DNA of 64,000 nt from Streptomyces sp. NBC_01233 (GTDB lineage: Bacteria; Actinomycetota; Actinomycetes; Streptomycetales; Streptomycetaceae). Of the stretch, positions 1-64,000 are shown one piece after another. The notes beneath the pieces were generated by a model. It was not told where the DNA came from and did not search any database. It saw nothing but the letters and a program-made list of their open reading frames with translations. The stretch lies in NCBI RefSeq assembly GCF_035989305.1, contig NZ_CP108514.1:1-64000 (forward strand), in the 5' to 3' direction. Numbering within the stretch: the stretch's first letter is position 1; each line of letters begins with the position of its first letter. Position numbers and translations under genes: made by a program.

Positions 1-306
1 CATCGCTGCGCGATGTGCAAGCGGGGGCGGTCGCTGCGCTCCCGCTGGCCCTTCGCGATGCGAAGGGCCGTTCCCTGCGCTGCGCTTCGGGAACGAGTGG
101 GGCCGGCCGCTGCGCGCCCGGTAGGCCGCGCGATGCGCGGCCGGGTCGATCAGGGTCTGACAGTGCAACTAGTGGCGGCTCTTGTTGTGGAGTTGAAGAG
201 GGAGTGAGGGAGGACTGCGTCCTCCTGGGCGGGTCCGCTGCGCTCCCCCGCCCAACGGTTCTTCCGGCTGCGCCTCCAGAACCGTTGGGGCCCACTGCGT
301 GGGCCT
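1..306. repeat. Streptomyces-type telomere palindromes
   Basis: The first 306 bases are packed hairpins. Clear ones are 1-15 (CATCGC, loop TGC, GCGATG), 47-69 (10-bp stem, loop GAT), 69-95 (7-bp outer stem), 103-121 (8-bp stem with one mismatch, loop TGC), 124-142 (8-bp stem, loop GAT), 209-225 (7-bp stem, loop TGC), 227-253 (7-bp stem), 254-286 (9-bp stem with an inner TGC loop) and 289-305 (7-bp stem, loop TGC). Tandem palindromes with three-base loops (GCA on the other strand) are the hallmark of Streptomyces linear replicon ends, where they fold in the 3' overhang during terminal patching. The first hairpin matches the second palindrome of the archetypal telomere. The usual outermost palindrome, CCCGCGGAGCGGG, is missing, so roughly 15-20 terminal bases are absent from the window. 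Bases 307-457 hold no gene I can support. Confidence 0.85.
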
Positions 307-457
307 GGCTGGCTACGAGGGGTGGGGGTCGCTCGTTCGTGTTGGGTACTAGTGTAGCGGGTGCATCGGGTTGATGCACCATGTACCGTTGGCGGAAACA
401 CGAGACACCCCCCAACCGCCTGGAACCCTCCCTCATTTTCGAGAGGAACGGCCGCAG

Positions 458-1150
458 ATGACCACGCACCACGAATCTACCGGACTAGATCCAGCGCTGA
501 TCAGCGATTCTGTGCGCCGGGTGAGTCAGTATCAGACGGCGGGCACCAACGCCCGGTTGAAGCTGTTCGCGCTCTTGGCCGCTCAGGGCGTACCCGCAGC
601 TGAGGCGGACGACCTGGAGGCCGGAGCCGTCGCCGGGGCGCAGAGCGAGGTCGTGGAGCTGGACGGGATGGCGCCGGCCTCTCAGGGCGGACTGTTCGCG
701 GACGGCTGGGACGAGGGCGTGGCAACGGTGAGCGAGGCCCTGGTGGGCATCGCGGACCGGGACTGGGCGCGGCGGTCTGGCCGGTCAGCCGGAGCTGCTG
801 AGCTGGCCGTACATCTCGCGGACGCACGTCGGCGGGAACGGGCCAACGTGGTGCGGCTGGAAGCGTTCGTGCGAGAGAGGGTGCTGCCGCGCACACAGCC
901 GAACACCACGGCGCGGCGCCGGGCGCTGGGAGCGCTGGGTGACGTCGGCGGTCTGTGCACGGCCCAGACGGTGGAGATGTCCAGCGGTGACGTCATCTTC
1001 TGCACCCTCGAGGCCGGGCACTACGACCCGCAGGACCTGCCGAGGTTCAAGTGCGGGAAGTCGGACGGGACGCCCGGCGGCTGGCATCTCGCGGGCTCGT
1101 CGATCTGGAGTGACGCCGGTGCGGCCAATACCTCGCACGCGGCCGTCTAA
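458..1150 (+). CDS. Subtelomeric hypothetical protein with C-terminal Cys/His cluster
   Basis: This 230-residue protein is not one I recognise. The ATG at 458 is preceded by GAGAGGAA at 441-448; the frame stays open further upstream but towards the telomere repeats. The first two thirds are acidic and helical (Ala/Glu/Arg-rich). The last 60 residues contain GGLCTAQ, FCTLEAGHYD and RFKCGK, a C-x(n)-C-x5-H-x(n)-C arrangement that could bind zinc, then GGWH. It ends 36 bp before the helicase gene and probably shares its transcript. Its position between telomere and helicase suggests a subtelomeric role, but that is inference only. Confidence 0.7.
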   Translation: MTTHHESTGLDPALISDSVRRVSQYQTAGTNARLKLFALLAAQGVPAAEADDLEAGAVAGAQSEVVELDGMAPASQGGLFADGWDEGVATVSEALVGIADRDWARRSGRSAGAAELAVHLADARRRERANVVRLEAFVRERVLPRTQPNTTARRRALGALGDVGGLCTAQTVEMSSGDVIFCTLEAGHYDPQDLPRFKCGKSDGTPGGWHLAGSSIWSDAGAANTSHAAV

Positions 1151-1186
1151 AAGACCACTGGAATTAGGCATCGGGGAGGCAAGGAA

Positions 1187-3856
1187 ATGTCAGCGATTCA
1201 GCTCAAGGAACACCAGGTCGACCAGAAGTCGGCGTTCCGGAAGTGGGTGGGATTCCCTGCAAGGTCATCTGTGCCCCCGCGGGGGGCCCGGGGAACGATC
1301 GTGTCCGCGACCGGGTCCGGCAAGACGATCACGGCAGCCGCGAGCGCGCTGGAGTGCTTCCGGGGCGGCCGGATCCTGGTCACCGTCCCCACCTTGGACC
1401 TGCTCGCTCAGACCGCCCAGGCGTGGCGGCTGGTGGGCCACCGGGCCCCGATGATCGCCGTCTGCTCCCTGGAGAACGACCCGGTCCTCAACGAACTGGG
1501 GGTGCGCACCACCACGAACCCGATCCAGCTCGCCCTGTGGGCCGCGTCCGGGCCCGTCGTCGTGTTCGCCACGTACGCCTCCCTGGTGGACCGCGAGGAC
1601 ATCGACGTACCGGAGGGCCAGCGGAAGGTTCGCGGGCCGCTGGAGGCCGCCCTGGCAGGCGGGGAGCGGCTGTACGGGCAGCGGATGGCGGGCTTCGACC
1701 TCGCCATCGTCGATGAGGCGCATGGCACGGCCGGTGATCTCGGGCGGCCGTGGGCCGCGATCCACGACAACGCGCGGATCCCGGCGGACTTCCGGCTCTA
1801 CCTGACCGCGACACCACGCATCTTGGCCGCGGCCCGGCCGCAGAAGGGCGCCGGCGGCCAGGAGGCGGAGATCGCGAGCATGGCCGACGACCCGGACGGC
1901 ACCTACGGCGCGTGGCTGGCCGAGCTCGGGCTGTCCGAGGCGATCGAGCGGGGCATCCTCGCGGGGTTCGAGATCGACGTCCTGGAGATCCGCGACCCCT
2001 CCCCCGTCCTCGAGGAGTCGGAGGAAGCGCGGCGGGGCCGGCGCCTGGCGCTGTTGCAGACCGCGCTCCTGGAGCACGCCGCGGCGTACAACCTGCGTAC
2101 GGTCATGACGTTCCACCAGAAGGTGGAGGAGGCGGCCGCGTTCGCCGAGAAGTTGCCCCAGACGGCGGCCGAGCTGTACGCCACCGACGCCTGCGACGCC
2201 GATCTGGCGGCTGCGGAGAAGCTGCCGAAGTCGTCGATCGAGGCGGAGTTCTACGAGCTGGAGAGCGGCCGCCACGTCCCGCCGGACCGGGTGTGGTCGG
2301 CGTGGCTGTGCGGGGACCACCTCGTGACCGAGCGGCGCGAGGTCCTGCGGCAGTTCGCCAACGGCATCGACGCGAACAACCGGCGCGTGCACCGGGCGTT
2401 CCTCGCCTCCGTGCGCGTCCTCGGCGAGGGCGTCGACATCACCGGCGAGCGCGGGGTGGAGGCGATCTGCTTCGCCGACACCCGCGGCTCCCAGGTCGAG
2501 ATCGTGCAGAACATCGGCCGCGCGCTCCGGCTCAACCGCGACGGCAGCACCAAGGTCGCCCGCATCATGGTTCCCGTGTTCCTGGAGCCGGGCGAGGACC
2601 CGACCGACATGGTCGCCTCCGCGAGCTTCAAGCCTCTTGTAGCGGTCCTCCAGGGCCTCCGCAGTCATGATGACCGTCTGGTCGAGCAGCTCGCCTCCCG
2701 CGCCCTCACCAGCGGCCAGCGCAAGGTCCACCTACGCCGCGACGAGGACGGGCGGATCGTCGGAGCCGGCAGCGAAAGCGAGGACCAGGAGCAGGACGGC
2801 ACCGACGCCGCCGCGGAGTCGGCCCTGCTCCACTTCTCCAGCCCGCGCGACGCCGCCACGATCGCCGCGTTCCTGCGCACCCGGGTCTACCGGCCGGACA
2901 GCCTGGTGTGGCTGGAGGGCTACCAGGCCCTCCTCCGGTGGCGCTCGGAGAACGGGATCACCGGCTTGTACGCCGTCCCGTACGACACCGAGACCGAGGT
3001 CGGCGTCACCAAGACGTTCCCGCTCGGCCGGTGGGTCCACCAGCAGCGGAAGGCCCTGCGCGCCGACGAGCTGGAGGAGCGGCGCAAGGTCCTGCTGGAC
3101 GCGCCGGAGGCCGGGATGGTGTGGGAGCCCGGCGAAGAGGCGTGGGAGGCCAAGCTCGCCGCCTTGCGGTCCTACCGCCGGGCCACAGGGCACCTTGCGC
3201 CCCGGCAGGACGCGACGTGGGGCGAGGACGACGAGATGGTGCCCGTTGGACAGCACATGGCCAACCTCCGCCGCAAGGGCGCCAAGAACGGCCTCGGGAA
3301 GGACGAGGACACCGCGACGACCCGGGCGGCGCAGCTCTCCGAGATCGACGAGGACTGGGACTGCCCGTGGCCGCTGGACTGGCAACGGCACCACCGCGTC
3401 CTGGCGGACCTGGTCGACGCCGACGGCGTCCTGCCCCACATCGCGCCGGGCGTCGTCTTCGACGGCGACGACGTCGGCAAGTGGCTCCGGCAGCAGAAGC
3501 AACCTGTCACCTGGGCGCAGCTCCTGCCCGAACAGCAGGCCCGGTTGACCGCGCTGGGCATCACGGCTCCTGAGGTCCCGTCTCCCGCGCCCGCGGCGGC
3601 GCGTACGGCGAAGGGTCCGAGCAAAGCACAGCAGGCGTTCCAGCGGGGCCTGGCGGCCCTCGCGCAGTGGGTGGAGCGGGAAGGCACGGACCGGCCGGTG
3701 CCCCGCGCGCACGGCGAGGAGATCGCGGTCAAGGGCGAGGCGGAACCAGTGATCGTGAAGCTCGGCGTGTGGGTCTCCAACACCAAGACCCGGCGCGACA
3801 AGCTCACCCAGGAACAGCTGGACGCCCTGCGGGAGCTGGGCGTGGAGTGGGCGTGA
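1187..3856 (+). CDS. TtrA-like telomere-proximal DEAH helicase with helicase-associated repeats
   Basis: An 889-residue superfamily 2 helicase. Walker A ATGSGKT lies at residues 41-47, DEAH at 176-179, LTATP at 206-210 and the arginine-finger motif QNIGRALR near 441-448. After residue 560 come Trp-rich helicase-associated repeats (WEAKLAALRSY near 650, WPLDWQRHHRVLADLV near 730, and a last one near 810-889 ending GVWVSNTKTRRDKL). Streptomyces chromosomes and linear plasmids carry helicases of this type (TtrA and relatives) within a few kb of the telomere, where TtrA affects conjugal transfer of the end. The location 0.9 kb from the telomere fits. A relic of a second copy of the C-terminal repeat is at 41.4-41.7 kb. 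All core motifs are intact, so it should be functional. Confidence 0.88.
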   Translation: MSAIQLKEHQVDQKSAFRKWVGFPARSSVPPRGARGTIVSATGSGKTITAAASALECFRGGRILVTVPTLDLLAQTAQAWRLVGHRAPMIAVCSLENDPVLNELGVRTTTNPIQLALWAASGPVVVFATYASLVDREDIDVPEGQRKVRGPLEAALAGGERLYGQRMAGFDLAIVDEAHGTAGDLGRPWAAIHDNARIPADFRLYLTATPRILAAARPQKGAGGQEAEIASMADDPDGTYGAWLAELGLSEAIERGILAGFEIDVLEIRDPSPVLEESEEARRGRRLALLQTALLEHAAAYNLRTVMTFHQKVEEAAAFAEKLPQTAAELYATDACDADLAAAEKLPKSSIEAEFYELESGRHVPPDRVWSAWLCGDHLVTERREVLRQFANGIDANNRRVHRAFLASVRVLGEGVDITGERGVEAICFADTRGSQVEIVQNIGRALRLNRDGSTKVARIMVPVFLEPGEDPTDMVASASFKPLVAVLQGLRSHDDRLVEQLASRALTSGQRKVHLRRDEDGRIVGAGSESEDQEQDGTDAAAESALLHFSSPRDAATIAAFLRTRVYRPDSLVWLEGYQALLRWRSENGITGLYAVPYDTETEVGVTKTFPLGRWVHQQRKALRADELEERRKVLLDAPEAGMVWEPGEEAWEAKLAALRSYRRATGHLAPRQDATWGEDDEMVPVGQHMANLRRKGAKNGLGKDEDTATTRAAQLSEIDEDWDCPWPLDWQRHHRVLADLVDADGVLPHIAPGVVFDGDDVGKWLRQQKQPVTWAQLLPEQQARLTALGITAPEVPSPAPAAARTAKGPSKAQQAFQRGLAALAQWVEREGTDRPVPRAHGEEIAVKGEAEPVIVKLGVWVSNTKTRRDKLTQEQLDALRELGVEWA

Positions 3857-3882
3857 CCGCTCCCTGAGCCGGACCGGTATCC

Positions 3883-3910
3883 AAGGCCCCGGGCATCATG
3901 CCCGGGCCTT
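3883..3910. terminator. Bidirectional terminator hairpin
   Basis: AAGGCCCCGGGCAT (3883-3896) pairs with ATGCCCGGGCCTT (3898-3910) around a single C, with one bulged C. It sits exactly between the convergent helicase gene and the leftward small gene whose stop codon is at 3910-3912, so it can terminate both. Confidence 0.75.
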
Positions 3911-4263
3911 CACCCAAGGCCCGCAGAGACGAACACGGCCTGGACGATCGCCCCCGGCAACGTCTGCCACGCCACTTCCTTCACCTTCTCCAGGGCCTGA
4001 CGCACCTTCCCCGGTTCCGGGCTGCTCTCGGCCAGCTCTCCCTCGAGTACAGCGACGCTCTCCGTAACCCGAGCACGAGCGGTCTCAGTGATATCGGCGG
4101 TGCTCGCGGCGGCAAGCAGATCACGGGCGAACTTCGCCAGCTGGTTTGGGTCGTAGCCGAAGGTGTTGTTCTGGGTGTTGTTGTCACCGAACTGATTGCC
4201 GTTGCCGAAGACGTTGAACTGGTTTCGGGCACCAGCTTGCTGGTCGTTCACGAACTTCCTCAC
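3910..4263 (-). CDS. Small Asn/Gln/Phe/Gly-rich protein beside the telomere, cut by IS3
   Basis: Read leftward, the protein has an N-terminal NDQQAGARNQFNVFGNG stretch followed by GNQFGDNNTQNNTFG, then a regular amphipathic helical region (LAKFARDLLAAAS onward) to the end. GTG codons at 4263 and 4251 are possible starts; the second follows AGGAAG at close spacing. The frame continues into the IS3 end at 4287, so the true N terminus may have been lost. The Asn/Phe/Gly motif recalls short amyloid-prone or signalling motifs of actinobacterial effector proteins, but I cannot assign it to a family. The DUF-like helical tail, about 75 residues, has no catalytic motif. Confidence 0.5.
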   Translation of the reverse strand: MRKFVNDQQAGARNQFNVFGNGNQFGDNNTQNNTFGYDPNQLAKFARDLLAAASTADITETARARVTESVAVLEGELAESSPEPGKVRQALEKVKEVAWQTLPGAIVQAVFVSAGLG

Positions 4264-4353
4264 GTTGACAGGGACGGTGGAGCCACTGAAGCTTCCCCTT
4301 GATCGTGGACACCTGGAGACTGGGATCTGAGGTTCCAGAGGAAGTAGTGCCAG

Positions 4354-4661
4354 GTGGGAAGCAAGTACACGAAGCGGTACTCGGACGAGTACAAGCGGGA
4401 CGCGATCGAGCTCGTGCGGTCGTCGGGCCGGACGGTGACCGAGGTCGCCCGGGAACTCGGGATCAGCTCGGAGTCCCTGCGGGGCTGGGTGAAGAAGGCC
4501 CGGGCCGCCCAGGACAACGGATCGGGACCCGGCGCCGTGCGGGCCGCCGACGACCGGGACGAGGAACTGAAGCGGCTGCGGAAGCTGACCGTAGAGCAGG
4601 CGAAGACGATCGAGATCCTGAAAAAGCGACCTCCTTCTTCGCGAAGGAGAGCGACCGGTGA
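4354..4661 (+). pseudogene. IS3 orfA, helix-turn-helix protein, frameshifted
   Basis: Starting at GTG 4354 (upstream AGAGGAAG), the product reads YTKRYSDEYKRDAIELVRSS and ELGISSESLRGWVKKA, a typical IS3 OrfA helix-turn-helix, then a leucine-zipper-like LKRLRKLTVEQAKTIEILKK. At 4619-4626 the run CTGAAAAAGCG changes frame: the usual ending KATSFFAKESDR followed by TGA at 4659-4661 is present in the -1 frame. One G appears to be missing after AAAAAG, or the A-run acts as a slippage site that restores the frame. The stop overlaps the GTG of orfB. Confidence 0.8.
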
Positions 4662-5554
4662 GCACGATATGCCGGTTCATCCACGCGGAGAAGGCGAACT
4701 ACACGATCGTGCTGCTGTGCACGGTGATGAAGACCGCCCGGTCCACGTACTACGCGTGGGTGGCCGGAGCCGAGGCCCGCGAAGCCAGGCGACGGGCGGA
4801 TGAGACCCTGGCACACGAGATCACGGTGATCTACATCGCCTCCCGGCGGAACTACGGCGTCCCGCGCGTCACCGCCGAACTGCGCCGGCAGGGCCGGGTG
4901 GTCAACCGTAAGCGGGTGGCACGGGTCATGCGGGAGAACGGCATCGCCGGGAACAGCCGGCGCACCGGACGCCGCGGCCTGACCAAGGCCGACACCAAGG
5001 CCGCCCCGTCGCCGGACCTGATCGGCCGGGACTTCACCGCCATCCGTCCCGGAACGAAAATCGTCGGGGACATCACCTACATCCCCACCGCCGAGGGCTG
5101 GCTCTACCTCGCCTCGTGGCTGGACCTGGCCACGCGCGAGGTGATCGGGTACTCGATGGCCGACCACCACCGCGCCGACCTCGTCGTCGACGCGCTGGAC
5201 ATGGCAGCCGCGCTGGGCCGCCTGGAACCCGGCTGTGTGATCCACAGTGACCGCGGATCGGAATACACCTCCGGTCAACTCCGCACAAAAATCAGCAAGT
5301 TGGGGCACCGGCAAAGTATGGGCCGGACCGGGAGCTGCTTCGATAACGCCGCCGCGGAGAGCTTCTGGGCCGTCCTGAAAGAAGAGATCGGCACCCGCTT
5401 CTGGCCCGACCGGGCCACCGCCCGCGCCGACATCTTCGACTTCATCGAGACCTTCTACAACAGACGCCGCCTACGCAAGCACATCCACTGGGGCTACCTC
5501 ACACCCCACGAAACCCGCCTGCGATACCGGCAAGACCAGGCCCTCGCAGCGTAA
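4658..5554 (+). CDS. IS3 orfB transposase (DDE integrase)
   Basis: A 298-residue OrfB with an N-terminal HTH_21-like region (VMKTARSTYYAWVAGAEARE, NYGVPRVTAELRRQG) and an rve integrase core. The catalytic residues are visible: the D of GDITYIPTAEGWLYLA, the D of VIHSDRGSEYTS and the E of NAAAESFWAVLKEE, followed by the C-terminal FIETFYNRRRLRKHIHWGYLTP. The GTG at 4658 overlaps the orfA stop, as is normal for this family. The gene is full length. If orfA is truly frameshifted the element is probably not autonomous. Confidence 0.92.
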   Translation: MSTICRFIHAEKANYTIVLLCTVMKTARSTYYAWVAGAEAREARRRADETLAHEITVIYIASRRNYGVPRVTAELRRQGRVVNRKRVARVMRENGIAGNSRRTGRRGLTKADTKAAPSPDLIGRDFTAIRPGTKIVGDITYIPTAEGWLYLASWLDLATREVIGYSMADHHRADLVVDALDMAAALGRLEPGCVIHSDRGSEYTSGQLRTKISKLGHRQSMGRTGSCFDNAAAESFWAVLKEEIGTRFWPDRATARADIFDFIETFYNRRRLRKHIHWGYLTPHETRLRYRQDQALAA

Positions 5555-5604
5555 CAACACCGTGTCCAAGATCACGGGGAAACTTCAACGCCAACACCGT
5601 TGCT

Positions 5605-7014
5605 TTAGCGCCGTGAGCGGCTGTTGAGGCCGTGCTCGAAGAACGTGATAGTGGTCTGGATGCTGTAGTTCTGGCTGGTCACGGGCTGTTGTCCGGCGTT
5701 CGGGCCGTACTTGCTGGTGGGGTTCTTGCGGGTGCGGGCTTTGATGCGTTGCCTGTGTTGGGACGGCAGCGGGGCTTCGAGGACGGCCTGACCGATCACG
5801 CCGACTCGGTCGACAGGGCCGAGTGGGGGCAGGATTCCGGTCGCGCTGATGACGGTGTCACCGGCGGTGCGGATCAGGACGGTGAAGCTGATCCGGCTCA
5901 TGGTGAGGTCGGGGCGGGTCTCGATGCCGTCGGCGGCGGCGCGGAGGAGGGCCTGGTAGGTCGTGAGCAGGGCGTAGACCTCCTGGTCGAGGCCGGGCTG
6001 GGTGCGCGAGCGCAGGACGCGGCCCTCCAGGATGGTCGCCTTGATCGAGAAGTAGGTGGTTTCCACCTGCCACCTGCGGTGATAGAGCTCGGCCACTTCA
6101 TCGGCGGGGTAGCGGACGGGGTCGAGGAGGCTGGTGAGCAGGCGCCACTGCTCGTGGCGGACAGTGCCGTCGTCCAGGCGGACTGTGAGGTGGGCCTCGA
6201 TGACGCGGACGGTGATCAGGACGGGAATGACGCCGTAGCCGATCCGGGCCAGGTAGGAGCCGTCGGCCAGGTGCTCGGCGGGGGTGGGGATGCGTCGGGC
6301 GGAAGAGCGGATCAGGAATCGTGCCCCGCTGCCCTGGATGTCACGGAGGAATTCCACCGCATCGAAGCCGGCGTCGGCCAGCAGGAGCATCGTGTCGTCA
6401 AGAGCGCCCAACAGGCGGTTCGCGTAGGTGAGTTCACCGTCACTCTCGGGTCCGAAGGTGGCGGCGAGCAGGGCGCGGGTGCCACACTCGACCAGGACGA
6501 CGAGCCGCAGCAGCGGGTAGCCGAACTCCAGCGTGTCACCGGCCCGTTTCGGGTACTTCCAGGTGAGCGTCTTCTCGTCCGGGACATGGAGGAGAGTGCC
6601 GTCGACGGCCACGCACCGCAGGCCCCGCCAGAACGTGCCCGACTGCCCGCGGACAGCGAGGGGCCCGGCCAGGATCTCGAACAGCCGCCGTAGCGGGGCG
6701 GCCCCTATCCGCCGCCTCGCCCGCGACAGCGAGGAAGCCGCCGGGACGGCCAGGGCCAGACTCGTCAGCGAGGCGGTCAGTTTGCCCCACACCGCCCGGT
6801 AGGAGCAGTTCTCGAACAGTGCGAGCGCGAGGACGAAGTACACCACCACCCGCGAGGGCAGCAGCCGCAGTCGCCGCTCGACCGTGCCGGTCTCCTCAAG
6901 CACCGCGTCCACCAGTTCGAAGTCCACCGTCTGCGTCAGCTCACCCAGCTGCCCCGGCGCGAACACACCCCCAGCGACCTCGATCGTGCGCGTGATGACA
7001 GACTTCTCCCGCAA
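5605..7014 (-). CDS. IS4-family transposase
   Basis: 469 residues. The N-terminal domain has FAPGQLGELTQTVDFELVDAV and RLRLLPSRVVVYFVLALALF, the conserved IS4 N-terminal region. The DDE core shows D in VAVDGTLLHVPD, D in LLLADAGFDAVEFL and the YREK-type motif with E in LYHRRWQVETTYFSIK. The start is TTG at 7012-7014, inside the arm of the leader hairpin described separately. No frame damage is visible. Confidence 0.9.
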   Translation of the reverse strand: MREKSVITRTIEVAGGVFAPGQLGELTQTVDFELVDAVLEETGTVERRLRLLPSRVVVYFVLALALFENCSYRAVWGKLTASLTSLALAVPAASSLSRARRRIGAAPLRRLFEILAGPLAVRGQSGTFWRGLRCVAVDGTLLHVPDEKTLTWKYPKRAGDTLEFGYPLLRLVVLVECGTRALLAATFGPESDGELTYANRLLGALDDTMLLLADAGFDAVEFLRDIQGSGARFLIRSSARRIPTPAEHLADGSYLARIGYGVIPVLITVRVIEAHLTVRLDDGTVRHEQWRLLTSLLDPVRYPADEVAELYHRRWQVETTYFSIKATILEGRVLRSRTQPGLDQEVYALLTTYQALLRAAADGIETRPDLTMSRISFTVLIRTAGDTVISATGILPPLGPVDRVGVIGQAVLEAPLPSQHRQRIKARTRKNPTSKYGPNAGQQPVTSQNYSIQTTITFFEHGLNSRSRR

Positions 7015-7077
7015 CGGGACTCCTGGACTCGACGATCACCTTGCTTCAGCACAAGTTGATCTACCAGGAGTCCCGTT
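7013..7077 (-). promoter_or_regulatory. Inverted-repeat leader over the IS4 transposase start
   Basis: AACGGGACTCCTGG (7013-7026) is perfectly complementary to CCAGGAGTCCCGTT (7064-7077). The downstream arm of the transcript includes the TTG start codon, so the hairpin would bury the start and damp translation. A near-identical arrangement is present in the second IS4 (10578-10590 with 10631-10643), which argues for a conserved control element of these transposons. Confidence 0.5.
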
Positions 7078-7133
7078 CCTGCTACTCATGCGGGGGTTGC
7101 CAACGACTCAAGATCCCTAACGCAACGGTGTTG

Positions 7134-7897
7134 ACTTCAACGCGGCCCTTCCCCGTCGGCCGGTAGGCGGCCAAGACGTCGATGTCGAAGTCGTAGTGCC
7201 CGGCGAACGCCACGGCCTCCGGATGCAACGGGACCGCCTCGCCCGGGGCGACGTGACGGCGCACGACAGTCTTGGTCCGGTCGTAGACGATCACCCCGGG
7301 CGCCCCGCCGAAGTGCGCGAACGCCCGCCGGTGGCACTCGAAGAACGATGCCAGATTCTGGCTGGTGGTGAAGCAGCAGAACGGATCTCGGGAGTAGGAC
7401 AAGGTCATGTGGAAGGAGTAGACCTTCGGGATGCCGACATGGGCCAGGATGTTGCCCTCGTCGCCCCAGTCGACCTGGGCCTGGGCGCCGGGCACCACCT
7501 CGAAGCGGCGGTGCAACTTCGCCAGCTCGCGCGGGGTATATCCCAACTCCTCGGCGATGCGGGGTCGGGCCTGCTGCACGTACATCTTGACGCGCTGGTA
7601 GTGGTGCGGGAAGGCATACTGCTCGACCAGACGCTCATGGATGACCGCGGCCTTCAGCAGCACCTCAGCCCGTAGCCACGCATCAATCACATGCGCCCAC
7701 GGCTTGATCACCTGGTTGCCGAGATCCGAGCGCGGCGCCGGAGCCGGCGGAACCGGAGGACCGTCGCTCTCCAGATACTTCTTGACCGTACGCCAGTTCA
7801 GACCGGTCTCCCGAGCGATCTCCGAGATGCTCGCGCCCGCCTCATGCAGAGCCCGGAAACGCCGCAGCTCCAGCCACCGCCCCGGTTCCAGCAACAT
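7134..7897 (-). pseudogene. IS21 istA, 5' fragment cut by IS3
   Basis: The fragment starts at ATG 7897 with a helix-turn-helix (GASISEIARETGLNWRTVKKYL), then the DDE core beginning VVPGAQAQVDWGDEG and VIVYDRTKTVVRRH. The sequence stops abruptly at PTGKGRVE, where full-length IstA proteins continue for a further 150-200 residues. The break coincides with the IS3 end and the IS4 target duplication. No istB lies nearby on this side. It is a different lineage from the istA at the right edge of the window as far as can be judged, since the two preserved parts hardly overlap. Confidence 0.85.
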
Positions 7898-8213
7898 CCG
7901 ACAGGCCCTCCTCGACGCTTCACAAGATCAGCGTCAGGCTCCTCTCATCGAGCCGGGCCCCACCCCGACACGCCGAGTCACCTCTGTAGATCAACCCGTA
8001 CGCACCTCTGCATCAGAGCCCGTACGCCGACAGCTGGCATGCGAAGGGCGGCCCCGCCCTCCCGCCACGTGGCTGAACCCGGCCAAGTCGGAGAGGCGGC
8101 CGGGGTCCTCTCGCTCTGGTCGCCCTGCAGGCCCCTGGCCTCGTCCTGTCGTCGGCGGCTGCGCGCCCCGACCTCGCGCTGCGATCCAGGGCGCGTCTTG
8201 AACTGCCGGAGAC
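7898..8213. other. Intergenic stretch without recognisable gene
   Basis: No open frame here shows a recognisable motif or a convincing start with ribosome binding site. It probably consists of IS21 terminal sequence followed by eroded DNA. Confidence 0.4.
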
Positions 8214-8369
8214 CGTCGGCAGCCCGCATTCACGGGCGGGCTGCTGCTGAGTCTCACGGTGGCCGAATCATGGTTCTGGATCGCTGCCGTCGGCTTCGCG
8301 CTCATGGCCGCCGTCTACACCGTGACGGGTGTTCGCCGGCTCCGCACACGCCGCAGCCCCGCTTCCTGA
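8214..8369 (+). pseudogene. C-terminal relic of a membrane protein
   Basis: Only the tail survives. It has one membrane-spanning segment, GLLLSLTVAESWFWIAAVGF followed by ALMAAVYTVTGV, a basic end RRLRTRRSPAS and a TGA at 8367-8369. There is no start codon with a ribosome binding site and the hydrophobic pattern begins abruptly. The parent family cannot be told from this piece. Confidence 0.4.
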
Positions 8370-8402
8370 TCCGTACGAGCAGGCCGTAAAGCCGCCGCCG
8401 CG

Positions 8403-8940
8403 GCGGCGCGTGCCGCGGCTGCCTTCTCGATCAGAGGTTGAGCTCGGCCGTCAGACGCTCGACGGCACCGGGCCACGCCGAGGCCCTTGCGCGTGAGCGC
8501 GCGGGTGATCCTGGGGGCCCCATACGTGCCGCCCGACCGGTGTGGACCTTCTCGATCAGGAGCTGCTCGTCGCGGAGTCGGCGGGCCGACTCCGGCCTGC
8601 TCTTGCGGGCGAAGTACGTCGACGGCGACAGTTCGAGAACCCGGCATACGGGGTCGACCCGGAGAACTTCTCCACAACAGGTGGTCGATCACCTGCTCGG
8701 CCTCGTCCGGGGACGGTCGATCTCCGGGGCGAAAACACCGAGGCGGCTTTGAGGATCCCGTTCGACCGCTTCAACTCGGCGTTCTGCTTGCGTTCGCCGT
8801 GTTCGGCCGAGAGTGAGCCGATCGTCACGCCCGCCGCGGCCTTGTGGTGGATGCCCAAGTCCTTCGCGACGTGCGCAATAGGGCGGCCGGTGGTGCGGAC
8901 CTCGCGGATCGTGCGCTCGCGAAGTTCGTCAGGGTATTTC
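8403..8940 (-). pseudogene. Decayed IS3-family orfA/orfB relic
   Basis: Next to the second IS4 the leftward reading gives KYPDELRERTIREVRTTGRP and IAHVAKDLGIH, an IS3 OrfA helix-turn-helix. It then runs, through frameshifts, into ELKRSNGILKAASVF, the normal OrfA tail. Further left, GTYGAPRITRALTRKGLGVA is a piece of the OrfB HTH_21 domain. The catalytic DDE core is gone. The 5' end of the same orfA (MPAPRKYP) lies on the far side of the IS4, at 10716-10738. Confidence 0.75.
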
Positions 8941-10715
8941 CAAGACCACGGAGTTATGGCTTGTCCGGCGCTGTCAACAGGGGCGGGGACAGGGGCTTGT
9001 GGAGGTTGGGGTGGTCCACTCGGGGTCGAGGGTGTAGAGGCCCCGGCCGGTGCGGCGGAGGATTCCTTCGCGGACCCAGCGTCCCAGTTCTGCGCGTAGT
9101 CCTTGGGGATCCTCCAGTCCGATACCGCGGGCGATTTCACATGCGCGCCAGGTGCGGTGGGGATCGGTTCGCAGGAGTTGCAGTGTGCGGTCGCGGCGTC
9201 CGTCGGGGCCTGGGCCAGCGGAGGGGTTCACGGTGACACTGATGCTGGTGATCCTGGATGCGCCCAGGACTTGTGCCTGGTGGGGCGGGGCGGCGTAGCG
9301 GGAGATCGGGCATTTGACGCGGCGTGGGTTGACGCGGGCCCGGCGGGGTGGGAGCAGATCGTGCAGCAGGGCCGGTGTGATTCGTCCCGGTCCGGTGTCG
9401 GGCAGTACGTCGGCTGCGGCGATGAGCTGGTCTTTTGCGGTCTCCAGGGCGACGGTGAAGGAGGCGCGGTCCGGGTCGGTGCCGGGGAGGGTCTCGACGG
9501 CCTCGGCCATCGCGCGGCGCAGTGCCTGGTAGACGGTCAGGTGAGCCCAGAGTTCTTGTTGGATCCCGGTCGCGTCCTGGGATCGCAGCACCAGGCCGTG
9601 CTGCAGGGTGTGCCGAAGCGAGTAGAACGCGGACTCGATCTCCCATCGCTCGTGGTAGAGCTCCACCAGCTCTGCGGCGGGGTAGCGACGGTGATCGGTC
9701 AGCGTGGTGGCCAGTCGGTAGTGGCCTTCCAGCCTCAGCCCTTTGGCGGTCGTCACCGCGATGTGCGCATCGATGATCCTCAGCCGGGTCCCGTTGATCC
9801 TGGTCAGGAATGACCCGTCCGGCAGTAGTGCCCAGCGTGCGGGTGTCCGGGTTCCCTTGAGGCGTACCAGCAGCTGGGCGCCGGTGGCCGCGGCCTTCGC
9901 GAGGAAGTCGTCGGAGTCGAAGCCCCGGTCGTTGAGCAGCAGCATCCTGTTGTCCAGCAGTGGTAGCAGCTGCTCGGCGTAGCCGGTCTCCTTCTCGGGC
10001 GTCGGTCCGAAGACCGCACCGAGCAGGGCCCGGGTTCCGGTCTCGCACAGCACCATGATCTTCAGCATCGGATATCCGTCCGTGCCGTAACGATGCTTGT
10101 GTTTGCCCAGCCAGGCGCAGACTCGCGGCCGGTCAGGGGCCTTGGTGGAGCTGCAGCCGTCGAAGGCGACTGTGCGCCAGCACCTGTATCGCACCCCTGG
10201 TGTGATCGGCTGTGCCACGGGACCGGCCAGTGTCTCGAAGAGCAGCCGCAGCGGCGCGGCGCCCAGCCGCCGGCGCACCTCTCGCAGCGCCTTCTCCGAC
10301 GGACGCGGTGGAAGGAGCCCGCGCAGGCCGCAGGTGAGTTTGTCCCACACCCGCATGTAGCCCAGCTGCGGGAAGAGAACCAGTGCCAGCACGAAGTAGA
10401 CACCCACCCTCGACGGCAGCAGCCTCAGCCTCCGCTGGGTTCCGCCAGTACGTTCCAGCACGTCATCGACCAGTTCAAAGGGCAGGTGCCGGGTCAGCTC
10501 GCCCAGATGCCCCGGAGCGAAGACCCCGTCGGCGACGGTGATGGACGACGTGAGCGTGACGGTGGAACACTGAACGGGCAACGGGGCTCCTTCAGGCGGG
10601 AAGACCTTGGTCGGCTTCCTCGCTCTACCAGGAGTCCCGTTGCCCTGACCGGCACTTCTCCCAAATACCTCGCCCCTGTTGACAGCGGCCGACAAGCCAT
10701 AACTCCGTGGTCTTG
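8941..10715 (-). mobile_element. IS4-family insertion sequence, copy 2 (distinct from copy 1)
   Basis: The element has long inverted ends: CAAGACCACGGAGTTATGGC TTGTC from 8941 mirrored at 10691-10715, continuing imperfectly through CGCTGTCAACAGGGGCG. It splits an IS3 orfA reading frame. The 10-bp flanks (8931-8940 and 10716-10725) both encode Lys-Tyr-Pro but differ at several bases, so they are not a simple target duplication. Confidence 0.85.
8974..10581 (-). CDS. IS4-family transposase with C-terminal winged-helix-like extension
   Basis: 535 residues from TTG 10581. The N-terminal IS4 region (FAPGHLGELTRHLPFELVDD, LRLLPSRVGVYFVLALVLF) and DDE core (VAFDGCSSTKAPD, LLLNDRGFDSDDFL, YHERWEIESAFYSLRHTL) are intact. 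About 60 extra residues follow the usual IS4 end: TLQLLRTDPHRTWRACEIAR, GLEDPQGLRAELGRWVREG and ILRRTGRGLYTL. These read like a winged helix-turn-helix and copy 1 lacks them. The start codon lies in a leader inverted repeat similar to that of copy 1. Confidence 0.88.
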   Translation of the reverse strand: MPVQCSTVTLTSSITVADGVFAPGHLGELTRHLPFELVDDVLERTGGTQRRLRLLPSRVGVYFVLALVLFPQLGYMRVWDKLTCGLRGLLPPRPSEKALREVRRRLGAAPLRLLFETLAGPVAQPITPGVRYRCWRTVAFDGCSSTKAPDRPRVCAWLGKHKHRYGTDGYPMLKIMVLCETGTRALLGAVFGPTPEKETGYAEQLLPLLDNRMLLLNDRGFDSDDFLAKAAATGAQLLVRLKGTRTPARWALLPDGSFLTRINGTRLRIIDAHIAVTTAKGLRLEGHYRLATTLTDHRRYPAAELVELYHERWEIESAFYSLRHTLQHGLVLRSQDATGIQQELWAHLTVYQALRRAMAEAVETLPGTDPDRASFTVALETAKDQLIAAADVLPDTGPGRITPALLHDLLPPRRARVNPRRVKCPISRYAAPPHQAQVLGASRITSISVTVNPSAGPGPDGRRDRTLQLLRTDPHRTWRACEIARGIGLEDPQGLRAELGRWVREGILRRTGRGLYTLDPEWTTPTSTSPCPRPC

Positions 10716-10738
10716 GGATACTTCCTCGGCGCAGGCAT
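10716..10738 (-). pseudogene. 5' end of the IS3 orfA split by IS4 copy 2
   Basis: ATG 10738 begins MPAPRKYP, the standard start of one IS3 OrfA subfamily, with AGAGGAG upstream. The frame is broken at 10715 by the IS4 and resumes as KYPDELRE at 8940. Bases 10739-10840 hold the rest of the IS3 end and nothing else I can name. Confidence 0.65.
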
Positions 10739-10840
10739 CGTCTGGGCTCCTCTCATGAGACCCATCTGACCCTCTGTCACCCATCCCCGCATCTCGGGGG
10801 AAGCTCAAGCCGGCGTTGACCAAACAGATCACTGGAAACC

Positions 10841-11335
10841 CTGCTCGGGCTGACGCTGTTCACCCGGTCCCGCGCAGGCATGGCACTCACCGGCCCGGGC
10901 CGCACCCTGGCGGCGCGGATCCCTGTGCTCCTGTCCGACTGGGATCAGGTCCTGCGCGACACGAAGACCGCGGCCAGCCGGGCGGCCCGCGTGCTGCGGA
11001 TCGGCTACCTCGCCAGCGCAGCCAACGAGACCACCCCGGGCATCATCACGGCGTTCGGCCGCTGTCGGCCGGGGTGGCGGGCCGAGATGCGGCAGGCGTC
11101 GTGGTCGGATCCGACCGCCGGACTCGCCGACGCGGATGTCGACGTCGCCCTCCTGCGGCTGCCCTTCCCCTGCCAGGACGCCCTGCGCGTGGAGGTGCTG
11201 TTCACCGAGCCCGCTGGGTCGCCCTGCCCGCCTCCCACCCGCTCGCCGCGTGCGAGCGGATGGGCGATCGCCTCCTGCCAGTGCTGCCGCTCCCCCACCA
11301 GGCCCACGCTTCGCTGCCCGCGGTACCGCTTCCGC
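10841..11335 (+). pseudogene. LysR-type regulator relic
   Basis: The reading LLGLTLFTRSRAGMALTGPG is the hinge of a LysR regulator, and RVLRIGYLASAANETTPGII onward is its effector-binding domain. The DNA-binding N terminus is missing. A single-base deletion near 11213 shifts the frame: VLFTEP continues as WVALPASHPLAACERMG in the next frame. With no HTH and a broken domain it is inactive. It may once have controlled the adjacent crt genes, but that is speculation. 11339-11479 holds nothing recognisable. Confidence 0.65.
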
Positions 11336-11479
11336 TGAGGGCCAAGAGCGGAGGCAGCTGGGTCACGCCCCATGCCACTGCTGAGGTCCGTGCTGATGGC
11401 TCAGTGGCCCCGTGTGCAGTCCGGCGGCGGCGCAGCCCGTCTGCCGCCAGGGCTGCATCTGCGGGCGTGACGGGAAGAA

Positions 11480-13045
11480 TTACACAGCTCGGTGTCCCGC
11501 CCAGGCGGCCGCCTTCCGCAGTACCGGGACGCGACCGCGGTCCGGCACCGTCCACAGGGTCTGCCCGTGCAGGCCCCAGCGTTCGAGCAGGGCGTTCGCG
11601 GCCTGGAAGCCGGTCGTGGCTGCCCGTTCCATCAGCGCGACGGGGAGGTCGGTACGCACGACGTCGCCGGCGACGACGAGCCCGGGGTCGGTGGTTCGGA
11701 CGGTGGGGCGGTCGGTGTAGCCGCCCACGGGGAACAGCGGGCAGTCCTCACGCCATTCGTGGCGGGCGTCGACAACCTTGGCGGCGCGGGTTTCCGGGTA
11801 CACGCGGCGGAGCTGCTGGAGGAGTTGCTGCTCTTGGAGGGTCTGCGGAACGCGCCGGTCGACGGCGTAGGCGTGGAGTTCCACGACGGATCCTCCAGTG
11901 CGTGCCGCCCAGTGGGCGGCCTCGTCTTCCCAGCGGTTCAGCACGCTGATGTTGTCGAGGCCGCCGAAGCCGCTGGTTCCCAGGAAGCCGGGTCGGTCGG
12001 GGGCGACGGGTCGATCGAGCCAGAGTCGGGTGACGAGGAAGGGCGGAGCCGAGCGCAGGTGCGCCACGCGCTCCCGCCAGGCTCGGTCGCCCAGCCGGTC
12101 CGAACGGGCGACCAGGGACCGCAGGCCCGTGGCGTCCAGGGCGAGGACCACGGCGTCGTACGGTCGCGTTGCGCCGTCCGCGGTCGCCTCGAACGTGCCG
12201 TCGGGGACGGCTTCGATGTGCTCGACGGGGCTTCCGGTGTGTACCTCGGCGCCGTGCCGCCCAAGATATTCGGCCAGGGGGGCCCACAGCGCGGCCGGGT
12301 AGGGCGAGCGGGGCACGTCGAACAGCAGGCCTTCGGCGGAGCCCAGGAAGTAGATGTGGAACATGAGCGCCATCTCGGCTGCGGACAGCTGCCGCGGGTC
12401 GGCGAAGAAGCTCCGGGAGAAGACTTCGAAGGCCAGGTGTCGGGCCTGTTGCGGAAAGCCGATGGCCTCCAGGAAGTCGTAGGCACTGGTGTCGTCGAGC
12501 TGGTGGTACACCTCAGGCACGCGGACGTCGAGCAGCGGCAGGGCCGGGGCCGGATTCATGGCGCACAGGTCCCGCAGGCGGAAGGTGGGGCTGAGGGCGA
12601 CGAAGCTCAGTGCGCTCCACGGCGGAGTGCGCGGCACGTGCCGGAAGCTGTCGCAGAGGCCGTCCGCGTGCAGCAGCGGGTAATCGGGGAGTCCGGTGAG
12701 GTTGGCCAGGGCGGGGTCGGTTCGGCGCAGCAGGCCCCGCAGGTTGTAGTACTGCCGGAAGAAGGCGTGGAAGCCGCGGCTCATCGTCACGGTGCTGCCG
12801 TCGCGCAGGCGGGTCGGCCATCCGCCCGCCCGGCCGCCGAGGTAGGGTTCGCGCTCGTACAGCGTCACCTTCACGCCCCGTTCGGCGAGCGCGGTGGCGG
12901 CGGCGAGGCCTGCGATCCCGCCGCCGATCACGGCTGCCGTGTGGCGGCCCTGTGCGTGGCGGGCTCCTGGACGGGCGGGCAGGATGCGTGCCCGTCGGTC
13001 TCTGCCTCGGCGCGCCGCGGTCCGCTGGTGCGTGGGTGCTGTCAT
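11480..13045 (-). CDS. crtU: Beta-carotene desaturase/methyltransferase CrtU
   Basis: 521 residues, flavoprotein of the phytoene desaturase superfamily. The Rossmann motif is AAVIGGGIAGLAAATALAER near residues 37-56, followed by REPYLGGRAGGWPT. The FAD-binding C-terminal motif is GLVVAGDVVRTDLPVALMER. CrtU desaturates and methyl-shifts the beta-ionone rings of beta-carotene to aromatic chi rings, giving isorenieratene. Its ATG overlaps the crtT stop (ATGA). The position downstream of crtY and crtT is as in the S. griseus crtYTU operon. The call over CrtI rests on context and on the SRGFHAFFRQYYNLR region typical of CrtU. Confidence 0.88.
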   Translation of the reverse strand: MTAPTHQRTAARRGRDRRARILPARPGARHAQGRHTAAVIGGGIAGLAAATALAERGVKVTLYEREPYLGGRAGGWPTRLRDGSTVTMSRGFHAFFRQYYNLRGLLRRTDPALANLTGLPDYPLLHADGLCDSFRHVPRTPPWSALSFVALSPTFRLRDLCAMNPAPALPLLDVRVPEVYHQLDDTSAYDFLEAIGFPQQARHLAFEVFSRSFFADPRQLSAAEMALMFHIYFLGSAEGLLFDVPRSPYPAALWAPLAEYLGRHGAEVHTGSPVEHIEAVPDGTFEATADGATRPYDAVVLALDATGLRSLVARSDRLGDRAWRERVAHLRSAPPFLVTRLWLDRPVAPDRPGFLGTSGFGGLDNISVLNRWEDEAAHWAARTGGSVVELHAYAVDRRVPQTLQEQQLLQQLRRVYPETRAAKVVDARHEWREDCPLFPVGGYTDRPTVRTTDPGLVVAGDVVRTDLPVALMERAATTGFQAANALLERWGLHGQTLWTVPDRGRVPVLRKAAAWAGHRAV

Positions 13046-13761
13046 CGGGGGCCTTCCGGGCGGGCGGCGACGAAGGTGTGGGTGATGCCTGTCTGCCAGC
13101 CCGGCAAGGGCAGGGCGCGGACCTTGTGGAAGCCGGCTTCGCGGATGCGGGTGGCGAACCGGTCGGTTGGGTCGAAGTGGACGACGCTGCGCCACAGGTG
13201 GCGGTAGAGGGGTCCGTCCCCCAGCAGGGTGGCGGCGGGCTGGACGATGCCGCGGCACACCAGCGTCCACACGGCACGGTCGGTGCGCCGGCCGCTGAGG
13301 CTGTATTCGTGCGCGGCGAGCCGGCCGCCCGGTCGCAGCACGCTGCGCACGGTGTTGAGGACGGCGTCGGGATCGGTGAGGTTGCGGAAGAGGTAGGCGG
13401 CGAATACGGCGTCGAACGGTCCGTGGACGCCCGCGTCCTTCAGGTGCTCGGCCGGTGCATGGATGAAGCGCACGCCGTCCGCCCACGGTTTGGCGGCGGC
13501 TTTCGCCAGCATGCCGGCGGATGCGTCGACGGCCGTGATGTGTGCGGCCGGGAGGACGGACCGGATCGCTGCCGTCGAGGCGCCGGTGCCGCAGCCGAGG
13601 TCCAGGACCCGCATCCCCTCTCCCTGTGCGGGAAGGCCGAGGCGGCGCACCGAGCGCCGCAGATGCGCGTGGTAGCCGGGGTTCGCGGCGACCAGGGCGT
13701 CGTAGGTGCGGGAGGCGTGGTCGAACGCGGCGGCGAGGTCCTCGTCGCGCAGCAGGGTCAT
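13042..13761 (-). CDS. crtT: SAM methyltransferase of the carotenoid cluster (CrtT-like)
   Basis: 239 residues, class I methyltransferase. Motif I is VLDLGCGTGASTAAI, then ITAVDASAGMLAKA; motif IV region is FDAVFAAYLFRNLTDPDAVL and VRSVLRPGGRLAAHEYSLSG, which resembles UbiE-type enzymes. ATG 13761 follows GGAGACC. The gene lies 36 bp after crtY and overlaps crtU. CrtT is conserved in Streptomyces isorenieratene clusters, but its substrate is unsettled. Confidence 0.82.
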   Translation of the reverse strand: MTLLRDEDLAAAFDHASRTYDALVAANPGYHAHLRRSVRRLGLPAQGEGMRVLDLGCGTGASTAAIRSVLPAAHITAVDASAGMLAKAAAKPWADGVRFIHAPAEHLKDAGVHGPFDAVFAAYLFRNLTDPDAVLNTVRSVLRPGGRLAAHEYSLSGRRTDRAVWTLVCRGIVQPAATLLGDGPLYRHLWRSVVHFDPTDRFATRIREAGFHKVRALPLPGWQTGITHTFVAARPEGPR

Positions 13762-13797
13762 GCGGTCTCCAGAGGCTGGTGGTGGCCCGGTCAAGGG

Positions 13798-14979
13798 TCA
13801 GAGGAAGGGACGGCGCGGCAGGCGGGGCAGCTCGACGACGGTGCGCAGCATGGGGCCGACCGGGGCGTGACGGCCGACGGACAGGTCCTCGAGCAGGTTC
13901 GTGCGCCCATCGAGGAAGCGCAGGAGCCGGGCTGGCGGGACACGGGCGAAGAGTCGGCAGAACAGGTCCGGGCCGTCGACCCGGCCGCTGTCCAGGGCCC
14001 GCAGCAGGACCGCGTCCATGGTGCGGGCCCGCACGGAGTGGGCGGCCGGGGGCACCGGATCGCGGCCTTGTCGCAGCGCGGCGGCGACCGCCCGGGTCTG
14101 GCGCTGAAGTCCGGCGAAGGTGTATCCGGTGGACGGGCGGGTCGCGCCGCCGGCGGCACCGATCCGGAACACCGATGCACCGATGCGTTGCGGGATGGGG
14201 GCGTCTGTCATGGGGATCAGGCCGGTCTCGGTGGCGAGGATCTCCAGTTCGCCGAGGGCCAGGACGTCTGCGGCATAGTGCCGTAGCGCCGCCTCGTAGC
14301 CGCTGTCCGTCAGTACGTGGGGGGAGAACTCGGTGTACTCGACGAGTGCTTCGTGCGGGCCGGTGGGCAGGACGTAGCCGAAGGAGAGACCGTCAGCGGG
14401 CTGTGGTGTGCGGAAGTCCATCAGTTCCGCGGTCCCGGGGTCGAAGGTGGGCCGGGTGGTCCGGACGAACCAGCCGCGGAAGTGCTGCAGCAAGGTGGTG
14501 CGGGCGGCCGGGAGGCTTCCCAGAGGACGTGAGTCGAACACCCAGCGGGCCCTGAGGGCGTCGCGGCTGCCGTCGGGCCGGGTCATCAGCACCCGGGTGC
14601 CGGACGGGGTCTCCTCCACGGCGTCCACGGTCGCTTCCAGGCGCCGGACGTTGGGGCTGTGCGCCAGGTCCTGCGCGACCAGCGACTCGAAGTCGTGGGA
14701 GCGGATCATCTTGTACCGCAGCGGTGCGATGTTCACGTCGATCGGGGCGCCGGCGGGTGGCCGTACCCGCAGGTGGCGCCATTGTGATCGCACCGCGGCG
14801 TCGAAGCGGCCGCGGCCGGACTCCCAGAAGCACCAGGTGCGCGGGGCTGGACGCAGCGGACCGGGCGGGGCGTCGACGAGGATGACGGACGGGGCCGGGG
14901 CACCGTGTTCGTTCAGCCGGTGGGCCAGGGACAAGCCTGCGGCGCCTGCTCCGATGAGCGCCACGTCCGCCTTCGGCAC
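13798..14979 (-). CDS. crtY: Lycopene beta-cyclase CrtY
   Basis: 393 residues from GTG 14979, chosen because GGAGGT lies seven bases upstream; an in-frame ATG at 14994 and GTG at 15012 are alternatives. The dinucleotide-binding motif is VALIGAGAAGLSLAHRL near the N terminus. Further cyclase signatures are PRTWCFWESGRGRFD, WVFDSRPLG, FLRFLDGRTNLLEDL-like C-terminal text and VFRIGAAGGATRPSTGYTFA, matching the CrtY/CrtL flavoprotein cyclases. It converts lycopene to beta-carotene, the substrate of CrtU. First gene of the leftward operon. Confidence 0.9.
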   Translation of the reverse strand: MPKADVALIGAGAAGLSLAHRLNEHGAPAPSVILVDAPPGPLRPAPRTWCFWESGRGRFDAAVRSQWRHLRVRPPAGAPIDVNIAPLRYKMIRSHDFESLVAQDLAHSPNVRRLEATVDAVEETPSGTRVLMTRPDGSRDALRARWVFDSRPLGSLPAARTTLLQHFRGWFVRTTRPTFDPGTAELMDFRTPQPADGLSFGYVLPTGPHEALVEYTEFSPHVLTDSGYEAALRHYAADVLALGELEILATETGLIPMTDAPIPQRIGASVFRIGAAGGATRPSTGYTFAGLQRQTRAVAAALRQGRDPVPPAAHSVRARTMDAVLLRALDSGRVDGPDLFCRLFARVPPARLLRFLDGRTNLLEDLSVGRHAPVGPMLRTVVELPRLPRRPFL

Positions 14980-15214
14980 AGCTGCTACCTCCATTCCCGG
15001 GTCGGCGTTCACGCGCTGGGGTTTCCCGCCGCGGCGTGGAATCGGATGTGGTCTCGTGCCGAGGTCACCTGGTCAGGTGCATCCGCACGATGGCATTCCC
15101 GCGCATTCGGGTATCCGCTCCGAACCGCATCCGTATCACGGGAAGGGACCAAAGAAGCATGCGTCGAGCGATCGACACCACGACCGGTCGAAGACCACGA
15201 TGAGAGGAACCGGG
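14980..15214. promoter_or_regulatory. Divergent promoter region between crtY and crtE
   Basis: The 235 bases separate two divergent operons, so both promoters must lie here. I see no convincing sigma-70-type hexamers. In S. coelicolor the equivalent promoter is read by the light-induced sigma factor LitS. I cannot confirm such a site by eye. Confidence 0.4.
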
Positions 15215-16543
15215 ATGCGCCGCACCCAGGCGAAGGACAAGTCCGCGGCCGCACCGCCGCCCGTCCCCCGCCTGGTGGCCCTCTCGGGGTCCGCTCAGCG
15301 GCGCCGTCGGGCCGGCCGGGCGGCCGTCGACGCCGTGGACGGCGCGCATGCCCGGGACGGCGCCACGTTGGCGGTAGACTCCGCGGCCGTGGATGCGGAC
15401 GTGCGATCCGCGATCGGGGACGCGCTGGAGCAGGTGCTCGCCGACCGGCTCACCCGGGCCGGTGTGCTGGACGCTGAGTTCGCCGGGGAACTGGCCGAGC
15501 GCGTCGCGCGCTTCACCCGGGAGGGTGGCAAGCGCACCCGCTCGCAGTTCGTCTGGTGGTCGATGCGCGCCTGCGGCGGGGGTGATGAGCCGACGGCCTC
15601 GGCCGCCTTGCGCATCGGCGCGGCGCTCGAACTGCTCCAGACCTGTGCCTTGGTCCACGACGACGTGATGGACGGTTCGGCTCTTCGGCGCGGCCGTCCG
15701 GCGCTCCACACCGAGGTGCGGGACAGCTACAGCAGTGCGGCATCGCCGGCCCGCGCCGCCCGTTTCGGCGAGGCGGTCGCGGTCCTGGCCGGGGACCTGG
15801 CCCTCGTATGGGCGGACGACATTGTGGCGGAGACAGCCCTCGACCCATGGACGGCGACCGCCGTGCGTGAGGTCTGGAGCGATATGCGTACCGAGATGGT
15901 GGCAGGTCAGTTCCTCGACCTCCAGGGCCAGCTGACCGGGTCGCGCTCCACGGCGCAGGCGCTGCGCGCCGCCCGCCTCAAGAGCGCCTTGTACTCGGTC
16001 GAGCGGCCTTTGGCGCTGGGTGCTGCGGTGGCGGGCGCGGACTGCCGGACCATGCGGGCGCTGTGCTCGGCGGGGCGCTGCGTGGGCATGGCCTTCCAGT
16101 TGCGCGACGACCTCGAGGACGTCTTCGGCGATCCGCGGCACACCGGCAAGGGCTGCGGAGGGGACATCCGCGAAGGAAAGCCGACCTATCTGGCCGCGCT
16201 GGCGGTCGCGCGCGCCGAGGCCGCCGCCGACCGGCCGGCCCTGGAGGTGCTGGAAAGAGCCCTCGGGAACGAGGACCTTTCACGCGAAGGCCTCGACGAG
16301 GTGCGGGAGGTGCTGGTTCGGACGGGCGCCCGGGCGGCGGTCGGGGCGAAGATCGAGCGCCTGGCGGCCCGGGGAATGCGTCACTTCGACGGCGCCCTGC
16401 TTGACGCGGACGCCGCGGGCCGACTGCGTGGGCTACTGATCGCGCAGGTGACTTCTCGAGCCGCGGACGACCCGCCCGCCCGCTCACGTTCCGCGTCCGC
16501 TGCCACCACGGCCGGTTCTGGCGCACCAGGGGCCGGGCGATGA
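15215..16543 (+). CDS. crtE: Geranylgeranyl diphosphate synthase CrtE
   Basis: 442 residues from ATG 15215, with GAGAGGAA just upstream (an in-frame ATG at 15200 lacks one). Polyprenyl synthase motifs: GKRTRSQFVWWSM, the first Asp-rich motif as LVHDDVMDGSALRRGRP, and the second as FQLRDDLEDVFGDP followed by GKPTYLAALA. The first motif is the shorter DDxxD form usual for GGPP synthases. It makes the C20 precursor that CrtB condenses. An N-terminal extension of about 60 Ala/Arg-rich residues and an Ala/Ser tail are unusual and probably disordered. Its stop overlaps the crtI start. Confidence 0.93.
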   Translation: MRRTQAKDKSAAAPPPVPRLVALSGSAQRRRRAGRAAVDAVDGAHARDGATLAVDSAAVDADVRSAIGDALEQVLADRLTRAGVLDAEFAGELAERVARFTREGGKRTRSQFVWWSMRACGGGDEPTASAALRIGAALELLQTCALVHDDVMDGSALRRGRPALHTEVRDSYSSAASPARAARFGEAVAVLAGDLALVWADDIVAETALDPWTATAVREVWSDMRTEMVAGQFLDLQGQLTGSRSTAQALRAARLKSALYSVERPLALGAAVAGADCRTMRALCSAGRCVGMAFQLRDDLEDVFGDPRHTGKGCGGDIREGKPTYLAALAVARAEAAADRPALEVLERALGNEDLSREGLDEVREVLVRTGARAAVGAKIERLAARGMRHFDGALLDADAAGRLRGLLIAQVTSRAADDPPARSRSASAATTAGSGAPGAGR

Positions 16544-18060
16544 CCCGTACCGTGAGCGGCCGCACGGACCACGTGGTGATCGTGGGGGCGGGTCTGGCCG
16601 GCCTGTCGGCGGCTCTGCACCTGCTGGGCGCAGGGCGCCGGGTCACCGTGGTCGAACGGGACGCGCTGGCCGGCGGGCGGGCAGGGCGCCTCCTGCGGGG
16701 CGGATACCGGATCGACACCGGCCCGACCGTGTTGACCATGCCCGACCTCGCCGATGAAGCCTTCGCGGCGGTCGGCGACAGCCTGGACCGGCGGGTGGAG
16801 CTGATCCCGCTGCACCCGGCCTACCGGGCGTCGTTCGCCGACGGCAGCACCCTGGACGTGCACACCGAAGGCGAGGCGATGGCTGCAGCGGTCGAGCGGT
16901 TCGCCGGGGCCGGTGAGGCGGCGGGCTACCGGCGGCTGCGCGCCTGGCTGGAGCAGCTCTACCGGGTACAGATGCGCCGCTTCATCGACGCGAACTTCGA
17001 CTCGCCGCTGGACCTGCTGACCGGTGACCTCGCCCGGCTGGCGGCGCTCGGCGGCTTCGGGCGCCTGGACCGGCGCATCGCCGGATTCCTGAAGGACGAG
17101 CGGCTGCAACGGGTCTTCTCCTTCCAAGCCCTGTACGCGGGTGTGCCGCCGGCCCGGGCACTCGCCGCCTACGCGGTCATCGCCTACATGGACACGGTGG
17201 CCGGGGTGTACTTCCCGCGCGGCGGCATGCACGCTCTGCCGCAGGCCATGGCGGACGCAGCCGCCGACGCGGGCGCCGAGCTGCGGTTCGGTGAGCCGGT
17301 GACCGGCCTGGAGCGCTCCGGCGGACGGATCACCGCCGTTGTCACCGCGAAGGACCGCATCCCCTGCGACGCGGTCGTCCTCACCCCGGACCTGCCCGGC
17401 AGCTACCGGCTCCTCGGCCACCGGCCGCGCAGGCCGGTGAAGCTGCGGCACTCCCCCTCCGCCGTCGTGCTGCACGCGGGCACGGACCGCACCTGGCCGC
17501 AACTGGCCCACCACACGATCTCGTTCGGTGCCGCCTGGCGGAGCACGTTCGACGAGCTCACCCGGCAGGGAAGGCTGATGAGTGATCCGTCCCTCCTCAT
17601 CACACGGCCGACGGCCACCGACCCCACTCTCGCCCCACCGGGTCGGCATCTGCACTACATCCTCGCCCCCTGCCCCAACACCGAGATCGGCCCCGCAGGG
17701 GCTGCCTGGGGCGAGCTCGGCCCCCGCTACCGGGACAACCTGCTGCGCGAGCTGGAACGGCGCGGCCTCGGCGGCATCGAGGCCGCCATCGAGAACGAAT
17801 GCCTCGTCACCCCAGCCGACTGGGCCGGCCAGGGGCATGCGGCGGGCACCCCCTTCTCCGCCGCCCACACCTTCCTGCAGACAGGGCCGTTCCGGCCGCG
17901 CAACCTGATCCGCGGTACGGCGAACGCCGTCCTGGCCGGCTGCGGCACCACCCCCGGCGTGGGCGTTCCCACCGCGCTGGTGTCGGGGAAGCTGGCGGCG
18001 GCCCGGATCACGGGCGGCACCCGGCGCGCCTCCTCGCGCTCCACAGGGGCAACCCGATGA
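16540..18060 (+). CDS. crtI: Phytoene desaturase CrtI
   Basis: 506 residues. The FAD-binding motif is [20 protein letters not shown] at residues 7-26, followed by [14 protein letters not shown] and [13 protein letters not shown], which are diagnostic for Crt[19 protein letters not shown] lies mid-protein, and the C-terminal CrtI signature reads [20 protein letters not shown]. It desaturates phytoene to lycopene. ATG 16540 overlaps the crtE stop, and its own stop overlaps crtB (ATGA both times), so the three are translationally coupled. Confidence 0.95.
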
Positions 18061-19067
18061 CGCGACGCGAACTCGACGCGGCCGGCATCACCGACCCGGC
18101 GCTGCGGGCGGCGTACCGCCGCTGCCGCGACCTGAATGCGGCGCACGGGAAGACGTACTTCCTGGCCACCCGGCTCCTCCCCGTTGAACGCAGGCCCGCC
18201 GTGCACGCGCTGTACGGGTTCGCCAGGTGGGCCGACGACATCGTCGACTCGAACGTTCCCGGCACGGACGACGGTCTGCGTCGTGCCCGGCTGGCGGCAC
18301 TGCAGCGGCGGCTGGACAAGGGGCTGCACCAGGGGGAGGGCGGCGAACCGGTGGTGGCGGCCCTGGCCGATACCGCTCGCCGGTACGCCATTGATCACCG
18401 CCTTTTCCAGGACTTCATGACCGCGATGCGGTCCGACCTGGTGGTGACGGCGTACCCCACCTATGCCGACCTGTGCGGCTACATGCACGGCTCGGCGGCC
18501 GTGATCGGCCTGCAGATGCTGCCGGTGCTGGGCACGGTGGTGCCGCAGGAGGAGGCCGAGCCGCACGCGGCAGCCCTCGGGGTCGCTTTCCAGCTCACCA
18601 ACTTCCTGCGGGACGTCGGCGAGGACCTCGACCGTGGGCGCGTGTATCTGCCGGAAGACCTGCTGGCCGGGCACGGCGTCGAGCGGGAGCTGCTGCACTG
18701 GTGCCGGTGCACGGGCCGCCAGGACCGCCGCGTGCTGGCCGCCCTGCGGGAGTTCGAGGCGCTCACCCGCGGCGTCTACCGACAGGCGCAACTTGGTCTC
18801 GCGATGCTCGATCCGGTGTCCCGGCCCTGCATCCGCACCGCGTACGCCTTGTACGGGAGCATCTTGGACGCCATCGCGCGCGACGGCTATGCCGTGCTGC
18901 ACCAGCGGGCCGTGGTGTCGCGCCGCAGACGTGCCACGGTCGCGGCCGGTGCACTGGTTCAGGTGGCGGCGATCAGGCTGCGCCACTGCTTGCGCCCGGC
19001 GCCCACCACGTCACCCCCAGCGCCGCCCGCCGACCCGACCCGGCCGGTCCCCGAGGAGGTCGTATGA
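18057..19067 (+). CDS. crtB: Phytoene synthase CrtB
   Basis: 336 residues of the squalene/phytoene synthase family. The first Asp-rich site is [15 protein letters not shown] near residue 60, and the second is [27 protein letters not shown] cut here as [16 protein letters not shown]. It condenses two GGPP to phytoene. Residues after about 300 are Arg- then Pro-rich. It overlaps crtI upstream and the Rieske gene downstream by ATGA. Confidence 0.95.
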
Positions 19068-20074
19068 ATCCCGAATGGTCGCCACGGCGTGGCCGTCTGC
19101 CCCTTTCACTGCGCCGCCGGCCCGTCCCGTGGGGTCGGCAGCAGCCCACCTGGCGCGACGCCAGGCCCAGCCTGATCACCGAAGCGCTGAAACGGGCGCA
19201 GGCCCGGCCGTCAGGGAACTGGTACGTCGTGGGGTCGTCCTCCGCGCTGGGCGACGACCGCCCCGTGGCCCGCACCGTAGCTGGCCATGAGGTCGTGCTC
19301 TGGCGCGACACCGACGGCCGGCTCCACGCCGGACCCGGTGTCTGCCCCCACCTCGGAGCGCCCTTGGCAGAGAGCCCGGTCCGGTGCGGAACGCTGGTGT
19401 GCCATTGGCACGGACTCGCCCTCGACGGCACCTCGTTCGCGGGCTGGGAGCCGTTGCCGGCCTTCGACGACGGGATCCTGTTGTGGGTGCGGCTCGACGA
19501 GGCTGGAGGGGAGGAGCCCCTGGATGCCCCCGTCGTACCGGTCCGGCCGGCTCTCACTCGCGGAGTGACCGCGGTGTACGAGGGCACAGGGCTTTGCGAA
19601 CCCGAGGACGTCGTGGCCAATCGCCTGGATCCATGGCACGGGGCCTGGTTCCACCCGTACTCCTTCGTAGACCTCACGGTCGTCGGCCAGCCCGGCGGAC
19701 ACGACACCGGGGACCGCTTTACCGTCGATGTCTCCTTCAAAGTCGCCGGGCGACTGGTCGTACCGGTGCAGGCGGTCTTCAGTGCTCCTGAGCCACGCAC
19801 CGTCGTCATGCACATCACCGAGGGGGAAGGTGTGGGCTCGGTGGTGGAGACACACGCGACCCCGCTCGGCCCAGACGGACGAGGTCGTCCGCGCACGGTG
19901 GTGACCGAGGCCGTGGTGGCCGCTTCTGACAGGCCGGGCTTCGCGTTCGCCCGCTGGGCCGCCCCGCTCCTCCGCCCGATGATGCGCACTGCGGCGGCCC
20001 GGCTGTGGCGGGACGACCTGGCCTATGCCGAGCGCCGCTGGCACCTGCGCTCCACAGGCCGGTTCCCGGGGTGA
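19064..20074 (+). CDS. Rieske non-heme iron oxygenase-type protein of the crt operon (CrtV position)
   Basis: 336 residues starting at ATG 19064 behind GAGGAGGT. The Rieske [2Fe-2S] ligands are CPHLGAPL and, 16 residues on, CHWHGLAL (C-x-H and C-x2-H) near residues 94-116. Further on, [12 protein letters not shown] gives the mononuclear iron facial triad pattern N-x2-D-x2-H-x4-H of ring-hydroxylating oxygenases. The C terminus ([20 protein letters not shown]) is amphipathic. It is the last gene of the crtEIB operon, the position occupied by crtV in other Streptomyces clusters, and could oxidise the carotenoid ring or chain. No reductase or ferredoxin gene is adjacent. The substrate is inferred from context. 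Confidence 0.75.
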
Positions 20075-20270
20075 ATCCGACGGGTGCAGCTGCTCACCCC
20101 AGGTCCGCTCGCAGTCGACGAGCCCGCGCGGTCCCACAGGAACACCTTCATTCCCGCCGAGGAGTCTTCCGGATGGGAAGGACCGGCTCACCCCCGAGCA
20201 GGCGAGGGACTGGGTCGCGAAGCTTCCCGACCTCGAAGGGCGTCACCGCTGCTGCAGGAAATCCGGCTGA
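20075..20270 (+). other. Gene-free stretch with a short coding relic
   Basis: Near 20174-20270 the rightward frame reads GKDRLTPEQARDWVAKLPDL before a stop, which looks like the tail of a small protein. It has no start or ribosome binding site. Nothing else is recognisable. Confidence 0.3.
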
Positions 20271-20815
20271 TCATCGAACCGGGCTCGCAGGAGATCCCGC
20301 CCACACCACGGTTCGACCCGCCGCCACGGTCACGCCGTACCTGTCGACGCTCGGCCGGCCGAACTCCTCCCACCGGCTGAATGCGGTGGTGATCTCGTCC
20401 CACAGCCGCCGGGGCCCTGCCTGGGCGACGGCGAAGTCGGCCGCGGTGCGGCCGTCGTAGTCAACGGTCGCCCAGGATCCGGTGGCGGGATCCCGGACCT
20501 GAAGGCGGGTGTGGGCGTGGTTGCCGCTTGCGTCCCAGGCGAACGAGGCACCGGGGACGGCCAGGCCGATGTGGAACTCGGCGTCGAGGCCGCCGCCCGC
20601 GACCGCCCATGGCGACAACCCCGTCGACGAGTGCGCGACTGCGCTCCCGTCGTCCTCGGACGCTGTCGTCGGCGGGTCGGGCTCGGCGTCGGGGCGTGCC
20701 ATCTGCATGAAGGAGGCGAAGGGGTGGAAGCGTCCGTGCGCTTGGCCAGCTTCGGCGGCGGACTGGAGAATGCCCAGGTCAGCGGCTAAGTGCGAGTCAT
20801 TTTCGACGCCGGACC
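20271..20815 (-). pseudogene. Fragment resembling a protein-L-isoaspartate O-methyltransferase tail
   Basis: Reading leftward, HGRFHPFASFMQM, then HIGLAVPGASFAWDASGN, QVRDPATGSWATVDYDGR and FAVAQAGPRRLWDEITTAF resemble the C-terminal region of the methyltransferases that accompany FxLD-type peptides. The SAM-binding N-terminal half is missing and no start codon with a ribosome binding site precedes the fragment. I take it as a 5'-truncated relic. Confidence 0.5.
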
Positions 20816-20828
20816 CCTCATGGCGAGG

Positions 20829-21200
20829 TCAGGCTCCCTCGGGAGTGATCAGGCAGAAGGGGTGGCCGACGGGGTCCTCGTAGACGCGGTAACCGATCGG
20901 CTTGTCCGAACCATCCAGCAGCGTCGCACCGAGGGCGAGTACCTGGGCCTCAGCCGTATCGAGGTCCGTGACCATCACGTCGATGTGCATCTGCTGAGGA
21001 CGCGCGGAATCCGTCCATCGAGGCGCGCGAAAGTCGTCTACCCGCTGGAAGAGGACCACCGGTGCGCCCGCCGCGTTCTGGAGCACGACGAAGTCGCCGG
21101 TGTCCGCCTGCCGTGAGAGCGACAGCAGCTTTTCGTAGAAACCGGCGAGTTCATCCGGGTCGGGGCAGTCGATGACAACGGTGTACAGGTGTCCGATCAT
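20829..21200 (-). CDS. VOC-superfamily protein (glyoxalase/bleomycin-resistance fold)
   Basis: 123 residues from ATG 21200. It has the beta-alpha-beta-beta-beta unit twice: HLYTVVIDCPDPDELAGFYE, FVVLQNAAGAPVVLFQRV, QMHIDVMVTDLDTAEAQVLA and YRVYEDPVGHPFCLITPEGA. The metal-site positions (H of GHLYT, H of MHIDV, E at the end) are kept. Typical of small glyoxalase-like proteins whose substrates are unknown. It stands alone between relics. 21201-21520 upstream shows no other gene. Confidence 0.85.
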   Translation of the reverse strand: MIGHLYTVVIDCPDPDELAGFYEKLLSLSRQADTGDFVVLQNAAGAPVVLFQRVDDFRAPRWTDSARPQQMHIDVMVTDLDTAEAQVLALGATLLDGSDKPIGYRVYEDPVGHPFCLITPEGA

Positions 21201-21520
21201 CCGGCGCACTTTGCCACTGGCCCGCGAGCGGGCCAAACGGCAGGTGCCCAGCCCAAGGTTGCAGAACAAGCTAAGTACCTGTTCTGAACCCTGATCGGCC
21301 ACCGGAACGGTGCTCATCGTTTCGGCCTGGACCTGGCTCTGTCCGAACGATCAGGGACCGAGACCGGAGGAGCATCAACCTCAACGCGGCGATGTCCCAT
21401 GGTGTGGTTATCCCCACCGCCAGGGGGTGGCTTACCGGATGGGCAATGACATCAGTGCGCGGCGATCGTGTGTCCCAGAGACGACATGATGGCCACGCAT
21501 GGCGAAGGGACACCTCATCG

Positions 21521-22237
21521 ATGCGCGTCCTCCTGATCGGGCCGCCCGGAGCTGGCAAGGGCACGCAGGCGGTGCGCCTTGCCGCGCATCTGTCGATCCA
21601 GCACATCTCCACCGGTGACCTCTTCCGCGAGCACATCGACCAGGGCACCGAGCTCGGGCAGAGCGCCCGGACGCACATGCGCGCTGGCCTTCTGGCGCCG
21701 GACGAGGTCACAATCGGGGTGTTCAAAGAGCGCCTTGCCCGTCCGGACACCGAGCGCGGATTCCTGCTGGACGGCTTCCCCCGCAATCTTGCCCAGGCGG
21801 AGGCGCTGGACGGCATCCTGGCCGGCTCGAAGTCGAGGCTGGATGCCGTGCTGGACCTGGAGATTCCCGAGGCCCAGGTGGTCAGGCGGATTGCTGGACG
21901 ACGGTTGTGCCGTCAGGACCGCGAACACGTCTTCCACGTCGACTACAGCCCGCCTGAGGTGGCGGGAGCCTGCGACGTCTGCGGCGGTGAGCTGTACCAG
22001 CGCGATGACGACCGCGAGACAACCGTTCGTAAGCGACTGGAGGTTTATCGCAGCGAGACGGCGCCGGTCGTCGACCACTACCAGGCTCAGGGCCTGGTGA
22101 CCACGATCTCGGCCCTCGGCCAGGTCCAGGAGGTCCTGGACCGCGCGCTGGTCGCGATCGGCCAGGCCAGGTCGATGCCTCCGGCGCGTCGAGCTATTGA
22201 CCCCTCCACTGGGAAGGTGCGGGGCTGCTGCCGATGA
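21521..22237 (+). CDS. adk: Adenylate kinase, accessory copy
   Basis: 238 residues. P-loop GPPGAGKGTQA at 7-17, STGDLFREHI (AMP site), GFLLDGFPRNLAQAEAL and the LID domain with C of RRLCRQD plus CDVCGGELYQRDDD, a three-Cys zinc-type LID followed by the usual RLEVYRSETAPVVDHY. It forms ADP from ATP and AMP. The housekeeping adk of Streptomyces lies in the ribosomal protein operon, so this subtelomeric one is probably a second copy. The last 25 residues overlap the opposite-strand relic and look non-native. Confidence 0.9.
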   Translation: MRVLLIGPPGAGKGTQAVRLAAHLSIQHISTGDLFREHIDQGTELGQSARTHMRAGLLAPDEVTIGVFKERLARPDTERGFLLDGFPRNLAQAEALDGILAGSKSRLDAVLDLEIPEAQVVRRIAGRRLCRQDREHVFHVDYSPPEVAGACDVCGGELYQRDDDRETTVRKRLEVYRSETAPVVDHYQAQGLVTTISALGQVQEVLDRALVAIGQARSMPPARRAIDPSTGKVRGCCR

Positions 22238-22772
22238 TGGGCGCGGCCTCCTTGGCCTTGGCCACCAGCTCGCGCACCTTGGGGTCCTTGAAGAGGGCCT
22301 TGGCCGGGGGCTTGCGGGTCTTCTTGACAAGCACGTACGGCTTGGCTCCGGCCGGGTGCCAGGAGAAGGTGACGCCTTCCAGGGCGAGCTTTTGGGCGAT
22401 GAGGTCTGCGGCGACGTCGCGGGCGAAGCCCAGGCGGGTGGGGAGGTCGATGCGTATCTCCGCGCCGTCGTCGGAGAAGTTCTTCGGGATGTGGAGGTAG
22501 CGGCGCGGGTCGGTCTGCCCCGCGATCCCCAGCGGCTGGGCGAGCGCCTCGTGCAGGGGGACGGCCCACTCGCGCATCAGCTCCCGGCGCTCGCGGGTCA
22601 GCAGCCTGTACGCGATGCCGCCGACCGTCAGGGCGGAGGCCGCGCCCGGCCCCGCGTACGCGACGCCGTGGCCGACCACCCCGCCCGCCGGATGTGACGC
22701 GTCGGTGCCGCGCAGGCCGGCCGGCCATGCCAGCGTCAGGCGCAGGCCTCCCGACCGGAACCGGTCGATCAA
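22194..22772 (-). pseudogene. Truncated FtsK/TraB-like or plasmid-transfer protein fragment
   Basis: The leftward reading gives RERRELMREWAVPLHEALAQ, RYLHIPKNFSDDGAEIRIDL and ALEGVTFSWHPAGAKPYVLV. I associate this pattern with the region preceding the motor domain in actinobacterial FtsK/SpoIIIE-like proteins of mobile elements. The ATPase domain, with Walker motifs, is absent; the frame ends at 22194 within the adenylate kinase tail. The first codon is TTG without a clear ribosome binding site. Confidence 0.45.
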
Positions 22773-22873
22773 GCTTGATCTTCGCGTCCCACGCGCCGGG
22801 GGCTGCCCAGTGCGTCACGGGGGTCCGAACGGCGCACAGCCGCTGGAAGGGGGGCCGGGCCTACTGTGGAGGA

Positions 22874-24052
22874 GTGGGAGCGAGCGGCAGCCCTGCGAAG
22901 GACCGCGAGGTCACCGTCTGCCTCGCCGGCGACGTGATGCTCGGCCGGGGCATCGACCAGGTGCTGCCACACCCAGGCGACCCGCAGCTCGCCGAGCCGT
23001 GGGTGACGGACGCACGTGCGTACGTCGAGATGGCCGAGGCCGCGAACGGACCGGTACCACGGCCCACCGGCTACGACCGGCCGTGGGGCGACCTGCTGGA
23101 GGAACTTCGGGCTACCGGGCCGGACGCCTGGGTGCTGAACCTGGAGACCAGCGTGACCCAGGCGGACAGCTTCGCCCCCGGGAAGAGCGTCCACTACCGC
23201 ATGAACCCGGCGAACCTGCCGTGCCTGACCGCCGCCCGGCCCGACGTGTGCGTCCTGGCCAACAACCACGTCCTCGACTTCGGCCGCGACGGGCTGGCCG
23301 AGACCCTCGGCAGCCTCCGCGCCGCCGGGCTGCGCACGGCCGGTGCGGGCGGCGATGCCGCCGAGGCGTGGCGGCCTGCACGGGTGGCACTGCAGCCTCC
23401 TTCGTCCCGCGGGGGGTCCGCGTCCCGTCACGGGCCGCGCCTCCTCGTGTTCTCGGTCGGACTCCCCTCGAGCGGCATCCCGCTCGACTGGGCGGCCACC
23501 CCGGACCGCAGTGGCATCGCCCTCGCCTCCGCACCCTCGCCGGCCGCCGCGGCCGACCTGGTCGCCCGTATACGGGGCGCCCGCCGGACCGGCGACCTGG
23601 TAGCCGTGTCGATCCACTGGGGTTCCAACTGGGGCTACCGGGTCCCGCCCGAGCACATCCGCTTCGCCCACGACCTCGTCGACGGCGGCGCCGACCTGGT
23701 CCACGGCCACTCCTCGCACCACCCCCGCCCTTTGGAGGTCTATCGCGGCCGGTTGATCCTCTACGGCTGCGGAGACCTGGTCGACGACTACGAAGGGATC
23801 ACCGGTCACGAGCAGTACCGCGACGACCTCCGACTCCTCTACACGGCCTGCCTCGACAAGGACACGGGGGCGCTGCGAGGGCTGCGCCTGACCCCATTCC
23901 AGGCCCGCCGCCTGACGCTGCATCGAGCCCGCCTCCGCGACGCCCACTGGCTGCACGCCGCCCTCACCCAGCGCGGCGCCCCCTTCTCCGCGGCGCTCGC
24001 CGTCGGCGGCGACGGAGCGCTCACCCTCTCCTCGGGGAGACATGAGGTGTGA
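22874..24052 (+). CDS. CapA-family (PgsA-like) metallophosphatase-fold protein
   Basis: 392 residues from GTG 22874, the last good start before the domain. CapA family landmarks are VTVCLAGDVMLGRGIDQVL at the N terminus, WVLNLETSVTQAD, VCVLANNHVLDFGRDGLAET and DLVHGHSSHHPRPLEVYRGR, LILYGCGDLVDDYEGI. The D, NNH and H-x-S-H metal ligands of this calcineurin-like group are all present. CapA proteins in Bacillus anchor poly-gamma-glutamate; stand-alone actinobacterial versions have no proven role. No signal peptide is visible. Its stop codon is the start of a tandem repeat. Confidence 0.88.
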   Translation: MGASGSPAKDREVTVCLAGDVMLGRGIDQVLPHPGDPQLAEPWVTDARAYVEMAEAANGPVPRPTGYDRPWGDLLEELRATGPDAWVLNLETSVTQADSFAPGKSVHYRMNPANLPCLTAARPDVCVLANNHVLDFGRDGLAETLGSLRAAGLRTAGAGGDAAEAWRPARVALQPPSSRGGSASRHGPRLLVFSVGLPSSGIPLDWAATPDRSGIALASAPSPAAAADLVARIRGARRTGDLVAVSIHWGSNWGYRVPPEHIRFAHDLVDGGADLVHGHSSHHPRPLEVYRGRLILYGCGDLVDDYEGITGHEQYRDDLRLLYTACLDKDTGALRGLRLTPFQARRLTLHRARLRDAHWLHAALTQRGAPFSAALAVGGDGALTLSSGRHEV

Positions 24053-24113
24053 CCTCAGTGACCTCAGTGACCTCAGACCCGCATCCCGCATCCCGCATCA
24101 CGCATCACGCATC
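24050..24113. repeat. Adjacent tandem repeats: 9-mer x3 and 7-mer x5
   Basis: TGACCTCAG occurs three times head to tail at 24050-24076, the first TGA being the capA-like stop codon. Two bases later CCGCATC occurs three times and ACGCATC twice (24079-24113). Confidence 0.9.
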
Positions 24114-24163
24114 ACGCGCAGCGACGGCCTCTCGGGTGCCACCGGACCAGCACGTCGCGGGTA

Positions 24164-24329
24164 CTACGGGCCGTCCTTCGCGGGCTTCTGCTCCTCGGCC
24201 GGCGCCTTGAGTGCCTCGATCCGGCACAGCCTGGAGGTTGGCGAGCGTCGCCGAGCTCCTGTGCGGCTCGGCCTCCAGCTCGGCGATCCGCTTCGCGGTC
24301 AGCGCGGCCTTCGCATCGTTCTCGGGCAC
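24164..24329 (-). pseudogene. Small coiled-coil protein with a frameshift
   Basis: GTG 24329 follows a strong GGGGGAGGA. The product starts PENDAKAALTAKRIAELEAE and SATLANLQA, then the frame breaks near 24235. In the next frame it resumes as RIEALKAPAEEQKPAKDGP and stops at 24164-24166. One base change would restore a protein of about 54 residues. No family recognised. Confidence 0.5.
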
Positions 24330-24767
24330 GTGGTCCTCCCCCTGTGCTGTCGCATCCGACAGGCAGCTGCATCAGCGTAGGGCTGCCTGCCGGGCCCACG
24401 GGGCCTGTCGTCCGAACCTGTGGAGGTATGGCCCGGCGGCCGGGACAGCGGATCCGGAAACGTACGCGGAGGGTGGCCGAGCGCGCTACACAGAGCGGCC
24501 CGGCGGTCGCCGTGCTACTGCGGGGCGCGGTCGGCGGCGAGGTCGTATGTCGCCCTACTGGCGGTGGCCATTCACGTACCCGCGGGCGGCCGCCTCGCCT
24601 CGTGCCGAGCGCGGTCAGGACCGTCTCCATCCGGATCCGGCCGACCTGCACCGCCAACGCCGCGTCCGCCCCCGACTTCGGCTATCAAGTATCTGAGGCT
24701 GGGGGTGAACGCCGCGTGCGTCTGCCAGGCAGGCTGTTCCCGGGTTGATCGGGGTCGAGGGGGAGTG

Positions 24768-24989
24768 GTGTCACGGAAGGTCTGGTTGTGGGCAGGTGCG
24801 GGATGGTTGGCTCTCGTGTTGTTATGTGGCGCATTCACTCTTTACCTGGATGAATCGGAGAATTCTGGTTCGAGGTCACCGCACTGGGAGCGGGCTCCCG
24901 TTCCGAGTGGCATGCCTTCGCGCTGTCCCGACCCAACCGCAGAGGCCAGGGACGTCCCACGCTCCTGTACTTACTGGGAACGCGGGTAA
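24768..24989 (+). CDS. Small single-span membrane protein
   Basis: 73 residues from GTG 24768 behind GAGGGGGA. The N terminus SRKVWLWAGAGWLALVLLCG AFTLYL is a membrane anchor, with an outside tail that is Ser/Pro-rich and holds two Cys. Local GC is lower than in the neighbours. Function unknown. 24330-24767 upstream has no supportable gene. Confidence 0.5.
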   Translation: MSRKVWLWAGAGWLALVLLCGAFTLYLDESENSGSRSPHWERAPVPSGMPSRCPDPTAEARDVPRSCTYWERG

Positions 24990-25019
24990 CTCGCCGTTTA
25001 ACGTCCTGCCTGAACTCGC

Positions 25020-25382
25020 TCAGTACGAGTTGTCGAGTTGGTCTACGAGGAATCGAAGCTCACGAGCTCGGCGCCGGGACATGCCGTGTATCACGGCATC
25101 CAAGAACTCCCGTGCTTCGAAGGGGCTGCCGCAGCATTCCCACACACCGCAGCCGCCATCCTCGTACTCACTCCAGAGGTTGCGGTACGGGTCCCGAACG
25201 AACCCTCGCCAAATCCTCACGGACTCAGCCGTGACACCAGGCCACAGGTAGTTCCGGCTCCTCTCGACCCTGGCAACTTCGGCAAGAGCAGGCGCGGACA
25301 GGCCAGCGATCGAGGGTTGATTGGCAAGCAGGTGCCGCGGCCGCTGCTCGGCGCGGACGCGCCCAGGCCGCCTACGCGGCAT
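25020..25382 (-). CDS. Hypothetical protein with CGVWECCG motif
   Basis: 120 residues. Recognisable coding character lies in NYLWPGVTAESVRIWRGFVR and DPYRNLWSEYEDGGCGVWEC, then FEAREFLDAVIHGMSRRRAR ELRFLVDQLD. The last part resembles a regulatory or inhibitor domain, and the overall pattern is a small Trp/Tyr-rich cytosolic protein. The start at 25382 is uncertain: an alternative ATG 16 bases upstream runs into a stop after ten codons, which may mean a frameshift near the N terminus. Confidence 0.55.
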   Translation of the reverse strand: MPRRRPGRVRAEQRPRHLLANQPSIAGLSAPALAEVARVERSRNYLWPGVTAESVRIWRGFVRDPYRNLWSEYEDGGCGVWECCGSPFEAREFLDAVIHGMSRRRARELRFLVDQLDNSY

Positions 25383-25663
25383 GGGCCTTTCTGTAGAACG
25401 TCATGGGGTGATCCTGCCAGAGACGGCTGCGCCGACGGCAGCTGAGTCCGTTCGTCGCGGCTTCGTCCCCTTCTTATGGTGCGCGGGGCGGCGGTACGCC
25501 TCGCCGGTGGCGAGGGTGCGCCCGACGCCGTAGCAGGCGGCGGTCCGCCGGACCCGCACAGGCGGACCGCGGCCCTCGGCGGCTACCAGCCCCCGGGGGC
25601 GCCACCACCGGTGACGCCCCGGGCCCCGGGCCGCCCACACGGCCCGGGAACCCGCAGGAACGG

Positions 25664-25933
25664 CTAACCGCGCGGGCGCCCGCCCCGCCCCCGACGCGGC
25701 CGCAAGTCGGCCCGCACGGCAACGGTCAAGACCCGCACCGTCTCCGACCAGTCCGGCGCCCACATGGACACCACGGCCTGCGCCACCGCGACGGCGAGCT
25801 CCTCGACCACCCGACCCGCCAACCGGCGCCCGACGGGCCCGCGGCGGCGCGGGGCCGGCCCTCGGGCGGGCCCCGCCGGCTCCCTCGCAGACTCCTCGCC
25901 CATCGACTCGCAACCCATTTCTGACGCGCTCAT
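25664..25933 (-). CDS. Small Arg/Gly-rich hypothetical protein
   Basis: 89 residues. ATG 25933 lies seven bases after AAGGAGAG, a strong ribosome binding site. The centre, RVVEELAVAVAQAVVSMWAP, is an amphipathic helix, and the ends are Arg/Pro/Gly-rich with RPRRGRGGRPRG at the C terminus, which may bind nucleic acid. No family recognised. Confidence 0.55.
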   Translation of the reverse strand: MSASEMGCESMGEESAREPAGPARGPAPRRRGPVGRRLAGRVVEELAVAVAQAVVSMWAPDWSETVRVLTVAVRADLRPRRGRGGRPRG

Positions 25934-26196
25934 GACAGATCTCTCCTTGCGTGAGAACGCGGATCACACTTCCGGTCGGAGGTGCGATCCGCACTTTCGA
26001 ACGCGAAGGGGTTAGCCACGCAAATCCGAGAAAACCGCAGTTCAGAGCAGAGATGGGTGAAACTCGCGCACGTGCTACACCATCAACCCCCAAGCCCCGC
26101 AAGCCCCTTCACTGAGACCCCGATCACATACCGGACCGGCAACCCCCAGATCCGCCCACAGCCACGACCGGCCCCGCCCCAACCGGAAGGCCCCCA

Positions 26197-26211
26197 ACCC
26201 GGTAACCGGGT
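26197..26211. terminator. Short palindrome in an otherwise empty 480-bp gap
   Basis: ACCCGGT and ACCGGGT flank a single A (26197-26211), a hairpin with a seven-base stem. It lies in 25934-26419, where I see no gene; the sequence there is Pro/Arg-coding in every frame and lacks starts with ribosome binding sites. Confidence 0.35.
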
Positions 26212-26419
26212 GAGGGCTCTTCGGGCCGTACGGCTCGACCCCGCTTGCAGTGGCACACATTTGAGCTCGGCAGCATGCCCCGCGCCGGGCCCCGTGGTCA
26301 GCGGCAGGGCGCTGCCACCGCCCGGACGAAGCCGCGCCCGGACATGCGATGGGGCCGCCACCCCACGCGGGGTGACGGCCCTCGGCCCCTGCCGCCCTCC
26401 GTCTACGGGACGGGCGTGA

Positions 26420-26731
26420 ACGCCACGTCGGTACCGCCACAGCCGGCCGTCCGGCGCCGACCTCGTCTACTGGCACCGCAAACGGGAGCAATGGCGGATG
26501 CTCGCCGAGCGCGCACCCGACAGCACCACAGCTGACTACCTGCATGAAGCCTTCGAGCCGACCGCCCGCGCGATCGACGGCCTGGAGAAGGCGCTCGCGG
26601 CCGTCGGCCTACTCGACGATGCCCTCGCTCTCGACTTGCGACGACCCCAGGACTACTTCGGGAAGGTCTGGAGCACCGCTTTCCGAGTCCGAGATCTGGC
26701 CGACGCGCGGGACGGAGATGATGCCGCATGA
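26420..26731 (+). pseudogene. C-terminal fragment of a recombinase-module protein
   Basis: The open frame begins right after a stop at 26417 and reads ADLVYWHRKREQWRMLAERA, TADYLHEAFEPTARAIDGLE and RPQDYFGKVWSTAFRVRDLA to a stop overlapping the next ATG. It has no proper start, so it is a 5'-truncated gene. DUF6262-type proteins normally follow tyrosine recombinases of the Tn554 type, so this is probably the tail of the recombinase or its partner. Confidence 0.5.
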
Positions 26732-27288
26732 CCGCCTCCACAGCGGCCGCTGTCGCAGCCCGTCGGCAGCAGACCCAGGACAAGCTTGTCCAGGTCGAGA
26801 AGGCCATCGGCCAGCTCCGCCGCGAGCGCGGACGCATGACCGTCCGGGCCATCGCCGGACGAGCAGGGGTGTCCGCCACGTTCCTCTACGAGAACACCGA
26901 CGCTCGCACCCTCGTGAAGGCCGCAGTCGCCGACAGCCGAAGTCGGCATGACCGTCTCGGGCAGGAACAGCACGACCGGATCGAGGCGTCCTGGCGGGAG
27001 CGAGCCCTCAATGCCGAGGCCGCGCTGACCCGCACCCAGAAGGAGGTCTTCGCACAGCGGCAGCGGATCGGCGAACTCATGGGACAACTCCGCGACTTCG
27101 ACCAGATGGTTCCCGGCGATTCCGTCCAGCAGCTGACCACCGAGAACACCACCCTCAAGCATCGCGTCCACCAACTCACACAGGAGCACCGCAAGTTCCA
27201 GGAACGGCTCGAAGGCGCCCGCTCCAACCTCCGCTTCGCCGAGAAACGCATCGCCAACCTCGAAGCCCAACTCCTCGAACGGGACTAG
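26728..27288 (+). CDS. DUF6262-like coiled-coil protein of a Tn554-type recombinase module
   Basis: 186 residues, ATG overlapping the upstream stop (ATGA). Residues 1-70 form a small helix-turn-helix: MTVRAIAGRAGVSATFLYEN is the recognition part. Residues 85-186 form a long coiled coil (RTQKEVFAQRQRIGELMGQL, ENTTLKHRVHQLTQEHRKFQ, RFAEKRIANLEAQLLERD). This is the layout of the TnpC-like proteins encoded after the two tyrosine recombinases of Tn554 relatives. Here the recombinases are missing, so the module is defective. Confidence 0.7.
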   Translation: MTASTAAAVAARRQQTQDKLVQVEKAIGQLRRERGRMTVRAIAGRAGVSATFLYENTDARTLVKAAVADSRSRHDRLGQEQHDRIEASWRERALNAEAALTRTQKEVFAQRQRIGELMGQLRDFDQMVPGDSVQQLTTENTTLKHRVHQLTQEHRKFQERLEGARSNLRFAEKRIANLEAQLLERD

Positions 27289-27290
27289 CC

Positions 27291-27569
27291 ATGACCGATC
27301 AACCATCCGCCGCGCCGATCCGCCTCGACCGCGACCAGGCCGCTTCCCTCGCACGGCTGCTGCGGGAGATCGAGCAGTTCCTCGGCGAGTGCGACGAGAG
27401 CGTGGAAGAGGCCCTGGCCGCCCACTTCGGCCTCGATCCCACCAGCGAGGCATACAGCGCTGCCCTGTGCTTTCACGCAGACAGGATCGAGGCCACCCTC
27501 GCCGCTGAAGACCCGCGCAATGGGCACCCGCAGGGTGCATTCGCGCAGGTCAGAGCCCAACCTGGCTGA
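27291..27569 (+). CDS. Small acidic protein of the recombinase module
   Basis: 92 residues, starting two bases after the DUF6262-like stop. RLDRDQAASLARLLREIEQF and SVEEALAAHFGLDPTSEAYS form a helical acidic protein, which I have seen as a third gene in such modules. The tail after residue 80 may be foreign because it overlaps the region leading into the next gene. Confidence 0.55.
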   Translation: MTDQPSAAPIRLDRDQAASLARLLREIEQFLGECDESVEEALAAHFGLDPTSEAYSAALCFHADRIEATLAAEDPRNGHPQGAFAQVRAQPG

Positions 27570-27612
27570 GGCCGATGAAGCCGAGTGGCGTACTACAAGA
27601 ACCGGTAGCACT

Positions 27613-29991
27613 GTGGAAAGTGAGGCCGGCGCCGCAGACGTCAGGGAAGTGATTGATGTGATTGCCGACGATACCGTTCTCGGTTCAACGGCCTTTTGGT
27701 CCGTCGCTCTCACCATTCTGCTGATCGCCCTGGGTCTCCTCATCTGCGCGCGCCTCACCGCTCTGATGGTCCGTCCCAATGCAAAAACCAAAATGAGCGA
27801 TCCAGGATGGTTCTGGAGGGCATGGGGTGGCTTCATTCTGCTCGGGCTGGCAACGGCGGGGTGGGCGGGGTTTTCTCGCGGAGACGGCACTGTTCCGACT
27901 TGGGCGGCTACTTCCATTCTGGCCGTCTCCGGCGCCGTAGTCATTCTTGCGCTTGCGTGTGAAGTAGCCTGCCTGAGGCCCCCTTGGAAGCGACAAGTTG
28001 GAGAACACACCCTCAATCTGGCGCCAGCAGATGAAGTCACGTCACGCAACAGCAGGCAGGGGCTAACCTCCCGTCAACTTCTATGGCTCGTTGTGATCGG
28101 TAGTCTGCTGTCGCTAGGGGCCTTCGTATGGGTGGTCACCGTTGCACCACACGATGGTCGTTCCGGATACCCGTCCCTCGCTGTGGGGACAGCATTGGGG
28201 TTTTACTACTTCGGCTATGTAGGTCTGGGTAAACGACTACGGGTACGGCTGAAAGTGGTCAGTGCAGACGGCAAGGAATACCCGCCAGGCGTTGCCTATG
28301 TGGCGACCCGAGTCGAAACCATGGGAAGCCACAGGCCCCGCGGTTTCTGGGCACCGGAAGGCGCCGATGTACTGAAACTACCGGCAGAGTCGATCTCCGC
28401 GCTTCCAGCCACGGAGGGCAAGGTGGTCGCGGCACTGCTGGGCCTACTGCAGGCACTTACGTCGTTCAATCCGTGGCGTGCTCAGGTCGTAATCGTCGAC
28501 GACGACACGGTCACCGTCGAACTCGGCCGAAACGGCAGGGAAGTAGCATCCACCCTCATCTCCAAAGACTCTCTGAGTCTTCAAAACACCAGCTCGGACC
28601 AGAATGCGGGTTCACCGAATGACCACGAACTACTCACCGCGACCGCGGCTTTCATCCTGATCAGGCTCAGCGAGCGCCACACAGTCCTTACAGAGGGACT
28701 CTGCGGCACAAGCACGTGGCGCAGCCTTGCTTGCCAGGTGCTAGCTGGCACCGAACAGTACCGCCCCGAAATGAAGCAGCAGCTTTTCGCGACAGCGATC
28801 GAAAAGGACCGCTACAACGACGCAGCTCGTCTTGGCTACCTCTATTACCGCTCTGGGGAACTAGTCGGATCGAGCAAGAACGAAGAGACATACGTCCGTC
28901 GGCTTGAGGAATTCTGCAGGGACCTATCGAAGCAGGGGAAGGCAAACAGTGAAGGTTACATCCCTCTGCGCCTGCGCACCATGCTGACTCTCATCTGTGG
29001 GCGACTTAACTATGCATGCACGCTGGAGAACGAGGCCACGGATCAACGTCTGGCGAGGATCCGACGGTCCGGCCATCCGGGAGCGGTGCGACTTGTCAAC
29101 ACGGCACGCGAGCAGAAGGCGAAAGCACACAATGAATGCCGTGCGCTGCTACAAAGCATCGGTGAGCTAACGGGAGACGAGGAGTTGAGAAAGAATGGCG
29201 CTTCGGCGGACGAGTATGGGGCGCGCCGGGAAGTTCCGCTCACGAAGCCCGAAGAGCACATCAGTTACTTTGCCGCAGAAATGCGCCCTCTGGTTCAGAT
29301 ATTCAGCCGCCATGCCAGGGGCGAGTCGGACGTCCCAGATCTTCCACTGGCCACTCCGACGGAATGGTACAACCAAGCATGTGCCGACGTCAGCATTGGA
29401 CCCCAGCAGTACGAAAAAGCCCTGAACCACCTCGACATGGCGGTTGGATACAGGAGATGGCGGAGGGAAGCTCGGAGTGACCCATCCCTACAGCCGCTGA
29501 TCAAAGGCCAGCGCGCAAAATTCATGACTTTGATCGACAGGCAGACCCTGTCCGATGTTGCAGCCTTCCAACCCTACCTTGAACAATTCGAGAAGGACGG
29601 AGTGCGCTCCACTGGCGACCTCCTCGACCGCAGCGAAGGGAATAACGCCAAGGCTTTCGCGCGCTCCCTCGGCGTGCCGATCAGCACCGTGAAATGGATG
29701 CGCGAGGTGTGCCGGATTCTCGACGCCTGCCCCGAGCCGGCTCAAGCCATACCGTGGACGAACCTGCTCACAGAAGAAGGAGTCGAGACCAGCACGGCCA
29801 TGACGGCAGTGCTGGACGATGCCGTGGAGCAAGCGCGGCTTGAAAGGCTGGGCTGGAAGACCGATGGGAAGCCGCTCACCAGTCAAGAACTCCGCGCTTG
29901 GATAGAGCGGTTGCCCGACCACGGGCATGCGAGTCGGCTGCGAAGTCATCTGCACCTTCACGGCCCTGCCCGACCAGGCAGGCCCCAATGA
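27613..29991 (+). CDS. Large multispan membrane protein with TPR-like cytosolic region, unknown family
   Basis: 792 residues from GTG 27613; an in-frame ATG at 27520 is possible but overlaps the previous gene. Two membrane segments lie early (AFWSVALTILLIALGLLICA, RAWGGFILLGLATAGWAGF), a third at WAATSILAVSGAVVILALAC, a fourth at LLWLVVIGSLLSLGAFVWVV and a weak fifth at LAVGTALGFYYFGYVGLG. The rest is soluble: an alpha/beta part to about residue 330, a helical part (QLFATAIEKDRYNDAARLGY LYYRSG), a TPR-like unit (EWYNQACADVSIG, YEKALNHLDMAVGYRRW) and a C-terminal helix-hairpin-like end (SLGVPISTVKWMREVCRILD, LTEEGVETSTAMTAVLDD). Third-position GC is clearly lower than in neighbours, a sign of recent transfer. 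Confidence 0.75.
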   Translation: MESEAGAADVREVIDVIADDTVLGSTAFWSVALTILLIALGLLICARLTALMVRPNAKTKMSDPGWFWRAWGGFILLGLATAGWAGFSRGDGTVPTWAATSILAVSGAVVILALACEVACLRPPWKRQVGEHTLNLAPADEVTSRNSRQGLTSRQLLWLVVIGSLLSLGAFVWVVTVAPHDGRSGYPSLAVGTALGFYYFGYVGLGKRLRVRLKVVSADGKEYPPGVAYVATRVETMGSHRPRGFWAPEGADVLKLPAESISALPATEGKVVAALLGLLQALTSFNPWRAQVVIVDDDTVTVELGRNGREVASTLISKDSLSLQNTSSDQNAGSPNDHELLTATAAFILIRLSERHTVLTEGLCGTSTWRSLACQVLAGTEQYRPEMKQQLFATAIEKDRYNDAARLGYLYYRSGELVGSSKNEETYVRRLEEFCRDLSKQGKANSEGYIPLRLRTMLTLICGRLNYACTLENEATDQRLARIRRSGHPGAVRLVNTAREQKAKAHNECRALLQSIGELTGDEELRKNGASADEYGARREVPLTKPEEHISYFAAEMRPLVQIFSRHARGESDVPDLPLATPTEWYNQACADVSIGPQQYEKALNHLDMAVGYRRWRREARSDPSLQPLIKGQRAKFMTLIDRQTLSDVAAFQPYLEQFEKDGVRSTGDLLDRSEGNNAKAFARSLGVPISTVKWMREVCRILDACPEPAQAIPWTNLLTEEGVETSTAMTAVLDDAVEQARLERLGWKTDGKPLTSQELRAWIERLPDHGHASRLRSHLHLHGPARPGRPQ

Positions 29992-30094
29992 CACCCGGCC
30001 TCGCTCGATGAGCCGAGCGGCCCGCCACGTCACGGACATCCACGCGACGCATCTGCACAGCTCGCAGCCCATCCGGTCAGTTCGACGCTCGGTA

Positions 30095-30276
30095 AAGACG
30101 ATCTCCCGTCTGAGGTGTTTCTCTGGGCGGCCGCCGGTCTCGGTTTCGCAGGCCGGTGTGGGCAGGAGAGGTTCGATCAGGGCCCACTCGGCGGCGGTGG
30201 TGTCCGACGGGTAGCGGCGTTGGCGCATCCGAATGTCCTTGGGCAGTCGGACGGGGGTGTGGTGGTGACCCGGCAT
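30095..30276 (-). pseudogene. IS5-family transposase, N-terminal fragment
   Basis: QRRYPSDTTAAEWALIEPLL and GGRPEKHLRREIV are the DUF4096 N-terminal domain of IS5 transposases. Identity is lost after the last residue, where DAI-x-Y would be expected. 29992-30094 contains no other gene. Confidence 0.7.
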
Positions 30277-30346
30277 AGCCGGGCCACCATCCCCGTGCAG
30301 GTCAGGCGGTTGCGATGAGAAGCCGTTGCCATACCGATCATGGAGT

Positions 30347-30378
30347 CTGTCGATCGGACGGGAGTCTCGATCGGGTGA
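30347..30378. repeat. 32-bp direct repeat, left copy, before the GNAT gene
   Basis: CTGTCGATCGGACGGGAG followed by TCTCGATCGGGTGA. The copy at 31005-31036 differs at one base. The pair brackets the GNAT gene in direct orientation, and weaker similarity extends about 20 bases on each side. Confidence 0.85.
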
Positions 30379-30471
30379 TCGCGGGCCCTGCCCGGCATGA
30401 GAGCAGGGCCTGGCGGTATACGGGCAAAATCCAGGGGAGCGGACGGCCGCGCGCTGCTACGGTCGGGCGCC

Positions 30472-30975
30472 ATGAGCTGGCTTCCCGATGACTTCGTCCA
30501 CCCCGTCCTGGTACCGCTGCCGGGCGGTGGCCATCACCTGCGGCCGATCCGGGAGGCGGACACCCCTCTCGACTATCCGGCTGTGATGGGTTCGCGCGAG
30601 CGGCTGTGGACCATCTTCGGCCCGGCCTGGGGCTGGCCCGCGGCCACCATGACCTACGAGGCCGACCAGGCCGACCTGTTGCGGCACGAGAAGGAGATCG
30701 CCGCACACCAGTCCTTCAACTACGCGCTGTTCGACGCGGCGGAGACAGCTCTGCTCGGCTGTGTCTACATCGACCCACCGGAGAGGGCCGGCGCGGACGG
30801 CGAGATCTCCTGGTGGGTGGTGGACGAGCTGGTGGGCAGCAAGGTCGAGCAGGCCCTCGACGCGCTGGTGCCGCAGTGGATCGCCGCCGACTGGCCGTTC
30901 GAGCAGCCGCGCTTCCTCGGCCGCGAGATCTCCTGGTCGGACTGGCTCGCCCTGCCGGAGCATCCCGACACGTAA
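30472..30975 (+). CDS. GNAT-family N-acetyltransferase
   Basis: 167 residues from ATG 30472. HHLRPIREADTPLDYPAVMG opens the fold, FNYALFDAAETALLGCVYID gives beta 2-4, and EISWWVVDELVGSKVEQALD is the beta 4 to alpha 3 region where acetyl-CoA binds; the Q/R-x-x-G-x-G/A loop is degenerate. Short for the family (usual 150-190). Substrate unknown. It is bracketed by a 32-bp direct repeat and by IS5 relics, suggesting it was carried as cargo. Confidence 0.75.
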   Translation: MSWLPDDFVHPVLVPLPGGGHHLRPIREADTPLDYPAVMGSRERLWTIFGPAWGWPAATMTYEADQADLLRHEKEIAAHQSFNYALFDAAETALLGCVYIDPPERAGADGEISWWVVDELVGSKVEQALDALVPQWIAADWPFEQPRFLGREISWSDWLALPEHPDT

Positions 30976-31004
30976 CTGGTTGTTGCCCGTACCGATCTCG
31001 AAGG

Positions 31005-31036
31005 CTGTCGATCGAACGGGAGTCTCGATCGGGTGA
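31005..31036. repeat. 32-bp direct repeat, right copy
   Basis: It matches 30347-30378 at 31 of 32 positions, 658 bp away. Just downstream, CAGGGCCTCC at 31062-31071 pairs with GGAGGCCCTG at 31111-31120, an inverted repeat that may be an IS5 end. Confidence 0.85.
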
Positions 31037-31192
31037 CTGCGGCGGTTTCCGCGCGTGAAAGCAGGGCCTCCAGGTAGCTCGGGGGTGCGATCCCATTCCG
31101 AGTGGTTCCCGGAGGCCCTGTTGTCTTTGTTGTACGTTCCCGAGCATGTTGACTTCAACTCGCCCGCCGTGTCGTGCGATTGCCTCGCGCAC

Positions 31193-31960
31193 GTGTACGG
31201 CAACGCGGCCGACCATCCGGACCGGGTGCGCCGGTATCCGTCGGACATGACGGACGCGGAGTGGGCGGCCGTCCGGCCGTTGCTGGCGGTGCCGGCCTGG
31301 TTCCAGGGGCGGGGTGGACGGCCCGAGGGCTACTGCCACCGGCAGCTGTTGGACGCGATCCGCTACCTGGTCGCGGGCGGGATCTCGTGGCGGGCGATGC
31401 CCTCGGACTTCCCCGCATGGGCCCGGGTCTACGCATTCTTCCGCCGCTGGCGCGAGCACGGGCTGATCGCCGAGTTCCACGACCGGCTGCGCGGGACGGT
31501 CCGTGAGCGCGAGGGCCGTGAGGCCGAGCCCACAGCGGGGATCATCGACGCGCAGTCGGTGCAGGCCGCCGCGACGGTGCCGGCCGCCTCACACGGCTAC
31601 GACGGCGGGAAGAAGGTGCCGGGCCGCAAGCGGCACATCGTGACCGACACCCTCGGCCTGCTCCTGGCCGTCGCGGTCACGGCTGCGAACATCGGCGACC
31701 GGGACGCCGCGGCGGGCCTGCTGATGCGGCTGCGCCGTCTGCACCGCGACATCACCCTCGTGTGGGCCGACGGCGGCTACACCGGCTCCCTCGTCGGCTG
31801 GTGCCGGGACAAACTCGCCCTGACCTTGGAGATCGTCAAGCGCACCGACGACATGGCAGGGTTCGTGGTGCTGCCGAGGCGGTGGGTGGCAGAGCGCACG
31901 TTCGCGTGGTTGATGAACTCCCGCCGTCTGGCCCGGGACTACGAGACCCTGCCCTCATTC
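31193..31960 (+). pseudogene. IS5-family transposase, 3' truncated
   Basis: From GTG 31193: RRYPSDMTDAEWAAVRPLLA, DUF4096 domain; then the DDE core with IIDAQSVQAAATVP, WADGGYTGSLVGWC and VLPRRWVAERTFAWLMNSRR. The family ending after RLARDYETLP is replaced by unrelated residues, so about 20 C-terminal residues are lost. All three catalytic acids remain. 31961-32115 is AT-richer and precedes ridA. Confidence 0.8.
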
Positions 31961-32115
31961 CGAGCTACACCATGCCTGACCAGCAGAAATCAACGGATCA
32001 CGTTCGGTTGAGATACGGCTTCTTAGCTTGTTCTTTAACCTCACGTCACTGCGGAATGCTTGCCGGTGGAGAAAATGCGGTGCGTGCTGGCACCACGCTG
32101 GTCAGACTCGCTGAC

Positions 32116-32526
32116 ATGACTGAGAAGATCACCCGCATCAACCCCGAGCAGCTGCATGAGACACCCGGCTACCACCACATCACCGTGGTGGAGGCAGGCC
32201 GTACCGCCTATCTGGCGGGGCAGTGCCCGCTTGATCGGAATGGTGACCTCGTCGGTTCCGGTTCCCTCGAGACGCAGGTCGACCAGGTTGTCGCGAACGC
32301 GCTCGCTGCCCTGGCGGCGGTGAGTGCCCAGCCTGAACATGTGGTGCGGTCAGTGATCTACGTGCGGAGCGATGAGAGGGACATTCTCGGAGCCGCATGG
32401 CGTCGGCTCACCGAGTCTGCCCTGGGTCCGGCGTTCACCACCGCCAGCACGCTCTTGGGCGTCGCTCAGCTGGGCTTTCCGGGACAGCTCGTCGAGGTGG
32501 ATCTCACCGTGGCGCTGCCTGACTGA
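32116..32526 (+). CDS. RidA/YjgF-family protein
   Basis: 136 residues. TRINPEQLHETPGYHHITVV, YLAGQCPLDRNGDLVGSG, LETQVDQVVANALAALAAVS and GVAQLGFPGQLVEVDLTVAL form the chorismate mutase-like RidA fold. Archetypal RidA enzymes hydrolyse reactive enamine/imine intermediates and carry an Arg near residue 105 (here near SERDILGAAWRRL), but the IPxAxG-type strands vary, so it may be a subgroup without deaminase activity. Upstream is an AT-richer 150-bp region that could hold its promoter. Confidence 0.82.
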   Translation: MTEKITRINPEQLHETPGYHHITVVEAGRTAYLAGQCPLDRNGDLVGSGSLETQVDQVVANALAALAAVSAQPEHVVRSVIYVRSDERDILGAAWRRLTESALGPAFTTASTLLGVAQLGFPGQLVEVDLTVALPD

Positions 32527-32598
32527 CTTCGAACGGCGTATCGAACTGGGTAGCCCAGCTGGGCATTCGCGGGACGTTGGGGCGGCCTTCGTCTGATC

Positions 32599-34125
32599 AT
32601 GTGCTCCGACCAAGGTGCACCGCTCAAGACGAAGGCCGTGAAGGTGAGTCTGCTGCCTGACGCCGGTCCCGGGGAAGCGTTCGCGCAAGCGTCACGCTTC
32701 CGGGAGGACCTATTCGACTGCCTGACCGTGCGCGGGGACGAGCTGTTCGAGCTCGTGGAGGCGTTGCTGTGCGCGGACGGCCCGGTGACGTCGCCGGTGG
32801 ATCTGACGCTGGTGGCCGAGCACCGGCGTGGGCACGGTGCGATGTACGAGGCGCTGAACCACGGGAACGTGGACGTACCCCGGTTGCGGCAGGTGCTGGC
32901 CGGTCTGCCGATGCCGCGGGCCGCCGACGGGCGCCTGGTCCTGGCCGTCGACGTCAGCAACTGGCTCCGCCCCGACGCGCCGACCAGCGCGGATCGCCTG
33001 TTCTGCCACGTCTACGGCCGCAGCGGACGGTCCTCGGACCAGTTCATCCCCGGCTGGCCGTACTCGTTCGTCGCCGCCCTCGAATCGGGCCGGACGTCCT
33101 GGTGCCAGCTCCTGGACGCCGTCCGCCTCGGACCCGAGGACGACGTCGCCGAGGCCACCGCCTCCCAGCTCCGCCGGGTGGTCACCGACCTGATCGAGAT
33201 GGGCCGCTGGCACGTCGGCGACCGCGACATCCTCATCGTCTTCGACGCCGGCTACGACGCCCCACGCATGGCCCACCTCCTCGACGGCCTCCCGGTCGAG
33301 GTGCTGGGACGGATGCGCTCCGACCGCGTCATGCGACGGCCGACGCCCTCGCTCAGGGAGTACGCCCTGGCCTACCCCCAGGGCGGGCGACCGCCGAAGC
33401 ACGGCAAGGAGTTCCGCTTCGCCAAGCCGGACACCTGGGGTGAGCCGGACGCGTCCACGACGCAGGTCACCGACCGATACGGAACCACCCGCGCGATGGC
33501 CTGGGACCGTATCCACCCGCGCCCGACCACCCGCTCCGCCTGGATCGAGCACACCGGCGAACTCCCCATCATCGAGGGCACACTGATCCGCCTCCAGGTC
33601 GACCGGCTGCCCGGCGGAGGAGACCCGCTGCCGCTCTGGCTGTGGTCGTCCGCCACCGGCCAGAACTGCGAGGACGTCGACGTGCGCTGGCAGGCATTCC
33701 TGAGGCGCTTCGACCTGGAGCACACCTTCCGGCTGATGAAACAGACCCTCGGGTGGACCCGCCCGAAGCTGCGAACCCCCAAGGCCGGCGAGCGCTGGAC
33801 CTGGCTGATCATCGCCGCCCACACCCAGATCCGCCTTCTGCGCGAGGCCGCCGCCGACTTGCGGCGGCCGTGGGAGAAGCCCGCCGAGCCCGGCCGACTC
33901 ACCCCGGCCAGAGTCCGCCGGGGGTTTCGGAACCTCCGCCCGCACCTGCACTGCCCGACCCGCGCGCCAGAACCCTCAACTCCCGGACCTGGCAGGCCAC
34001 TTGGCTCGAAAAACCGGCGGCCCGCCACCCGTTACGACGTAGGCCAGCCCTCACAGGGCCCGGTTCCTCTCTACCGGGGCTCACAGGCCCGCCCCGGCGC
34101 TACCGTGGTGACCGACGCCGAATGA
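32599..34125 (+). CDS. IS701-like DDE transposase
   Basis: 508 residues. The N-terminal third reads FREDLFDCLTVRGDELFELV and LVLAVDVSNWLRPDAPTSAD, with D in the first; the second Asp is in DILIVFDAGYDAPRMAHLLD, and the Glu region is RRFDLEHTFRLMKQTLGWTR. GRPLGSKNRRPATRYDVG is the conserved end of this group. The last 30 residues differ from the usual end and the stop overlaps the start of the antitoxin frame, so the right IS terminus appears to be missing. Confidence 0.82.
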   Translation: MCSDQGAPLKTKAVKVSLLPDAGPGEAFAQASRFREDLFDCLTVRGDELFELVEALLCADGPVTSPVDLTLVAEHRRGHGAMYEALNHGNVDVPRLRQVLAGLPMPRAADGRLVLAVDVSNWLRPDAPTSADRLFCHVYGRSGRSSDQFIPGWPYSFVAALESGRTSWCQLLDAVRLGPEDDVAEATASQLRRVVTDLIEMGRWHVGDRDILIVFDAGYDAPRMAHLLDGLPVEVLGRMRSDRVMRRPTPSLREYALAYPQGGRPPKHGKEFRFAKPDTWGEPDASTTQVTDRYGTTRAMAWDRIHPRPTTRSAWIEHTGELPIIEGTLIRLQVDRLPGGGDPLPLWLWSSATGQNCEDVDVRWQAFLRRFDLEHTFRLMKQTLGWTRPKLRTPKAGERWTWLIIAAHTQIRLLREAAADLRRPWEKPAEPGRLTPARVRRGFRNLRPHLHCPTRAPEPSTPGPGRPLGSKNRRPATRYDVGQPSQGPVPLYRGSQARPGATVVTDAE

Positions 34126-34142
34126 CTGCCCAGGAGCACTTG

Positions 34143-34376
34143 ATGAGCGAACAGCCGGCCCCCGCCAGCACCGTGCGGCAGCAGCTGGAGCCCGCGGCCG
34201 CCGACGCGGTCCGCGCATACGCTGCCAGGACCCGTGAAAACGCCGACCGGCTCGCCGCCGTCCTTGAGGACATCGCCACCAACGGCCTGCCCCCGGTGGA
34301 GGAGTGCACGCCCTGGGAGGAGCTGCGGGAGACCCATCTCGCCCGCCTCGCCGCCCAGCGCCCGGCCGTCGCCTGA
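34143..34376 (+). CDS. Type II antitoxin
   Basis: 77 residues from ATG 34143, six bases after AGGAG. A helical N terminus (STVRQQLEPAAADAVRAYAA RTRENADRLAAVLEDIAT) precedes an acidic C-terminal part, EECTPWEELRETHLARLAAQ, suited to wrapping a RelE-type toxin. TGATG overlap with the toxin gene. Confidence 0.7.
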   Translation: MSEQPAPASTVRQQLEPAAADAVRAYAARTRENADRLAAVLEDIATNGLPPVEECTPWEELRETHLARLAAQRPAVA

Positions 34377-34642
34377 TGGCCTCGCACCCGCGGCGCGCCA
34401 GGATCGTGTTCAGCGAATCCGCCGCCAAACAGCTCGAAGACCTCACCGCCGAGGGCGCAATCCACGCTCTGGACCGCGCCCTTGTCGCCATCTCCGTGAA
34501 CCCGGAGATCGGCGAGCCCATCCCTGCCGACGGCACCGGTCCCGAGCTGCGCCAGTACGCCGACGAGATCGAGGACGTCCGCGTCCTGTACTTCGTCGCC
34601 GCACTGCGCACCGTCGTCGTGGTCGCCTACATCGAAACCTGA
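34376..34642 (+). CDS. RelE/ParE-family toxin
   Basis: 88 residues, coupled to the antitoxin by TGATG. RARIVFSESAAKQLEDLTAE is the first strand and helix of the RelE/ParE fold. ADEIEDVRVLYFVAALRTVV VVAYIET gives the final strands, with the R of DVRVLY at the usual catalytic or contact position. Subfamily RelE (ribonuclease) or ParE (gyrase) is uncertain. Confidence 0.78.
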   Translation: MASHPRRARIVFSESAAKQLEDLTAEGAIHALDRALVAISVNPEIGEPIPADGTGPELRQYADEIEDVRVLYFVAALRTVVVVAYIET

Positions 34643-34776
34643 CCAGGACGACCGCGGTCACGTCTCCAGACGCCGACGTCCCGCCGAGCGCGGACGCTGT
34701 GGTACGTGCCGTGGGTACGCGGACCAGGCGAACCAAGTACGTGCGCCCATACGGAGGCCGCAGGACGGGGAGTGCA

Positions 34777-35127
34777 ATGGGGGGTGTGAAAGCAACTCCT
34801 ATCCTGGTACCTCCGGCCGAGCGGCCCCCGGACTCGACGTGGTGGCTGGCCCCGGCCCTGTTCACCGTGGCGGCGGTACTGGGCGGTGCGTGGGGCTACC
34901 GTTCCTCCCCGATCGTCCAAGGCGCTGCGTGGCTGGCCCTGCCGTACGTCGTTCCGCTGGCCCTGGTGGCGGCCTCCTGGCGGTCTTCGGCCCACCGGAA
35001 CACGCGGACCCGCGGCCTGGTCCTGGGCGGGATCGGCGCCTTGATCGCCCTGGTCTACGCGCACCTGGCCACCTTCGTGCTGTGCGCGGTGGCGCTCGTG
35101 CTCTGGGCCTTCCAAGGCGGCGGCTGA
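34777..35127 (+). CDS. Small three-span membrane protein
   Basis: 116 residues from ATG 34777 behind GGGGAG. Membrane segments are WWLAPALFTVAAVLGGAWGY, WLALPYVVPLALVAASW and LVLGGIGALIALVYAHLATF, continuing VLCAVALVLWAF. Two Arg-rich loops between them suggest orientation by the positive-inside rule. It resembles uncharacterised Streptomyces membrane proteins. Nothing else in context. Confidence 0.65.
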   Translation: MGGVKATPILVPPAERPPDSTWWLAPALFTVAAVLGGAWGYRSSPIVQGAAWLALPYVVPLALVAASWRSSAHRNTRTRGLVLGGIGALIALVYAHLATFVLCAVALVLWAFQGGG

Positions 35128-35798
35128 GGCCGCCCGGGCCGGGGGGCGCCCCCTCCCCCGTTCTGGAACGGCTCACTCGCCGTCGTCTGCCGTGACCTCG
35201 TCGCGACCTGAACCGAGGCTGACTGCCCCAGCGATCCCTGAACCGGGGAAGGCCCCATGCCCCGAGCCAACTCGGTCACTGAGGTTGCACGCCAAGTCGA
35301 GCCCCTGTCAGGCAGCTTCAGGCAAGAGGGAACCTCTGCGCAGCGCCCAGAGAGGCGCGCAGCGGCCGGCCGCCAGAGGGCCGTGGGGTCGAGGAATCCC
35401 GACGCCCTCGTGCCCCCGCACCGGGCGGACGCCGCGCGCAGGGGCGAGGGAAGAGCAGCGCTATGCGGCTGGCGGGGTGCAGCCCTTGCGCTCCGAGGAT
35501 TCCCGGCTGCTGAACTTCCAGCTGCCCGGCCGCAGCTCGGGATGTTTGCCGGACGCTGTCGTGATCAGAAGGTGTCGGCCAGGGCTCGGCGCGATCGGGG
35601 GGAAGAAGCCGTGGCACGGCTTCCGTCCCTCGGGGACGGTCGGGTCGCCGATCCGATGCGCACACCTCGCCCATCGCGATGCTGCCGGCCGGCCACGCCT
35701 CTCACGAGCATCGGGTCGTCGGCCTCGCGGTTGCTCTGCGGGCCGAAGTCCTCACCACGCGCGCCGCTTTCACCAGGTGCTCGGCGCGTGGTCTGTGG
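35128..35798. other. Gene-free region
   Basis: Frames here are Arg/Pro/Gly-rich on both strands, with no recognisable motif and no start with a ribosome binding site. I see nothing supportable. Confidence 0.45.
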
Positions 35799-36842
35799 TC
35801 AGCCGGCCACGGCCTCGATCAGGGAATACGGGGCGGCCTCCGCGAGCGGGGTGACCGACGTGACGCGCAGGGCCGCCCGGCGGCACACCTCCTCGAAGTC
35901 CGCGCGGGTGCGTTCCCTGCCGCCGACGTTCACCATCATGTTGAGGTCGCTCAGGTAGGTGCCCTCGTCCTCCGCGCCGACGGCCTCGGGAAGCACGGGC
36001 TCCACGATCAGAACGACGCCACCAGGCGGCAGCACCTGGCGGCAGTGGCGCAGGATCGTGACCGCCTGGGCGTCCGTCCAGTCGTGCAGGATGCTCTTCA
36101 CGAGGTACACGTCCGAGCCCTGCGGGACCGACTGGAAGAAGTCCCCGGCCATGAGGGAGCAGCGCTCCTCCAGCCCGTGCCGCGCCAGTGTCTCCGCAGC
36201 CTCTGCGAGGCCGTCGGCAGTATCGAAGACCACGCCGGCGAGACCCGGGTGCGCTTCGAGGACGGCGGCCAGGAGGGTGCCGCTGCCTCCACCGACGTCC
36301 GTGACCGAGGCGAACCGGCTGAAGTCGAAGGCCCGCGGCAGCACGGCGGCGGTCTCGGAGGCGACCTGGCTCATTGCCGCGTTGAAGTCCGTGGAGAGCT
36401 CGGGGTGCCGGGCGAGATGGCTGAAGAAGTCCGTGCCGAAGACGGAATCGAACGCGATCTCCCCCGTACGGACACTGCTCTCCAGGTGCTCCCAGGCGCG
36501 CACGATCGCCGGATCGGTGAACATGCGGACGAATGACGCGAGGGAGTCGGGGTGGCCGGGGCCGAGGAGCGCGCCCGCCGGGGTCACCGAGAACGTGTCG
36601 GGGGCGTGTTCCGCGAGCAGGCCGAGGGCGGTCAGGGCACGGAGCAGGCGTGCCATGGGCTGGTGTGCGGTCCCGGCTCCGACGGCCACCTCGGCAGCTG
36701 TGCGCGGCCCGTCGCCGATCAGTTCCACGACCTCCAGGCGGACCGCCGCGCGCAGGGTGTGCGCGGCCATGCTCCCGAACGCGAGCCGGACGACGAGCTC
36801 CCGGCCTGCCGCCGTCTGTGCTGCTCGGACCTCGGTGTTCAT
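35799..36842 (-). CDS. O-methyltransferase, plant/hydroxyneurosporene type
   Basis: 347 residues from ATG 36842, with GGAAGGAAG upstream. The dimerisation domain is TLRAAVRLEVVELIGDGPRT and TAHQPMARLLRALTALGLLA. The catalytic domain has the SAM motif VTDVGGGSGTLLAAVLEAHP, then DVYLVKSILHDWTDAQAVTI with the catalytic His, and CRQVLPPGGVVLIVEPVLPE. These are signatures of family 2 O-methyltransferases (antibiotic and isoflavone type). It follows the AraC gene on the same strand and may be controlled by it through the palindrome at 36871. Confidence 0.88.
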   Translation of the reverse strand: MNTEVRAAQTAAGRELVVRLAFGSMAAHTLRAAVRLEVVELIGDGPRTAAEVAVGAGTAHQPMARLLRALTALGLLAEHAPDTFSVTPAGALLGPGHPDSLASFVRMFTDPAIVRAWEHLESSVRTGEIAFDSVFGTDFFSHLARHPELSTDFNAAMSQVASETAAVLPRAFDFSRFASVTDVGGGSGTLLAAVLEAHPGLAGVVFDTADGLAEAAETLARHGLEERCSLMAGDFFQSVPQGSDVYLVKSILHDWTDAQAVTILRHCRQVLPPGGVVLIVEPVLPEAVGAEDEGTYLSDLNMMVNVGGRERTRADFEEVCRRAALRVTSVTPLAEAAPYSLIEAVAG

Positions 36843-36870
36843 CACCGGTCTTGCTTCCTTCCTTCGAGTC

Positions 36871-36889
36871 GACCGATCACCGATCGGTC
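36871..36889. promoter_or_regulatory. Operator-like palindrome upstream of the O-methyltransferase
   Basis: GACCGATC, spacer ACC, GATCGGTC, perfect arms, 29 bases upstream of the methyltransferase start and 14 bases past the AraC stop. The spacing suits a dimeric repressor, so a TetR-type regulator elsewhere is as likely as the adjacent AraC protein. Confidence 0.5.
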
Positions 36890-36902
36890 TGGATACGGAC
36901 AG

Positions 36903-37733
36903 TCAGGGCTCGGTGGACGCGGTCAGGCCGGCCAGTGCACCGGGCGTGCACCCGGCGAGGGCCTGGGCGTCGCGGTGAAGATGGGGCTGGTCGGCATATC
37001 CACATGCCACGGCAGCGTCGCCGGCGCGCTCGCCGGCGAGGAGCGCCCGGGCGGCGTGGTCGAAGCGGACGAGCATGGCGGCGCGCTTGGGGGTCAGGCC
37101 GACCTGGGAGCTGAACCTGGCCCAGAGCCGCTTGCGGCTCCATCCGCAGGACGCGGCAAGGTCGCCGACCCGCACTCGGCCCCGGCCGGCCACGATGGCG
37201 TCCCAGGCGGCGGCGACCTCGGCCGCCATGGGCGGGGCCCCCGCGGCCCTCCGTCTGAGGAATCCGTCCGTGAGCGCGAGGCGTTCCTGCCAGGATGCGG
37301 TGTCGGCCAACTGCTCGCGCAGCAGCCGGGCGTGCCGCCCCCAGAGGTCCTCGAGTCCGGTGATGGAGCCGTCCAGTTCGAGCGGGGAAACGCCCAGCAG
37401 GGTGTAGGCGGCCCGGGGGGACAACGCCACCTCGACGCATTCGACGCCCTCGCCGCGGATACGGGCCGGACCTGGCGACAGGGAGGCGACGAGACCCCTC
37501 AGTGGCCGGTGCCCGGAGGCGCTCTCCACCGTGACCGGGCCGGCTCCGAGCCCGATGACGACGATCACGGCGGGCTGCGGCAGCACCCGCATGTCCAGCC
37601 CGCTGCCCACAAGGTCCCGGAACCCGGCCATCCGTACGCCGTCGAGAGAGGTTCCGCCCAGAGGGCGGGCGACCTCCCAGCGGTCGTAAGCAGTGCGCTC
37701 CGGGGGCGTGTCCCCCGCGTCGTCTCTGGGCAT
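36903..37733 (-). CDS. AraC-family transcriptional regulator
   Basis: 276 residues from ATG 37733. The C-terminal double HTH reads RVRVGDLAASCGWSRKRLWA, FSSQVGLTPKRAAMLVRFDH and AGDAAVACGYADQPHLHRDA, followed by the usual FAG-like loop replaced by LAGCTPGAL. The N-terminal domain, LDMRVLPQPAVIVVIGLGAG onward, is an AraC-type sensor barrel. Likely activator of the downstream O-methyltransferase. The ribosome binding site GGAGG is very close to the ATG. Confidence 0.82.
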   Translation of the reverse strand: MPRDDAGDTPPERTAYDRWEVARPLGGTSLDGVRMAGFRDLVGSGLDMRVLPQPAVIVVIGLGAGPVTVESASGHRPLRGLVASLSPGPARIRGEGVECVEVALSPRAAYTLLGVSPLELDGSITGLEDLWGRHARLLREQLADTASWQERLALTDGFLRRRAAGAPPMAAEVAAAWDAIVAGRGRVRVGDLAASCGWSRKRLWARFSSQVGLTPKRAAMLVRFDHAARALLAGERAGDAAVACGYADQPHLHRDAQALAGCTPGALAGLTASTEP

Positions 37734-37959
37734 GCCTCCAGGCTCGCTGACATCGCAGGCCCTTGTCTTGGACAAAAGTTCCGCGGCCGTTCCGCGGTCC
37801 GGTCTGCCGTGTACGGGACGGATCGGGCTCAGGGCCAGCACACCGTCCCCTCCCCACGTCCCTGCCGACAGACCGGCCGGAGCCCGTTCGCGCACGTGCC
37901 CACACCGGGCGGCCCCAACAACCAGTGCGGTTGGGTACCGGGCCGCGCAACACAGCGCT

Positions 37960-38120
37960 GCTGGAGGGCGAGCCCCGGTTGCCGTCTGCGGCGGAGCGGG
38001 TGCGGCTGCGGGAGCCGGCGGGTGTCACGCAGGCCCGGCTCGCGGCCGCGTTGAAGTCGGCACCGCAGACGGTGAAGAACCGGGAGAACGGCCGCTCCGA
38101 GCCAAAGAGCCCCGACCAGC
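37960..38120 (+). pseudogene. XRE-type helix-turn-helix relic
   Basis: AERVRLREPAGVTQARLAAA and LKSAPQTVKNRENGRSEPK match a Cro/C1 DNA-binding domain as found in plasmid and integrative-element proteins. No start with a ribosome binding site precedes it, and after SEPK the frame becomes Gly/Pro-rich and ends in the IS256 region. Confidence 0.45.
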
Positions 38121-38131
38121 CGGGGGGGTGG

Positions 38132-38157
38132 GCTGGCCGGGGCCTGCCCCGGCCAGC
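38132..38157. terminator. Perfect 12-bp hairpin
   Basis: GCTGGCCGGGGC and GCCCCGGCCAGC with a two-base loop, followed by G-rich sequence rather than a T-run. It could terminate transcription into the IS256 region. Confidence 0.5.
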
Positions 38158-38321
38158 GGGGGGGTGCCGGCCGGGGGCATGCGGGGCGGAGCCGCAAGGG
38201 CCCTCACTTCACAGCGGATCCCCCGACTCCAGCCGAACCATCCTCGCAGGCGAACACCCACCAGGCCCGGCGGACACGCATCCTGGCCGATACCACGCGC
38301 ACGGACCGCGCCCGGGCCGGT

Positions 38322-39748
38322 CATGTCCCCCTTCGTGGTGTAGCCGATCACTCGGTGGGCGCGTTGGTGGCGTTGGGTGGTGCGGGGGCGCTTTTAGGGA
38401 GCTCGGTGGGGTAGATCTCGTCCATGCTTCCCTCGGGCAGGTAGCGGCGGGGGAAGGCGATCCATTCGTCGTGCAGTTCGAAGAGCACGGCTGTGACCAG
38501 TCGCAGGAGGGCGTCGTCGTTGGGGAAGACCTGGACGACGTCGGTGCGGCGCTTGATCTCGCGGTTGATCCGTTCGAGCGGGTTGGTGGACTGGATCTTC
38601 TTCCAGTGCCGTTCCGGGAAGGCCGCGAAGGCGGTCAGGTCGTCCTTGGCGTCCAGGAGCATCTGTTTGACCTTGGGGAACTGCTTGCCGAGCATCTCGG
38701 CGACGGTGTCGAGCTGGGTGCGGACCGCGTCCTGGGTGGGCTGGGCGAAGACTGTGCGGATGGTTGCGGCGACCATCTCGGTCGCCTCCTTCGGAATCAC
38801 CGCGAAGACATTTCGCAGGAAATGAACACGGCATCTCTGCCACGCGGCGCCGAGCATGACCTTGCGGATCGCCTTGACCAGGCCGGAATGGCTGTCGGAC
38901 AGGACCAGGCGGACCCCGGTCAGGCCGCGTTCGCGCAGGGAGCGCAGGAACTCGGCCCAGAACGCCTCGGTCTCGCTGTCGCCGACCATGACGCCCAGGA
39001 CCTCGCGGCCGCCGTCCTCGGTGATCCCGGTGGCGACGACCACGGCGCGAGAGACGATCTGGTGGTTCACGCGTGCCTTGCAGTAGGTGGCGTCCAGGTA
39101 CATGTAGGGGAAGCGGGTGTGGTCCAGCGGCCGGGTGCGGAAGGCGGTCAGCGGCTCGTCCAGGTCCGCGCAGATCCGGGAGACCTCGCTCTTGGAGATC
39201 CCGGTGTCCGCGCCCAGGGCCTTGACCAAGTCGTCCACCGACCGGGTGGACACGCCATGGACGTAGGCCTCCACGATGACCGCGTACAGGGCCTGGTCGA
39301 TCCGGCGCCGGCGCTCCAGCAGGCTGGGGAAGAAGCTTCCGGCGCGCAGTTTGGGGATGGCCAGCTCCAGGTCGCCGGCCTGGGTGGTGAGCGTCTTCTC
39401 GCGGTGCCCGTTGCGCAAGGCGGTACGGGCCTCGGTGTGCTCGTTCCAGCCGGCACCGATGTGGGCAGCGGCCTCGGCCTCGATCAGCTCCTGCAGCATC
39501 CGCTCGGCGATGCCGCGGACGAGTTCGAGTCCGTCTGCCGAGCGTAGTGACTCCAGCAGGCGTAATAGGTCAGACTGGGACAGGGCCACCTCGCACCTCC
39601 GTTGTTGAACTGGCCGTTCAATACGGAGAGTTGCATGGTGGCCCACCTCATGCGCAGAGAGCGCGAGCCCTCCGCGGGTGTGCGCCCGGCGAGCAAGCCC
39701 GCGCACACCTCACCCTTGATCGGCTACACCACGTGGCGGGACGCCATC
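38322..39748 (-). mobile_element. IS256-family insertion sequence
   Basis: CGTGGTGTAGCCGATCA at 38334-38350 is repeated inverted at 39717-39733, with imperfect pairing nine bases further out on each side. CCCGGGCCGGT occurs at 38311-38321 and again at 39749-39759. This could be the target duplication, though 11 bp is longer than the usual 8-9 and its distance from the matched ends is unequal. Confidence 0.75.
38348..39589 (-). CDS. IS256-family (mutator) transposase
   Basis: 413 residues from GTG 39589, six bases after GGAGGT. RNGHREKTLTTQAGDLELAI PKLRAG is the N-terminal signature. Catalytic region: YLDATYCKARVNHQIVSRAV, VLSDSHSGLVKAIRKVML, and the mutator motif with WQRCRVHFLRNVFAVIPK. E of STNPLERINREIKRRTDVVQ is the third acidic residue. 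Full length. Confidence 0.93.
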   Translation of the reverse strand: MALSQSDLLRLLESLRSADGLELVRGIAERMLQELIEAEAAAHIGAGWNEHTEARTALRNGHREKTLTTQAGDLELAIPKLRAGSFFPSLLERRRRIDQALYAVIVEAYVHGVSTRSVDDLVKALGADTGISKSEVSRICADLDEPLTAFRTRPLDHTRFPYMYLDATYCKARVNHQIVSRAVVVATGITEDGGREVLGVMVGDSETEAFWAEFLRSLRERGLTGVRLVLSDSHSGLVKAIRKVMLGAAWQRCRVHFLRNVFAVIPKEATEMVAATIRTVFAQPTQDAVRTQLDTVAEMLGKQFPKVKQMLLDAKDDLTAFAAFPERHWKKIQSTNPLERINREIKRRTDVVQVFPNDDALLRLVTAVLFELHDEWIAFPRRYLPEGSMDEIYPTELPKSAPAPPNATNAPTE

Positions 39749-39759
39749 CCCGGGCCGGT

Positions 39760-39905
39760 AAAGGGCGGGGAGGTCGTAGACCTTGGTGCCGAGGATCTGA
39801 CGGTAGGGGTCGAAGGGGTTGTGCTGCCCGGGAGAGTTGTCGGGCAGGCTGCTGCGGAGTCTGCGGTAGAGGGTGGTCTTGGCATCGGCTTCAGTGAGGA
39901 TCTGT
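39760..39905 (-). pseudogene. Unidentified coding relic beside IS256
   Basis: The leftward frame reads AGQILTEADAKTTLYRRLRS, SLPDNSPGQHNPFDPYRQIL and GTKVYDLPALY, coherent protein-like text ending in the IS256 flank. I cannot name the parent family. Another frame to its right (LLAPTTGLRWRDLQTW) recalls an integrase segment. 39910-40099 shows no intact gene. Confidence 0.35.
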
Positions 39906-40099
39906 CCTGCTACCAGGTCTGGAGGTCCCGCCAGCGCAGGCCCGTGGTCGGGGCAAGGAGACCCGCAAGACGCTGGAGGCCCGGCAGCAGGCCGAGGCCG
40001 GCCACGCGGCCCGGGTACACCGGGGCGTCTGACACGCGTACGCCGCCCCGACCCCCGGACCGGATCAGGTCCGGGGGTGTGGTGTCAGCCCTTTCGGTG

Positions 40100-41035
40100 T
40101 CAGCCCCTGCGACGGCGGTTCCGGGCGACGATCGCGCGGGTGACCACGGGCGGGAGCAGATCCTTGGCCAGCTTGCGCCAGCGGACACCGGGCCTGCGCG
40201 CGGCGGCGGGAGCGGGGACCGGCGCCGGCTCCGCCCGCGGCGTGGGGTGTAGCGGCTGCGGGGGCACCGGCGCGACCACGCCCTGGTCCCCGATGCGTAC
40301 CAGGGGGCGGCCGTCGATCACGTCCACGCCGTGCCAGAGGTCGGTGCGCTCCTCCAACCACGCGAGCAGTGCCGCCTGGTGGGGCGCCGGGTCGCCCCAG
40401 GTTGCGTAGAGCTTCGAGGCCGAGACGCAGATCGGGTGCAGTTCGCCCGTGACCACGGCGGTCCAGACGGCGGCCGCGACGCCGGGGCAGTGCTCGGAGC
40501 GGTAGTCGTCGAAGACCACCACGGCATCCGGGGTCGCGACGAGACGCGAGGACGCGATGTCCGTGACGACGTGCTCGTAGAGGTGCGAGGCGTCGACGTG
40601 CACGAATCGGCAGCTCGTCGGCTTGACCCGGTCGGCGACGACCGAGGTGGGGGCTTGGATCAGCGTCGGCAGCGCCTCGTGGAAGGCCAGGTAGTTCGTC
40701 TCGAAGCCGCGCCGCGTGAGCGTGGGATAGGAGCTGCGGTTCTCCGCGACGTTGGAGTCGTCCGTCGCGGGCGAGTCGAAGAGGTCGCAGACGGTGAACT
40801 CCTCACCGGGCCGGAGGTACCGTCCGAGGAAGATCGCGCTCTTCCCCATGAAGGCACCGAGCTCCAGCAAGTCGCCCGGCTGCCCCTCACCGCTGTTCTG
40901 ACGTGTCAGGAACCAGTCGAAGAGCACCTGGTCGTACGCCGAGAACCACCCTTTGACCTCGCCGTACGTGGTGGGGACGAGCGGGGCCGGCTCACCGTCG
41001 GGGGTCGTGACGGAAGCTTGTGAAACGTGCGACAC
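40100..41035 (-). CDS. Class I SAM methyltransferase (Methyltransf_24 / hydroxylase-like)
   Basis: 311 residues from GTG 41035; GGAGGA lies ten bases upstream. LLELGAFMGKSAIFLGRYLR is motif I, EFTVCDLFDSPATDDSNVAE follows, and CRFVHVDASHLYEHVVTDIA with VVVFDDYRSEHCPGVAAAVW give the D-x-SH motif of macrocin and cephalosporin-hydroxylase-like methyltransferases. Residues after 240 are Pro/Ala-rich with a basic end (RWRKLAKDLLPPVV, ARNRRRRG). Substrate probably a small molecule or sugar. No partner enzymes are adjacent. Confidence 0.82.
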   Translation of the reverse strand: MSHVSQASVTTPDGEPAPLVPTTYGEVKGWFSAYDQVLFDWFLTRQNSGEGQPGDLLELGAFMGKSAIFLGRYLRPGEEFTVCDLFDSPATDDSNVAENRSSYPTLTRRGFETNYLAFHEALPTLIQAPTSVVADRVKPTSCRFVHVDASHLYEHVVTDIASSRLVATPDAVVVFDDYRSEHCPGVAAAVWTAVVTGELHPICVSASKLYATWGDPAPHQAALLAWLEERTDLWHGVDVIDGRPLVRIGDQGVVAPVPPQPLHPTPRAEPAPVPAPAAARRPGVRWRKLAKDLLPPVVTRAIVARNRRRRG

Positions 41036-41176
41036 GAAGAGTCATCCTCCAGCGGAGTGGCATCGGTTTTCACGCTGATACCCGGCCGGGTAACGGAACC
41101 CTAAGCCCTGGGCGGACGTGTGACGAGACGTGAGCGGAATCGACCTGTGATTCCTGCCCGGCGCACCCCGTGCGCT

Positions 41177-41390
41177 CATACCTCGGTCCAGCGGCGCAGC
41201 CGCTCGATGGCGGCGCCCGGACGCGCCGGGTCCGGGCGGCGGTCGCGAGCAGGGACAGCGCCTCGTACCCGTCCAGGTGCCGGACGGCGGTGCGCGGGCG
41301 CCAGTCGGACGCCTCGGTGAGCTGCTCGGGGGACCAGAGCTCGCCGCGGGTGATGACCTGGGCAACGCCGGCCCGCTGTGTAGGCCGGGC
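41177..41390 (-). pseudogene. Short frameshifted relic
   Basis: AQVITRGELWSPEQLTEASD, WRPRTAVRHLDGYEALSLLA, then a frame change near 41235 to PGAAIERLRRWTEV and a stop at 41177-41179. Family not recognised. Confidence 0.35.
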
Positions 41391-41439
41391 TCATGGACGG
41401 ACAGCGCGAATGCCTCGAAAACACCTCGGCTTCCAACCC

Positions 41440-41690
41440 ATGGCGCCGGAGCAGAAGACCCCCGCCACGGCGCGCAAGGGCGGCTCAGGGGCCTTCGAGC
41501 GGGGCGCAGCCGCCCTCGCCCAATGCACCGCCCGTACCAGCTCGGTGACCGTTCCCAGGAGCTCACGTAGAAGTCCTGGAGGACGGGAGCGAGGTCAAGC
41601 TCGGCATCTGGCTCACCAACACCAGGAGCAGGCGCGCCAGACTCACCACGGAACGGCTGAAAGTGCTGGCGGTCGCTGCGGGTGAGTACG
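41440..41690 (+). pseudogene. Relic of a helicase-associated domain, paralogue of the telomeric helicase
   Basis: GAFERGAAALAQCTARTSSV TVPRSSR aligns with QAFQRGLAALAQWVEREGTD RPVPRAHG of the gene at 1187-3856. In a second frame, EVKLGIWLTNTRSRRARLTT ERLKVL aligns with VIVKLGVWVSNTKTRRDKLT QEQLDAL. So it is the C-terminal helicase-associated repeat of a second TtrA-like gene, frameshifted once, with the helicase core missing. Confidence 0.7.
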
Positions 41691-41758
41691 CGTACTCATG
41701 CGCCCGTGTCCGGCCGGGAGCGAGGGTAGGCCTCGGAACCGATGGGACGGGGGCGGGG

Positions 41759-42535
41759 ATGGGACGGACGAGGGGACCCAGGAGGCGCCTGGCGGGCATC
41801 GTGGCAGCACTCGGTGCGGCGGCCCTGACGAGCGGCTGCTCCACGCTGCCCGATGACGGGGAGCTGCGCGCCATGGCCACTACCGCCGGGGCGCAGCACA
41901 AGCGGGATGCCGAGGAGGTGAGGCTCCGCGCGCTGCTGGGCCGCTTCGACGGGATCGAGGGGCTGCGCCCGGGCTTCACGGTGGTCTCGGACGTGTGTAC
42001 CGGGCCGAGTGACGGGGGCTTCAAGGAGGAGGCCACCGTCCACCTGATGTCCTGTTCGATGAGCGCGGATGCCGTGTACGGGGTCGAGGGTGACATCACC
42101 GAGGTCCTGCGCCGCATCGGCGCCTCGGGCATCACCACCTGGTCGAAGAACGTCAACGGCCCCGGGAGCGCCTCGGGAGGATCCCTGGACTACGCGCTGA
42201 TGTACCACCAGCAGCAAGGCGTGTTCCCCCAGGAGTCGGGCGGGCTCCTGATGCCGGCGCCGTACCTGAAGTCCGAGGCCGGGGACCTGTCCGTCGGCTG
42301 GGACTATCCGCCTCTGCCCGGCAACCCGCCGCAGTCGGGCCAGGTCGCGGACGATCACTCATGCCCGGCCGACATCATCCCGATCCCGTACTCCCGCTGC
42401 GCCACCGACCCGGCCCGGCCGCCGTCCATCGCGGACCTCCGCGCCCGGTACGGAACGGTCCTCAGGGTGTCGACGGGCTCCGGCAGTCACAGGCCCTATC
42501 TCACCGTGCCCCGCCCCGGGGACAGGACAGGCTGA
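41759..42535 (+). CDS. Lipoprotein of unknown function
   Basis: 258 residues from ATG 41759. GRTRGPRRRLAGIVAALGAA ALTSGC is a lipoprotein signal with lipobox LTSGC; the mature protein begins CSTLPDDGELR. The body has FTVVSDVCTGPSDGGFKEEA, HLMSCSMSADAVYGVEGDIT and two late Cys (SCPADIIPIPYSRCATDP), suggesting disulfides. Probably a surface protein in the membrane outer leaflet. Confidence 0.75.
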   Translation: MGRTRGPRRRLAGIVAALGAAALTSGCSTLPDDGELRAMATTAGAQHKRDAEEVRLRALLGRFDGIEGLRPGFTVVSDVCTGPSDGGFKEEATVHLMSCSMSADAVYGVEGDITEVLRRIGASGITTWSKNVNGPGSASGGSLDYALMYHQQQGVFPQESGGLLMPAPYLKSEAGDLSVGWDYPPLPGNPPQSGQVADDHSCPADIIPIPYSRCATDPARPPSIADLRARYGTVLRVSTGSGSHRPYLTVPRPGDRTG

Positions 42536-43184
42536 GGGCGGTCCACGGACATCGTCGGCCTGGTCCACGAGAACGGGTTCCGGCGGTCCGCGGCTGTGCA
42601 CCACACCTGCATGCGGGTGGCGGGCAGTGGCCACGGGCGGGAGCCGACCAGGAGGCCCGCTTCGTGCTCCGGCAGGACGTCCGAGATCATCGGCACTCTC
42701 TGGGAGTGCGCGGCCGGGTACGCCTTCGGCTGTTCCAGGGCGCGGGCACGGTCGCCGAGATCGAGATCACGGGGACTTTCAGGCCCTCGGGCAGGGGCCC
42801 CAGGAGCGCTTGGGGGCCGTGCCCGCGGACGCAGCCCGCGGACCACCGGCTTCCCGCACCGGCTGCTCGGCAGGTGCGGCATCCGGATCCCGGCCACCCC
42901 GCCCCGCACCCGACCGGCGGCGCATGACGATCACCGTGTGCCGCACCTGTGCCCGAGAGCGCCACGGACGGCCCCGTCGCGCCCCTCGGATAGGTGACGC
43001 GAGGGTCCATGGTGAGCCGGGAGTGGTGGACCACCACCTGCGGCCGGTGACGGGCCGGGAGCGCCGGTATGTCAAGCCCCGAGTTTCCGTGGCGTGACCC
43101 GGGCCCGTGCCGGGCATCCGGGCGAGAGTCCGGCTGTCACGTCGGCGCGTGTTGGCCGGTCGATCGGTATGGCAGGGCCGGGAG
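42536..43184. other. Gene-free or heavily eroded region
   Basis: Open frames exist on both strands but change character every 50 codons and none carries a known motif. Leftward text such as GSRPWPLPATRMQVWCTAAD suggests old coding sequence. I do not support a gene. Confidence 0.4.
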
Positions 43185-43850
43185 TCAGGACGGCTTGGGG
43201 GCGAGCGACGCGGCAGCCTCCCAGGCGAACCCGTCCGGGTCGGTGAAGGTGTCGGCGGTGCTGCCGAGGACGATGCGGTGCGAGCCGGTGCCGTCGGCGG
43301 GGACGCCGAGGTCCTTGGCCAGGGCGCGGCGTTTGTACAGCGCCAGCTTGACGGGGCTGGACTGACCGGGGGCGAACTCGGCGTACTTGCCGCCGACGCT
43401 CTTGGCCACGGTCAGGCCCCGGCTGGCGTAGAACTGCTTGGTGGCCTTCACGTCCTCGACGCCGATCAGCAGGACGATCTCGTCGATCTCGCGGGTGGCG
43501 GGGCCGGTGTCCTTCTTCGCCGAGGTCGCGATCTTCCAGATCGTCCCGTCCGGGGCCTGGACGACGCCGCTGTAGCCCCACAGCGACTTCGTGGCGGGCT
43601 TCAGGACCGTGGCGCCGGCGTCCACGGCGGCGTCGACGAAGCCGTCGACGGTGGCCGGCCCGGACACGGTGAGCGCCAGGGTGAAGCCACGGAATCCGGT
43701 GGAGTGCGCCTCGGACGCCCGCAGGCGTATGTACGTGTCCACGCCGAAGTCGCTGTAGAAGCGGCGGGCGGCCTCGGGGTCGGCCACCTCAAGGGTGACG
43801 GACGCGAGAGAGGGGTTGGCTGCGGTGGAAGCGGTGGTTGCCATGACCAT
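43185..43850 (-). CDS. VOC-superfamily protein with two glyoxalase modules
   Basis: 221 residues. ASVTLEVADPEAARRFYSDF, VVQAPDGTIWKIATSAKK, EIDEIVLLIGVEDVKATKQF YASRG and TFTDPDGFAWEAAASLAPK show two VOC halves. The ATG at 43850 overlaps the stop of the upstream AraC gene (TGATG), so the two are translationally coupled and probably co-regulated. Substrate unknown. Confidence 0.82.
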   Translation of the reverse strand: MVMATTASTAANPSLASVTLEVADPEAARRFYSDFGVDTYIRLRASEAHSTGFRGFTLALTVSGPATVDGFVDAAVDAGATVLKPATKSLWGYSGVVQAPDGTIWKIATSAKKDTGPATREIDEIVLLIGVEDVKATKQFYASRGLTVAKSVGGKYAEFAPGQSSPVKLALYKRRALAKDLGVPADGTGSHRIVLGSTADTFTDPDGFAWEAAASLAPKPS

Positions 43851-44371
43851 CACGCTAGGGGCTGTGCGGTGGCCGGGGCTTCTCGATTCCTGACCGGTCT
43901 TGAGACTTGCTTCGCCACGCACGCCGGCATCCCCTCTACCTTGATCGCCGACCCCTCATCGCGGGCCGTACCCGCAGCATCGGCATGGTCGGCCGCGGTA
44001 TCCGCGGCCTGGCGCCGGAAGGCTCCGGGCGGCATGCCGACCAGCTCGGTGAAGCGGGTGGTGAACGTTCCCAGCGACGCGCAGCCGACCGCGAAGCAGA
44101 CCTCGGTGACGCTGAGGTCGCCCCGCCGCAGCAGCGCCGTCGCCCTCTCGATGCGACGCGTCATCAGGTACGCGTACGGCGACTCACCGTAGGCGGCCCG
44201 GAACTGCCGACTCAGGTGCCCGGCGGACATGTTCACATCGTGGGCGAGCGCCTCCACGTTCAACGGCTGTGCGTATTCCCTGTCGATCCGGTCGCGGACG
44301 CGGCGCAGGCGCGCGAGATCAGCCAGGCGCTGCGCCTGGACGCGTGCACGCCGCCATTCAGGTTTGCACAT
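43850..44371 (-). CDS. Short AraC-family regulator
   Basis: 173 residues, ATG 44371 six bases after GGGGAGG. RDRIDREYAQPLNVEALAHD VNMSAGHLSRQFRAAYGESP is the first HTH, and RATALLRRGDLSVTEVCFAV GCASLGTFTTRFTELVGMPP the second. There is only the DNA-binding domain plus a 40-residue tail, so the effector is not bound by a classical sensor domain. It is cotranscribed with the VOC gene downstream. Confidence 0.85.
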   Translation of the reverse strand: MCKPEWRRARVQAQRLADLARLRRVRDRIDREYAQPLNVEALAHDVNMSAGHLSRQFRAAYGESPYAYLMTRRIERATALLRRGDLSVTEVCFAVGCASLGTFTTRFTELVGMPPGAFRRQAADTAADHADAAGTARDEGSAIKVEGMPACVAKQVSRPVRNREAPATAQPLA

Positions 44372-44419
44372 GAGGACCCTCCCCTTCGTTTTTCGTCTTC
44401 CATTTCCATCGGCGTCTTC

Positions 44420-44461
44420 GAGCGTCTGCTGTGCCCGCCTCGGCGGGCACAGCAGACGCTC
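44420..44461. terminator. Perfect 20-bp stem hairpin
   Basis: The arms 44420-44439 and 44442-44461 are perfectly complementary (inner part GTGCCCGCC / GGCGGGCAC) with only TC between. It lies upstream of the AraC gene and downstream of the leftward VOC gene, so it can separate the two transcripts. 44462-44657 holds no supportable gene. Confidence 0.75.
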
Positions 44462-44657
44462 GGTGGTGTGGACCGGCCCGCCGCACTCGACCAGCCGCCG
44501 GTCGAGCAACTGCCGGACGGCAGCGAGACGGGGTCCGGGCTCATGACCGGTTCGACGAGGACCCGGACGCGGCCCGGGCGGGCGACCGGCAGGGCGGTCA
44601 CTTGTGCTCTGGTGCGCCGCCGCGTTCCTTGTGGGTGGTCGCGATGTCGAGCACAGC

Positions 44658-45068
44658 TCAGCGCAGCTCCTGAATGCGGACCAGGTTGCCCGCGGGGTCG
44701 CGGAACGCGCAGTCGCGGACGCCGTACGGCTGCTCGGTCGGCTCCTGGACGACCTCAGTGTCACCGGCCTGCACCTTCTCGAACGTGGCGTTGAGGTCCG
44801 GGGTGGCCAGCAGGATCCAGCCGTAGGTGCCCTTGGCCATCATCTCGGTGATCGTGCGGCGCTCGTCCTCGGTGATGCCGGGATCGGCGGCAGGCGGCGC
44901 CAGAAGGATCGACGTGCCCGGCTGACCGGCCGGGCCGACCGTGATCCAGCGCATCCTGCCCTGCCCGACATCGCTGCGGACCTCGAAGCCGAGGACGTCG
45001 CGGTAGAAGGCGAGCGACGCGTCCGGGTCGTCGTGCGGAAGAGAAGTCGTGTGAATGGTGATGTCCAT
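44658..45068 (-). CDS. VOC-superfamily protein (glyoxalase-like)
   Basis: 136 residues from ATG 45068. TIHTTSLPHDDPDASLAFYR DVLGFEV opens module one; GYGWILLATPDLNATFEKVQ-type text and GVRDCAFRDPAGNLVRIQEL close module two. His and Glu ligand positions (H of IHTTS, E near the C terminus) are kept. Third VOC gene in the window. Confidence 0.85.
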   Translation of the reverse strand: MDITIHTTSLPHDDPDASLAFYRDVLGFEVRSDVGQGRMRWITVGPAGQPGTSILLAPPAADPGITEDERRTITEMMAKGTYGWILLATPDLNATFEKVQAGDTEVVQEPTEQPYGVRDCAFRDPAGNLVRIQELR

Positions 45069-45240
45069 GGTGAGCAGGCTAGAGGTGGCTTCGTGAACCG
45101 CGCTTCTCGATTCCTGATCGATCCGGACACGCCCGGACGTTCACGGGCATGTCACGCGGAGAGCACCGCTTTCGTTTCCTGCCAGTGCTCCCGTTCCCCC
45201 CGCATCCCCGGGCCGCGCCCCCGCCGCCGCCGGCCACGCA

Positions 45241-45292
45241 CCACACCCCGAACCCCACACCCCCACACACACCCCACACCCCACACCCCAAG
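45241..45292. repeat. C-rich CCCCACA microrepeat
   Basis: Irregular repeats of CCCCACA and CACACC, pure C/A on the top strand for most of 50 bases. No gene in 45069-45370. Confidence 0.7.
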
Positions 45293-45372
45293 GAAGCGAC
45301 GACCACCCCCTGGTCGAACGCGGCCAACAGCGCATTGCAGCCCCCTCCCGAAGTACCTTCTGGTTGGGTGGC

Positions 45373-45660
45373 CACATGGCACATCAGGAGTACGTCTGAC
45401 ACCGCCTCATCGAGGTCTCGGTACTGCCCGCGCGGGTCGTCTGCCTCATTGCCGAAGGAAGCACGGACGGCTTCCGCGCCGCCGTGCGGACGGCCAGCCA
45501 CCGATGGGGTGGGATGACCGAGCCCCTCATCGAAGTGGGATCCGATGAGGACAGCGGGAGCACCGCGAAGCTGGTGAGCATCGCGGACGTGCAGGCCGTC
45601 GTGAATGTCGACGCGGATGCCTCGCGGCATCTCTGCTCGCCGCCTCCTGGAAGCTCCCTC
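45373..45660 (+). pseudogene. Hypothetical gene relic with an in-frame stop
   Basis: AHQEYV, stop, then RLIEVSVLPARVVCLIAEGS, FRAAVRTASHRWGGMTEPLI and STAKLVSIADVQAVVNVDAD, coherent protein text that then changes frame. The stop after EYV and the ragged end suggest a decayed gene. Family unknown. Confidence 0.4.
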
Positions 45661-45971
45661 TCGTCGCGATCGGCGACATGGAATCGGCGAGTCCCATGGG
45701 TATCTGGGAGTTCACCAGCCGCCCTGAGTCCGTAGCTCCTGGTATGGGAGCCGGGGTAGATCCGTGCTATCGCGCAGATCCCGAAGGCTCTGTCGGACTG
45801 GCGCGGTCCGGCCGACGCGCCGTCAGGCCCACTGCCGCATCTCGGCCAACTGTCCGAATGTCGCATGGTACGTGAGTTGTACATGGAGTGGCCCTTACGA
45901 GGGATTCGCCCCGCCCACCGATGCAACACGGTGGGCAGGCACGCAATCTCCGAAAGAGGGGCACCGCACGC

Positions 45972-47561
45972 ATGAAGCGCCTCACACCGCTGTTAGCCAC
46001 CGCCGGACTCATCGCAACCGCCCTGTCCCAGCTGGCCGTTCCCCAGGCATCCGCTGCCCAGCCCACCCCCGAGTACATGAGCCAGAAGCCCGCCTGGCAC
46101 CGCTGCAGTGCAGACAAACCGGCGGCCTACGAGTGCGCGACCCTCAAGGTCCCGCTCGACTACAAGCGCCCCCAAGGCCCCACGATCGACCTTGCGATAT
46201 CCCGGGTGAAGAGCGAGAACCCGGCCAAGCGGCACGGCGTCATGCTCCTCAACCCGGGCGGACCCGGCACCACCGGACTCAACCGGCCGATGCGGATGAG
46301 CACGGAGATGCCCAAGGACGTACGGGACCGCTACGACCTCATCGGCTTCGACCCGCGCGGCGTCGGGGCCAGCAGCCCGGTCACCTGCGGGCTGAACCAA
46401 TCCGAGACGGGCATCGGCGGGGCGTACCGACCCGAGCGCTTCGCCTCGGACGTGGCGTGGGCGCGCAACGTCGCGGACGAGTGCCGTGAGAAGGCAGGTG
46501 ACGTGCTCCCGTACATCACCACCCGCAACACGGCCCGCGACATGGACGTGATCCGCGCCGCGCTGGGCGAGCGCAAGATCTCGTACCTGGGCTACTCGTA
46601 CGGGACCTACCTCGGCGCGGTGTACTCCCAGATGTTCCCGCAGCGGACGGACCGCTTCGTGCTGGACAGCGGAGTGGACCCGCACAGCATCTGGCGCGGC
46701 ATGTTCCAGGTGTGGGCGACCAGCGCCGGGCCGGCCTTCGAGCGGTGGACGCAGTGGGCTGCGGAGCGCTCGGCCGAATACGGCCTCGGCGCGACCCCCG
46801 AGGCGGTGTCCGACACGTTCTGGGCACTGGTGGCGCGCGCCGACCGAGAGCCGATCGACTACTTCGGGCAGAAGATCACGGGTGACGACATCCGGGACCC
46901 GGGAGTGTTCTACTCCCCGGTTGAGGCCTCGATCATCACGAGGTCCCTCAAAGCCGCGGCCGAGCGGACACCTCTGCCGACGGACGCCGGGGTGCCGGGC
47001 GTGAAGAGGCTCCTCGCCGGCGGCCGGGGGGCCACCGGGCCGGATACCGACACGGCGGCCGCCCCCGCGCCGGGCAACGGGCCCGCCCCAGAGGCCGTCC
47101 CCGGTGACAACGCCACCGCCGTCTACTGGTCCGTGGTGTGCGGGGACACGGAGAACTGGCCGCGCGACCCCGAGCAGTACGCGCGGGACGCGGTCCAGGA
47201 CAAGGTGAAGTACCCGCTGTACGGGGACTTCGCGTCGAACATCAAGCCCTGCGCCTTCTGGCAGCGGCCGTCGGAGGCCGCGACGCCCATGACGCACCAG
47301 GCGAAGGTGCTGACCGTGCAGAACGAGTGGGATCCGATGACCCCGCTCAGCAGCGGTCAGGGCCTGCACCGCGCTCTGAAGGGCTCGCGGATGGTGCTGG
47401 CGAAGGGCGGGCAGGGCCACGGCGTGTACCTCACCGACCCCACCTCCTGCGCCAACGACCCCGTCAACACGTACCTCGCCACAGGCCGGCTCCCCGCGAG
47501 GGACGTGACCTGTCAGAGTCCGCCACGCGACCAGGAGCCGAAGAGGTCCCCGGCGCCGTGA
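45972..47561 (+). CDS. Secreted alpha/beta hydrolase, tripeptidyl aminopeptidase type
   Basis: 529 residues from ATG 45972. MKRLTPLLATAGLIATALSQ then LAVPQASAA is a signal peptide. The mature enzyme has VMLLNPGGPGTTGLNRPMRM (oxyanion hole), RYDLIGFDPRGVGASSPVTC, the nucleophile elbow SYLGYSYGTYLGAVYSQMFP (Ser), EWDPMTPLSSGQGL (Asp) and KGGQGHGVYL (His). It matches the Streptomyces SlpD/SlpE and Tap family, mycelium-associated or secreted peptidases that release tripeptides. The C terminus, after NTYLATGRLPARDVTCQ, ends in a short Pro/Arg tail. Confidence 0.9.
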   Translation: MKRLTPLLATAGLIATALSQLAVPQASAAQPTPEYMSQKPAWHRCSADKPAAYECATLKVPLDYKRPQGPTIDLAISRVKSENPAKRHGVMLLNPGGPGTTGLNRPMRMSTEMPKDVRDRYDLIGFDPRGVGASSPVTCGLNQSETGIGGAYRPERFASDVAWARNVADECREKAGDVLPYITTRNTARDMDVIRAALGERKISYLGYSYGTYLGAVYSQMFPQRTDRFVLDSGVDPHSIWRGMFQVWATSAGPAFERWTQWAAERSAEYGLGATPEAVSDTFWALVARADREPIDYFGQKITGDDIRDPGVFYSPVEASIITRSLKAAAERTPLPTDAGVPGVKRLLAGGRGATGPDTDTAAAPAPGNGPAPEAVPGDNATAVYWSVVCGDTENWPRDPEQYARDAVQDKVKYPLYGDFASNIKPCAFWQRPSEAATPMTHQAKVLTVQNEWDPMTPLSSGQGLHRALKGSRMVLAKGGQGHGVYLTDPTSCANDPVNTYLATGRLPARDVTCQSPPRDQEPKRSPAP

Positions 47562-47938
47562 ACCCTTCCATCGTCCTGGATGCCGGACGAGGGGATGAGG
47601 GGACACCAGCCAGACGCCGGAACGCGATCGAGGGCCGACCGCCCTGCGGGCGCCAGGCCCCGCAGCGCAGCACGGACCGCCTCCGGGTCGGCGGCCTCCA
47701 CCACCGCACGCGACCACCGGCCCGGCCCGACGTCCGCGGCAGGGACCAGAACCGAGCCGCTCGCCCACCGCCACGCCGCGACCGGCACCTGGGGGCCACA
47801 CGAACTGGCCGCCCGACCCGTGAGCCAGAGGGTTCCCCTGCCGGAGTGAACACGGCAGGGGCCGCCCTGCAGTCCGCCGCGAAACCTCGGGACGGACACT
47901 GGCACCCGGTACTGGGGATGACGGGCAGCGGCGGCAGC
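47562..47938 (-). pseudogene. Eroded gene, frame broken
   Basis: Leftward, VAAWRWASGSVLVPAADVGP, RWSRAVVEAADPEAVRAALR and GLAPAGRSALDRVPASGW read as real protein, then the frame is lost near 47610. No start with a ribosome binding site. Family unknown. Confidence 0.35.
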
Positions 47939-48526
47939 TCAGCAGCCGAGGAGTACGGCCAGCAGCCGCTCCGTCGTCCCCTTCGTGTCCTCGCCCTGCC
48001 CGGGACTGCGGGTCATCAGCAGGTGGTGGGTCGTGCCGACGAGCGCAAGCGCGACGGTGGGAGCGTCCGTGCCGGCGGGCAGCCGGCCGTCGCGCTGCTC
48101 CGCCTGCAGGTAGGCGGTGAAGGCGTGCTGGATCGCATCGAACGCGGGCGCGCCGGACTGGAAACCTTCACGGGTGTGGAGCGCGGCTGCCGGGCGGGTC
48201 ATCGCCAGTCCCACCACCGCGGGCTGCAGGGAGTCCAGCAGGGCCAGGACGACCTCCTGGAGATTGTCCGCAACCGTGGCCTGCCCCACCTTGGCCTGCA
48301 GGGCCTCGGCCTGGCGGGCGCTGCGCGCGAAGCGGTCCAGGACCAGTTCGGCGACGAACTCGTCCAGGCCTGCGAAATGGGTGTGCAGGACGCCTTTGGC
48401 GCAGTCCGCCTCCGCGGTGATCGCGCGACTGGTCAGGGCGGCGGCGCCGTCGCGGGCCACCACCCGCTCCGCGGCCGCGAACAGCCGCTCGCGCAAGTCC
48501 GGAATCGCCACTCCACGAGGTGACAC
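47939..48526 (-). CDS. TetR-family repressor
   Basis: 195 residues from GTG 48526, chosen because AAAGGGG precedes it; an ATG at 48550 in the same frame overlaps the promoter. DLRERLFAAAERVVARDGAA ALTSRAITAEADCAKGVLHT HFAGLDEFVAELVL is the TetR DNA-binding domain. The rest is a helical ligand domain. Perfect palindromes in the gap to the divergent methyltransferase gene are its probable operators. Confidence 0.88.
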   Translation of the reverse strand: MSPRGVAIPDLRERLFAAAERVVARDGAAALTSRAITAEADCAKGVLHTHFAGLDEFVAELVLDRFARSARQAEALQAKVGQATVADNLQEVVLALLDSLQPAVVGLAMTRPAAALHTREGFQSGAPAFDAIQHAFTAYLQAEQRDGRLPAGTDAPTVALALVGTTHHLLMTRSPGQGEDTKGTTERLLAVLLGC

Positions 48527-48554
48527 AACAGCCCCTTTCCACTGACCCATTGCA

Positions 48555-48593
48555 AGTATGGGCGCACGCCCATACTATTTGGGCACTTGCCCA
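48555..48593. promoter_or_regulatory. TetR operator palindromes between divergent genes
   Basis: AGTATGGGCG, CA, CGCCCATACT (48555-48576) is a perfect 22-bp palindrome. A second palindrome, TGGGCA, CT, TGCCCA, follows at 48580-48593, and the half-site CCCATACT recurs at 48590-48597. They lie between the TetR start and the methyltransferase start, so one bound repressor dimer pair could shut both. Confidence 0.85.
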
Positions 48594-48642
48594 TACTAGG
48601 GCCGGGGCGCCGTGCTGCACCCCGGCGGGAGGGAGTTCACCC

Positions 48643-49500
48643 ATGGGTCACAACGTCAACACCGCGCAGGCCGAGGCGTGGAACGGATACGAGGGCGCAC
48701 AGTGGGCCCGCAGCCAGGAACGGTGGGACGCAGTCAACGACGGCTTCAACCAGCCCCTCCTGGACGCCGCGGCCATCTCCGAAAGCGACTCCGTTCTGGA
48801 CGTCGGCTGCGGTACCGGCCGCACCTCCCGCCTCGCGGCCCGGCGCGCCGGACTCGGCCGGGCGCTCGGACTGGACCTGTCGGGTCCGATGTTGGGCAAG
48901 GCCCGTGAGAGCGCCCTGCGTGAACGGGTGGAGAACGTCTCCTTCGTTCAGGGCGACGCCCAAGTCCACCCATTGCAGGCCGAGGGGTTCGATGCGGTCA
49001 TCAGCCGGTACGGCATGACCTTCTTCACCGACCCCGTCGCCGCATTCGCCAACCTCCACCGCGCCCTGCGCCCCGGCGGCCGGCTGGCGTTCATCTGCGC
49101 GGCCGAGGCCGAGGCCAACGAGTGGCTTGAGGCGCTGGCCTCACTCAAGGGCATCCTGCCGCTCGGCGGCTTCGGGAAGCCCGGCGGTCCCGGCATGTTC
49201 TCGCTCACCGATCCCGACCACGTCCGCAGCCTGCTCGGCGCCGGCGGGTTCGCCCATGCCGACGTGCAGCGCATCGAGGCACCGGGGAAGTGGGGCGTCG
49301 ACGCGGCAGACGCGGCGGCGTTCCTGCTGGACTCCGGCCCGGGACGCCACCTGCTCGACCAGGCGACCCCGCCCGAGCAGGACGAGGCGCGCCAGGCGCT
49401 GACGGCCGCCCTCCAGCGCCATGAGACGAACGGCGCGGTGTGGCTGCGGAGCAGTTCCTGGCTGGTCACCGCCGCACGCGGCGGGGCCGCGCGGAACTGA
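48643..49500 (+). CDS. Class I SAM-dependent methyltransferase controlled by the TetR gene
   Basis: 285 residues from ATG 48643 behind GGGAGGGAG. WNGYEGAQWARSQERWDAVN, then motif I VLDVGCGTGRTSRLAARRAG, LGLDLSGPMLGKARESALRE, SFVQGDAQVHPLQAEGFDAV ISRYGMTFF and FANLHRALRPGGRLAFICAA, a UbiE/COQ5-like layout. Divergent from the TetR gene with shared operators; likely modifies or detoxifies the TetR ligand. Confidence 0.88.
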   Translation: MGHNVNTAQAEAWNGYEGAQWARSQERWDAVNDGFNQPLLDAAAISESDSVLDVGCGTGRTSRLAARRAGLGRALGLDLSGPMLGKARESALRERVENVSFVQGDAQVHPLQAEGFDAVISRYGMTFFTDPVAAFANLHRALRPGGRLAFICAAEAEANEWLEALASLKGILPLGGFGKPGGPGMFSLTDPDHVRSLLGAGGFAHADVQRIEAPGKWGVDAADAAAFLLDSGPGRHLLDQATPPEQDEARQALTAALQRHETNGAVWLRSSSWLVTAARGGAARN

Positions 49501-49527
49501 CCCCCGCCCCGGCCGCTCTGCGGTGGT

Positions 49528-49797
49528 TCAGGAGCGGACCATGCGGGCGATCGCCCGGGACGCTTCGGCGATCTTGTCCTGGGCCTGGTCGCCGCCCTGC
49601 ACGATGGCGTCGTCCACGCAGGAGTGGAGGTGGCCGTCCGTCATCGTCAGGGCGAAGGACTGCAGCGCCTTGGTGGTGGCGCTGACCTGGGTGAGGACGT
49701 CGATGCAGTGGGTGTCCTCCTCGACCAGGCGCTGCAGGCCCCGCACCTGACCCTCGATGCGGCGCAGCCGCTTGAGGACGTCGTCCTTGTGGGTCAT
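49528..49797 (-). CDS. CsoR-family metal-sensing repressor
   Basis: 89 residues from ATG 49797. VLKRLRRIEGQVRGLQRLVE is the first helix; EDTHCIDVLTQVSATTKALQ contains the first Cys; DGHLHSCVDDAIVQGG contains the H-x3-C pair. The Cys-His-Cys set is that of copper-sensing CsoR rather than the His-rich RcnR group. No copper transporter or chaperone gene lies beside it, so its target is elsewhere or lost. Confidence 0.88.
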   Translation of the reverse strand: MTHKDDVLKRLRRIEGQVRGLQRLVEEDTHCIDVLTQVSATTKALQSFALTMTDGHLHSCVDDAIVQGGDQAQDKIAEASRAIARMVRS

Positions 49798-49799
49798 CC

Positions 49800-50070
49800 A
49801 GTGCAGACACAAGAGGGACGGCTGGTCCGGCAAGCCCGTAGGCACCCGCGACCTGCACGTCCTCAACGGGACCGGTAGGCAGGTCCATCACGGCGACGTC
49901 CTCGTCATGCTCACCAACGGCCGCATCACTGACAACGCCGCCCAGTTCGCGAAATCCCAGCAACTCCACCTGGTCGACCGCCACCTCCTCGCCGAGTGGG
50001 CCAGCGGATCCCGCCCCCTGGGGGAGCCCCCTGCGCGCGCTCCCCCAGCCCGCCCGCCGGGTTGGCCCCT
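49800..50070 (+). pseudogene. Mrr-like restriction endonuclease tail
   Basis: GKPVGTRDLHVLNGTGRQVH HGDVLVMLTNGRITDNAAQF and AKSQQLHLVDRHLLAEWASG match the C-terminal half of Mrr-type nuclease domains (the V-x-x-TNG strand and the HLVDR helix). No start; the catalytic N-terminal half is absent. 50071-50259 holds nothing. Confidence 0.55.
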
Positions 50071-50259
50071 GATGGACGGCTGTCCTACCCAGAGAGGCCT
50101 CGGTCAGCCGCGGCGACGAAAGGCGACGAAAGCAGCGAGGTCGCTGTGTCGGGCGCGGCTACAGGCGGGACGAGTGCTCCCGCACAGGGCCGGCCAACTC
50201 GGCCGGGCCCAGGGCGCCGGGGTGCCCCGGGAAGACGGTGTGGGCTTCTCTGTGAGGGG

Positions 50260-50841
50260 TCAGCCGATGCGGACGGTGATCTCGGGGAGGGGTATGTCGG
50301 AAAGGTTCAGCTGGATCCCGGTCAGGGTCAGGTAGGTCTGCGAGTCGGTCAAGGCGGAGGTGGTGGACGGCGTCTGTGTCTTCCCGCGCGTGCTCACCAG
50401 CAGGTACCAGCCCCCGCGCTTGTAGCTGCGGGAGGCGTCGGGGCGGTCGCCGTTCGGGTTCAGAGTCCAGCCCTGGCGCTCCAGGTCGGCGCAGATCGCG
50501 TTCACCTCCGACTGTGCGGCGGTCTTCTCGCGGACGGCCATCCAGCCCGTCCTGTTCGAGTTGGCGCCGGCCGCGATGGTCGGGCGGCCCTGCTCCGGGT
50601 CGAGGCCCGCCGCGCTGACCGCGGTCCGGATCACCTCGTCCACGGCGTCCCGTGTGAGGGGCGGTGACGTGGACTCCGGTGCGGGCGCCGCCATGGATGG
50701 CGACGGCGTGGGCGCGGGCGCGCCCAGGTGGATGCGCCCGTCGTCGTTTATCTGGACGTGGTCCGGCAGGGCCACGGAGGCCAGACTCACGATCAAGGTC
50801 GCGGCCAGCCCGATCCACACCCTCTTCAACAGCGCGTTCAA
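50260..50841 (-). CDS. Secreted or anchored protein of unknown family
   Basis: 193 residues from TTG 50841, seven bases after GGGGGGAG. NALLKRVWIGLAATLIVSLA SVALP is a signal or anchor; then a Pro/Thr/Ser linker, and a small domain (DEVIRTAVSAAGLDPEQGRP, TGWMAVREKTAAQSEVNAIC ADLERQGW, SYKRGGWYLLVSTRGKTQTP) with one Cys. Divergent from the toxin-like gene. Confidence 0.65.
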   Translation of the reverse strand: MNALLKRVWIGLAATLIVSLASVALPDHVQINDDGRIHLGAPAPTPSPSMAAPAPESTSPPLTRDAVDEVIRTAVSAAGLDPEQGRPTIAAGANSNRTGWMAVREKTAAQSEVNAICADLERQGWTLNPNGDRPDASRSYKRGGWYLLVSTRGKTQTPSTTSALTDSQTYLTLTGIQLNLSDIPLPEITVRIG

Positions 50842-51191
50842 CGCGAAACTCCCCCCGAGTGATCATTCAGAGGGAGTCTCACACATACTGCTCGGCGCCC
50901 GGCAGCCCCTTGGGTGGCGGGGCCCGTTCCTTCGTGTTCTCGGAGACTTGCGGACCGCTTTGCCCACCCAGTGGGCTTTCCTGCGGCTGGCGGGCGTACG
51001 TCGCCGACCCTGGCTGCCGCCCCTGACAGCCGGAGCCCCCACCCGTGCCCCGCTCCGCCCGACACACCGGGGACGGTGAGCCGACCCCGCTCCCACTCCA
51101 CGCGTGAAGGGCAAGGCGCCTGCACCCGTACCTGCCCCTGCGGACGTACCGCCGAGGAAGGCAGAGCAGTGACACTCGACGTTCCCAGTCC

Positions 51192-52523
51192 ATGTCGCAG
51201 AGGGGACGCCGCATGCGGGTGCAGCAGACCGGTGACGAGCAGCGGAAAGGGCCGCAGCGCCCGGGAGCCGCGCAGGCCGCGCGACAGTCGCGGTCCGGCG
51301 GCGCAACGACCGCGGAGTCGATGCTGCAACTCCAGCGTCTCGCCGGGAACGCGGTGGTGTCCCGCATCATCGAGGCACAGCGGCACGCGCACACCGCGGA
51401 GTCGCCGTCGGGTCCCGCTCCCGTGGTCCAGCGCATGGAGCAGGACGAACTGCACCAGCACCCGCCGGGCCCAGCGCTGCGGGTACGGGGGCCCCGCAAC
51501 TCCCGCGCGAGGGACCGCACACCGAACGCGCTGACGGCGGACGAATGGCAGAGTCTGCCGCAGGCCACCCGGGACGCCGGCAACAAGCAGCGCGTGGCCA
51601 TCGACGCGGACCCGCAGACACTCCAGGAGACCGACCAGCTGCTCCACTACAACCTGGGCAACATCCGCAGGCTCGCGCCCGACGTCCCCCCGACGGCAGG
51701 ACGCAATGATGTCTTGGAGGGCATCGGCCGCGCCGACCCGCGCACCCTCGGCCACTGGAACCGTCAGGACGCACGCGACACACAACTCGGCCGCGACGCC
51801 CGCTCCACGCGCGACGCGTACACGGAGACTCCCGAGGACCGGCAGCAGCGCCACCAGACGGTGGAGGACACCCTGGCCGGCGCCGGCTCCCAGGACGCGA
51901 TGGGCGACCTGCGCTCACTGCTGGAGCAGTTCGACGGAGTGGCCATCGGCGGCACCCACTCCGGGGCGCGCATCTGGCAGTTCCTGTGCACGCACATGGA
52001 AGAGATCCAGGCCGCCGACGTGAGCACCCTCTACCTGGAGAGCATCCGCGACGACGGATACCAGTCACACGTCGACGCGTACCTCGCCGACGGGACGATG
52101 AGCCCCGAACTGCAGACGTTCGTCGCCCGCTACGACAGCAACATGAACCTGGGCGCGACCGGACTGGGAGCGGTGCTGGAGGCCGCCCGGACGCACCACA
52201 TCCGGGTCAAGGGCCTCGACGGCCGCCCGGCCCGCCGCCCCCCTATGTCGGCGACCGCCCTCTACCAGCGCGTCGCCGCCATGAACACCTACGCCGCCCA
52301 GGCCGTCGCCAACGACCGGCGCCGCCCGTCGGCGACGGGCGGCTACCTCATGGAACTGGGCAGCGCCCACACCGGCATGTACGCGGGCCCGCCGCAGAAC
52401 GCGTCGGTGCACGGGGCGGAGTTCCAGACGGGCGAGGGCTTCCCCGGCGTGGACGACCTGCTGGGCATACCGGCGGTCGGCTACCAGGACGACGACCGCT
52501 TCCGCCGCCTGCCCAACACCTGA
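51192..52523 (+). CDS. Candidate polymorphic toxin with PMT-like (TIKI/ChaN-type) domain
   Basis: 443 residues from ATG 51192. Residues 30-70 contain MLQLQRLAGNAVVSRIIEAQ, a repeat-like motif common in actinobacterial secreted-effector N termini. From residue 250 come VAIGGTHSGARIWQFLCTHM, VSTLYLESIRDDGYQSHVDA YLADGTMSPELQTFVARYDS, VLEAARTHHIRVKGLDGRP, RVAAMNTYAAQAVANDR and YLMELGSAHTGMYAG, ending GVDDLLGIPAVGY. This is the order of the C-terminal effector domain of Pasteurella multocida toxin relatives (GETHS, LYLE, MNYFA, GxxH, VPG-L). The GETHS glutamate is Gly here, so activity is doubtful. No signal peptide. Confidence 0.6.
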   Translation: MSQRGRRMRVQQTGDEQRKGPQRPGAAQAARQSRSGGATTAESMLQLQRLAGNAVVSRIIEAQRHAHTAESPSGPAPVVQRMEQDELHQHPPGPALRVRGPRNSRARDRTPNALTADEWQSLPQATRDAGNKQRVAIDADPQTLQETDQLLHYNLGNIRRLAPDVPPTAGRNDVLEGIGRADPRTLGHWNRQDARDTQLGRDARSTRDAYTETPEDRQQRHQTVEDTLAGAGSQDAMGDLRSLLEQFDGVAIGGTHSGARIWQFLCTHMEEIQAADVSTLYLESIRDDGYQSHVDAYLADGTMSPELQTFVARYDSNMNLGATGLGAVLEAARTHHIRVKGLDGRPARRPPMSATALYQRVAAMNTYAAQAVANDRRRPSATGGYLMELGSAHTGMYAGPPQNASVHGAEFQTGEGFPGVDDLLGIPAVGYQDDDRFRRLPNT

Positions 52524-52734
52524 CGGCAGACCCGGGACGCGACAACAGCCGCCCCGGTACCGGTACCAACCGAGCCTCACCCGGGCCCGGTTCACGCACG
52601 CGCAGCCGGCCGGCCGAGGATCTGCCCTGGCGCACGCGCGGCCGGCCGGCCTGACGGGGGCACCGCCGAACCCGCGCCAGGCCGCCGGGCTGCTGCGCCA
52701 CGGCGTCGGTCACCCCCGGGGGCTTCCACACGGA

Positions 52735-52877
52735 GGCGCCTACCGGCCACCTCGCTTCAGGCGGGCGGCGCCTTCACCGAAGCCTTCGAGGTCCATCCCG
52801 TCCCCACCGGACAGGCACTCTTCCACATCAACGTGCACCTCGACCTGCCCGCCCAGCAGACGGCTCGAGGCGAGTAG
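52735..52877 (+). pseudogene. C-terminal relic
   Basis: LQAGGAFTEAFEVHPVPTGQ ALFHINVHLDLPAQQTARG, then TAG at 52875-52877. It is a coherent tail with no start. 52524-52734 holds nothing supportable. Confidence 0.4.
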
Positions 52878-52911
52878 GAGGATCCCGGGTGCCCCTGCCC
52901 CGGCTGGATCT

Positions 52912-53550
52912 CTACGCGGGCAGGCAGGGAGGTAGCCAGTCGTTCTCCCAGTGCCAGTTCGCCCACGTCTCGGAGTGTGCGAACGCCCCGGTCCGGTCGG
53001 TGAGCATCGCGAGCACCTGGCCGCGGGCGGCCTCCACCGCCTGATGCTCGGCGTCGGTGACGATGCCGAGCCGTCGTACGTGGGCGCAGTCGTCCTCGTC
53101 CTTCCATGTGAACCGGTCCAGGCCGGGGTCGATGACGAGGTCGATGGTCAGGTCGAAGGTGTCGAACCCGGCCTGGGTTCGACGGCTGGGGTGCTCGACG
53201 TTGACGTACCAGTTGCGCAGCCCGGCGCCGGTGAAGAAGGCGTTGATGCTGAACCATGCGCCCGGCGGCTTCCACAACAGCAGCTCGGTCTCCTGCCACC
53301 GACCGGACGCGAGGTCCCACTCCCCCGTCGCCATCGCCTCGAATGCCTCGGCTCGCAGCCTCCGGTCGTCGCCGTCGTCTCGGGCCCTGGCGTACAGGGA
53401 GGGCCAGCGGGCCTCGGCCCCGGGCGCGCAGGCGGTCACCAGCGCTTCGCCGGTGTCGGCAACGACCCGTAGCGCCAGTTCGCTCCACGCCCGGCCGGAG
53501 CGGTGCACGTCGCGCCGTACGACCGTCTGCCCCACCTCGAAGCTGTCCAT
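52912..53550 (-). CDS. DUF402-family protein
   Basis: 212 residues from ATG 53550, close behind AAGGAGGGG. SFEVGQTVVRRDVHRSGRAW, ELLLWKPPGAWFSINAFFTG, NWYVNVEHPSRRTQAGFDTF DLTIDLVIDPG and WKDEDDCAHVRRLGIVTDAE are signatures of DUF402, whose members hydrolyse nucleotides or phosphate esters; the D-x-D and E metal residues are kept. Its role here is unknown. Confidence 0.85.
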   Translation of the reverse strand: MDSFEVGQTVVRRDVHRSGRAWSELALRVVADTGEALVTACAPGAEARWPSLYARARDDGDDRRLRAEAFEAMATGEWDLASGRWQETELLLWKPPGAWFSINAFFTGAGLRNWYVNVEHPSRRTQAGFDTFDLTIDLVIDPGLDRFTWKDEDDCAHVRRLGIVTDAEHQAVEAARGQVLAMLTDRTGAFAHSETWANWHWENDWLPPCLPA

Positions 53551-53714
53551 CGGCCCCTCCTTCGCTCTACCCCGGACAGGAGGTTCTCCGGGGCACAGGG
53601 ACCACCCCAGCGCACCAGAGCCAGCAGCAAGAGCTGCAAGGGCATGAGCCGGAAGGTCAAGAACCAGCGACTCGCTTGCGTCGTTGCAGGATCCACCGGT
53701 GTACGGGCGGTGTC

Positions 53715-55076
53715 CAGGGCTCCGGCATGAAGCAGGTATGACCGTTTTTTGATCACGGAATGGCCAGGATTCGCAGGGGCCGGGTGGCGTCGCGGGCGTT
53801 TCCTCTGAGAGCTGTGGCGATGCTGCGGAGACCGGCCAGGCGAAGGGCTCCGATGGCGAGGTTGCGCCAGGTGGCCATGGCGCGGGGCGCGTTGCCGGTC
53901 CGCAGCTGTGAGGCGTCCTCGGCAAAGGTCGTGTCCCTCACGTGATGGAGCGCCTCTACCGACCAGTGGCCGCGGATCAAGGACGCGAGCTGGGCCGGAT
54001 TGGCCTGCTCGGCGGTCAGGCTGGTGACCGCGTACACGGTCTTGGTGCTGACCTTGCCGGTCTTGCGGTTGACTCGGCGCCGCTTGAGTTCGATGGCCTG
54101 GGCGGCGCCGGGGAAGAGCAGGCCGGCGACAGTGCAGACCTTGATCCGGCGGATCTCGCTGCGGCCGTGGCCGGTCCCGACGGTGCGGTTCTGGAGTGGG
54201 ATCTGCTTCCAGGGAAGGGACTTCATCTGCTTGCGGAGCTTCTTCTGGTTTCCCTTGACGATGACGATGTAGTGGGCGCCCCGGCCTCCCAGGTACTCGG
54301 CGTGCTCGCGTTGGGTATGCATCGCGTCGCTGGTCACGACCGCTCCGGTCAGGTCGATGGCATCCAGTAGTGGCTGGAAGCAGGTGATTTCATTCGTCTT
54401 TGTCTCAACGTCGACCTGGCCCAGGACGGCGGAAGTGGCGTGGTCGACGGCCGCCAGCAGGTGGATCTTCCGGTCGTGCGCGCGGGCGGCGCCGCGCAGG
54501 GATTTGCCGTCCACCGCGATCGCCCGCAGCAACCGCTCGCTGGGTTGCGGGCATCGGGCGGACAGCCAGCTGCCGACGGCTCGGTCGAGTACGTCACCGT
54601 CGACCTGGGCGAGTACCCGGCGGATGGTGGCCTCACCAGGGGCGTGGTGTTGGCCGGTGAAGGGGTCGCAGCGGGCACCGAGCCGGGCCAGGACCGACTG
54701 CGAGGCGTCAGCCGCCCACTCACTGATCGCCAGCAGAGAGGTCGCGCCGGTCAGGACCGCAGCGGCGCAGATGGCGAGCACGCCGACCAGGGGGTGAAGC
54801 CGGCCCCGTGGGTCACGGGGGTCCGTCACCGTCGCAAGGCAGGTCAACAGGCCCGGGCACTCCTCAACCGACAGAGACGATGCGGTGGCGAGTTGGTCAA
54901 GCGAGGCGGGCATGAGGGATGATTCGGCAACGGCAGGCACGGTCTTCCAGCAGGATCATGGGACGTAGACACTCACATGATCGCCGGTGACCGTGCCTGC
55001 CACATTTCGTCACGAACCCTCCCAGCAAGGCAAGTTGGGGTGAACACCCTCAAGTCACCTTCGTGCCGATGCCCTG
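53715..55076 (-). mobile_element. ISAs1-family insertion sequence, copy A
   Basis: 1362 bp. Ends CAGGGCTCCGGCATGAAG and the complement of CAGGGCATCGGCACGAAG. A perfect 10-bp target duplication GGGCGGTGTC lies at 53705-53714 and 55077-55086. Identical base for base to copy B as far as compared. Confidence 0.95.
53753..54940 (-). CDS. ISAs1-family transposase, copy A
   Basis: 395 residues. [20 protein letters not shown] and [20 protein letters not shown] are the N-terminal DUF4338-like region. [43 protein letters not shown] and [20 protein letters not shown], with the D, D and E required. The protein equals that of copy B. Full length and probably active. Confidence 0.95.
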
Positions 55077-55926
55077 GGGCGGTGTCAGGCCGGCGCCCAC
55101 GATGAACCCGAGCGTGACACTCGGGCTCGCGAACGCGATAATTCCGATAACTGCGCACAGAACCGTGCCGGTCACAACCAGGCCCGTGACCTTAGCGCGC
55201 GAGGATAGCTGGTTCAGCCAGCTCACAGTCGAGAAAGTCACGAGATATATGGTGGAGCCGAAAGCGGCCGACGCCAGAGCGGTTAGATAATTCACTCCGC
55301 AACCTTTCAAAATCGGAAGCCGACATGTCTCTCTCCGGTCGCCACGGTCGGCCGCACTCCCTTTTCGGGATCACTTGACCGCCGGTCCGTTCACCTGCAA
55401 TATCCGTCGCCGCCACTGCCGCTGCAATAGCCGCTTCCGGCCAGGACTGCCGCTGGCGAAAGGGGCGCGAGTCCTGGGTTGACCTTTATTTTGACGCACC
55501 GATCGGTCGCGACCACGACCCCCGCGAACCCCGCGAGGCTTCAGCGCCCGACGACCGCGGCCGGGTGCGGCGAGTTCTTGAGCTTCACGTGTTGTTCCCT
55601 GATCGGCGGAGTTTTCGTGTTCGGTGGAGCAGGATGAACAATAGCGATCTTCACGGGATGATCAATATCTACCACTCGTTTCCGGAGCGCACGGCGCCTA
55701 CGCTTCACCATCACAGGGCAGGATGGGCACGCCGCCTCCGCTTCAGGGCATGTACCCCCACTGCAAGCGCGGCAGCACAGATGCCTGCCGCCGACCAGGA
55801 AGCCGTGCGCTTGACCACGTCGGCCAGCGTAGGGGCAGGGTCGCGGCAGTCAGGGGCCGCGGGTTCCACCCGCAGTCGGGCCCAGACCTTTGACGGCGTC
55901 CCCGACTCTGTTGCTCAATTCCGGGG

Positions 55927-57696
55927 TCAGGCTGTGAGCTGGTAGCCGAGGCGAGCGAGGCGGCCGGTTCGGGGTGGGGTGTCCGTGGTGGTCCAGTGGG
56001 CGTCGAGGCGGACGATGTTGATCGCGGTGGCGGAGAACGTGTGTTGGAGGCGGACCTTCGGGAGGCCGCGGTAGCGGGCCCTGCGCAGGCCAGTGAGGTC
56101 GAGGGCCTGGTTGATGGTTCCCTCGATGCCCGAGCGCAGGGCGTACTTGTCCTTCCAGGTCCGGGACTTCTGCTCGGCGCGGGCCGTGGTCAGGGCAGCG
56201 TGGAGGTGTTCGGGGTAGAGGGTGAGCATCCGGTTGCCGCGCCGGGACCGGGTGCACAGCTTCAAGACGGGGCACTCGCGGCAGTCGGAGCGGGCGAACT
56301 CGACGACGATGGCGTCGCGTCCGTGCTGTTTCACCGGGTGCCACCCGGTGCTGGTGCGGCCTTCGGGGCAGGTGGCCTGGCGTGTCTTCCAGTCGATGCC
56401 GAAGGCGTTCTTGTCATAGCCGGCGGCCGCCTTGGCCTGGGGCGAGTGGTCCAGGAGCACGGGGGTGACCATGATGATGCCGCCCTGCCCTGCGGCCTGG
56501 GTGATCAGGTCGGCCGAGGGGTAACCGGAGTCGAGGTAGTGCTCGGCCGGCTTCAGGCCGCGGGCGGTGAGCGCGGCCTGGACGGTGGCGGTCGCCTTCA
56601 CGTCCGGGACGGTGGCCACCGTGGTCAGCACATCCGTGATCAGGTTCACCGCCCGGACCGGCTCCTGCCTCCCCACCGCCCCGGCTTCGGCTTCGGCTTC
56701 GGCTTCGGCTTCGGCTTCGGCTTCGGCTTCGGCTTCGGCGGGAGTGTCGCAGGTCTCGGTGAGGTGGACCTTGTAGCCCAGCCAGAACAGATCCTCGCCC
56801 TTGGCCGCCCAGCGCGCGTCGGCGTCATAGGGCGAGGCGAGGCGGAGATAACCGGGCGGAACGCCGTCCGTGTCGGCCTCCCGCTTCCTGACCACCTCCC
56901 GCCCGCGCGTATCGGTGCTGATCACGTACGTCTGGACCAGGACCTGCCGCAGCAGGGCGACCGGCTCGATCTCCCGCAGCCACCCGGGCGCCCCCGGTGC
57001 CCAGACCGCCCGGCACAGGGCCAGCGCATCCTGCCCGAAGACCAGCGCGAGCCGCTCCCGCTTCGTCTTCGAGGCCGGAAGCGTCCAGCCCTCAATCCGC
57101 TGCCCGTAGCGGTGGGCGAGTTCGGGCACGTCTACCACGCTGGCCAGCCAGGACGGCGCGGCCGCCGCGAGGGCTTCCAGCGCGGCCCGCACGCTCTCCC
57201 CGGCCAGCTCCAGCCGGTTCAGGTCCCGCACCGCGCTGATCACATGGGTCGCGTCCGTGCGCTGCTTCCCGCCCGCCGCCACCAGCCCCGCCTCCCGGCA
57301 GTGCTCCAGCAACTTCTCGAAGACCACCCGCTCCATGTCATGCTCGACCAGCCGGGCCCGGAACTTCGACAGCACGCTGAAGTCGAACCCCGGATCCTCC
57401 AGCTCCACCCCGAGCGCGTACTTCCAGTCGATCGCCCGCACCGCCATCACCGCGGCCTGCCGGTCGGTCAGGTTCTCCGCGAACTGCAAGACCGTGACCA
57501 GCGACAACACCCCCGGCGACAATCCCGGGGCCCCACGAACCCCGAACGCCTCGACGAACGGCTCGTCCGCGAACACCTCACCGAGCCGATCCCGCACCCG
57601 TATCGGCAGACTCCCCTTCGGGAAAGCGGCCCGGGCCACCCGCGCCGTCCGTTCCGGCACTGGCGGCAACCCGCTCGACCGCAGCGACATCCACAT
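55927..57696 (-). CDS. IS1182-family transposase with (Glu-Ala)n tract
   Basis: 589 residues from ATG 57696 (a GTG six codons earlier or ATG 57690 are possible). PDVKATATVQAALTARGLKP, LPIRVRDRLGEVFADEPFVE and FSVLSKFRARLVEHDMERVV belong to the N-terminal part; HVISAVRDLNRLELAGESVR and DATHVIS contain the first Asp; the rest ends GLPKVRLQHTFSATAINIVR. Nine repeats of GGCTTC on the plus strand (AE pairs) lie between residues about 315 and 340, a length-variable insertion. Otherwise intact. Confidence 0.9.
   Translation of the reverse strand: MWMSLRSSGLPPVPERTARVARAAFPKGSLPIRVRDRLGEVFADEPFVEAFGVRGAPGLSPGVLSLVTVLQFAENLTDRQAAVMAVRAIDWKYALGVELEDPGFDFSVLSKFRARLVEHDMERVVFEKLLEHCREAGLVAAGGKQRTDATHVISAVRDLNRLELAGESVRAALEALAAAAPSWLASVVDVPELAHRYGQRIEGWTLPASKTKRERLALVFGQDALALCRAVWAPGAPGWLREIEPVALLRQVLVQTYVISTDTRGREVVRKREADTDGVPPGYLRLASPYDADARWAAKGEDLFWLGYKVHLTETCDTPAEAEAEAEAEAEAEAEAEAGAVGRQEPVRAVNLITDVLTTVATVPDVKATATVQAALTARGLKPAEHYLDSGYPSADLITQAAGQGGIIMVTPVLLDHSPQAKAAAGYDKNAFGIDWKTRQATCPEGRTSTGWHPVKQHGRDAIVVEFARSDCRECPVLKLCTRSRRGNRMLTLYPEHLHAALTTARAEQKSRTWKDKYALRSGIEGTINQALDLTGLRRARYRGLPKVRLQHTFSATAINIVRLDAHWTTTDTPPRTGRLARLGYQLTA
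56683..56736. repeat. Nine tandem GGCTTC hexamers inside the IS1182 transposase
   Basis: Perfect repeats of six bases, so each gain or loss keeps the reading frame and adds or removes one Glu-Ala pair. A likely hotspot for replication slippage. Confidence 0.95.
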
Positions 57697-58216
57697 CACC
57701 CCCACGGCCGCACGACAGGGAAGCGACCGCACGATAGATCATCACGCACCAACCGAACCACGCAGCCGGAATTGAGCAACAGAGTCGTCCCCTTCTCTCG
57801 CCAGACCACGGTGTGGAGACCCGGCTTCGCGTCGCACCTGATGCGGACGACCGCGGAGACCCTCTTCGCTCCGTACATGACCACTGGTCGCGTGAACACC
57901 GACGAGGTCAACGTGACGCCTCCGTCGCCGCCCGTCTCCAGGCCATCGGTGGCCGTCATCTCCCCACCAGCCCGCACCGGCCGCACGTCCCATGGGCTCG
58001 CGGGCCACTCCGCATCCGCAGACCAGCGCTCCTCCTGGGGCTCAGGCGGCAGCTCGGAGACCCGCATCGCGCACGCCGCACGCTCCGTCTCTTCAGCCGG
58101 AGCCACCCGGACACTCCCCCAGAGCCGCGTGACCTCGGAGGGGTTGCAGTCCCCACCTGATCCGATGCGCACCTCGTAGGACCCGGGCGCAGCGGTGCAG
58201 GAGATCGTCATGACCG

Positions 58217-59578
58217 CAGGGCTCCGGCATGAAGCAGGTATGACCGTTTTTTGATCACGGAATGGCCAGGATTCGCAGGGGCCGGGTGGCGTCGCGGGCG
58301 TTTCCTCTGAGAGCTGTGGCGATGCTGCGGAGACCGGCCAGGCGAAGGGCTCCGATGGCGAGGTTGCGCCAGGTGGCCATGGCGCGGGGCGCGTTGCCGG
58401 TCCGCAGCTGTGAGGCGTCCTCGGCAAAGGTCGTGTCCCTCACGTGATGGAGCGCCTCTACCGACCAGTGGCCGCGGATCAAGGACGCGAGCTGGGCCGG
58501 ATTGGCCTGCTCGGCGGTCAGGCTGGTGACCGCGTACACGGTCTTGGTGCTGACCTTGCCGGTCTTGCGGTTGACTCGGCGCCGCTTGAGTTCGATGGCC
58601 TGGGCGGCGCCGGGGAAGAGCAGGCCGGCGACAGTGCAGACCTTGATCCGGCGGATCTCGCTGCGGCCGTGGCCGGTCCCGACGGTGCGGTTCTGGAGTG
58701 GGATCTGCTTCCAGGGAAGGGACTTCATCTGCTTGCGGAGCTTCTTCTGGTTTCCCTTGACGATGACGATGTAGTGGGCGCCCCGGCCTCCCAGGTACTC
58801 GGCGTGCTCGCGTTGGGTATGCATCGCGTCGCTGGTCACGACCGCTCCGGTCAGGTCGATGGCATCCAGTAGTGGCTGGAAGCAGGTGATTTCATTCGTC
58901 TTTGTCTCAACGTCGACCTGGCCCAGGACGGCGGAAGTGGCGTGGTCGACGGCCGCCAGCAGGTGGATCTTCCGGTCGTGCGCGCGGGCGGCGCCGCGCA
59001 GGGATTTGCCGTCCACCGCGATCGCCCGCAGCAACCGCTCGCTGGGTTGCGGGCATCGGGCGGACAGCCAGCTGCCGACGGCTCGGTCGAGTACGTCACC
59101 GTCGACCTGGGCGAGTACCCGGCGGATGGTGGCCTCACCAGGGGCGTGGTGTTGGCCGGTGAAGGGGTCGCAGCGGGCACCGAGCCGGGCCAGGACCGAC
59201 TGCGAGGCGTCAGCCGCCCACTCACTGATCGCCAGCAGAGAGGTCGCGCCGGTCAGGACCGCAGCGGCGCAGATGGCGAGCACGCCGACCAGGGGGTGAA
59301 GCCGGCCCCGTGGGTCACGGGGGTCCGTCACCGTCGCAAGGCAGGTCAACAGGCCCGGGCACTCCTCAACCGACAGAGACGATGCGGTGGCGAGTTGGTC
59401 AAGCGAGGCGGGCATGAGGGATGATTCGGCAACGGCAGGCACGGTCTTCCAGCAGGATCATGGGACGTAGACACTCACATGATCGCCGGTGACCGTGCCT
59501 GCCACATTTCGTCACGAACCCTCCCAGCAAGGCAAGTTGGGGTGAACACCCTCAAGTCACCTTCGTGCCGATGCCCTG
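58217..59578 (-). mobile_element. ISAs1-family insertion sequence, copy B
   Basis: 1362 bp, same ends and sequence as copy A, 4502 bp away, same orientation. Perfect 10-bp target duplication GTCATGACCG at 58207-58216 and 59579-59588. Different target from copy A, so it is an independent insertion, and recent because no base has diverged. Confidence 0.95.
58255..59442 (-). CDS. ISAs1-family transposase, copy B
   Basis: 395 residues, the same protein as copy A over its whole length, including [20 protein letters not shown] and [20 protein letters not shown]. Confidence 0.95.
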
Positions 59579-59895
59579 GTCATGACCGCGGTGACGTGCG
59601 GATCGTTCATCCTCATCCGGCCATCGGCGGTGAACGCTTCGGAGAAGACCCTGTCGCCATTGTCGACGGCGTCCTGCAGGCCCACTGAGACGCCGACCTG
59701 CTCTCCAGGCCGAACCAACTGGTCGGCGCCACTTCGAAGCGGCAATGGCAGATCCGTAAGCGGAGCGGCCTGCACGCCCTCCGCTCCGAGTGACATGACC
59801 AGCGGAATCGTCAGGACTGCCGCGCCGATCCATGCCCGTAATCGCTTCATTTGTCGCCTATCCGGAGTCGTTTGACGATCTTTCACACCACTGTT

Positions 59896-60090
59896 CTTCA
59901 CGAACCGGCGGCCGGCGTACTTGCGTTTGCCGGAGGCCCGGGTGACGGGGGCCGAGCCCGCGTATGCCTGCAGTCATCCGGCGGTGGCGAAGCGGGTTCG
60001 GTCGTCGCCGATCTCGGCCGGAAGGCGAGCGCCGACTCCGGGCCCGACGCCGGGGAAGCCGAGCATGATCGGCGTATCCGGGTGGGTGCG
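59896..60090 (-). pseudogene. IS110-family transposase tail with nonsense codon
   Basis: SDTPIMLGFPGVGPGVGARL, PAEIGDDRTRFATAG, stop, LQAYAGSAPVTRASGKRKYA and GRFVKNSGV match the transposase_20 C-terminal domain of IS110 elements. The DEDD N-terminal domain is missing and a TGA interrupts the text. It ends just upstream of the 292-codon gene. Confidence 0.75.
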
Positions 60091-60204
60091 GGTGCGGAAG
60101 GTCCGCTGGTGGCCCGACTCGCGGCCGAGGCGGCCGAGGGCTCCCGTACGGCCGCCCAGGCACCCGCGTACTGGCGTGTTCGGCGGGCTCGGGTGGTGGC
60201 GGTG

Positions 60205-61035
60205 TCACAGCTGGGGGACGTACGGGGCGAGGCCGACGATGAGGACGGACCGTTCGCCCGGCCCTGGCTCGGAGCCCGCGCGGACCGGGCCGACGTAGTG
60301 GCTGACCCTGTGGTCGTGGACGGCGTAGCCATCCAGTGGGTCGGTGAGGGTGAAGTCGGCGTGGACGTCCACCCACGGGTCCTCGGGCTGGAGGCCTGCG
60401 CTGTCCGGTGTGGCGATGACGTTCTGCCCGCCGACGACGTTGGTACGGCTGATCAGGTGGGCGAAAGTGAACGTGCTGGCCGAACCTCCGTCCTGGTGCA
60501 GGCAGTTCGGGAGGGACACGGCGTCCTGGCCGGGACGGTCGACGCCGAGCCTGATCAGGTGGACGCCAGCCCACAGCGGCCGTCTCCCCAGATCCTTCAG
60601 GGACAGGACCTGCTCAATGTCCCAGCGCAGGAGTCGCAACAGCAGAGCGTTGCCGCGCAGCGCCTCGGGGATGTCGGGGAGCACGCGCCGAGGCCGCGGG
60701 GACTCAGGGGTGTCTTCGCCCTGGGAGAAGTCGGTGACCGTACCGTGGACGGGGTCGGGGGTTCCGGGAATCCAGGACAGTTCGTCCTTCCACGGCAGGT
60801 ACACGGCATGGGAGTACCGGCGGAACCGATTCGTTCCCGGAGCGTACGGATCGGGTGGCAGAGCCGCGAAGACCTCCCGGATCCTGGCCAAATCCCTCGC
60901 AGCGGAGCCGGCCAGGATGATACCGAGTTGCTCAGCGCCGTAGCGGGCGAACCCGCGCTCACGCAGACCCTCCATGCCCTCACCCGGACCCCCCGCAGCA
61001 GTGTGCGATCGCCGCTGGGGCTCAGCCTTTTCCAC
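60205..61035 (-). CDS. 2OG-Fe(II) dioxygenase, amino-acid hydroxylase type
   Basis: 276 residues from GTG 61035 five bases after GGGAGGA. LRERGFARYGAEQLGIILAG, then the PF10014-like region: NCLHQDGGSASTFTFAHLIS RTNVVGGQNVIATPDSAGLQ contains the H-x-D iron ligands, and GYAVHDHRVSHYVGPVRAG the distal His and Arg that binds 2-oxoglutarate. Relatives include BsmA and the isoleucine 4-hydroxylase (IDO) group, so it may hydroxylate an amino acid. It stands alone between relics. 61036-61333 shows no gene. Confidence 0.82.
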   Translation of the reverse strand: MEKAEPQRRSHTAAGGPGEGMEGLRERGFARYGAEQLGIILAGSAARDLARIREVFAALPPDPYAPGTNRFRRYSHAVYLPWKDELSWIPGTPDPVHGTVTDFSQGEDTPESPRPRRVLPDIPEALRGNALLLRLLRWDIEQVLSLKDLGRRPLWAGVHLIRLGVDRPGQDAVSLPNCLHQDGGSASTFTFAHLISRTNVVGGQNVIATPDSAGLQPEDPWVDVHADFTLTDPLDGYAVHDHRVSHYVGPVRAGSEPGPGERSVLIVGLAPYVPQL

Positions 61036-61333
61036 GTGTTCCTCCCACAGGTCACCACCAGGGCCATGGCGCCAGCGGCCCGTGGCGCCTTTCGCACGCC
61101 TCCCGCGTAACCCCCCGGGCTCGACGCGGCCCTGCGATGCAAGCCACAGCCCTCGCGGCGTGCTCGTCGCACGCTCGAGGCTACGGCGCTCCGGCTGCTG
61201 AGCCTCCTACGGGTCGCCGGAGGAAGCAAACTCGATCATCTTGCGGCCAGCGCCCGATTCCCCCACCAGGCCCACCGGTTCGGCACCACCCCTGCATGCT
61301 CGGCGTGACCTCCAGGCCGCGCGGTGCGTGCCG

Positions 61334-61525
61334 TTACCGGGCCCGGGTGGTCAGGAGCAGGACCAGGGTCTTGGAGCGGGTGGTCCCGAGGGCGGTGGCC
61401 ACCGCTTCGGCCGGCATGCCGTCGTCACACAGCGCGCCCGCAGTCTCCCGGGCCACCCGGGCGGCGATCCGCTCCAGCACACCGGCGGCGCGCAGCGCGG
61501 CCAACGGCGCGTCCGCTGCGCCAAC
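61334..61525 (-). pseudogene. Small relic with HTH-like C terminus
   Basis: APLAALRAAGVLERIAARVA, RETAGALCDDGMPAEAVATA and LGTTRSKTLVLLLTTRAR read as protein, and the end resembles a helix-turn-helix. The start is lost in low-complexity sequence. Confidence 0.35.
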
Positions 61526-61819
61526 CCCCTCCCACGTCCCCGCGGGATCAGGCGCCGAAGCGTGTACCTGGGAGCTGCGAGACCGACAGACGGCGCGAAG
61601 AGCCCTTCGCATGAGGAGAGCGGGGCCGCCACGCACGGCGTTGCACCCGACGCTGCCCAGCGCTCGGCCAACTCGCTGCCGAGCCGGCGGGCCTCACGGT
61701 TGCGGCGGCGCGAGACCGCCCTCTTCCGCCTGCCGTCATCGGGTCGGTGCGGGTGCCGGGGTTTGGGGTGCGGTGTCTGCAGGACGTCCTTCGCCGCCGT
61801 TTCACACCTGGGCTGTCTC

Positions 61820-62215
61820 AGCTTGACTCTGTCGGGTGTTTGTAAGGACTTCTTTGGGGACCAGTGTTCGGAGTTCTTTTGGCCCCAGCGGTGGGTCGTA
61901 GGGGGCGTGCGGGAGGGTGCTTCACGCCCCTGCGGCAAGTTGTTTTGGCCCCACTTCGATCGGGTGGTTTCGCTAGCCGGGGGTGGGGTGGTGGGCGGTA
62001 GTTTTGGGGTCTCGGACAGGCTTCGAAATCGCGCCCCCGACAGGTGCGGGAGTCTGCCGACCCGACTCGGCTCAGGTCGTGGGCATCCCAGTGCTCGCGG
62101 CGTCTGGATGAGATCGGGCAATGGACCGGCCGGCACTGGGACCTCGCGGCCGGGCCCAATATGGCTGCGGCCGGCACCCCGAAGGGGTGCCGGCCGCAGT
62201 GTTGTGACGGTCAGG
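61820..62215. other. IS21 terminal region with repeats
   Basis: TTTTGGCCCCA occurs at 61877-61887 and 61943-61953, 66 bases apart, and a partial variant TTTTGGGG at about 62000. IS21 elements carry repeated transposase-binding sites at their ends. No coding sequence here. Confidence 0.55.
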
Positions 62216-63031
62216 TCAGCGACGTCGCTTCTTCTGAGTCTGGGCGAACCGGTAGGAGTCCGTGCCGGTCTCGACGATGTGGGCGTTGAAGGTGACGCGG
62301 TCGACGATCGCGGTGCAGAGCCGGGGGTCGGTGAAGGTCTGCTTCCACTCCGAGAACGGGGCGTTGGAGGCGACGGCGATCGCGCCCCGTTCCTCACGCT
62401 CGGTGAAGATCTGGAACAACAGCTTCGCTCCGGCCTTGTCCAGGTCGAGGTAGCCGAACTCGTCCAGGCAGAGGAGATCGACGCGTCCGTAGCGGGCGAT
62501 CGTGCGGGCGAGTTTCTTCTCGTCCGCTGCCTCGGCCAGCTCGTTGACCAGGTTCACCGTGGTCGTGTAGCGGACGCGCAGACCGGCTTCCGCGATGGCG
62601 GTGCCGATCCCGATCAGCAGGTGGGACTTGCCGGTGCCGCTGTCGCCGATCAGGCAGAGCGGCTGGCCGGCCTTGACCCAGGCGGGATCGGCGAGGGTGC
62701 CCAGCAACTCGGGGGTGACGTTCGGGTTCTCCGCGAAGTCGAAGTCCTCGAGCCGCTTGGGCCGGGGGAAGTTCGCGTCCCTGACCAGCCGCTGCTTGCG
62801 GCGTTCTTCCCGCTCCGCGCATTCAGCTTCCAACAGGTCCGCCAGGAAGTCTTTGTAACTGGCCCGCTCGCGGGCCGCGGCGGCGGTGATCTCCTCGACT
62901 CGGCTGCGGATGGTGGGCAGGTGCAGAGCCCGGCAGGCCTCGTCGATGACCGTTTCGACCGCCCCTTCGGCTGCGGCGTCTCTGCGGGCCGGGGGAACGA
63001 GCCCGTTCGTGGAAACGGTGGGAGTACTCAT
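62216..63031 (-). CDS. istB: IS21-family ATP-binding protein IstB
   Basis: 271 residues. DFAENPNVTPELLGTLADPA precedes the Walker A motif GDSGTGKSHLL; Walker B is RVDLLCLDEFGYLDLDK; SNAPFSEWKQTFTDPRLCTA IVDRVTFNAHIVETGTDSYR is the sensor region of IstB. It is the AAA+ target-selection and strand-capture partner of IstA. ATG 63031 overlaps the istA stop (ATGA). Confidence 0.95.
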   Translation of the reverse strand: MSTPTVSTNGLVPPARRDAAAEGAVETVIDEACRALHLPTIRSRVEEITAAAARERASYKDFLADLLEAECAEREERRKQRLVRDANFPRPKRLEDFDFAENPNVTPELLGTLADPAWVKAGQPLCLIGDSGTGKSHLLIGIGTAIAEAGLRVRYTTTVNLVNELAEAADEKKLARTIARYGRVDLLCLDEFGYLDLDKAGAKLLFQIFTEREERGAIAVASNAPFSEWKQTFTDPRLCTAIVDRVTFNAHIVETGTDSYRFAQTQKKRRR

Positions 63032-64000
63032 GCGGTGCCTTTCGGATGGCGGCGGGACAAGAGCTGGTCGTAGGGGGCCACCGAGGGCAGGGGACGCTTG
63101 TCCTCGGGAAGCTGTGCCCGGCGGGCGGTCAGGGAGACGACTCCGCTGGGCTCGGCCCAGGGCGGCGGATCATCGCTGTCGTCGGTCGAGTCCTCGTGCG
63201 GGGAGGCATCGGCGACGGCCCTGCGGGCCTCGACGGCCACCACCTCGGCGTTGATGGAGCCCGCTCTGATCGCGGCCGCCAGGCCCAGCTGGATGGCGGG
63301 GGCGGGCATCCGCCGGTGCAGCAGCAGGACCTCGATCAGAGCACGGGTCCCGGCGGCGTCCCCGTGGCTGGTGCGGGCCGCCGCCCAGAACGCTTCGTGG
63401 ACCTCGGTGAACGTGCCGTTCTCCCGGGCGGCTGCCAGCGCGGTCGACCCGGCCATCGCGCCGGGCTTGACCATCAGGATCTCCAGGTAGTGGTCGAGCT
63501 CGTCGCGGAACTCGCCCCGCCGGGTCAGACGCGGGTGACGGGCGACGATCTTGCGGCGTTCGAAGACCAGCAGTTCGTTGCCCCGCAGCAGGACCCGCAC
63601 GTTCTGGCCGATGAAGCGGGCCGGCACCGAGTAGTGGCACTGGCGGACGCTGATCCGGCTGGAACGGTCCACTTTCGGAGTCAGCGTGATGCCGCACTCG
63701 AACTCCCCCCAGGGGAGCGGGGCCAGCGAGTCGGCCTCGCTCACGAAGTTGAAGCCGATCGTCGTCAGCCTGCCCTGGAGCATCCGGTCGTCCTCCGCCG
63801 CGTCGATCGCGGCGATCTTCTCGTTCAGCTCCTCGAGCGAGGCGACTTCCGGAACGGGGACCAAGTGGGTGCGGCGGAACCGCCCTCCCTCCTGTTCCAC
63901 GCCGCCCTTCTCGTGGGCGCCGTCCTGGCCCGGGATGCAATAGAAGGCATCGAAGCCGTAGTGCGCCCGGAAGGTGACCCATCGCTCGGACTCCACCCGG
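63028..64000 (-). CDS. istA: IS21-family transposase IstA, 3' part, runs off the window
   Basis: About 322 residues are in the window; the frame is open at the right edge, so the N-terminal HTH and first catalytic Asp lie beyond. FDAFYCIPGQDGAHEKGGVE contains the catalytic Glu (GVE), followed by VRVLLRGNELLVFERRKIVA RHPRL and ILMVKPGAMAGSTALAAARE, the IstA C-terminal Mu-like beta-barrel. The tail is Asp/Pro-rich. Together with istB and its terminal repeats it appears to be an intact IS21. Confidence 0.93.
   Translation of the reverse strand, partial: RVESERWVTFRAHYGFDAFYCIPGQDGAHEKGGVEQEGGRFRRTHLVPVPEVASLEELNEKIAAIDAAEDDRMLQGRLTTIGFNFVSEADSLAPLPWGEFECGITLTPKVDRSSRISVRQCHYSVPARFIGQNVRVLLRGNELLVFERRKIVARHPRLTRRGEFRDELDHYLEILMVKPGAMAGSTALAAARENGTFTEVHEAFWAAARTSHGDAAGTRALIEVLLLHRRMPAPAIQLGLAAAIRAGSINAEVVAVEARRAVADASPHEDSTDDSDDPPPWAEPSGVVSLTARRAQLPEDKRPLPSVAPYDQLLSRRHPKGTA

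Follow-up and report, generated by a model that had tools for sequence, protein, structure and literature searches.

Hairpin block and adjacent genes at the left edge of the window

The window, a stretch of 64,000 nucleotides, comprises positions 1-64000 of contig C1 (10,187,596 bp) in the four-contig, 10,336,409-bp genome of Streptomyces sp. NBC_01233. Positions 1-305 are densely packed with palindromes. A search for strict hairpins with 3- or 4-nucleotide loops, in which mismatches were penalized, found six within positions 1-310, all with the loop TGC or GAT on the plus strand. These are palindrome II at 1-15 (TGC loop), which is without the two outermost bases that are present at the right ends of C1 and C2, two hairpins with a GAT loop at 47-69 (10-bp stem) and 124-142 (8-bp stem), and three further hairpins with a TGC loop at 103-121 (one mismatch, also placed by alignment to plasmid ends), 209-225, and 289-305 (7-bp stems in the latter two). 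Folding with RNA parameters, carried out without a shuffle control, added four imperfect stem-loops on the same strand at 21-45, 70-94, 228-253, and 255-286, giving ten hairpins that can be drawn. The original prediction for this stretch had counted nine tandem hairpins with TGC or GAT loops; the loops hold for all six strict hairpins, and the count is raised to ten. An additional palindrome at 360-380 (plus strand), found by alignment and folding, lies within a conserved telomere block that ends at about position 420. Because the loop reads TGC on the plus strand, it reads GCA on the strand of the 3' overhang.

The hairpin search was controlled with 500 dinucleotide shuffles and the 205 other 310-bp tiles of the window. 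Six or more hairpins were reached by none of the shuffles and by none of the tiles, and no control tile held more than one hairpin with a TGC or GAT loop. DNA folding of positions 1-310 gave -95.8 kcal/mol (z = -4.81), a stability equaled by none of 100 shuffles. An Rfam scan of window positions 1-5000 at gathering scores returned no family, and a mechanical list of open reading frames places a 119-residue frame at 15-374, overlapping the hairpin block.

Next to the block lie a 230-residue open reading frame at 458-1150 (plus strand), which has no Pfam or NCBIfam family match at an E value of 0.001, and a gene at 1187-3856 (plus strand) that was assigned by domain search to the DEAD/DEAH helicases with helicase-associated domains. 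We presume that this telomere-adjacent helicase resembles TtrA. Among the best 80 of 291 relatives in a species-genome collection, 67 start less than 2 kb from a contig edge; a telomere-block match was present in 60 of the 80 stretches and extended in 16 of these into the first 30 bases of the block. The helicase is therefore a usual neighbor of the telomere.

Telomere class and missing terminal bases

Window positions 1-420 were used as a blastn query against a database of 72,556 plasmid records. Matches were obtained in 117 records, 116 from Streptomyces and one labeled [Kitasatospora], and 38 of the 117 covered at least 80% of the query; among the rows of the best 40 of the 117 records, the top-ranked matches sit at record ends. 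The ends of pSV2, SAP1, and pFRL1 align with the query at 81.8-84.0% identity across 99-100% of its length. We count these three ends as archetypal, and the class assignment was made against them, all three having the conserved 13-nucleotide palindrome. The archetypal telomere is that of the chromosomes of S. coelicolor and S. avermitilis. The order of the palindromes, the first palindrome with its TGC loop, and its position are the same in the three plasmid ends as in the window. Some of their loops are GGT, ATC, or GGA where the window has GAT, and none of the three has the stretch around the 7-bp-stem hairpin at 209-225 in the same form, theirs being shorter or different. As set out in a section of PMC7205883, the archetypal telomere is marked by a 13-nucleotide terminal palindrome I and five further inner palindromes, the 3-nucleotide central motifs of which are mostly GCA. 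At least five inner palindromes with 3-nucleotide loops, mostly GCA on one strand, were found at the window edge.

In pSV2, SAP1, and pFRL1, CCCGCGGAGCGGGTACCA precedes the position equivalent to window base 1. From the alignment to the plasmid ends, C1 lacks 18 nucleotides on its left and 16 on its right, and C2 lacks 12 at each end. The figure of 18 falls within the 15-20 terminal bases that had been predicted to be uncaptured along with the outermost palindrome. An exact search of the whole genome found the 13-nucleotide palindrome I at no contig end, the contigs stopping 12-18 nucleotides short, and the C2 ends retain GTACC(A/C), whose first base is the last base of palindrome I. Inside the contigs, the 13-mer gave five matches against 11 for the reversed control, which lends no support to the presence of palindrome I there. 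A section of PMC7205883 notes that the final terminal nucleotides may be absent from assemblies of this kind; a bound protein or a terminal hairpin may be the cause.

Replicon ends and the terminal inverted repeat

The first 400 bases of the window occur four times in the genome, once at each end of C1, in inverted orientation, and once at each end of the 70,544-bp contig C2, so that replicon ends with an inverted repeat, as expected of archetypal telomeres, are present. Three of the four terminal copies are identical or nearly so, and that at the left end of C2 is 89% identical. The same sequence on all four ends indicates that the assembly has C1 as a linear chromosome and C2 as a linear plasmid. 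With the four-end placement, the alignment to the ends of linear plasmids, and a number of hairpins beyond chance, sequence comparison confirms the left edge of the window as a Streptomyces telomere of archetypal type. It is also the end of a replicon, as originally predicted, the other end of C1 holding the same sequence inverted. A telomere at the contig edge means that the assembly is almost complete there and that the adjacent genes are subtelomeric and, in this genome, duplicated.

The duplication extends far beyond the hairpins. Left-arm positions 1-175385 match the right arm (3-175381, counted from its end) in a single alignment of 175,388 columns with one mismatch and 12 gap positions. 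The window (1-64000) makes up about the outer third of this 175.4-kb terminal inverted repeat, and therefore all of it is duplicated at the opposite chromosome end; the prediction that the rest of the window can be read as a subtelomeric arm is supported. On its inner side, the repeat is bounded by a copy of the 1.8-kb IS4-family element IS_b, which is also present at window positions 8940-10716.

In the right arm, the inner-edge copy of IS_b (C1:10012214-10013992, L062) has inverted rather than direct flanks, and the sequence that precedes it recurs behind it in inverted orientation, which suggests that IS_b was also involved in forming the 175-kb repeat. Window positions 61834-64000 are 99.9% identical to part of contig C3 (45007-48057). 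In both arms this match extends beyond the window to a length of 3.05 kb, and the inverted repeat thus has DNA in common with a third replicon. The fourth contig, C4 (23,441 bp; L010, L023), begins and ends with the same 6.4 kb in direct orientation (99.98% identity) and looks like an over-assembled circular plasmid of 17.0 kb.

The telomere block in other genomes

The block was further searched for in 199 genomes of the genus, own genome included, with three candidates scored per genome; the genus was inferred to be Streptomyces from the named relatives. Matches were present in at least 96 of the 199, many of them short pieces, and numerous 30-60-nucleotide rows inside contigs were read as hairpin look-alikes and excluded from the telomere count. 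Among the matches listed, 14 outside the own genome, in 12 genomes, were near full length (starting at or before base 30 of the query and running beyond base 300), and nine of these 14 are known to be no more than 104 bases away from the end of a contig.

A near-full-length copy inside a contig could mean that the hairpins form an internal repeat or mark the edge of an assembly, with no replicon end at all. Such copies exist. One lies at NZ_CP108553.1:22548-22937 in the 120,770-bp plasmid of Streptomyces sp. NBC_01208, where the block occurs in three places of the record and which holds the sole internal near-full-length copy among the best 40 plasmid rows. Another is found some 24.8 kb inside a Streptomyces sp. 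AV19 scaffold (L110, from base 755). Both are perhaps fused replicon ends or assembly joins. The finding named beforehand as fatal to the telomere reading was an internal copy devoid of archetypal telomere similarity; the copies in NBC_01208 and AV19 are themselves telomere-like, and hence are of another kind. The block caps C1 and C2 at either end and also terminates the records of pSV2, SAP1, and pFRL1. Set against this and the nine near-terminal matches in other genomes, an internal repeat or assembly edge is extremely improbable.

The chromosome end shared with plasmid C2

Apart from one insertion, window positions 1-10725 are common to the chromosome and the right end of C2 at 99.9% identity (99.98% for 1-5591 and 99.92% for 7134-10725). 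The insertion is the IS4-family element IS_a (5592-7133), which with its 10-bp target duplication ACTTCAACGC spans 5582-7143 and is present in both chromosome arms. The corresponding site on C2 is empty and has a single copy of ACTTCAACGC. With the site filled on the chromosome and empty on C2, the chromosome would have gained IS_a after sharing of the segment began.

The identity between C2 and the chromosome ends nine bases past a second IS4-family element, IS_b (element 8940-10716, 8933-10723 with flanks), which thereby forms its inner limit. On C2, IS_b has matching GGTATTT at both flanks, whereas the chromosomal copy is chimeric, with GGTATTT on one side and GATACTT on the other. When the two C2 flanks were joined, 20 plasmid records matched, the match across the join covering as many as 170 of the 295 bases. 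In two fetched records, both C2 flanks match one uninterrupted element (left flank 85% over 102 bases, right flank 91-94% over 67), and other matched rows name such sites IS3-family transposase. For the chromosomal copy, the outer flank is as on C2, whereas the inner flank (GATACTT) matches a different IS3-like element at 95-100% over 84-92 bases, a type that also occurs beside IS_b elsewhere on the chromosome. When joined, the chromosomal flanks likewise give matches across the join (60 records, 74-88% among the rows listed), the two IS3 types being similar around this site, and the distinction between the types is based solely on comparison of the halves and on the flank duplications. Neither the four fetched references nor the chromosomal locus L065 contained one sequence matching both chromosomal halves at an E value of 0.001.

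The parental state of the IS_b flanks on C2 and their chimeric state on the chromosome point to a C2-like plasmid as the probable source of the chromosome end, acquired via recombination inside IS_b. The simplest reading of the junction is a crossover between a plasmid-borne and a chromosomal IS_b that replaced the chromosome end with the plasmid end. The junction would then show, base by base, how a chromosome can exchange its end for that of a plasmid. Transfer in the reverse direction, with the right end of C2 received from the chromosome, could account for the 88.9% identity between the two C2 telomeres, one of which may once have been replaced. On C2, however, the IS_a site is empty and the flanks of IS_b are parental, whereas on the chromosome the site is filled and the flanks are chimeric, which makes this a decidedly unlikely course of events. 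Synteny of C2 with other plasmids leaves the polarity undecided in the best 20 of the 212 records obtained with a megablast of the C2 right arm, as these have the helicase and the polyketide synthase parts in separate records and none across the junction. Of seven other IS_b loci read, two (L062 and L064) likewise differ between their two flanks. IS_b has thus undergone more than one recombination, and an exchange with a partner other than C2 could have produced the chimera on the chromosome.

The genome holds 15 complete or nearly complete copies of IS_b. The flanks that were read seem to lie at the starts of IS3-type transposase genes, and the target of IS_b may be a site within other IS elements.

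Tap and Tpg genes

The genome was searched with the NCBIfam models for Tap and Tpg. Of 14 control genomes, the Tpg model matched none, and the Tap model matched four weakly and none over the cut-off. The only Tap over the cut-off in the NBC_01233 genome is encoded on C2 (14684-16882, full length, 1110 bits). The best Tpg adjoins it (C2:14075-14623, full length, 268.5 bits) and contains the motif TTDED; a second Tpg on C2 (5513-6049) has a serine at the expected priming threonine. As described in part of PMC3572947, serine at this site occurs in four lone plasmid tpg copies, three of which are pseudogenes and one of which works.

On the chromosome, Tap is represented by a fragment at 709014-709547 (positions 507-685 of 695) and short, weak matches of N-terminal type. 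One chromosomal Tpg copy (385841-386269) is broken by a TGA codon, and a second Tpg-like frame (9934953-9935498) is open over 209 codons, scores 243 bits, and has TTDD at the presumed priming site. Machinery of the tap-tpg type, as expected of a cell with archetypal telomeres, is hence present and located on plasmid C2. No intact tap-tpg pair was found on the chromosome, where the second Tpg is out of frame across its helix-turn-helix and may or may not be active, and the full pair is carried by a linear plasmid capped with this telomere, which is the arrangement of the S. rochei type.

Because the only full-length tap and its tpg partner are located on C2, the linearity of the chromosome probably depends on the plasmid, and the archetypal chromosome ends are most likely served by the C2 genes. 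The alternative is that the telomere is real and the chromosome independent of C2, using the Tpg-like protein at C1:9934953 with an unrecognized Tap or another terminal-protein system, such systems including Tac/Tpc and GtpA/GtpB. The length of the open frame and its score speak for this, and undiscovered end-patching systems are held to be likely in part of PMC8743542. On the other hand, the three-frame translation finds the expected helix-turn-helix motif of this gene in another, wrong frame, with third-position GC lost, and the chromosome holds Tap fragments only. Moreover, five lone tpg genes tested in work partly described in PMC3572947 included three pseudogenes, and of the two that worked, the one from SLP2 needed tap. 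The out-of-frame chromosomal Tpg might still work, but independence from C2 is on balance unlikely.

Dependence on C2 is therefore the preferred reading, and the maintenance of the ends would follow the established Streptomyces pathway. After bidirectional replication, the 3' overhang would fold into the hairpins of the window, with loops GCA and ATC on that strand; Tap would bind the folded overhang and recruit Tpg, whose residue equivalent to Thr114 would prime fill-in synthesis and remain attached to the 5' end. The chromosome ends would have been acquired from a C2-like linear plasmid through homologous recombination within IS_b, the plasmid-derived end would be on both arms as part of the 175-kb inverted repeat, and the tap of C2, the only full-length one, would with its tpg partner maintain the linear chromosome. 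Taken together, an archetypal telomere short of 18 bases, ends derived from a C2-like plasmid via IS_b, and a chromosome that probably needs C2 for its linearity form an account that we consider likely. If the dependency is true, loss of the plasmid would mean loss of the chromosome ends, and a small plasmid would be effectively essential for linearity.

These results support the telomere originally predicted and extend the prediction, in that the window lies within a 175-kb repeat, its outer 10.7 kb are common to a plasmid, and intact machinery genes are located on that plasmid. The telomere itself is of a known kind. Added to it are the connection to a plasmid through a junction that can be read, a likely dependency on C2, and a hint that this state is frequent.

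Comparison with known plasmid-linked chromosomes

Dependency of a linear chromosome on a plasmid is a kind of relation already published for S. rochei and S. clavuligerus. In S. rochei 7434AN4, according to part of PMC6662830, the chromosomal tpg is truncated, tap-tpg is located on plasmids, and the chromosome ends share the right-end sequence of a plasmid. This strain (with pSLA2-L and -M) has no chromosomal tap and, like NBC_01233, has full tap-tpg on linear plasmids, according to the same source. The shared end is 3.1 kb at 98.5% identity in S. rochei, as far as described there, and 9.2 kb at 99.9% plus one IS in NBC_01233. Plasmid curing was tested in S. rochei, according to the same part of the paper, whereas in NBC_01233 the dependency is read from sequence.

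In S. clavuligerus, the plasmid-borne tap-tpg is likewise presumed to serve the chromosome, and loss of its carrier pSCL4 was followed by terminal deletions in five of five clones, with circularization shown in two (part of PMC8743545). pSCL4 is a 1.8-Mb megaplasmid (part of PMC5702194), whereas C2 has 70.5 kb. The chromosome of S. lividans and the right end of SLP2 have 15.4 kb of terminal sequence in common, but unlike NBC_01233, S. lividans has its own chromosomal tap-tpg (both from part of PMC3572947). Sharing of telomeres through plasmid-driven transfer is a conclusion given in part of PMC8743542.

Distribution of Tap among relatives

In 138 of the 199 genomes, at least one Tap over the cut-off was found. 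The census of its location was confined to the 27 of these 138 that are assemblies of two to six contigs, single-contig assemblies being blind to plasmid state and left out. In 15 of the 27, own genome included, Tap over the cut-off is located solely on a contig of 70 to 475 kb (G000, G004, G010, G025, G027, G038, G054, G057, G067, G074, G083, G107, G117, G141, and G166), which in some cases could be an unjoined chromosome end. Every Tap candidate from the first screening was scored in these 15 genomes, the tap of G010 being in two pieces. The other 12 have at least one Tap over the cut-off on a larger contig, a placement judged from match coordinates for G019, G082, G094, G096, G101, G108, and G158.

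Telomere-like matches in the 14 small-contig-only relatives varied, among the matches listed. In G067, G166, and G038, C1 has such a match at either end. G054 has one at the left end and another 0.65 kb short of the right end, G117 (29 bases only) and G025 have one at a single end, and the match in G074 lies 8 kb inside. For G004, G010, G027, G057, G083, G107, and G141, the matches listed include none at either end of the large contig. In at least one of the 14, G054, C1 also has a high-scoring Tpg (278 bits), so loss of tpg is no general companion of a Tap confined to a small contig.

The census suggests that plasmid-held linearity may be frequent. Capture of a plasmid telomere followed by decay of the chromosomal tap-tpg could be common in Streptomyces, a linear plasmid then holding the chromosome hostage, with IS-mediated arm exchange, as recorded by the chimeric IS_b junction of NBC_01233, as the route. 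We put this generalization forward tentatively, as a possibility falling somewhat short of even chances. Among the papers listed in literature searches, we found no comparable Tap census, and one may still exist.

Further features of the window and of C2

Two identical direct copies of a 1363-bp sequence are present at window positions 53715-55077 and 58217-59579, each 100% identical to the other's place in the right arm. The sequence is found again at C2 24163-25525 (99.9%) and is probably an IS. At 13798-15012, the window encodes a lycopene-cyclase-like protein that scores under the curated cut-off and lies beside a methyltransferase-like gene; a carotenoid cluster near the telomere is possible. 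On C2, a type I polyketide synthase region at about 50.6-60.7 kb (L008) is approximately 88% similar to parts of Streptomyces megaplasmids, and a tandem repeat with a period of 297 bp occupies 39271-40479 (L019/L020).
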